Virus record (IMG/VR): IMGVR_UViG_3300020169_000135
Span: 1-21,784 of that record
DNA: 21,784 nucleotides
Direction: 5' to 3' (one strand)
From: a virus
The position numbers and the translations under genes were made by a program. Shown piece by piece: positions 1 to 21,784 of the stretch (position 1 is the stretch's first letter; the number at the start of each line of letters is the position of its first letter). Below the pieces are notes generated by a model. The model saw only the letters and a list, made by a program, of their open reading frames with translations. It was not told the origin of the DNA and did not search any database.

Positions 1-1
1 A

Positions 2-112
2 GCGCAGTACTACACTGGTATACACTGTTACCATCCATCTGAGGTATTATTTGAAGGAGGTATACTAGAATGTGAAGCCTATATTAGATTAAGAGAGAAG
101 GGCTTAGTATGA
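2..112 (+). CDS. C-terminal end of an unidentified protein (cut by window edge)
   Basis: An open frame runs from the first bases to a TGA at 110-112 with no internal stop, giving 36 residues that end in REKGLV. The TGA overlaps the ATG of the primase-helicase gene as ATGA, the junction used repeatedly in this window, which supports it as the tail of a real upstream gene. Too little is present to name a family. It contains a Cys-His-rich patch (IHCYHP) near its visible start. Confidence 0.6.
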   Translation, partial: AQYYTGIHCYHPSEVLFEGGILECEAYIRLREKGLV

Positions 113-1971
113 CTGACCAGCAAGAAGGAGTCTGGCTACAAAATGTAGAGTGTTTCGATTGTGGAAGCAAAGATAATCTATCCTTGTATGAAAAACCAGA
201 TGATACAGTTGATGGCTATTGCCAAACTCCTAAATGTCCTAATGGGCAATATAAATCTCACAATAAATTAGCTGCTAGTTATCTTGGTGCTGAGTTAGGG
301 ATAAGTAAAATCACATCAAGTATAGCTAAACGTAGTAATAAAGTAGAGGAGACAAGGGTGATTAGTAGGAATAAGAAAGCTAAAGAGAAGAAAGTATCTA
401 TCACTAGAGAAGAATTAAAAGAAGTATTTGCTAAGTCTAGTAAGTCTGGAGGAGGTTGGCGTAAGATTAAGGATAAGTATAATGAGATGCTAGGTATCCG
501 TACTACATTTGATGATGATGGTGCTGCTAAGTATCGTTGGTATCCATCTACAAGAGGTTTGACTAAGAGTGAGAAGCCTAAGCTAGTATCTTATAAGCAA
601 CGTATATGTGCTACTAAGAAGTTCTGCCATACGGGTGATACATCATGGGAGAATGATCTATTTAACCAAGCTAATTGTAAAGGCAGTGGTAAGTACTTGC
701 TGATTGTCGGAGGCGAGGAAGATGTAGCGGCCTCCTTGCACATGATTGAAGAGTACAGAGCTAAGAGATTACGCGAGAAAGGAATAGAAATAGCACCTGT
801 AGATATAGTAAGTTCTATCATTGGTGAAGGTACAGTAGCTAAACAGTGTCAGAAAGAGTATGATTTCCTAGATGGATATGATAATATCATTGTTGCTATG
901 GATATGGATAGTGCTGGAGATACGGCGACAGAAGAACTACTGAAAGTATTACCATTCCAGAAAGTTAAGATTATGCAGCAGCCTAGTGGCTGTAAAGATC
1001 CGTGTGATGCACTGGTAGGTGGTAAAGAGGTTGAATGGATTAGAGCATTCTATGATAGCGAGAAGCCTAAGCTAGCTGGAGTTATATCTGGAAATGATAT
1101 GTGGGATGCTGTAATAGATTCAGTATCTCAAGACTTGATACCATTACCCCCTATCTTAGCACCCTTACAGAAGATGTTATGTGGTGGACTTCCTAAAGGA
1201 GAGATTATCAATATACTTGCAGCATCAGGTATTGGTAAGACATTGATAACTAATCTGTGTGAATTATTCTGGATATTCCATGCACCTTACAAATGTGGTG
1301 TTCTATCCCTAGAAGCAGGAGGAGGTAAGTTCTTAACTAGATTGCTATCATCTTATTTAGGTAGAAATATATCAAGATTCCATACTAAAGAAGAGAAGAT
1401 TGAATTTCTTAATAATAATAAGGAAGAGTGTCTCAATCTATTTATGGATGAAGATGGTAATGAAAGGTTCTGCCTAGTGGATGATAAGGGAGATTTAGAT
1501 AACCTAACTGCGGTTAAAACTACTATCCAGAAGATGATTAAACAAGCAGGTTGTGAGATTATTATTATAGATCCTATTCAAGATATTCTTGATACGCTTT
1601 CAGTAGAGGAACAGGCTGCATTTGTAGGATGGCAGAAAAAGATTAAAGCTAGAGATGGAGTAACCTTCATTAATGTAAACCACACACGTAAGTCAGGAGG
1701 TGGTGGTAAGGCTGGCAGTAAAGGTGGAGAGCTTACAGAAGAAGATATGCAAGGTACATCTGCATTGTATAAATCAGGCGCAGTTAATATCATCTTAACT
1801 AGGGATAAAACAGCAGAGGATTTAGAGGAAAAGAACACCACTAAGATTACACTATTTAAATCTAGAGATGCAGGAGAGACAGGACAGGCAGGATACTTGT
1901 TCTATGATATAGAAACTGCTAAACTTCACAATAAAGAAGATTGGGATATGAATAACACTGAGGATTATTAA
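109..1971 (+). CDS. T7 gp4-type DNA primase/helicase
   Basis: This protein would unwind the replication fork 5'-3' and lay RNA primers for the lagging strand. An N-terminal zinc-binding module has C15xxC18 and C38xxxxC43. A TOPRIM fold follows, with the acidic motif GGEED (E203, E204, D205) and the metal-binding DMD at 265-267. The C-terminal half is a RecA/DnaB-type helicase with Walker A ASGIGKT (K377), the hydrophobic Walker B strand ending at D488, and the HTRKSGGGGKAG loop followed by MQGTSALYKSGAVNIILTRD, laid out as in T7 gp4. At 620 residues it is somewhat longer than T7 gp4 (566). Its start overlaps the upstream stop as ATGA and has AGAAGGG before it. It lies two short genes ahead of the DNA polymerase, a typical replisome operon. 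Family assignment is firm; helicase polarity and primer sequence are inferred from the family. Confidence 0.95.
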   Translation: MTDQQEGVWLQNVECFDCGSKDNLSLYEKPDDTVDGYCQTPKCPNGQYKSHNKLAASYLGAELGISKITSSIAKRSNKVEETRVISRNKKAKEKKVSITREELKEVFAKSSKSGGGWRKIKDKYNEMLGIRTTFDDDGAAKYRWYPSTRGLTKSEKPKLVSYKQRICATKKFCHTGDTSWENDLFNQANCKGSGKYLLIVGGEEDVAASLHMIEEYRAKRLREKGIEIAPVDIVSSIIGEGTVAKQCQKEYDFLDGYDNIIVAMDMDSAGDTATEELLKVLPFQKVKIMQQPSGCKDPCDALVGGKEVEWIRAFYDSEKPKLAGVISGNDMWDAVIDSVSQDLIPLPPILAPLQKMLCGGLPKGEIINILAASGIGKTLITNLCELFWIFHAPYKCGVLSLEAGGGKFLTRLLSSYLGRNISRFHTKEEKIEFLNNNKEECLNLFMDEDGNERFCLVDDKGDLDNLTAVKTTIQKMIKQAGCEIIIIDPIQDILDTLSVEEQAAFVGWQKKIKARDGVTFINVNHTRKSGGGGKAGSKGGELTEEDMQGTSALYKSGAVNIILTRDKTAEDLEEKNTTKITLFKSRDAGETGQAGYLFYDIETAKLHNKEDWDMNNTEDY

Positions 1972-1972
1972 T

Positions 1973-2212
1973 ATGATAATACAACAAGAATCTATTGTAT
2001 ATTATGCACCCACTAAAGGTAGAAGATATCTCACGAAGAGGGCTGCTGTTTTAGCAGAAGCTAAGGCTATTATTCTTAATAAATACCCTGTAATAGAATA
2101 TGACACTGAAACAGGAGAGTATTACAACATAGAGTATGATGAACCTGAACGTTATAGTAAGATGCACAGAAGACTTAGTAAGCAATTAATGAAAGAGGGG
2201 ATTATTAAATGA
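1973..2212 (+). CDS. Hypothetical protein, 79 aa
   Basis: A small lysine- and tyrosine-rich protein I do not recognise. It starts one base after the primase-helicase stop and its own stop overlaps the next start as ATGA. The middle is acidic and tyrosine-rich (EYDTETGEYYNIEYDEPERY) and the C-terminus is basic (KMHRRLSKQLMKEG). There is no membrane segment or recognisable catalytic motif. Its place between primase-helicase and polymerase suggests co-expression with the replisome, but no function can be assigned. Confidence 0.75.
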   Translation: MIIQQESIVYYAPTKGRRYLTKRAAVLAEAKAIILNKYPVIEYDTETGEYYNIEYDEPERYSKMHRRLSKQLMKEGIIK

Positions 2213-2484
2213 ATAAAGAATTAGAGCAAGTAGTAGAGGCATGTGATAATATAGACGCTGATATATGGGAATGTATTGGTCAGGAGGATGAGTACCCACA
2301 GTTTGAAATTACAATGACAACTATGTGTGGATTATATGTTAAATTCTTAGGTGAGTCTATTTGGTATTCAGATGCTGATATGAGAGAATGGATTGAGGAT
2401 GAAGATGACTATGAGCCTATAGAGCCTTATTTGCGTAAGAAAATTAATGAGAAGATTGAGTTTATTAAAAAGATAAAGGTGTAG
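2209..2484 (+). CDS. Hypothetical acidic protein, 91 aa
   Basis: A strongly acidic protein with many Asp and Glu residues, especially in the stretch EWIEDEDDYEPIEPY, and a lysine-rich end (KIEFIKKIKV). Its ATG overlaps the previous stop as ATGA and is preceded by GAGGGG. No family is recognised. Acidic phage proteins next to replication genes sometimes mimic DNA or bind host factors, but nothing here proves that. Confidence 0.75.
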   Translation: MNKELEQVVEACDNIDADIWECIGQEDEYPQFEITMTTMCGLYVKFLGESIWYSDADMREWIEDEDDYEPIEPYLRKKINEKIEFIKKIKV

Positions 2485-2485
2485 T

Positions 2486-5284
2486 ATGGCAGTTAACATT
2501 ACAGGAGATATCGAGACTAACAATTTACTCAACAATGAGAGTATTTGTTATAATTCATCGCCTTATAAACTTAAAGATACTTATAAAACTCACTGTATTG
2601 TATTAGAGATACATGAGACTAATGAGATTATAGCCTTCTACGATGGGGAGAAATATATTCTAGATGGCCGTGAGTTTATTGAGAAAGATGATAAGTACAC
2701 TTACGAATTAAAAGATTATGAACCTATTGAATACACACATTATCAACTAGGAGAGTTCCCTGATTACATTAAAGGTATTAAGGATTTAGATAAGGTTGTA
2801 TTCCACAATGGAATTAACTTCGATTTCCTCTCCTGTAAGCTATACTTCGATATGGACTATACTGTTGGTGGATTAGATGGAGAATCTGATACGTGGTGTG
2901 GCAGAGAAGTAGATATTGTAGATACAATGATATTATCTAAAACATTAAACTCAGATCGTTTATGCGGTCATAGTCTAGATAAATTATCTAAGGTGGCTGG
3001 AGGTGCTGAGAAGGTAGACTTTAGACCACACGTACCTAAGAAAGATAAGTACAATACATTTGCAGTGGATATGTTGTACTACAATATTTTTGATGTGAAG
3101 TCTAATACAGATGTATTCCATTACTTAGAGAAGGAACGTAAGCAAGATAACTGGAACTGGGAACCTGCTATTAGATTAGAGAAGAAAGTAGCAGAAATTG
3201 TAACCCGTTCATCTCATCGTGGATTCAAGTTTGACATAGAATTAGCTGAGAAGTGTATACACCAGTTAGATGAACTCATGGAAGAAAGACGACAACGTGT
3301 AGAACCATTACTACCTCCACGTCCAGCTACTAAGAAGTTCCTAAAGGAGCATACACCTCCAGCTAGTCAGATATTAGAGAAGGAGATTCCATTCCCTAAG
3401 CGATTTATTAATGCTAATGGTTCAGTATCTAAAACAGGGCAATCGTGGTTAGATAAATGGGATGCAGAGTATGATGCAAAGAATAATCAGATTCATGTAC
3501 AAGGAGTTACACTAAATAAAGATTATGATGCTAATGGTGACGGTAATTACAGTTTCCCTCCTGTAGCATTCACAGAGAAGACTGTAGCTGCACATCTTAG
3601 AAACTTCGTAGATAAACATGGCGGTAGTGTTAATGAAGAAGAATTAAGTGTAGAGCTATTCGGTGAGAAGATGATGTTGCCTGTTGAGGTGAAGGCATTG
3701 AAGACTACTATGGTAGCTGAGATTAAAAATACTACCCATATTAAAGAGTGGCTGGTATCTCTAGGATGGCAACCCTCTGAGTATAAGATGAAAGATATTA
3801 CTCTAAAGTCTGGCACTAAGATTAAGCGTACTAAGGAAGAACTGGAAGTAGCTGTAGATAGATACATAGAAGAGACTCTTAACTCTGAGTTCTGTTCTGA
3901 TCGTTGTAAGCAGCTACGAGCTAGACCTACTTACTTGAGTTTAAAAAGTAAGATGATGGAGAAGGCTGAGAAGTATGGATGCAAAGTACTGACAAACCCC
4001 AGCTTCACAATTGGGCAAGAAAAAGAGCTGTGTAAGGATCTAGAACGTATTGCTGAGAGATTTCCTTATGTGCAGGATATTGTAGAATATCTTACATATA
4101 AACACAGACGTTCAAGTATTCTAGGCGGAGATGCAGACTGGGATAGTGATGAAGAAGCTGAGAAGGGGTATATGGCTATCTTACGTGAAGATGGGCGCGT
4201 ACCTACTGAGGCTGATACATTAGGAGCTGGAACAGGACGTATGAGACACAAGGGAGTGGTTAATGTCCCTAGACACACATCTCTATTTGGACATCAAATG
4301 CGTTCACTATTTAAAGTAGATAGTAACTGTTTAAAGATTGGCAGCGATATGGCTAGTTTAGAGGCTCGTGGCGAGGGCCATTATTGTTACCCTTATGATA
4401 TAGAGGGGAAACCCTACTGTGAGTCTTTAACACTATCACAGCCAAATGACGTACATAGTGTAACAGCTCGTGGAATATCTGAGGTAATTGGAAGAGAGTT
4501 TGCTAGAGGATCGGCTAAATCTGTTAAGTATGGATTGACATTCGGAGCTATGGCTGCTAAGATTGCAACTATGCTAGGTGTAGATTTAAAAACAGCAGAA
4601 GGTATTGTAGCAGCGTTTTGGTTTGCTGCTGAACCCCTAGCTAAACTTAAAGCAGCAGTAGAGAAATGGTGGGAAGTTAAAGGAAATAAGAAGTTTATTA
4701 CAGGTATTGATGGAAGAAAGATCCCTACGCGTTTTAAACATGCCTTGCTTAATTCCTTATTCCAATCATTTGGAGCTATTACTACTAAAACTATGGCTGT
4801 ATTCCACGATCAGTTATTAACAGAAGAGGGATTGCAGATTGACTTCTTCAAGGATGATTGGAAGAATATGGAGTTTAATCAACTTATGATTATCATGCAC
4901 GATGAAGTAGCACTAGAGGAGTCTAAAAGTAGGTTCACATTTAAGAAGTTTAATAGTGAAGAAGATGCCTTGACATTCTCTAAGAATGATGATAGAGTAT
5001 GGAGTGAAATAATAGAAGGTAAAAATAATACTTACTTTCTTAGTATTGATGGCATAAATGATTCTAAACTATATAAGACTAAAGATGAAGCTAAGACTGC
5101 ATCTAAAAAGATAGAAGGTGAATGTAAGGTGTTGCCATCTATAGGTAATTTATACTACTTAGCATATACTAGAGCTGGCGAGTTAATATCTAAAGCTGTA
5201 GAGATGACTAATAATCATTATAAGTTAAAAGTACCCTTAGAGATGGGATATGCTGTGGGAAATAATTGGAGTCAAACGCACTGA
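2486..5284 (+). CDS. Family A DNA polymerase with 3'-5' proofreading exonuclease
   Basis: The phage replicative polymerase. The exonuclease domain shows DIETN (D8, E10), HNGINFD (107-113) and YNIFD (Y199, D203), the three proofreading motifs. The polymerase domain has motif A SDMASLEAR (D621, E626), motif B R674xxxK678xxxY682G and motif C H805-D806-E807, with the same spacing as T7 polymerase, where the corresponding Tyr is Y526. At 932 residues it is much longer than T7 polymerase (704). Part of the excess is an insertion of about 75 residues between motif C and the conserved C-terminal helices; the end, MGYAVGNNWSQTH, matches the T7 ending MGPNWAICH in style. More extra sequence lies in the thumb-side region, about 270-480. 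Start is chosen at AAAGGTGTAGTATG. All catalytic residues are intact. Confidence 0.96.
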   Translation: MAVNITGDIETNNLLNNESICYNSSPYKLKDTYKTHCIVLEIHETNEIIAFYDGEKYILDGREFIEKDDKYTYELKDYEPIEYTHYQLGEFPDYIKGIKDLDKVVFHNGINFDFLSCKLYFDMDYTVGGLDGESDTWCGREVDIVDTMILSKTLNSDRLCGHSLDKLSKVAGGAEKVDFRPHVPKKDKYNTFAVDMLYYNIFDVKSNTDVFHYLEKERKQDNWNWEPAIRLEKKVAEIVTRSSHRGFKFDIELAEKCIHQLDELMEERRQRVEPLLPPRPATKKFLKEHTPPASQILEKEIPFPKRFINANGSVSKTGQSWLDKWDAEYDAKNNQIHVQGVTLNKDYDANGDGNYSFPPVAFTEKTVAAHLRNFVDKHGGSVNEEELSVELFGEKMMLPVEVKALKTTMVAEIKNTTHIKEWLVSLGWQPSEYKMKDITLKSGTKIKRTKEELEVAVDRYIEETLNSEFCSDRCKQLRARPTYLSLKSKMMEKAEKYGCKVLTNPSFTIGQEKELCKDLERIAERFPYVQDIVEYLTYKHRRSSILGGDADWDSDEEAEKGYMAILREDGRVPTEADTLGAGTGRMRHKGVVNVPRHTSLFGHQMRSLFKVDSNCLKIGSDMASLEARGEGHYCYPYDIEGKPYCESLTLSQPNDVHSVTARGISEVIGREFARGSAKSVKYGLTFGAMAAKIATMLGVDLKTAEGIVAAFWFAAEPLAKLKAAVEKWWEVKGNKKFITGIDGRKIPTRFKHALLNSLFQSFGAITTKTMAVFHDQLLTEEGLQIDFFKDDWKNMEFNQLMIIMHDEVALEESKSRFTFKKFNSEEDALTFSKNDDRVWSEIIEGKNNTYFLSIDGINDSKLYKTKDEAKTASKKIEGECKVLPSIGNLYYLAYTRAGELISKAVEMTNNHYKLKVPLEMGYAVGNNWSQTH

Positions 5285-5484
5285 TGGATATTATGAATAG
5301 AGACAAATTTATTACAATAGTAGAACAAGGATATGGTTGTAGTCATTGTAGACACTTTAATAGGGATAGTGCAGGATACTTACAATGTAATAATCTACAA
5401 TATATAGAAATAGAAGAGAATTTCTTATGTATTGAGTTTGAACTTAACGGTGAATACACCTACTTAAACAAAATAGAGGATTGA
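5284..5484 (+). CDS. Small Cys-rich, possibly zinc-binding protein, 66 aa
   Basis: The ATG at 5284 overlaps the polymerase TGA as TGATG, the coupled start I prefer; an in-frame ATG at 5266 lies inside the polymerase gene. The protein has CSHCRHF near residue 20 and two further cysteines (LQCNN, FLCIEF), a CxxC...C...C pattern that could bind zinc or iron-sulphur. It is short and otherwise unrecognised. A role as a small regulator or replication accessory is conjecture from position only. Confidence 0.7.
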   Translation: MDIMNRDKFITIVEQGYGCSHCRHFNRDSAGYLQCNNLQYIEIEENFLCIEFELNGEYTYLNKIED

Positions 5485-5485
5485 T

Positions 5486-5749
5486 ATGAGCAATGATATA
5501 ATGAACGCCCTGTTTGAATTTACAGGAGGTTTATTCTTATGGATGAATGTAATAACACTTTATAAAGATAAAGTTACTAAAGGTATTTATTACCCCACAG
5601 TGGTATTCTTTTTCTTATGGGGTATATGGAACTTGTGGTATTATCCATCACTAAACCAGTGGTGGTCATTTGTAGGTGGTTTATGGCTAGCTATGGCTAA
5701 CCTAGTGTGGATATTATTATTTATGTATTATAAATTTGAGGAGAATTAA
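5486..5749 (+). CDS. Small integral membrane protein, 87 aa, three predicted helices
   Basis: Hydrophobic segments at about 10-26, 36-53 and 60-82 suggest three membrane passes. The protein is notably rich in Trp and aromatic residues (IWNLWYYPSLNQWWSF). Similar Trp-rich small membrane proteins are common in phage genomes, where they are usually annotated only as membrane proteins. It begins one base after the previous stop and is followed one base later by another membrane gene. Function is unknown; candidates are superinfection exclusion or modification of the host membrane. I see no holin-specific signature. Confidence 0.8.
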   Translation: MSNDIMNALFEFTGGLFLWMNVITLYKDKVTKGIYYPTVVFFFLWGIWNLWYYPSLNQWWSFVGGLWLAMANLVWILLFMYYKFEEN

Positions 5750-5750
5750 C

Positions 5751-5915
5751 ATGAACACATTAATAACAATCTTACTGACAACACCTTGGCTAATAGCAGG
5801 GTGGGCAATACTAATGAACATGAAGTTGAAAGTAGAGGTAGATATACTTAAAGGTAGAATTGAGCAACAAGAGGAATTAACTATGAAATTACTGGAGAAC
5901 ACAAATGAGCGATAA
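5751..5915 (+). CDS. Single-pass membrane protein with coiled-coil tail, 54 aa
   Basis: ATG with a clear GAGGAG ribosome site eight bases upstream and a stop at 5913-5915, overlapping the next gene by 11 bases. Residues 3-22 are hydrophobic (ITILLTTPWLIAGWAILM). Residues 25-50 are charged with heptad-like spacing (VEVDILKGRIEQQEEL), suggesting a short coiled coil. It fills an otherwise unexplained gap between two real genes in the same direction. Function unknown; the layout of short anchor plus coiled coil could be a scaffold or oligomerising partner of the preceding membrane protein. Confidence 0.75.
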   Translation: MNTLITILLTTPWLIAGWAILMNMKLKVEVDILKGRIEQQEELTMKLLENTNER

Positions 5916-6153
5916 ACAACGATATAAAATTGGAGATGAATTTAAGGCTACATTAATTATCACAGAATGGGATGAAGACGAGGCTGATCCCTTCTATACT
6001 TTGAGTGTTAAGGAATTGGAGGACTCTCGACTAGAAGAAGATTACCGTCCTGCTGAATTAGACATGGCATTCAATCGTGCCTTTATTAAACGTAAATTAC
6101 AAGCTGATATTGATAAAGCAACTAAACTATTAGAGGAGATGGGAAATGAGTAA
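5905..6153 (+). CDS. Hypothetical acidic protein, 82 aa
   Basis: A soluble acidic protein. The N-terminal half reads as beta-strand-rich (YKIGDEFKATLIITEW) and the C-terminal half as helical (FNRAFIKRKLQADIDKATKL). It overlaps its neighbours on both sides (11 bases upstream, 8 bases ATGAGTAA downstream), typical of this operon. No known family is recognised. Confidence 0.75.
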   Translation: MSDKQRYKIGDEFKATLIITEWDEDEADPFYTLSVKELEDSRLEEDYRPAELDMAFNRAFIKRKLQADIDKATKLLEEMGNE

Positions 6154-6604
6154 ATTTAAGTTTAAGACATTTGCTAAGAACTTAGGTAAAAGTGTTGGTA
6201 TTAGTAAACCATCTGTTAGTAAATATGTACTTCCAGTATATGTTGCTAGAGAAGGAGGTTTCGTAGAAGATGGAAAATTAAAATACCCCTTATTAGCATA
6301 TAATGAAAATGGAGAAGCACCACCCTTAGCATTTGAATTAGTAAGCCTAGCTAAGTATCCAGAGAGACTACAACGAGTTCATAGTTATATCACTAATAAC
6401 TATATTGAGAAGGATTTATTAAGGGGTGTATCGGGTTCAAATAATATAGTGGTAGATAAAAATGTATTAACATCTGCATTTAATACTATACAATGTAAGT
6501 ACTTAGATCTTGAAGAATGGTCTAGTATTGAAGAACAAGAAGATGCTGGTGGTTTTCCTGCCAGTTACTATGTATTAAAGGAGACTATAAACAATGATGC
6601 CTAA
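6146..6604 (+). CDS. Hypothetical protein, 152 aa
   Basis: An unrecognised soluble protein with a basic N-terminus (KFKFKTFAKNLGKSVGISK). That stretch could be a nucleic-acid-binding tail; its ISKPSVSKY segment superficially resembles the recognition part of a helix-turn-helix, but a full motif is not visible. Start overlaps the upstream gene by 8 bases and the end overlaps the downstream start by 11. No enzyme motif is seen. Confidence 0.75.
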   Translation: MSKFKFKTFAKNLGKSVGISKPSVSKYVLPVYVAREGGFVEDGKLKYPLLAYNENGEAPPLAFELVSLAKYPERLQRVHSYITNNYIEKDLLRGVSGSNNIVVDKNVLTSAFNTIQCKYLDLEEWSSIEEQEDAGGFPASYYVLKETINNDA

Positions 6605-6788
6605 ATTTCTATCACAAGTTCCCATCAATGATTTCGAGCATGAAGACGGAGGTAAGGGATTAACACTAACATATGAATGGTTAACTCAACAACTCACATT
6701 AGGAAAAGTTATGCAAGAAAATGAAGTTATTAGTCAAGTAAATGTAGCACATGAAGGTATTGTATTATTTGTTAAGGAGAAAGTGTAA
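6594..6788 (+). CDS. Hypothetical protein, 64 aa
   Basis: A small soluble protein whose reading frame starts at tandem ATG codons (ATGATG) inside the end of the previous gene and whose stop overlaps the next start as TAATG. The AAGGAG ribosome site lies in the previous gene. No family or motif is recognised; the sequence is mildly acidic with alternating hydrophobic residues near the end (QVNVAHEGIVLFV), suggesting beta structure. Confidence 0.65.
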   Translation: MMPKFLSQVPINDFEHEDGGKGLTLTYEWLTQQLTLGKVMQENEVISQVNVAHEGIVLFVKEKV

Positions 6789-7234
6789 TGTTATTTTATA
6801 TATTATGGCTATTGGCTTTTATAGTAGTAATACTAGGAGTCATGAAGTCATTCCATAGGTACGATGAAGGCGGAGGTTTATTTATGATATTCTTGGGTAT
6901 AGCGTTCTCTATTATACCAATAGCATCTTGGATTAACCATTCCAGCGACCTTTCTAATATTAAGAATCAACACTTGAATATAAAAGAATATCAATTACGT
7001 GTAGATAGCTTACAAGAAAGGTTAAATACCTTTGATTATCCAGTAGGTGCATTAATGAATGCAGATACTCCAGTTGCAGCCATTGTTAACTCACTGTCTC
7101 ATGCAGAGTCAAAACTGTTAGAAGCAAAGGAAAGTATGATTAATAGTATTAAGGATGTAGATGCTAGAAAATTAGGCCCAATGTCAGGAGTTATTAATTT
7201 CGTTGGTGATTATAAACTACAGGAGGAGAAGTAA
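6788..7234 (+). CDS. Membrane protein with two N-terminal helices and coiled coil, 148 aa
   Basis: Residues 1-20 and 31-49 are strongly hydrophobic, followed by a polar domain. Residues about 50-80 (NIKEYQLRVDSLQERL) look like a coiled coil. The rest is a helical soluble domain. The two-helix hairpin would leave both ends on the same side of the inner membrane. It starts as TAATG with the previous gene and is followed directly by a gene with a strong ribosome site. It is the third membrane gene in this stretch. Function unknown. Confidence 0.8.
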   Translation: MLFYILWLLAFIVVILGVMKSFHRYDEGGGLFMIFLGIAFSIIPIASWINHSSDLSNIKNQHLNIKEYQLRVDSLQERLNTFDYPVGALMNADTPVAAIVNSLSHAESKLLEAKESMINSIKDVDARKLGPMSGVINFVGDYKLQEEK

Positions 7235-7450
7235 ATGAGTACTAAACGACAGAAGCATAGAGGAATCCCTAGTGTTAATTCTACCCGAAGTAAATGTTAT
7301 TTAGGTGCAGATGGTAGAGTACATAAGGAGCAACGTATGATTGGCAATCATGTATTACATAATACGAAAGGCTGGAGGAAGATTACTGTGGTAGATATGT
7401 TAGGCTATAAGAATCAGATTCAAGCTGTAATGAATAAGTTAAGAGGGTAA
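7235..7450 (+). CDS. Small basic protein, 71 aa
   Basis: A Lys/Arg-rich protein (STKRQKHRGIPSVNSTRSK) with a very strong ribosome site (AGGAGGAGAAG) just ahead of its ATG, implying high translation. The high positive charge suggests nucleic-acid binding, but no known fold is recognised. It begins immediately after the stop of the membrane protein gene. Confidence 0.7.
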   Translation: MSTKRQKHRGIPSVNSTRSKCYLGADGRVHKEQRMIGNHVLHNTKGWRKITVVDMLGYKNQIQAVMNKLRG

Positions 7451-7454
7451 TGTA

Positions 7455-7757
7455 ATGGAAACAGTTAAGGAACTATTAGAGTCAATTTGTGTTCGAGAAG
7501 GTTATGAAGTTGACGAAGATATAATGATTGAGTTTCTGGAAGATGCTAATGTAGTATATACAGGTGAAAGAGATGTACATAGATGGTATATTATTGAAGA
7601 TGTAGTAGTAGAGTTAGAGGGTTACTACATAGCTTGGTATAACTATATTATCACAGGAGATGGCTGTATGTCTGATATGGATTTAGAATATGACCTAGAC
7701 GCAGCTTACTTTGTAGAGAGAAAAGAACGAGAAATTGTGGAGGTGTACTACGAATAA
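7455..7757 (+). CDS. Hypothetical acidic protein, 100 aa
   Basis: Very acidic and rich in Tyr and Val (YNYIITGDGCMSDMDLEYDLDAAYF). It has an AGAGGG ribosome site and ends before the 60-base leader of the SSB-like gene, so it may be the last gene of the preceding transcription unit. No family recognised. Its charge contrasts with the basic protein just upstream; an interacting pair is possible but unproven. Confidence 0.7.
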   Translation: METVKELLESICVREGYEVDEDIMIEFLEDANVVYTGERDVHRWYIIEDVVVELEGYYIAWYNYIITGDGCMSDMDLEYDLDAAYFVERKEREIVEVYYE

Positions 7758-7817
7758 AGAACACTACCCACATATAATGAATAAATTAATTTAAATTAAA
7801 CTAAGAGGAAATACAAC
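7758..7817 (+). promoter_or_regulatory. AT-rich leader of the SSB-like gene, possible promoter
   Basis: One of the few gaps in the plus-strand block. It contains a perfect TATAAT at 7773-7778 but no convincing -35 box 16-18 bases upstream, so promoter status is weak. AAGAGGAAATA at the end is the ribosome site. A separate leader fits an SSB made in large amounts. The stretch from CATATAA to AAGAGGA resembles the leader at 15659-15688. Confidence 0.35.
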
Positions 7818-8975
7818 ATGGCTTTAGCAGCAAAAAGTAAGAAAACATCATCTCAATCTAATGTAGACTGGGCTTATGTAAATTCACAATTAGAGGAAGA
7901 TTCATACTATGCACGTATTGCAGCATTAGTAGATTTAGGACTACATCATCAAGGCTTCAAGGTGAGTGATAAAGGTATTACTGTAGTATCTACTAAAGAC
8001 GAAGCATTCGATATTATTGAGAAGGCTGAGGATATTGTAGGATTGCCTAAACTAGAAGAGAATAAATGGGATAAGTTTGAAGAAGTAGATCATCCTGTAT
8101 TTAAGATGGACTTCAAGATCGTTAAAGATCAGTGGGTATTCCCTTCTAAAGATGGTATTGAGAATGTCACTTATGCAGATTCAGAGGAGGAAGCAGAAGA
8201 ACTATTAGCACAAGCTAAGAAATTGGATAAGTATAAAAATCTAGCTAAAGCTGGAGTAGATGGTTATGAAGAGATTACCACTCCATTTAAACTGCCATTT
8301 AATATCTATGACGGTGGTGAGGATAATGAGTTAGGTATTATCTCTGATTTAACAGAGACTTCTATTAAGTATTCAGAAGACAGCGATCCTGTTAACTATC
8401 GTGTATATCTAGATCCTAGCTATAAAGAGGATATTAAAGGTTTTGCTATTACACCTCAATTCTCTAGTAAGTCTACAGTAGGTAAACTCTGCAAGGCTAC
8501 AGGTAATAAGAAAGTAATGGAGGATTCTGATTACTTAGTGGATCTATTGAATAGTCCATATCTACAGGTACTAGCTGCGAGTGGTGAATCCTTCTTCCCT
8601 AGTAATGACTTTGGAGCTTTGCGACAGAAAGAGTTAGATGATGTACCAGCACTATCTATTGAAGGGTTTGAGGAAGGTGTAGTAATTGACTTCGACACTG
8701 TTACAGTAGAACAACTAGAAGCTATCAAGTTACGCAAGTACTACACAGATCGTATTAAGAAAGCTCTCAACTACGAAGGCTCTCAGATGCAGAAAGCTTT
8801 AGAAGAGTATGAAGCTTCACGAGGTAATACTAAACCAGCAGAACAAGTTGAAGAGGATGTAGAAGCAGATGAGACTCCAAAGACAGAGAAGAAGACTACT
8901 CCTAAGAAAGCTGCACCTAAAGCGGAACCAGAAGTAGATGCTGATGATGAATGTCCTTTTGACTTAGACGATTAA
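7818..8975 (+). CDS. Probable single-stranded DNA-binding protein, 385 aa
   Basis: Several traits point to an SSB role. It lies between the polymerase and the 5'-3' exonuclease. Residues 31-45 (YARIAALVDLGLHHQ) match a signature common in phage SSB-like proteins that begin an OB-type domain with an ARxxxxxDLGxQ pattern. The C-terminal tail is low-complexity (KKAAPKAEPEVDADD) and ends in acidic and aromatic residues, CPFDLDD, like the protein-binding tails of SSB and T7 gp2.5. At 385 residues it is longer than gp2.5 (232), so it may carry an extra domain in the middle. It would coat unwound DNA and recruit the polymerase and helicase. The function is an inference from context and tail. Confidence 0.7.
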   Translation: MALAAKSKKTSSQSNVDWAYVNSQLEEDSYYARIAALVDLGLHHQGFKVSDKGITVVSTKDEAFDIIEKAEDIVGLPKLEENKWDKFEEVDHPVFKMDFKIVKDQWVFPSKDGIENVTYADSEEEAEELLAQAKKLDKYKNLAKAGVDGYEEITTPFKLPFNIYDGGEDNELGIISDLTETSIKYSEDSDPVNYRVYLDPSYKEDIKGFAITPQFSSKSTVGKLCKATGNKKVMEDSDYLVDLLNSPYLQVLAASGESFFPSNDFGALRQKELDDVPALSIEGFEEGVVIDFDTVTVEQLEAIKLRKYYTDRIKKALNYEGSQMQKALEEYEASRGNTKPAEQVEEDVEADETPKTEKKTTPKKAAPKAEPEVDADDECPFDLDD

Positions 8976-8983
8976 TATAACCC

Positions 8984-9001
8984 TTCCACAAGGACGTGGA
9001 A
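8984..9001 (+). promoter_or_regulatory. Hairpin between SSB-like gene and exonuclease gene
   Basis: A six-base perfect stem, TTCCAC (8984-8989) and GTGGAA (8996-9001), closes the six-base loop AAGGAC. The loop itself is Shine-Dalgarno-like. There is no T-run after it, so it is unlikely to be a simple intrinsic terminator; it may tune translation or mRNA processing between an abundant SSB and a less needed exonuclease. Confidence 0.45.
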
Positions 9002-9019
9002 TGAATTTGAGGAATGATT

Positions 9020-10150
9020 ATGGCATTGAAGAAGAATGGTACAAACAAGAATAGCGATAAAATCAGGGATGTACTTAATCCTGATAATGATCTAGTAGCT
9101 GTTATAGATGGGGATTATATTATATTCAAGGCAGCAGCCGTTGCAGATGAACATTTTATAACAGCTACACATACTAAATCTAATACCAGTAAAGAGTTTA
9201 AGAATGTAACAGAGTTTAAAGGCAGAGGTAAGGTATTAGGAGGCTGGCTAGGAGAGCAGAACGAGAAACGTATTAAGAAAGATAAGCCACTATTAGCACT
9301 TGAAGATTTCACTATAGTTAAAAGTGTAAGACGTGAGAAGAAAGAGGATGCAGATGGTAATACACTTACAGATGAAGAGACATTAGCTCACTACTTCTAC
9401 AGTGCCAGAACACTACTCACATCTGTACTAAAAGAACTAGGTGCTAGCGATTATGTAATGTACATTGGAGGTAAGGAAGAGTTCAGGTTACATAAATCCA
9501 AACTAATGAAGTATAAAGGTAATCGTGATGATATGCAGAAGCCTATTATCTTTAAAGAGATGAGGCAATATGCTATAGATCATTTAGGAGCTAAGGTAGT
9601 CGAAGGTATTGAGGTAGATGATCAAGTTATTATAGATGCTTATGGTAAAGATAATCATGTTGTTGTTGCTATTGATAAAGATACTATGGCACAACCTGTT
9701 AAAGCATTCAATCCAGATAAAAGTGATTTAGGTATTATTGATTGTACAGGACTAGGCGAGTTAAGAATTGAATTACAAGGTACTGCTAAAACTAAAGTAC
9801 TAAAAGGGTATGGCTACAAGTTCATGTTGGCTCAATTAGTACTAGGAGATAAAGCCGATAATTATAAACCTACTTGTAAATCAAATATTAAGTTTGGAGA
9901 TGTAAAAGCTTATGAACTATTACATGATATTACCAGTGAGAAAGAAGGGTTAGAACGTGTAATAGAGCAGTATAAGTTATTCTATCCAGAGCCTATTGTG
10001 ACAGAAGATTGGCAAGGGAATTCTATGCAGATAAATTGGTTGAGTGTATTGGAGGAGATATTTGTCATGGTGAATATGCAGAGAGTAGAGAATGATACTC
10101 GGAGTGTGTTTACGGAGTTTACTAAGTATGGAGTGATATATGAGTATTGA
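9020..10150 (+). CDS. 5'-3' exonuclease (FEN/PIN-like), 376 aa
   Basis: Likely removes RNA primers or resects DNA during phage replication and host DNA breakdown, as T7 gp6 and T5 D15 do. Visible signatures are the acidic pair VIDGDY (D30, D32), the YKGNRDDMQKP stretch matching the arch/YKxxR region of phage exonucleases, EVDDQVIIDAY and VVVAIDKDTM (metal-binding acids), then LGDKADNYKPTCKSNIKFG (helix-hairpin-helix-like region with GDxxDN). I place the start at 9020 because GAGGA at 9009-9013 is six bases ahead of it; an in-frame ATG at 9014 would be too close. It overlaps the next gene by 11 bases. The family is confident; the exact substrate is inferred. Confidence 0.88.
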   Translation: MALKKNGTNKNSDKIRDVLNPDNDLVAVIDGDYIIFKAAAVADEHFITATHTKSNTSKEFKNVTEFKGRGKVLGGWLGEQNEKRIKKDKPLLALEDFTIVKSVRREKKEDADGNTLTDEETLAHYFYSARTLLTSVLKELGASDYVMYIGGKEEFRLHKSKLMKYKGNRDDMQKPIIFKEMRQYAIDHLGAKVVEGIEVDDQVIIDAYGKDNHVVVAIDKDTMAQPVKAFNPDKSDLGIIDCTGLGELRIELQGTAKTKVLKGYGYKFMLAQLVLGDKADNYKPTCKSNIKFGDVKAYELLHDITSEKEGLERVIEQYKLFYPEPIVTEDWQGNSMQINWLSVLEEIFVMVNMQRVENDTRSVFTEFTKYGVIYEY

Positions 10151-10556
10151 TATAGATAAAACATTAGAAGATTATAAAGAATTACGTCTTATTATTATAG
10201 AAGAAAGAGAGAGGGTACAACAGGAGGTATTAGTTTTATTAAAGATTGCAAAAGATGAGTATAACAGTAAGAACTGGTTTATGAAATTGTACTACAGTTG
10301 TCAAACATTGATTACTGCCCATAACTTACTAAGTAATGTAGGGATAGGATGTCAATATCTTTTTAAAGTAACAGATAATCATTTCTTATTTTCTCACAGA
10401 ATGTTGGAAGCTTGGTGTAATGAGGATCCAAGACTCTCCCTAGAGGATATTAAGGAAGAAGATATAAGTGAGGATATTTTTCAATCTATACTGGAATTTG
10501 TCAACTGGGCTAAAGTATATAATAGATTTGTAATAAAGTGCCGTGTTAACCAATGA
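10140..10556 (+). CDS. Hypothetical protein, 138 aa
   Basis: A mostly helical protein with an acidic, Glu-rich N-terminus (IIIEERERVQQEV). No family or active-site motif is recognised. It overlaps the end of the exonuclease by 11 bases and the next start by ATGA, so it is translated with them. The cysteines are scattered and do not form a metal pattern. Confidence 0.7.
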   Translation: MSIDIDKTLEDYKELRLIIIEERERVQQEVLVLLKIAKDEYNSKNWFMKLYYSCQTLITAHNLLSNVGIGCQYLFKVTDNHFLFSHRMLEAWCNEDPRLSLEDIKEEDISEDIFQSILEFVNWAKVYNRFVIKCRVNQ

Positions 10557-10768
10557 AACAAGTAGCAATACTATACAAAGGTGATAAACCATCTTATCCA
10601 GAAGTAGAAGATATGGAATATACATACATTGAAGCTGCATCTAGTATAACTGGAATGGAATTTGATATGTTATTAGTAGATGAGTTAGCTAGTGTAGACA
10701 AGGAACTTTTCAAAAAGGCAGTAAAGCAAGTTAAGTATCATCCATCTGAACTATTTAAGGAGGAGTAA
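10553..10768 (+). CDS. Hypothetical protein, 71 aa
   Basis: A small soluble protein starting at an ATGA overlap. It has an alternating hydrophobic strand (VAILYKG) and a second one (FDMLLVDELASVDKEL), resembling a fragment of an alpha/beta fold, but no named domain is recognised. Confidence 0.7.
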   Translation: MKQVAILYKGDKPSYPEVEDMEYTYIEAASSITGMEFDMLLVDELASVDKELFKKAVKQVKYHPSELFKEE

Positions 10769-10771
10769 ACC

Positions 10772-11005
10772 ATGGCACCTAATGAAGCACATACTTTCTT
10801 AATGGAATCTATAGATAAGGCATACTCTAACCTGATAGAGAAATCAAATAAACCTAAAGGTATTAAGTTTATAAAAACCCCTGACAATGATTTTATAGAG
10901 GGATTTACTATAGACTATGATGAGGGCATGATTACATCTATACAGTTAAGAGGCAGTATTAAACAAATAACAATAGAGGGTACATTAGATTATGAAGACA
11001 TTTAG
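10772..11005 (+). CDS. Hypothetical protein, 77 aa
   Basis: Starts at an ATG behind the strong ribosome site AAGGAGGAG. The N-terminal part is helical and the C-terminal part is beta-rich (FIEGFTIDYDEGMITSIQL). No family recognised. It ends inside the following gene by a short overlap. Confidence 0.7.
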   Translation: MAPNEAHTFLMESIDKAYSNLIEKSNKPKGIKFIKTPDNDFIEGFTIDYDEGMITSIQLRGSIKQITIEGTLDYEDI

Positions 11006-11174
11006 TATGAGTCAATATCCAAACAAGGAGACACTATTAGCTGCCAGAGTGGGGTATCTCACAGGATTTACTATGGAGTTATTAGATAGACTAATAGAGT
11101 TAAAAGAAGTAGAACTAGATGAAGAGTCTGGTGAATATTATTGGACAGATACGGGATATAATATTTATGAGTAA
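10992..11174 (+). CDS. Hypothetical protein, 60 aa (or 55 aa)
   Basis: A small acidic protein, Glu-rich in the second half (IELKEVELDEESGEYYW). Two in-frame starts are possible: 10992, which has AGAGGG 11 bases upstream and overlaps the previous gene, and 11007, just after the previous stop but with a weaker ribosome site. The start is therefore uncertain. The stop overlaps the MazG-like gene by eight bases (ATGAGTAA). Function unknown. Confidence 0.6.
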   Translation: MKTFSMSQYPNKETLLAARVGYLTGFTMELLDRLIELKEVELDEESGEYYWTDTGYNIYE

Positions 11175-11529
11175 TACAGAACAAGAGTTTAATAAGATGG
11201 TGTCTAATCTGGTTAAGTCTGGAGAGGATATACTACAAGAACTAACACCAGAACAAGCACATCTGTTACACATGGCTGTAGGGGCATCTGGAGAGTCTGG
11301 GGAATTACTAGATGCTATTAAGAAATACACTATCTACCAGAAAGAATTAGACCTAATAAATGTAATTGAAGAGATTGGGGATATTTACTTCTACTTACAA
11401 GGTATCGAAGCTGCACTGGGACTAACACGAGAAGAGATACTACGAGGGAATATTGTTAAGCTTAGTAAGCGATACAGTGGAGGTAGTTATAGTAATGAGC
11501 AAGCTAAGGTGAGGGCTGATAAGGTATGA
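11167..11529 (+). CDS. MazG-like nucleotide pyrophosphohydrolase, 120 aa
   Basis: An all-alpha NTP pyrophosphohydrolase that would hydrolyse (d)NTPs, or possibly (p)ppGpp, to monophosphate and pyrophosphate. The magnesium-binding signature is intact: E43xxE46 (GESGELLDA) and E69xxD72 (EEIGDIYFYL), followed by the family-typical KRYSGGSYSNEQA near the end. Phage MazG-like enzymes are usually thought to adjust nucleotide pools or blunt the host starvation response. I choose the ATG at 11167 because it forms the eight-base ATGAGTAA overlap seen elsewhere here and matches the usual compact size; an in-frame ATG at 11119 would add 16 atypical residues. Confidence 0.9.
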   Translation: MSNTEQEFNKMVSNLVKSGEDILQELTPEQAHLLHMAVGASGESGELLDAIKKYTIYQKELDLINVIEEIGDIYFYLQGIEAALGLTREEILRGNIVKLSKRYSGGSYSNEQAKVRADKV

Positions 11530-11801
11530 GTGAAGAATATACCTTACTGGAGTTAAGCGTAGTAAGCGGGAAACTAAGCCTACTTAATTCCTATGTAAAG
11601 ATGTTAGATAATACTAGCCTACGATTGGTGAAGAAGTATATAGATGAGAGGATTGATGCTCAATTAAAAGAGGAGTACGATATAAGAGATACTAATACGT
11701 ATAAGGAAGTACTTGATTCTAACAGTAGTATAGATTGGAGGTACTATAGATATATCATTAATGAGGATGGAGATGGGTTGTGTATGGGGATTATTAAATG
11801 A
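11526..11801 (+). CDS. Hypothetical protein, 91 aa
   Basis: Linked by ATGA overlaps to the MazG-like gene before it and the HNH gene after it. The N-terminal half is leucine-rich and helical (LLELSVVSGKLSLLNSYVKM). The C-terminal half is tyrosine-rich (YRYIINEDGDGLCMGIIK). No known domain is recognised. Confidence 0.7.
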   Translation: MSEEYTLLELSVVSGKLSLLNSYVKMLDNTSLRLVKKYIDERIDAQLKEEYDIRDTNTYKEVLDSNSSIDWRYYRYIINEDGDGLCMGIIK

Positions 11802-12328
11802 GTAAAAAACTCTGGGAATTATACCCAGATATCTGGCCTACTAAATCATCCTTCTTTACATTCTTACGGGGATCATTAAGACGTGCTGTATGGGAGAAAT
11901 ACCCAGTTAAATTACAGTTTAAGAATGAGCAATGTGATCCACCACCTGCGGGGTACACTGGAAGAGCTAAATCTGGAACTAATTGTGCATTAACAGGAGA
12001 ATGGGAAGGTAAGAGTAAACTGGAAGTAGATCACATTGAAGGTAATGTAAGTCTACAAGATTGGGAGGATGTATTACCATTCATTGAACATCTATGTGCG
12101 TCTAAGGATAATCTACAATTAGTCACAAAGGCAGCACATAAGATTAAGAGCTATGCAGATAGGATGGGTATTACATTCGAGGAGGCTAGCGTTATTAAGG
12201 AGGCTATATCTATTTGTAAGATTAAAGGTAATGATAAAGTGTGGTTAAAAGCTAGCGGTATTATCCCAGATAGTAATGCAGCTAAACGTAGGAAGCAAGT
12301 TGAAGATAAACTGAGGAGTAGTGTATGA
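11798..12328 (+). CDS. HNH-family endonuclease-like protein, 176 aa
   Basis: The centre carries an HNH-type core: C63 begins CALTGEW, then EVDHIEGN (D78, H79), and NLQLVTKAAHKIKSYA with H114 in the place of the last metal ligand. A partner cysteine at C46 (EQCDPPP) may help hold the fold. This layout, with a long C-terminal helical tail rich in Lys, is common in phage HNH proteins that nick or cut DNA. Whether it is a homing enzyme, a recombination or packaging nuclease, or a host-DNA degrader is not decided by the sequence. It sits mid-operon, coupled by ATGA on both sides, which argues for a resident gene rather than a recent insertion. Confidence 0.78.
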   Translation: MSKKLWELYPDIWPTKSSFFTFLRGSLRRAVWEKYPVKLQFKNEQCDPPPAGYTGRAKSGTNCALTGEWEGKSKLEVDHIEGNVSLQDWEDVLPFIEHLCASKDNLQLVTKAAHKIKSYADRMGITFEEASVIKEAISICKIKGNDKVWLKASGIIPDSNAAKRRKQVEDKLRSSV

Positions 12329-12498
12329 GGGAGGAAACTAAATTACAACTAATAAACTTAGGAGATGCCTTAGTCTACCATAATGGAGAGGAGATATATA
12401 AACTAGAACAGGATGATGTAACATACTATAAAGATGCAGCTATTAAGTTTCTTAAAGATAGAGGTTGCTTATTTGAAGAATTGATAGAGGAGGATTAA
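12325..12498 (+). CDS. Small hypothetical protein, 57 aa
   Basis: Begins at an ATGA overlap with the HNH gene and ends at a TAA two bases before the next ATG. The protein is acidic, with TKLQLINLGDALVYHNGEEI near the start and a Glu-rich end (LFEELIEED). Its tail supplies GAGGAGGAT, the ribosome site for the following gene. Position and coupling support it; no function is recognised. Confidence 0.65.
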   Translation: MREETKLQLINLGDALVYHNGEEIYKLEQDDVTYYKDAAIKFLKDRGCLFEELIEED

Positions 12499-12499
12499 C

Positions 12500-12667
12500 A
12501 TGTCCAATAATTATGTACAAGAAATGATTAAAGAGTTAAACCACTTAGAGCGGAATGATCGTAGTAAATATCCACTCCTTAAAGAGTTAATTAAATCAGT
12601 AGGAGAATTACAGCAAGAAGTATCTAATCTAAAATCACAATTAAATACAATTGGGAAGAATATATGA
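12500..12667 (+). CDS. Small coiled-coil protein, 55 aa
   Basis: Follows a strong ribosome site (GAGGAGG) and overlaps the metallophosphoesterase start as ATGA. The C-terminal half has heptad-like spacing (SVGELQQEVSNLKSQL), suggesting a dimeric coiled coil, and the N-terminal half is charged and helical. The coupling to the phosphoesterase could mean a partner or adaptor, but this is only positional evidence. Confidence 0.65.
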   Translation: MSNNYVQEMIKELNHLERNDRSKYPLLKELIKSVGELQQEVSNLKSQLNTIGKNI

Positions 12668-13746
12668 GTAGTTTAAAAGATGATGAAGTGAAGTTGCAGG
12701 TAGTTAAGTTGGATGAAGGTGGATACACGCAGTATAAGATAGAAGAGATTACTAAGATACCACAATCAACTATTTCAGATTTCTTGAGTAAGAGAACATA
12801 TACGAAATGGTGGAGTGAATATGAGAGCGATAAGGCAGTAGATAATATGATTAAAGCATATGAGGATACAAAACCTACACCTGCAAATTTTGATAGAAAG
12901 TATGAGGTAGTTATTGATAAACCTCTTATGAAGATTGAAACTACAGTAGGCGATATTGCAGATGATTGTACACACTTTGTCATTCCAGATACGCAAGTAA
13001 GGCCAGACATCAGCTTAGATTATTTACACTGGGTTGGTATGTATATTGCTAATCGAAAACCAGATGTAATCATTCATCTAGGGGATCATGCAGACATGCC
13101 ATCGTTATCTAGTTATGATAAAGGAAAGCGTTCAGCAGAAGGTAAGCGATTACATGAAGATATTAAATCAGCAATAGATGGTATGCAGGTACTGCTAAAA
13201 CCTCTATATGATCTACAACAACAGGAGTTAGCTGAGTATGGAGAGATCAGATATAAACCTCGTATGGTGTTTACATTAGGTAATCATGAGTTTAGGATTA
13301 TGAGGCACGTAGATTCCAACCCTGAGTTACACGGCTTCTTTGGCTATGATGATCTCAAATATAAAGAACAAGGTTGGGAAGTGTATGATTTCTTGAAGCC
13401 AGTGATTGTAAATGGTGTCACATATGTACACTTTATGGCGAACCCCATGAGTGGAAAGCCCTACGGAGGAGCAGCACTTAATGTACTAAAGAATGTAGGG
13501 GAATCATTTACACAAGGTCATAAGCAAACCTTAGATGTAGCTACACGTTTCCTTCCCAGCAGTGGTAAGCAGCAATGGGCTATTATTGCAGGAGCTTGTT
13601 ATGTACATGATGAGGACTACAAGGGATATCAAGGTAATAAACATTGGAGAGGTGTTGTAGTTAAACATAATGTAATTGAAGGTAGCTTCAATCCTATGTT
13701 TGTAGACTTAGATTATTTAGGTAAAAGGTATGAAAAAAGTAATTAA
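12664..13746 (+). CDS. Calcineurin-like metallophosphoesterase with N-terminal HTH, 360 aa
   Basis: Residues 21-44 (YTQYKIEEITKIPQSTISDF) fit a helix-turn-helix of the kind found in small DNA-binding domains. After a linker, a calcineurin-like phosphoesterase domain shows its motifs in order: PDTQ (D109, Q111), LGDHAD (D141, D144), GNHE (206-209, N207 and H208), YVHF (H256) and GHKQ (H286, with Q288 taking the place of the more usual second His). Two metal ions would be bound and a phosphoester bond cut; phage members are implicated in DNA or nucleotide processing. The DNA-binding fusion argues for a DNA-directed substrate, which is inference. It overlaps the homing-type endonuclease downstream by 17 bases. 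Confidence 0.87.
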   Translation: MSSLKDDEVKLQVVKLDEGGYTQYKIEEITKIPQSTISDFLSKRTYTKWWSEYESDKAVDNMIKAYEDTKPTPANFDRKYEVVIDKPLMKIETTVGDIADDCTHFVIPDTQVRPDISLDYLHWVGMYIANRKPDVIIHLGDHADMPSLSSYDKGKRSAEGKRLHEDIKSAIDGMQVLLKPLYDLQQQELAEYGEIRYKPRMVFTLGNHEFRIMRHVDSNPELHGFFGYDDLKYKEQGWEVYDFLKPVIVNGVTYVHFMANPMSGKPYGGAALNVLKNVGESFTQGHKQTLDVATRFLPSSGKQQWAIIAGACYVHDEDYKGYQGNKHWRGVVVKHNVIEGSFNPMFVDLDYLGKRYEKSN

Positions 13747-14413
13747 CCTTGTAGGTAAGACGTTCGGGAGGTTAAGTGTGATTAAGAGGGTTAATAAGAG
13801 AGGGCAGAAGGGAGAAATCTCGTGGTTATGTAAATGCGAGTGTGGCGTAGAGGTGGTTGTACTAGGGGCTTCTTTAAGGAGTGGCAATACAGCGAGCTGT
13901 GGATGCCTGCATAAGGAATCTATTACTAAGATAAAAACTACTCATGGGTTATGTAAACACCCTCTTTACATAGTATGGAAGAATATGAGGATTCGGTGTA
14001 CTAGCTTAGGAAACAAGAGCTATCTTAATTATGGAGGCAGGGGTATCGCTGTGTGTGATAGATGGCTAGAATCTTTCGAGAATTTCTATAATGATGTTAT
14101 AGGAGGTTACAAAAAAGGTTTACAACTAGATAGAATAGACAATGATGGTAACTATGAACCTAGTAATTGTAGGTGGGTGACTAGAAATCAGAATCAGATG
14201 AATACCAGATCTGCTGAAAACTCTACTAGTATGTATAAAGGAGTGAGCTTACGTAGAGGAGATGGTAAGTGGGTATCTCAGATAAGTAAGAATGGTAAGA
14301 AATACTACTTAGGTTACTTCACCTGTGAAAAGAAAGCCGCTTTGGTCTATAATGAAAAAGCTAAGGAGTTATTCGGAGAATATGCCAGTTTAAATAAAAT
14401 AGAGGAAAATTAA
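13730..14413 (+). CDS. HNH homing-type endonuclease with AP2 domain, 227 aa
   Basis: Domains in order: an N-terminal LVGKTFGRLSVIKRV module with a cysteine cluster (C34, C36, C38, C57, C59), common in phage endonucleases; an HNH-like core YGGRGIAVCDRW then LDRIDNDGNYEPSNCRW (about 101-150); and a C-terminal AP2 DNA-binding domain, MYKGVSLRRGDGKWVSQIS to about residue 222. This is the layout of mobile HNH-AP2 enzymes that spread by cutting related genomes at a specific site. The start lies 17 bases inside the phosphoesterase gene, in another frame, and the next gene begins one base after its stop, so it is a free-standing passenger squeezed between genes with little or no loss. Its opening stretch looks somewhat G-richer than its neighbours by eye. 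Confidence 0.88.
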   Translation: MKKVINLVGKTFGRLSVIKRVNKRGQKGEISWLCKCECGVEVVVLGASLRSGNTASCGCLHKESITKIKTTHGLCKHPLYIVWKNMRIRCTSLGNKSYLNYGGRGIAVCDRWLESFENFYNDVIGGYKKGLQLDRIDNDGNYEPSNCRWVTRNQNQMNTRSAENSTSMYKGVSLRRGDGKWVSQISKNGKKYYLGYFTCEKKAALVYNEKAKELFGEYASLNKIEEN

Positions 14414-14414
14414 T

Positions 14415-14660
14415 ATGAATGAAGAATTAGACAGTACAATAATTACATACCAATCTCCTTATGAGAATGCTTTCTCTGTTAATCCTCATATAGAGACTTG
14501 GCCTGAGTTGATAATTGAATTTAGCAAGGTATTAAATAAAGCTGACTATTCTGTGCCTATTGACTTAATAGGAGAAGCTGTGTATAGTGCTAGGGACAAG
14601 TTTCGAGTTAGGTTAAACAACAAGAAACTAGAAGGTCAATTAGACTTACCATTGGAGTAG
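14415..14660 (+). CDS. Hypothetical protein, 81 aa
   Basis: Small acidic soluble protein with a GAGGAAAA ribosome site. No domain is recognised; the middle is helical (LIIEFSKVLNKADYSVPIDL) and the end is a mixed polar tail (GQLDLPLE). It sits between the homing-type endonuclease and the HAD nucleotidase and is separated from each by only a few bases. Confidence 0.7.
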   Translation: MNEELDSTIITYQSPYENAFSVNPHIETWPELIIEFSKVLNKADYSVPIDLIGEAVYSARDKFRVRLNNKKLEGQLDLPLE

Positions 14661-14663
14661 TAT

Positions 14664-15275
14664 ATGAGTAAAGGTATTATTGGAGTAGATATAGACTTAA
14701 CAGTGGCAGACAGTGACATAAGCCACTGGAATTGGTTACAACAAGTCTCTAGAAATGGTGATGGATTATGTATGCCTAAAGGGAGCAGTACAGAGCTATT
14801 AAACTATGACTTAGGATCTTACTTCGATCTACCTAATCACTTAGATAGTATGGACTTCTGGAGATTATCTGATATATACGATGAGAGGCCAGAAGAAACT
14901 CCTTTATATATTACTAAGCAAATACAAGGTAGGACTATACAACCTATTAAGAATAGTGTACAATGCCTACAGTCATTATCTTCCCAAGGATGGGAGATTG
15001 TATTTGTATCACATGTTAAGGGTAATCATCATAAGAGTAAGGTAAATTGGCTTAAACGTCACTTTCCTTTCATGGATGGATTTATTGCTACTCAAGAGAA
15101 ACATTATGTTAATTGTGATGTGTTTATAGATGATAGGCATAATCATTTGAATATAATGGATGCTTACTGTAAGATAAAGTTTGACACAGTGTATGAACAG
15201 AGTGTAGAATTAGGACATGTAAGTTTGATTAGTAATGATTGGGTTGAAATTGAAGAGTTTATTAATAAATTATAG
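14664..15275 (+). CDS. HAD-family 5'(3')-deoxyribonucleotidase-like protein, 203 aa
   Basis: Would remove phosphate from (deoxy)nucleoside monophosphates or a related substrate. HAD motif I is intact: VDIDLTV with nucleophile D9, acid/base D11 and T13. Motif II is the Ser in VFVSHVKG, a lysine (HHKSKVNWLK) serves as motif III, and motif IV is the acidic pair D156-D157 in VFIDDRHNH. The fold order and about 200-residue size match phage-encoded NT5C-like enzymes. With the MazG-like enzyme and the dNMP kinase it forms a dispersed nucleotide-pool set. The substrate is inferred, not read. Confidence 0.83.
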   Translation: MSKGIIGVDIDLTVADSDISHWNWLQQVSRNGDGLCMPKGSSTELLNYDLGSYFDLPNHLDSMDFWRLSDIYDERPEETPLYITKQIQGRTIQPIKNSVQCLQSLSSQGWEIVFVSHVKGNHHKSKVNWLKRHFPFMDGFIATQEKHYVNCDVFIDDRHNHLNIMDAYCKIKFDTVYEQSVELGHVSLISNDWVEIEEFINKL

Positions 15276-15287
15276 AGGAGTGAGGTT

Positions 15288-15554
15288 ATGAGTACAGTAG
15301 ATGGGTTATTACTATTCTGGCTACTACCTAGTTTAATAACGTTATGGCTGTGGATAATCCTCAACAGGGTATTAGATAGTAAGGAACCCAGAGATTATGA
15401 TGGAGAATGTTGGTCTATATTATTAGGAGCTGCGCTTCTATACCCATTAGGTCTATCTATTATAATACTCCTAGTATTATGTACTCTATTGGAGGAACCT
15501 TGTAAAGTATTATTCAACATACTAGCCAAAGAGATCAAGTTTAAACGGGATTAA
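15288..15554 (+). CDS. Two-helix membrane protein, 88 aa (copy 1 of a pair)
   Basis: Hydrophobic helices at about 6-26 and 42-66 are joined by a charged loop (LDSKEPRDYDGECW) and followed by a basic tail (AKEIKFKRD). The ribosome site is TAGAGGAGTGAGG. Its stop (TAA, 15552-15554) touches the first base of the conserved noncoding element. The protein at 18007-18231 has the same size class, two helices and the similar second-helix shape xxxILLxxxxxxPL, and also sits directly ahead of a copy of that element, so the two are probably paralogues. Function unknown. Confidence 0.8.
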   Translation: MSTVDGLLLFWLLPSLITLWLWIILNRVLDSKEPRDYDGECWSILLGAALLYPLGLSIIILLVLCTLLEEPCKVLFNILAKEIKFKRD

Positions 15555-15660
15555 AACATGCCCCTACAAGCTCCATATCTCCATCCTAAGCAACGTTTGA
15601 CGTTTAGTAGTAGGGTAGTTAAGGTATAAATAAGAGTGGCTTAGAGAGGCTTACAAGAGC
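15554..15660 (+). repeat. Conserved 107-nt noncoding element, copy A
   Basis: This aligns with 18237-18343 over 107 positions without a gap, 71 identities (66%) by my hand count. The best-conserved blocks are AAACAT plus CCCCTA at the start, TAGGGTAG in the middle and AGAGGCTTACA at 15645-15655. Foldable pairs: CCCTAC (15562-15567) with GTAGGG (15610-15615), and an inner hairpin AACGT/ACGTT (15592-15596, 15600-15604). Bases after 15660, up to 15688, are AT-rich with CATATAA and an AAGAGGA ribosome site for the next gene. No open frame of useful length is seen in the gap. Whether it works as RNA, promoter, terminator or binding site is not decided. Confidence 0.75.
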
Positions 15661-15688
15661 ATATAACATTAATTAAGAGGAATAAATT

Positions 15689-16048
15689 ATGAGTGGAATT
15701 GAGATTGGGCTGGTAGTATGTATAGTAATTATGTTTATTGTAATGTGTATGATGAAAGCCGAGATTAGGGAGGCTGATGTTAAATTTGAAAAATATGATG
15801 ATAACCATAGGGATGCCTTAGCTAATAGTAGCACTGGCCTGCATGAAGTAAATAGGGAGTTAAAAAAGCAATTAGGTTATGATACAGTTACCAGTACTTA
15901 CTCTGGTCGTACAAGTTTTCATAAGCCAGATAAATCAGTACACCAACGTATCAATCTTCTAATGGATCATCTAAACCTAGAGATTAAAGAGGGTGAGCCT
16001 AGTAAGACTACATTAGTTAAGAAGAAGCCAGTTAAACGGGGTAAGTGA
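15689..16048 (+). CDS. Membrane-anchored hypothetical protein, 119 aa
   Basis: The N-terminus has one strong hydrophobic segment (about residues 4-22, IEIGLVVCIVIMFIVMCMM), then a polar, basic soluble domain ending KKKPVKRGK. The AAGAGGA ribosome site lies just ahead of the ATG at the end of the intergenic element. Not recognised. It could be an anchored cytoplasmic protein or, less likely, a secreted precursor, as no clear signal-peptidase site is visible. Confidence 0.75.
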   Translation: MSGIEIGLVVCIVIMFIVMCMMKAEIREADVKFEKYDDNHRDALANSSTGLHEVNRELKKQLGYDTVTSTYSGRTSFHKPDKSVHQRINLLMDHLNLEIKEGEPSKTTLVKKKPVKRGK

Positions 16049-16050
16049 TT

Positions 16051-16410
16051 ATGACTAAAGGTATTACATTAACAAAAGAACAAGCGAAACACTTTGAGAG
16101 TATTAAGTGGTTGTATAGTAATAAAATGAAAGATAGAGCATCAGGTAGAACTACTTTAGTCTTATTAACCTTAATAGATGAAGCTGTTACTAGATTAGGG
16201 CAAAGAGTATATTTAAGAAATTATGGAATAAAAGAAGGAAGGGGGTCTTCTTATACTATAAATCAATTGCATCATTTATTAGACAAGGTTCTGGATGATA
16301 GAGCTTATGATTACAAGTTTAGGACATCTGATATGAGTTTAATAGTAGATAGGTATCCTTTAAATAGTGATTTGTTTAGAAAGGACGGGAGTGTTATATA
16401 CTATGACTAA
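16051..16410 (+). CDS. Hypothetical protein, 119 aa
   Basis: I start it at ATG 16051, ahead of which is GGGGTAAG; an in-frame GTG at 16045 would overlap the previous gene. A segment, MKDRASGRTTLVLLTLIDEA, looks like a degenerate P-loop or strand-turn-helix start, but no complete ATPase motif follows. The rest is basic and tyrosine-rich. Unrecognised. Its stop overlaps the dNMP kinase start by eight bases. Confidence 0.65.
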   Translation: MTKGITLTKEQAKHFESIKWLYSNKMKDRASGRTTLVLLTLIDEAVTRLGQRVYLRNYGIKEGRGSSYTINQLHHLLDKVLDDRAYDYKFRTSDMSLIVDRYPLNSDLFRKDGSVIYYD

Positions 16411-17059
16411 TCTATCAGGCAAAGTAATTATACTAAACTCCCCCAAGGACAGCGGGAAGGATACTATTGCTGATGCTATTTGCAGTAAGCTAAAAGAAGT
16501 TAAACATAGACGATTCAAAGATAAATTATATGAGTGTACAGCTACATTATTTAACTGGGACTTGGCTACCTTCATATATGCAGCTAATCATCGAGTATTA
16601 AAAGAAGAACCTGTTGCAACATTAGCCATACCAAGTATAGAGTTTCATAAGATTACAGCTCTAACTAAATCTAATAGAGCATTTACAATAGATGCTAATT
16701 ATAATGTTCCTATCTCTCCTAGAGAGGCATTAATATATGTATCTGAGGTTGTAATTAAGCCTAGGTTTGGAGATAAGTACTTTGGATTAGCTGCTGCTAG
16801 TTCTATTAAAGAAGATGTAGGTGGTAGTGTATTTAGTGATGGAGGTTTCCAAGAGGAACTATCGCCCATTGTAGATGTCGTAGGAGAAGAGAATGTATAT
16901 ATTGTACAATTCACTAGAGGTGATAAGAAAGACTTCTTAGGAGATAGTAGGGATTGGTTACAAGCTTATGGCAATATACACTTGCTTAATACAACTAATG
17001 ATGGCACAATAGATGAAATTGTAGAGGAGATATTGGAGTGGATAGAGAGTGAAGTTTAA
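16403..17059 (+). CDS. Deoxynucleoside monophosphate kinase-like P-loop protein, 218 aa
   Basis: Would phosphorylate dNMPs released by host DNA breakdown to feed phage DNA synthesis. Walker A is seen near the start as NSPKDSGKDTIAD, with K19 and T21; the Asp after the Lys is typical of the T4 gp1/T5 dNMP kinase group. Later parts include DANYNVPISPREAL and a C-terminal helix (DEIVEEILEWIESEV). I choose the ATG at 16403, which gives the common eight-base ATGACTAA overlap and drops 12 atypical residues added by an earlier in-frame ATG. The family is fairly sure; base specificity cannot be read. Confidence 0.8.
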   Translation: MTNLSGKVIILNSPKDSGKDTIADAICSKLKEVKHRRFKDKLYECTATLFNWDLATFIYAANHRVLKEEPVATLAIPSIEFHKITALTKSNRAFTIDANYNVPISPREALIYVSEVVIKPRFGDKYFGLAAASSIKEDVGGSVFSDGGFQEELSPIVDVVGEENVYIVQFTRGDKKDFLGDSRDWLQAYGNIHLLNTTNDGTIDEIVEEILEWIESEV

Positions 17060-17273
17060 GAGTGATAAAGAAAGGTGTTATGTAATACTAAATACATATA
17101 TGAAACACTATATGAATACAAAGGAGAACTTGCCAGAGGATAAGTTGATTAAGCGATACAGTCATACATGGGAGTTTAAGAAGTTAGTTATATCCTATCG
17201 TATTTACAGCTTGTATAATAAGATTAAAGATGGTATTATGATAGCCTATTTAAAATATATAGTGAGGATGTAA
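17049..17273 (+). CDS. Hypothetical basic protein, 74 aa (GTG start)
   Basis: The frame opens with GTG at 17049, 11 bases before the end of the dNMP kinase, behind TTGGAG. The first in-frame ATG is 17 codons later and has no ribosome site, so GTG is the better start. The protein is strongly basic, with many Lys and Tyr residues (YSHTWEFKKLVISYRIYSL). It is unrecognised. Charge and size would fit nucleic-acid or membrane-surface binding, both guesses. Confidence 0.6.
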   Translation: MKFKSDKERCYVILNTYMKHYMNTKENLPEDKLIKRYSHTWEFKKLVISYRIYSLYNKIKDGIMIAYLKYIVRM

Positions 17274-17274
17274 T

Positions 17275-17508
17275 ATGACTAAGTATTATGATTGTATTGG
17301 TACAGAGGTGAAGGTGGGAGATAGTGTTGTCTTTGCAGAGGACGAAAGTATGGACTTATTAATGGGACAGGTCAGCAAATTACCACCTACAGAAGAATAC
17401 AAGATGTCAGGTAATAATGTATTTGAAGTATTATATGGTGGCCTAATCTACAGACGTTTCAAGAGTGAGATATGTTACATAACCACATTAAATGAATTGG
17501 GAGAGTAA
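17275..17508 (+). CDS. Hypothetical protein, 77 aa
   Basis: Has a GAGGATG ribosome site. The pattern YDCIGTEVKVGDSVVFAEDE and a following strand (LMGQVSKL) fit a small SH3-like barrel; such tiny barrel proteins occur in many phages without known function. One of three short genes in a row with no visible enzyme motif. Confidence 0.65.
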   Translation: MTKYYDCIGTEVKVGDSVVFAEDESMDLLMGQVSKLPPTEEYKMSGNNVFEVLYGGLIYRRFKSEICYITTLNELGE

Positions 17509-17509
17509 G

Positions 17510-18010
17510 ATGAATAGTATTAAACTATTAGCCGGAGAATACTCATTAGACTACCTTGCAAGTCTAGTTGCCGACAGATTGGGTGAGCAAATCTGCCAAA
17601 CAAGTAATCCTTATAAACCTAAGTTCCCTAAGTGGGAAGAGCTAGGGCAGATTAAGGGGTGGTATGTAGATGACAGTAGTGAGTTAGATAGTATATCCTT
17701 TGATGCTGGTAGTCTACTACTAGACCCTTGTGACAAGAATGTATGGCCTACTAAAGAGCTAGCAGAGGCATCCTTAGCCTTATCACAATTAGCTCAATTA
17801 CGTGATTATGTGAATGGCGATTGGAAGCCAGCTTGGACTGCTGATTATACTACCAAGTATATTATTTATTGTAATACATCAGGGATTTTAGATTGTTATG
17901 AGGGTGAAAACATAACTCAACACTTCTTAGCATTCAAAGATGCAGAAACACGAGATGGATTCTTAGAAGCTTATCGTGACTTAATTGAAGTTGCTAAACC
18001 TTTATTATGA
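17510..18010 (+). CDS. Conserved phage-type protein with WPTKELAEASLALSQLAQL motif, 166 aa
   Basis: Start at 17510 is preceded by GGGAGAG; an in-frame ATG at 17492 lies inside the upstream gene. The middle, WPTKELAEASLALSQLAQL (79-97), followed by GDWKPAWTADYTTKYII and FLEAYRDLIEVAKPLL at the end, matches a family I know from many phage and prophage genomes as a protein of unknown function. It is soluble and the C-terminal part is helical. No catalytic residues are evident. It overlaps the following membrane gene as ATGA. Confidence 0.75.
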   Translation: MNSIKLLAGEYSLDYLASLVADRLGEQICQTSNPYKPKFPKWEELGQIKGWYVDDSSELDSISFDAGSLLLDPCDKNVWPTKELAEASLALSQLAQLRDYVNGDWKPAWTADYTTKYIIYCNTSGILDCYEGENITQHFLAFKDAETRDGFLEAYRDLIEVAKPLL

Positions 18011-18231
18011 TTACTGTAGAAACATCCTATTTACTAATAGGATTAATTATATCTCTACTTTATACCAGTTACTTGAGGTATAAGAATCTGAGTTATTTAA
18101 TTAGAGAAGAGTGGTTTTTGATACTACTTATTATAATGTATTGGCCTCTTGCCTTTGTAGTATTCATATTGAATTTAATCTACACTATGGATAAGTATAT
18201 AGAAGATAATAAACTGTTATTTAGGAAATAG
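18007..18231 (+). CDS. Two-helix membrane protein, 74 aa (copy 2 of a pair)
   Basis: Helices at about 6-22 and 37-60 separated by a basic loop (RYKNLSYLIREEW), with a polar C-terminal tail (DKYIEDNKLLFRK). Starts at an ATGA overlap. The arrangement and the second helix (LILLIIMYWPLAFVVFIL) resemble the 88-aa protein at 15288-15554. Like that gene, it is followed at once by a copy of the 107-nt noncoding element (five bases after its stop). This context is the main reason to suspect paralogy; sequence identity is low. Confidence 0.75.
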   Translation: MITVETSYLLIGLIISLLYTSYLRYKNLSYLIREEWFLILLIIMYWPLAFVVFILNLIYTMDKYIEDNKLLFRK

Positions 18232-18236
18232 TGTAT

Positions 18237-18343
18237 AAACATACCCCTAGAACGCCCTGCATTCCATTCTAAGAGCTTTTTAGCTTAAAGAGGTAGGGTA
18301 GCTAGGGGTGATATTAGATAGCCGTATAGAGGCTTACAGGAGC
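18237..18343 (+). repeat. Conserved 107-nt noncoding element, copy B
   Basis: Aligns ungapped to 15554-15660. Copy B shows the most evident fold: an eight-base perfect outer stem ACCCCTAG (18243-18250) with CTAGGGGT (18302-18309), the alternative shared stem CCCTA (18245-18249) with TAGGG (18294-18298), an inner hairpin AGCT-TTTT-AGCT (18274-18285), then AGCC/GGCT (18320-18323, 18331-18334) and TACA/TGTA (18335-18338, 18345-18348). The last encloses the GGAG ribosome site of the next gene, whose ATG is seven bases past the element. No coding frame of note lies in this 119-base gap. Confidence 0.75.
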
Positions 18344-18350
18344 TTGTAGA

Positions 18351-18746
18351 ATGAATAATGAGAAGTATGAAGGTACAGATAAGGTTATTGAAGTAGGAGA
18401 TAGGGTTATGTATATGGGGAGGATCGATGAGGTTATTAGAATAGATGAGTTTAATGGCTGTTACAATAACTATAAGCTAGAAGGAGAGGGCTATGTGGAA
18501 TATAATGAATTAGAATACCTAACAGGAACACCTCATAAACACAGGGACTTAATTATTGCATGGGCAAATGGAGCTGAGATTGAAGCACCGTCATCCATGG
18601 GTTGGTTCACAGTATCTAGCCCAAATTGGTATCCTAATGAGAAGTATCGTATTAAGCCATCTAAACCCTCTAAGCAATTAGAGAAAGAACGTATTCAGAA
18701 AGAGATGGAGAAATTAACTAAAGACTTAGAGGCATTAGATGTATGA
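18351..18746 (+). CDS. Hypothetical protein with HRDLIIAWANGAEIE and YRIKP motifs, 131 aa
   Basis: The central motif HRDLIIAWANGAEIE (64-78) followed by NWYPNEKYRIKP (92-103) occurs in many small phage proteins of unknown role. An N-terminal part begins VGDRVMYMGRIDEVIRID, which fits an SH3-like barrel, and the C-terminus is a charged coiled-coil-like helix (EKERIQKEMEKLTKDLEAL). Its ribosome site GGAG lies inside the TACA/TGTA hairpin of element copy B, so translation may be controlled by the fold of the element. Confidence 0.75.
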   Translation: MNNEKYEGTDKVIEVGDRVMYMGRIDEVIRIDEFNGCYNNYKLEGEGYVEYNELEYLTGTPHKHRDLIIAWANGAEIEAPSSMGWFTVSSPNWYPNEKYRIKPSKPSKQLEKERIQKEMEKLTKDLEALDV

Positions 18747-18934
18747 ATGATAAATACCTAATATCTTATAGACATAATCTCCCTTTTGCTACAGGTAGTA
18801 GTATTAAGGTAGGAACTAAGGAAGCTATAGAAGAGTTTATTAAGGATCACCCATCTTATACATACTACGGGGTATATAAGCATATTTCAAATGTGGAAAC
18901 TGTTGCTACTATTAACTGGGAAGGTGACGCGTGA
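18743..18934 (+). CDS. Hypothetical protein, 63 aa (tandem paralogue 1)
   Basis: Starts at an ATGA overlap. Small alpha/beta-looking protein with KYLISYRHNL at the start, a helix (TKEAIEEFIKDH) and strands ending GVYKHISNVETVATINWEG. It aligns with the 59-aa protein at 18959-19138, mainly through KY[LI], the TKEAIEE/TLKELED helix, VYK, an ET pair and a near-terminal Trp, suggesting a tandem duplication. No function known. Confidence 0.65.
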   Translation: MNDKYLISYRHNLPFATGSSIKVGTKEAIEEFIKDHPSYTYYGVYKHISNVETVATINWEGDA

Positions 18935-18958
18935 TTATAGCAGATAGAGGGTTATAAG

Positions 18959-19138
18959 ATGACTTGTAAATATATAGCTATTGATAATAGAGAAAGGACA
19001 CCTTGTATAAGAGCAGAAGCAAAAACCTTGAAGGAATTGGAGGATATAATTGTAGCTAATAATTATATAGGGGAAGTAAAAGTATACAAATATGCTAGTA
19101 CCTTGGAAACAAGCTTAAATTTTGAGTGGAAGGACTGA
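18959..19138 (+). CDS. Hypothetical protein, 59 aa (tandem paralogue 2)
   Basis: A short gene from ATG 18959 to TGA 19136-19138, with AGAGGG nine bases upstream. It reads CKYIAIDN, then a helix (TLKELEDIIVANN) and a strand region VKVYKYASTLETSLNFEWK. It resembles the preceding 63-aa protein over most of its length. It fills the gap between two same-strand genes and its own tail provides AAGGA, the ribosome site of the next gene. Confidence 0.65.
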   Translation: MTCKYIAIDNRERTPCIRAEAKTLKELEDIIVANNYIGEVKVYKYASTLETSLNFEWKD

Positions 19139-19140
19139 AT

Positions 19141-19320
19141 ATGATTACAGCAGCAGAACGTGAAGCAGAGTTTAGGAAGGATTTAAAGGAGTTGTTACTT
19201 AAACATGGAGCTACATTAGATGTAGATTATGATAGAAACATAGTTGTTTCTATGTATGCTATAATGGGAGATATGACTAGAGATATCAAGAAAGAATATA
19301 CCGAATTTAAAATAAATTAA
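19141..19320 (+). CDS. Hypothetical protein, 59 aa
   Basis: The ATG at 19141 has GGAAGGA just upstream and starts two bases after the previous stop; a GTG at 19126 would overlap that gene. The N-terminal half is a charged helix (AEREAEFRKDLKELLLKH) and the second half is strand-like (IVVSMYAIMGDM). No family recognised. Confidence 0.65.
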   Translation: MITAAEREAEFRKDLKELLLKHGATLDVDYDRNIVVSMYAIMGDMTRDIKKEYTEFKIN

Positions 19321-19347
19321 TAATCCTATAACATAAGAAACAATAAT

Positions 19348-19785
19348 ATGACAGCAGTAGCGGAGTTAACACTTGTGGTAGATAATGAAGAGTCATTTAA
19401 GAAAGAATTATTTAATCAGATTATGGAGACAGGAGACCATACAGCAGAGGAAGCCTTCACATTAGTTAATAAACGATTAGCTATAGAGAAGGAAGTGAGG
19501 ACATTTCGTAGAGGTATTAAAGTGCCTAGACAATTACCATTAGAATTAGTAGATGTAGATCACCCAGAGATAGATAAGATATTATTCAATGCTGGATTTG
19601 ATACGATTGGTTCTAAGTGGATTATAGATATCTGCTGTTATACATGGCAAGGTAAGATGAAGTGTGGCCCTATTGTATTAGGTACAGAGAGATTAGATAA
19701 GAAGTGGCTACAGAGTGGTAATCGAAGTGACGATGCCTTTCATTATCTGACTAAAGATATTGTGCGAGAGGGGATGAAACGATGA
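19348..19785 (+). CDS. Hypothetical protein, 145 aa
   Basis: Unrecognised soluble protein. It has a charged helical N-terminal half (FKKELFNQIMETGDHTAEEA) and a C-terminal half with two adjacent cysteines (IDICCYTW) and a third (KMKCGPIVL). The ribosome site is weak (AAGAAA), unlike its neighbours, so it may be made at a low level or need an upstream signal; an AT-rich 27-base gap precedes it. Ends with an ATGA overlap. Confidence 0.7.
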   Translation: MTAVAELTLVVDNEESFKKELFNQIMETGDHTAEEAFTLVNKRLAIEKEVRTFRRGIKVPRQLPLELVDVDHPEIDKILFNAGFDTIGSKWIIDICCYTWQGKMKCGPIVLGTERLDKKWLQSGNRSDDAFHYLTKDIVREGMKR

Positions 19786-20042
19786 GTAATGATAGGATAA
19801 TTAGACTTAGTGATAATAGTTATAAGTTCACTATACATCCTGTGGCAACAGGTTATGGTATTAAGTACATAGTTAAAGAACATAAGTTATTTGGTAAGTA
19901 TTTAAAGTTACATCACAGAGGTTATGCTTTCACTTGTGTTGTTAAAGAGTCAGCTACTAAGTGGTCTAATATAGAGAATATAAACAATGCATTAAGTGAT
20001 GCATTTGGTGGTAACTTTACAATAGTAGATAATTATTTATAG
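19782..20042 (+). CDS. Hypothetical basic protein, 86 aa
   Basis: A basic protein with alternating hydrophobic and polar residues (YKFTIHPVATGYGIKYIV), probably beta-rich, plus a C-terminal helix (IENINNALSDAFGG). Starts at an ATGA overlap. No family recognised. Confidence 0.7.
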   Translation: MSNDRIIRLSDNSYKFTIHPVATGYGIKYIVKEHKLFGKYLKLHHRGYAFTCVVKESATKWSNIENINNALSDAFGGNFTIVDNYL

Positions 20043-20051
20043 GAGAGGATT

Positions 20052-20255
20052 ATGAAGAAGATTGAAGTGTATGTAACAGAAACTAGATGGCATAAAGTAG
20101 AAATGGAATTAGAGGATGATTATGCAGAAGCCTTAACAAAAGATTTGGATGGTGCAATAGGGGATGACTATGCAGGAGATTTGACTGACGGACGAAGAAC
20201 TTTCGTAGATGGAGAATATGAGCTAGATTACTATAATGTGTATGATGTAGAATAA
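20052..20255 (+). CDS. Hypothetical acidic protein, 67 aa; last gene of the plus-strand block
   Basis: Clear AGGAGAGG ribosome site. N-terminal strand pattern KKIEVYVTETRWHKVEMELE, then a very acidic region (GDDYAGDLTDG, LDYYNVYDVE). It ends just before the convergent-terminator region. No family recognised. Confidence 0.7.
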   Translation: MKKIEVYVTETRWHKVEMELEDDYAEALTKDLDGAIGDDYAGDLTDGRRTFVDGEYELDYYNVYDVE

Positions 20256-20264
20256 TCCGATTCC

Positions 20265-20320
20265 ACCCCAGAGGGGTAGAGTAGAACCAGATTATAAACC
20301 TAAAGGGCTATCACAGCCCT
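20265..20320. terminator. Two hairpins at the convergent gene junction, probable terminators
   Basis: Two GC-rich stems lie between the plus-strand and minus-strand gene blocks. The first is ACCCC (20265-20269) with GGGGT (20273-20277), loop AGA. The second is AGGGCT (20304-20309) with AGCCCT (20315-20320), loop ATCAC. Read on the minus strand, the second is followed by TTAGGTTTATAA, a moderate T-rich run. On the plus strand no strong T-run follows either stem. Their place at the meeting point of two operons makes termination the natural role. The minus-strand gene's stop codon touches the second stem. Confidence 0.6.
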
Positions 20321-20726
20321 AATCCATTTTATCCATAACCTTACTGAATGTATCCTGTAACATCTTAGACATAGTTTCTTGTGCTACTATAGCATCTTTT
20401 ATCTTCTGCTGAGATTCCTTGTTAAGCTGATTAAGCTCCTCTCCTCTCTTCTCACATTTATCTAAAGAAACCCTGACTTCTGCTAATACTTTATTAGCTC
20501 TCTTCTCTCTAGCTTCGCAAGCTTCCCTTCCTTCCTTATTCTTATCTAACTCTTTCTTAATACGTGCATTACTCTTACAATTCTGTTTCCACATTAGGAA
20601 TATACCTAGCACTGCAAACAGAGCAGCAAATGCTAGTGTGAGGGTTAATAACGTTGCACTACCTCCTAACCCTCCTCCTACTATTAGATTTGTTTCTCTT
20701 ACGAGTCCTTCTGTTTCTCTGAGCAT
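20319..20726 (-). CDS. Single-pass membrane protein with long coiled coil, 135 aa
   Basis: One hydrophobic helix at about residues 25-46 (LLTLTLAFAALFAVLGIFLM), then a long charged stretch with heptad-like spacing (RIKKELDKNKEGREACEARE to about residue 125), typical of coiled coil. Three cysteines lie after the helix. An inner-membrane spanin is a possible reading given its place in a likely lysis/late region, but the positive residues just after the helix predict the coiled coil on the cytoplasmic side, opposite to a spanin. It overlaps the upstream membrane gene by 28 bases, implying coupled translation. Confidence 0.75.
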   Translation of the reverse strand: MLRETEGLVRETNLIVGGGLGGSATLLTLTLAFAALFAVLGIFLMWKQNCKSNARIKKELDKNKEGREACEAREKRANKVLAEVRVSLDKCEKRGEELNQLNKESQQKIKDAIVAQETMSKMLQDTFSKVMDKMD

Positions 20727-21259
20727 TTCTCCATACCTTTAAAGCACACACTAGAATTAAGAACTGTATCACCAATAAACTGTAATACTCCATTTCCGAC
20801 ATACTGTTCCCTATCTTCTTTATCATATAGAATGTATATAGCTACTAGATAGAATAGAATAAGTAGTGTATTGTATATCCAATTCTCCCCTAATAGTGTA
20901 GTTAAGGATACACCTGTGTTATCAAATATACTATTACTGAGGTGTATATAATGATACTCAAACCAACTATCAGCTCCTAGTATATTTAACATTACCTCTG
21001 CAATAGAGAAGTAAACTACCCTATCTCTCAGGGTAGAATCCTCTAACCATGCTATGATAGTTATTACTGTAAATGCAGCCATAGAGTTGAATAGGTGTAT
21101 CTGGGGCATAGGTAGATTATATATCAACTTACCTACCACATAAGGTACAACTGCTGCTGCTACGAATAACAGGCTAATACCAGCACCTTGTTTAGTAGGA
21201 TGGGTCACTGCATAGTATAAGCAAATACATATAAGAATAGTCCAGAGAGTAACAAACAT
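20699..21259 (-). CDS. Multi-pass membrane protein, 186 aa
   Basis: About five hydrophobic segments can be seen (roughly 1-17, 26-47, 57-71, 81-95 and 125-146), followed by a polar tail (YDKEDREQYVGNGVLQFIGD). It has no signal I can use to name a family. GTGAGGAAG, the ribosome site, lies inside the preceding mini-ORF. Overlap with the coiled-coil membrane gene suggests the two work together, perhaps in lysis or membrane remodelling; holins are usually smaller, so this is not a confident holin call. Confidence 0.75.
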   Translation of the reverse strand: MFVTLWTILICICLYYAVTHPTKQGAGISLLFVAAAVVPYVVGKLIYNLPMPQIHLFNSMAAFTVITIIAWLEDSTLRDRVVYFSIAEVMLNILGADSWFEYHYIHLSNSIFDNTGVSLTTLLGENWIYNTLLILFYLVAIYILYDKEDREQYVGNGVLQFIGDTVLNSSVCFKGMEKCSEKQKDS

Positions 21260-21264
21260 TATTA

Positions 21265-21324
21265 TTACTTCCTCACTTTAGGTTTATCTGCACTTTCACG
21301 TGGTGTTGAGCTTGGACCTGACAT
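21265..21324 (-). CDS. 19-codon mini-ORF ahead of the membrane gene
   Basis: ATG at 21324 with GAGAGAGTAAG upstream, running to TAA at 21265-21267, encoding MSGPSSTPRESADKPKVRK. It lies just after a good sigma70 promoter and its end carries the ribosome site of the following membrane gene, as expected of a leader peptide or coupling ORF. Strongly basic, with no hydrophobic part. A chance ORF cannot be excluded at this length. Confidence 0.45.
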   Translation of the reverse strand: MSGPSSTPRESADKPKVRK

Positions 21325-21367
21325 ACACTTACTCTCTCTTGTTAGTTATTGATTAATTTGACTCTTG

Positions 21368-21396
21368 ATGCTATCACATATAGGATATAAAGTCAA
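21368..21396 (-). promoter_or_regulatory. Sigma70-type promoter for the minus-strand membrane genes
   Basis: Read on the minus strand: TTGACT (21391-21396), a spacer of exactly 17 bases, then TAGCAT (21368-21373). This is five of six at -35 and four of six at -10 against TTGACA/TATAAT. It points at the mini-ORF and the two membrane genes and would be read by host RNA polymerase. The 21267-21413 gap has no other gene. Confidence 0.7.
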
Positions 21397-21400
21397 GCGT

Positions 21401-21416
21401 TAATAATCTATTATTA
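21401..21416. promoter_or_regulatory. Perfect AT palindrome next to the -35 box
   Basis: TAATAAT (21401-21407) and ATTATTA (21410-21416) are perfect inverted 7-base arms with two bases between. It sits four bases beyond the -35 box of the minus-strand promoter and overlaps the stop codon of the gene upstream. It could bind a dimeric regulator, or be chance in AT-rich DNA. Confidence 0.35.
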
Positions 21417-21701
21417 TACTAATTGTACAGTTATTGTAGAGCCAATAGTAGAAGATCTAGCCTTGCACCATATCTTTAAACTATTAGTAGGGATATAACG
21501 TTCTGCATATCCTTGTTCATTAGTAGTAATAGGGATTCCATCTTTAGAATCTGCTGCTGGAGTAGTTGTAGATTCTATTGCAAGTATTTCTCCATTCCCC
21601 TTATTACTAATAGAGAATGCCACACCTACTGTGATACCACTTACTGTATTCACATCTACCCATGTTTGACCAATAGTTATATCTGCTATAGTTGCTGCCA
21701 T
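21414..21701 (-). CDS. Small probable virion-associated protein, 95 aa
   Basis: Compact protein with the beginning MAATIADITIGQTWVDVNTVSGITVGV, alternating beta-type residues, many Thr/Ser/Gly and no hydrophobic helix. Short proteins that start in this way, with W-V-D-x-N, a small loop and G-x-x-V-G, are frequent in phage head/tail regions and usually have no assigned role; I infer a minor structural protein such as a head-surface or tail-associated piece. It follows another gene five bases after its stop with GAGGGTAAATAA as ribosome site. Confidence 0.7.
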   Translation of the reverse strand: MAATIADITIGQTWVDVNTVSGITVGVAFSISNKGNGEILAIESTTTPAADSKDGIPITTNEQGYAERYIPTNSLKIWCKARSSTIGSTITVQLV

Positions 21702-21706
21702 TTTAT

Positions 21707-21784
21707 TTACCCTCTAATTAGAACTTTACAATACCATCCAGTAACTACTACTGTACAATCCTTGTCAGCCTCTATTATCAATTG
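21707..21784 (-). CDS. C-terminal end of an unidentified protein (cut by window edge)
   Basis: On the minus strand an open frame enters from the window edge and ends with TAA at 21707-21709, giving 25 residues with a beta-strand pattern (DCTVVVTGWYCKVLIRG). It is probably a gene of the same late operon as the next small protein, with only a five-base gap between them. Identity cannot be judged from this piece. Confidence 0.6.
   Translation of the reverse strand, partial: QLIIEADKDCTVVVTGWYCKVLIRG

Follow-up and report, generated by a model that had tools for sequence, protein, structure and literature searches.

The question raised by this locus is what is carried twice in the intergenic DNA of a phage, and whether it acts as RNA or as DNA. 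The stretch analysed, called the window here, is a 21.8 kb virus record (21,784 nucleotides) that shows about 70% identity to Rheinheimera Barbavirus phages in its metallophosphatase region. A sequence-only reading had aligned positions 15554–15660 (copy A) with 18237–18343 (copy B) without gaps, had counted about 71 identities by hand over the 107 positions, and had seen in the pair the covariation of a structured RNA. The likeness was reproduced by an exact count (71/107, ungapped), and A or B placed elsewhere in the window finds at best 46–48 identities. Both copies are noncoding, as had been stated: copy A lies between an ORF that ends at 15554 and one that starts at 15689, and copy B between an ORF that ends at 18231 and one that starts at 18351. 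No tRNA was found, and no sigma-70-like promoter or terminator-like site (hairpin plus T run, −35/−10 boxes) overlaps either copy, which argues against the shared promoter/terminator pair that had been named as a possible source of the similarity. Elsewhere in the window, the ORF at 13730–14413 is homing endonuclease-like (HNH/AP2-type; its AP2 domain scores 26.7 bits, under the Pfam cut-off) and its region resembles HNH/AP2 genes of Staphylococcus phages; within 20319–21701, gene direction turns from + to −, with the right-end ORFs on the − strand.

Profile scores and pair offsets resolve the 107-nt element into two inverted 37-bp sites separated by a core of 31–33 bp, the true unit being 105 bp. 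The 37-bp profile was trained on 53 sites of other phages, with the window family left out. Over the window, three of the four arms that make up A and B score 30.8, 29.7, and 25.0 bits, all other positions score at most 4.5 bits, and 20 shuffles reach at most 12.9 bits. The remaining arm, on the left of copy A, scores best in exactly the matching register despite its −2.5 bits. The right site of copy B abuts the ATG at 18351 (ORF 18351–18746) and contains a Shine–Dalgarno-like GGAG. The parts of the two copies are as follows.

15563–15667, unstranded: copy A, two inverted 37-bp sites and a 31-bp core; 71/107 identities to B; orthologues in the related contigs G001, G004, and G005
15563–15599, − strand: left site of copy A, degenerate (−2.5 bits; 17/33 consensus positions), in the exact −68 register
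15600–15630, unstranded: core of copy A, which includes AGTAGTAGGGTAG; AGGGTAG is invariant in 16 copies
15631–15667, + strand: right site of copy A, 29.7 bits with the profile trained on other phages
18246–18350, unstranded: copy B, an inverted pair of 37-bp sites with a 31-bp core between them
18246–18282, − strand: left site of copy B, 30.8 bits, the top match in the window
18283–18313, unstranded: core of copy B, which includes GGTAGGGTAGCTAGGGG
18314–18350, + strand: right site of copy B, 25.0 bits

The consensus of the 37-bp site is TTAAAACCNCTTAGAATGGCTTACAGGGCNTTTTA, and its sub-motifs GCTTA, GGCTTACAG, and GCTTTTA recur every ~10 bp. Sites occur alone or as an inverted pair with a start-to-start offset of 68–71 bp, and the core between paired sites (31–33 bp) often contains TAGGGTA. 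An opposite-strand partner (at least 6 bits, within 150 bp) accompanies 26 of 137 nonredundant sites; 22 of these 26 partners lie at −68 to −71 (7, 12, 2, and 1, respectively), whereas same-strand controls are scattered. In the whole genome of Alteromonas phage V22, the best partner falls at exactly −69 for 7 of 12 sites, among 261 offsets; one or two V22 sites also belong to the training set, in which offsets were not used. Whole-genome scans of V22, Hena1, D254, and Muenster returned 27 sites of at least 15 bits, compared to none in reversed-sequence controls. The site is thus conserved and linear and its inverted spacing constrained, as would be looked for in an array of protein-binding sites. 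Within the site, the strongest couplings (96 sites) connect adjacent columns, AT/GA and GC/CG, rather than pairing columns, a pattern in keeping with recognition by a protein. A small local hairpin in the 37-bp site, for which an early permutation test had been positive, was discarded, as the 96-site couplings involve only neighbouring bases. By eye, a terminator-like hairpin with a T run replaces or fuses with the 5′ half of the element in several other phages (L292, L293, L297, L216, and L291).

Relatives of the two copies were collected by a pattern scan of IMG/VR and then with a profile built from seven, later fifteen, copies; coding chance matches (primase hits in L005, L007, L012, L014, and L015, and many short-pattern hits) were left out. 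At a cut-off of 60 bits there are 24 placements, spread over eight contigs of which the window is one; they comprise 16 distinct sequences, so that the further copies in related genomes on which the original claim depended do exist, between genes. Every close-family copy sits at a gene junction. Some share the orientation of the flanking genes (A and B in the window; G001 2547, 26363, and 28820) and others oppose it (G003 9649, G004 5519, G001 9103, G005 25098, and G006 5933 and 7171); in annotated phages, the element likewise occurs in both orientations to genes. At the A locus, the element is present in the window, G004, and G001 and absent from the homologous ORF88–kinase junction of G006, and the G006 5933 element is missing at the matching junction of G007; the flanks of homologous junctions are too diverged to reveal target-site duplications. 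At the A and B loci, orthologous copies are 87–91% identical, compared to 62–81% for the directly adjacent ORFs. Further out, the kinase encoded near A is 90% identical, and at a third locus one of the flanking ORFs is 94% identical, values that equal or exceed those of the element. Copies within one genome are 59–70% identical in G015 and 71% identical for A and B. In the relatives of the window, conservation of the element matches or exceeds that of most coding DNA around it, the picture being mixed. At 13475–14610 of L148 (contig G002, 32475–33610), two copies of like orientation lie on either side of an ORF for a 211-aa HNH endonuclease (phrog_953, E 1.9e-78).

The proposed covariation was not borne out by these copies, because the common fold lacks two-sided changes, the hairpin registers differ, and the arms are not specifically complementary to their own partners. 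RNAalifold on 16 copies returned 5 pairs at −2.29 kcal/mol with zero two-sided changes. The inner hairpins, said to lie in the same place, occupy different registers in the columns of alignment A2 (44–56 to 48–52 in A, 43–54 to 46–51 in B), and pair in only 54% (A) and 50% (B) of cells of the 16-sequence alignment. The CCCTA/TAGGG stem is kept in nearly all copies, as far as that part of the reading goes, but shows no two-sided change. For the outer arms, 66% of cells are paired, compared to 65.5% with shuffled partners, and in the window family the complementarity of an arm to its own partner is 9.7, compared to 10.3 to the arms of other copies (permutation, 1728/2000). The mean fold z-score is −1.6 for one strand and −1.2 for the other; copy B reaches −3.3 and G004_5524 −4.1, and copy A, at z about +0.5 to +1.2, is no more stable than shuffled versions of itself. 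A pseudoknot joining CCCCTA and TAGGGGT across the arms was dropped, with no covariation in its favour, and a one-way cis-regulator was ruled out because copies occur in both orientations to genes; the fixed orientation to a regulated gene that marks a structured cis-RNA is not seen. Rfam gave no family at the gathering threshold and nothing relevant at E ≤ 10, in agreement with the statement that no named RNA family applies. Overall, the sequence-only reading is partly supported: the noncoding element is real, the structured-RNA covariation is not.

Outside the close family, a short 3′-arm pattern matches many diverse phage contigs, often within a quasi-palindrome. A 35-nt consensus matches ~640 INPHARED records at a permissive threshold that includes chance matches; the better ones are intergenic and come from T5-like Vibrio phages, Serratia Kamaji, Salmonella UTK0009, Erwinia Hena1 and SNUABM_01, Klebsiella phi1_175008 and Muenster, and Alteromonas V22. 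In 18 such records, an 18-mer with up to 3 mismatches finds 44 matches, compared to 0 in the reversed control. The site is carried by T5-like, Vequintavirinae-type, jumbo, and marine phages, each genome having from one to several copies; most sites are intergenic, and some fall within ORFs. In several Vibrio phages (L298, L301, and L302), CRP-like sequences (TGTGATCTATGTCACG and similar) lie upstream of the site, and DnaA-box sequences (TTATCCACA) lie near the site in the T5-like phages L300, L301, and L305.

A search of 257 Gb of bacterial and archaeal genomes found 4 occurrences of the exact 18-mer, approximately the chance expectation, and scanning bacterial genomes with a spaced pattern yielded no match. 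One of the 4 occurrences (Erwinia typographi) scores 40.8 bits and adjoins small phage-like ORFs; weak matches are found in 82 of 5,426 E. coli genomes, the one inspected being near an integrase gene. A site for a host protein is disfavoured by the chance-level frequency of the exact 18-mer in bacterial genomes. Plasmids of the insect symbiont Arsenophonus nasoniae, including NZ_CP038615.1, carry the 35-nt consensus in 16 records at up to 91% identity, and one such copy (L337) is located downstream of a parM operon.

The sites are often found in the terminal-repeat or early region of the phage genome. In Klebsiella phage Muenster (347 kb; L366 = 1–20000), the 7 sites are all confined to the first 16.4 kb, within the annotated 20-kb terminal repeat; all 4 sites of D254 (117 kb) lie at 105–110 kb, beside a DNA-transfer gene, and all 4 of Hena1 (149 kb) in the last 13 kb. 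The first 14 kb of T5 (L341) contain one divergent solo site (9342–9378, 18.9 bits), which falls in the annotated injection stop signal at 9140–10149. In V22 the sites are dispersed genome-wide. No general rule of location is claimed.

Taken together, A and B are best explained as members of an intergenic DNA element widespread among tailed phages, a putative array of protein-binding sites that is presumably maintained by purifying selection; judged from sequence, this reading has about an even chance of being right. Orientation neutrality and fixed spacing make DNA the better reading than RNA. A simple model would have a protein bind each 37-bp site along one face of the helix. The binder would probably be encoded by the phage, given how rarely the site is found in bacterial chromosomes. 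Inverted paired sites would permit bridging across ~6.5 helical turns, and the resulting local nucleoprotein complex may control the genes on either side, often early ones, or how the terminal region is handled. Weighing against the DNA-site model are the degenerate left site of copy A, the sites within ORFs, the mixed conservation, and the absence of copy A from G006. The same is true of the likeness of arms within pairs, since a hairpin would produce it as well: across phages, paired arms are modestly more alike than swapped arms (26 pairs, 0/5000 permutations; GC-matched subset, 33/5000), which fits base pairing and two sites read by one protein alike.

The main rival is an old non-autonomous mobile repeat, MITE- or REP/ERIC-like, whose 37-bp arms would be transposase ends surviving in intergenic DNA. 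Its inverted arms at a defined spacing are those of a MITE, and the length of ~105 bp, the multiple copies per genome in either orientation, and the occurrence in unrelated phages are all in keeping with such an origin, as are the ORF88–kinase junction with the element in G004 and without it in G006, the G006 5933 element lacking at its G007 counterpart, and the HNH endonuclease gene found between two copies in G002 only. The pattern of divergence points the other way. Copies within a genome (59–71% identical) are as divergent as copies from different genomes, orthologues are 87–91% identical, and the recent near-identical pairs within a genome that amplification of a MITE would leave are missing; moreover, partnerless solo sites are highly conserved in T5-like phages. 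An incidental look, at flanks too diverged for duplications to show, noticed no target-site duplication or cognate transposase. A mobile origin is considered unlikely, though it is the leading alternative.

An RNA function could alternatively be rescued by a bidirectional hairpin: because the element is quasi-palindromic, a transcript of either strand could form an imperfect stem of ~37 bp that is processed or stabilises mRNA. The good folding of some copies (B, z = −3.3; G004_5524, z = −4.1) and the excess likeness of paired over swapped arms across phages would be accounted for, yet the predicted pairs show zero two-sided changes, the own-arm excess is absent in the window family, and copy A is unstructured. 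In addition, differences between arms show neither enrichment for G-U-keeping changes nor a strand preference, and the difference in folding energy between strands is mostly composition, which renders the hairpin quite improbable, more so than a mobile repeat. Least probable of all is that the similarity is explained by ordinary leader sequence or by a promoter/terminator pair common to both copies. Copy B does end at a start codon, with GGAG, and the 5′ half in other phages (L292, L293, and L297, for example, by eye) holds a terminator-like hairpin with a T run; neither window copy, however, holds a promoter- or terminator-like site, copies occur in both orientations to genes, and an inverted geometry of 68–71 bp is unlike a promoter layout.

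Among known systems, ERIC, RU-1, and related small mobile repeats of enterobacteria are dispersed, intergenic, imperfect palindromes of ~100–170 bp (PMC2759123). Compared by description, the element shares with them a dispersed, imperfectly palindromic, intergenic character in either orientation and differs in residing in phages and phage-like elements rather than bacteria, in its 37-bp site and 68–71 bp inverted geometry, and in its solo sites. REP and REPIN sequences, associated with RAYT transposases, are built from REPs of 20–40 bp with GTAG or CGTC tags (PMC3733652, PMC3116915). The element is likewise palindromic, intergenic, and multi-copy, but its unit is ~105 bp (37 + 31 + 37 bp) rather than a tagged palindrome of 20–40 bp. 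The T5 injection stop signal iss (AY543070) includes a divergent solo site of 18.9 bits within 9140–10149; iss is one region of T5, whereas the element is also found in phages without a described two-step injection. Mycobacteriophage stoperators and the start-associated sequences of cluster K are dispersed intergenic phage sites that are bound, or thought to be bound, by regulators. The element resembles them as a set of dispersed intergenic DNA sites, but they are short and confined to one phage group, whereas the element is long and crosses phage families. Finally, the arm-site arrangement of the attP of tyrosine recombinases resembles the element in layout only, both having a core flanked by inverted arms that carry tandem units of ~10 bp; the element differs in having several copies per lytic phage and no integrase shown. 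A search of open-licence papers by description or motif string found no account of the element, which is apparently undescribed.

More generally, it is rare for a conserved noncoding signal to be shared across phage families. Extending the protein-binding reading, the 37-bp site may tentatively be a phage-wide nucleoprotein signal, common to otherwise unrelated tailed phages and bound by a horizontally shared phage protein, that governs early takeover genes or the handling of incoming DNA ends. In several of these phages it would be concentrated in the early region, whether first-injected or terminal-repeat; this broader proposal is possible rather than probable. The question is directly testable, because isolates exist for several of the phages that carry the site (Alteromonas V22, Erwinia Hena1, Serratia Kamaji, and T5, whose site is divergent). 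Should it prove to be a mobile repeat, many phage lineages would have been invaded by a small mobile element. As a protein-bound signal, its fixed geometry and terminal or early clustering would provide a handle on how unrelated phages organise their early genes or incoming DNA.
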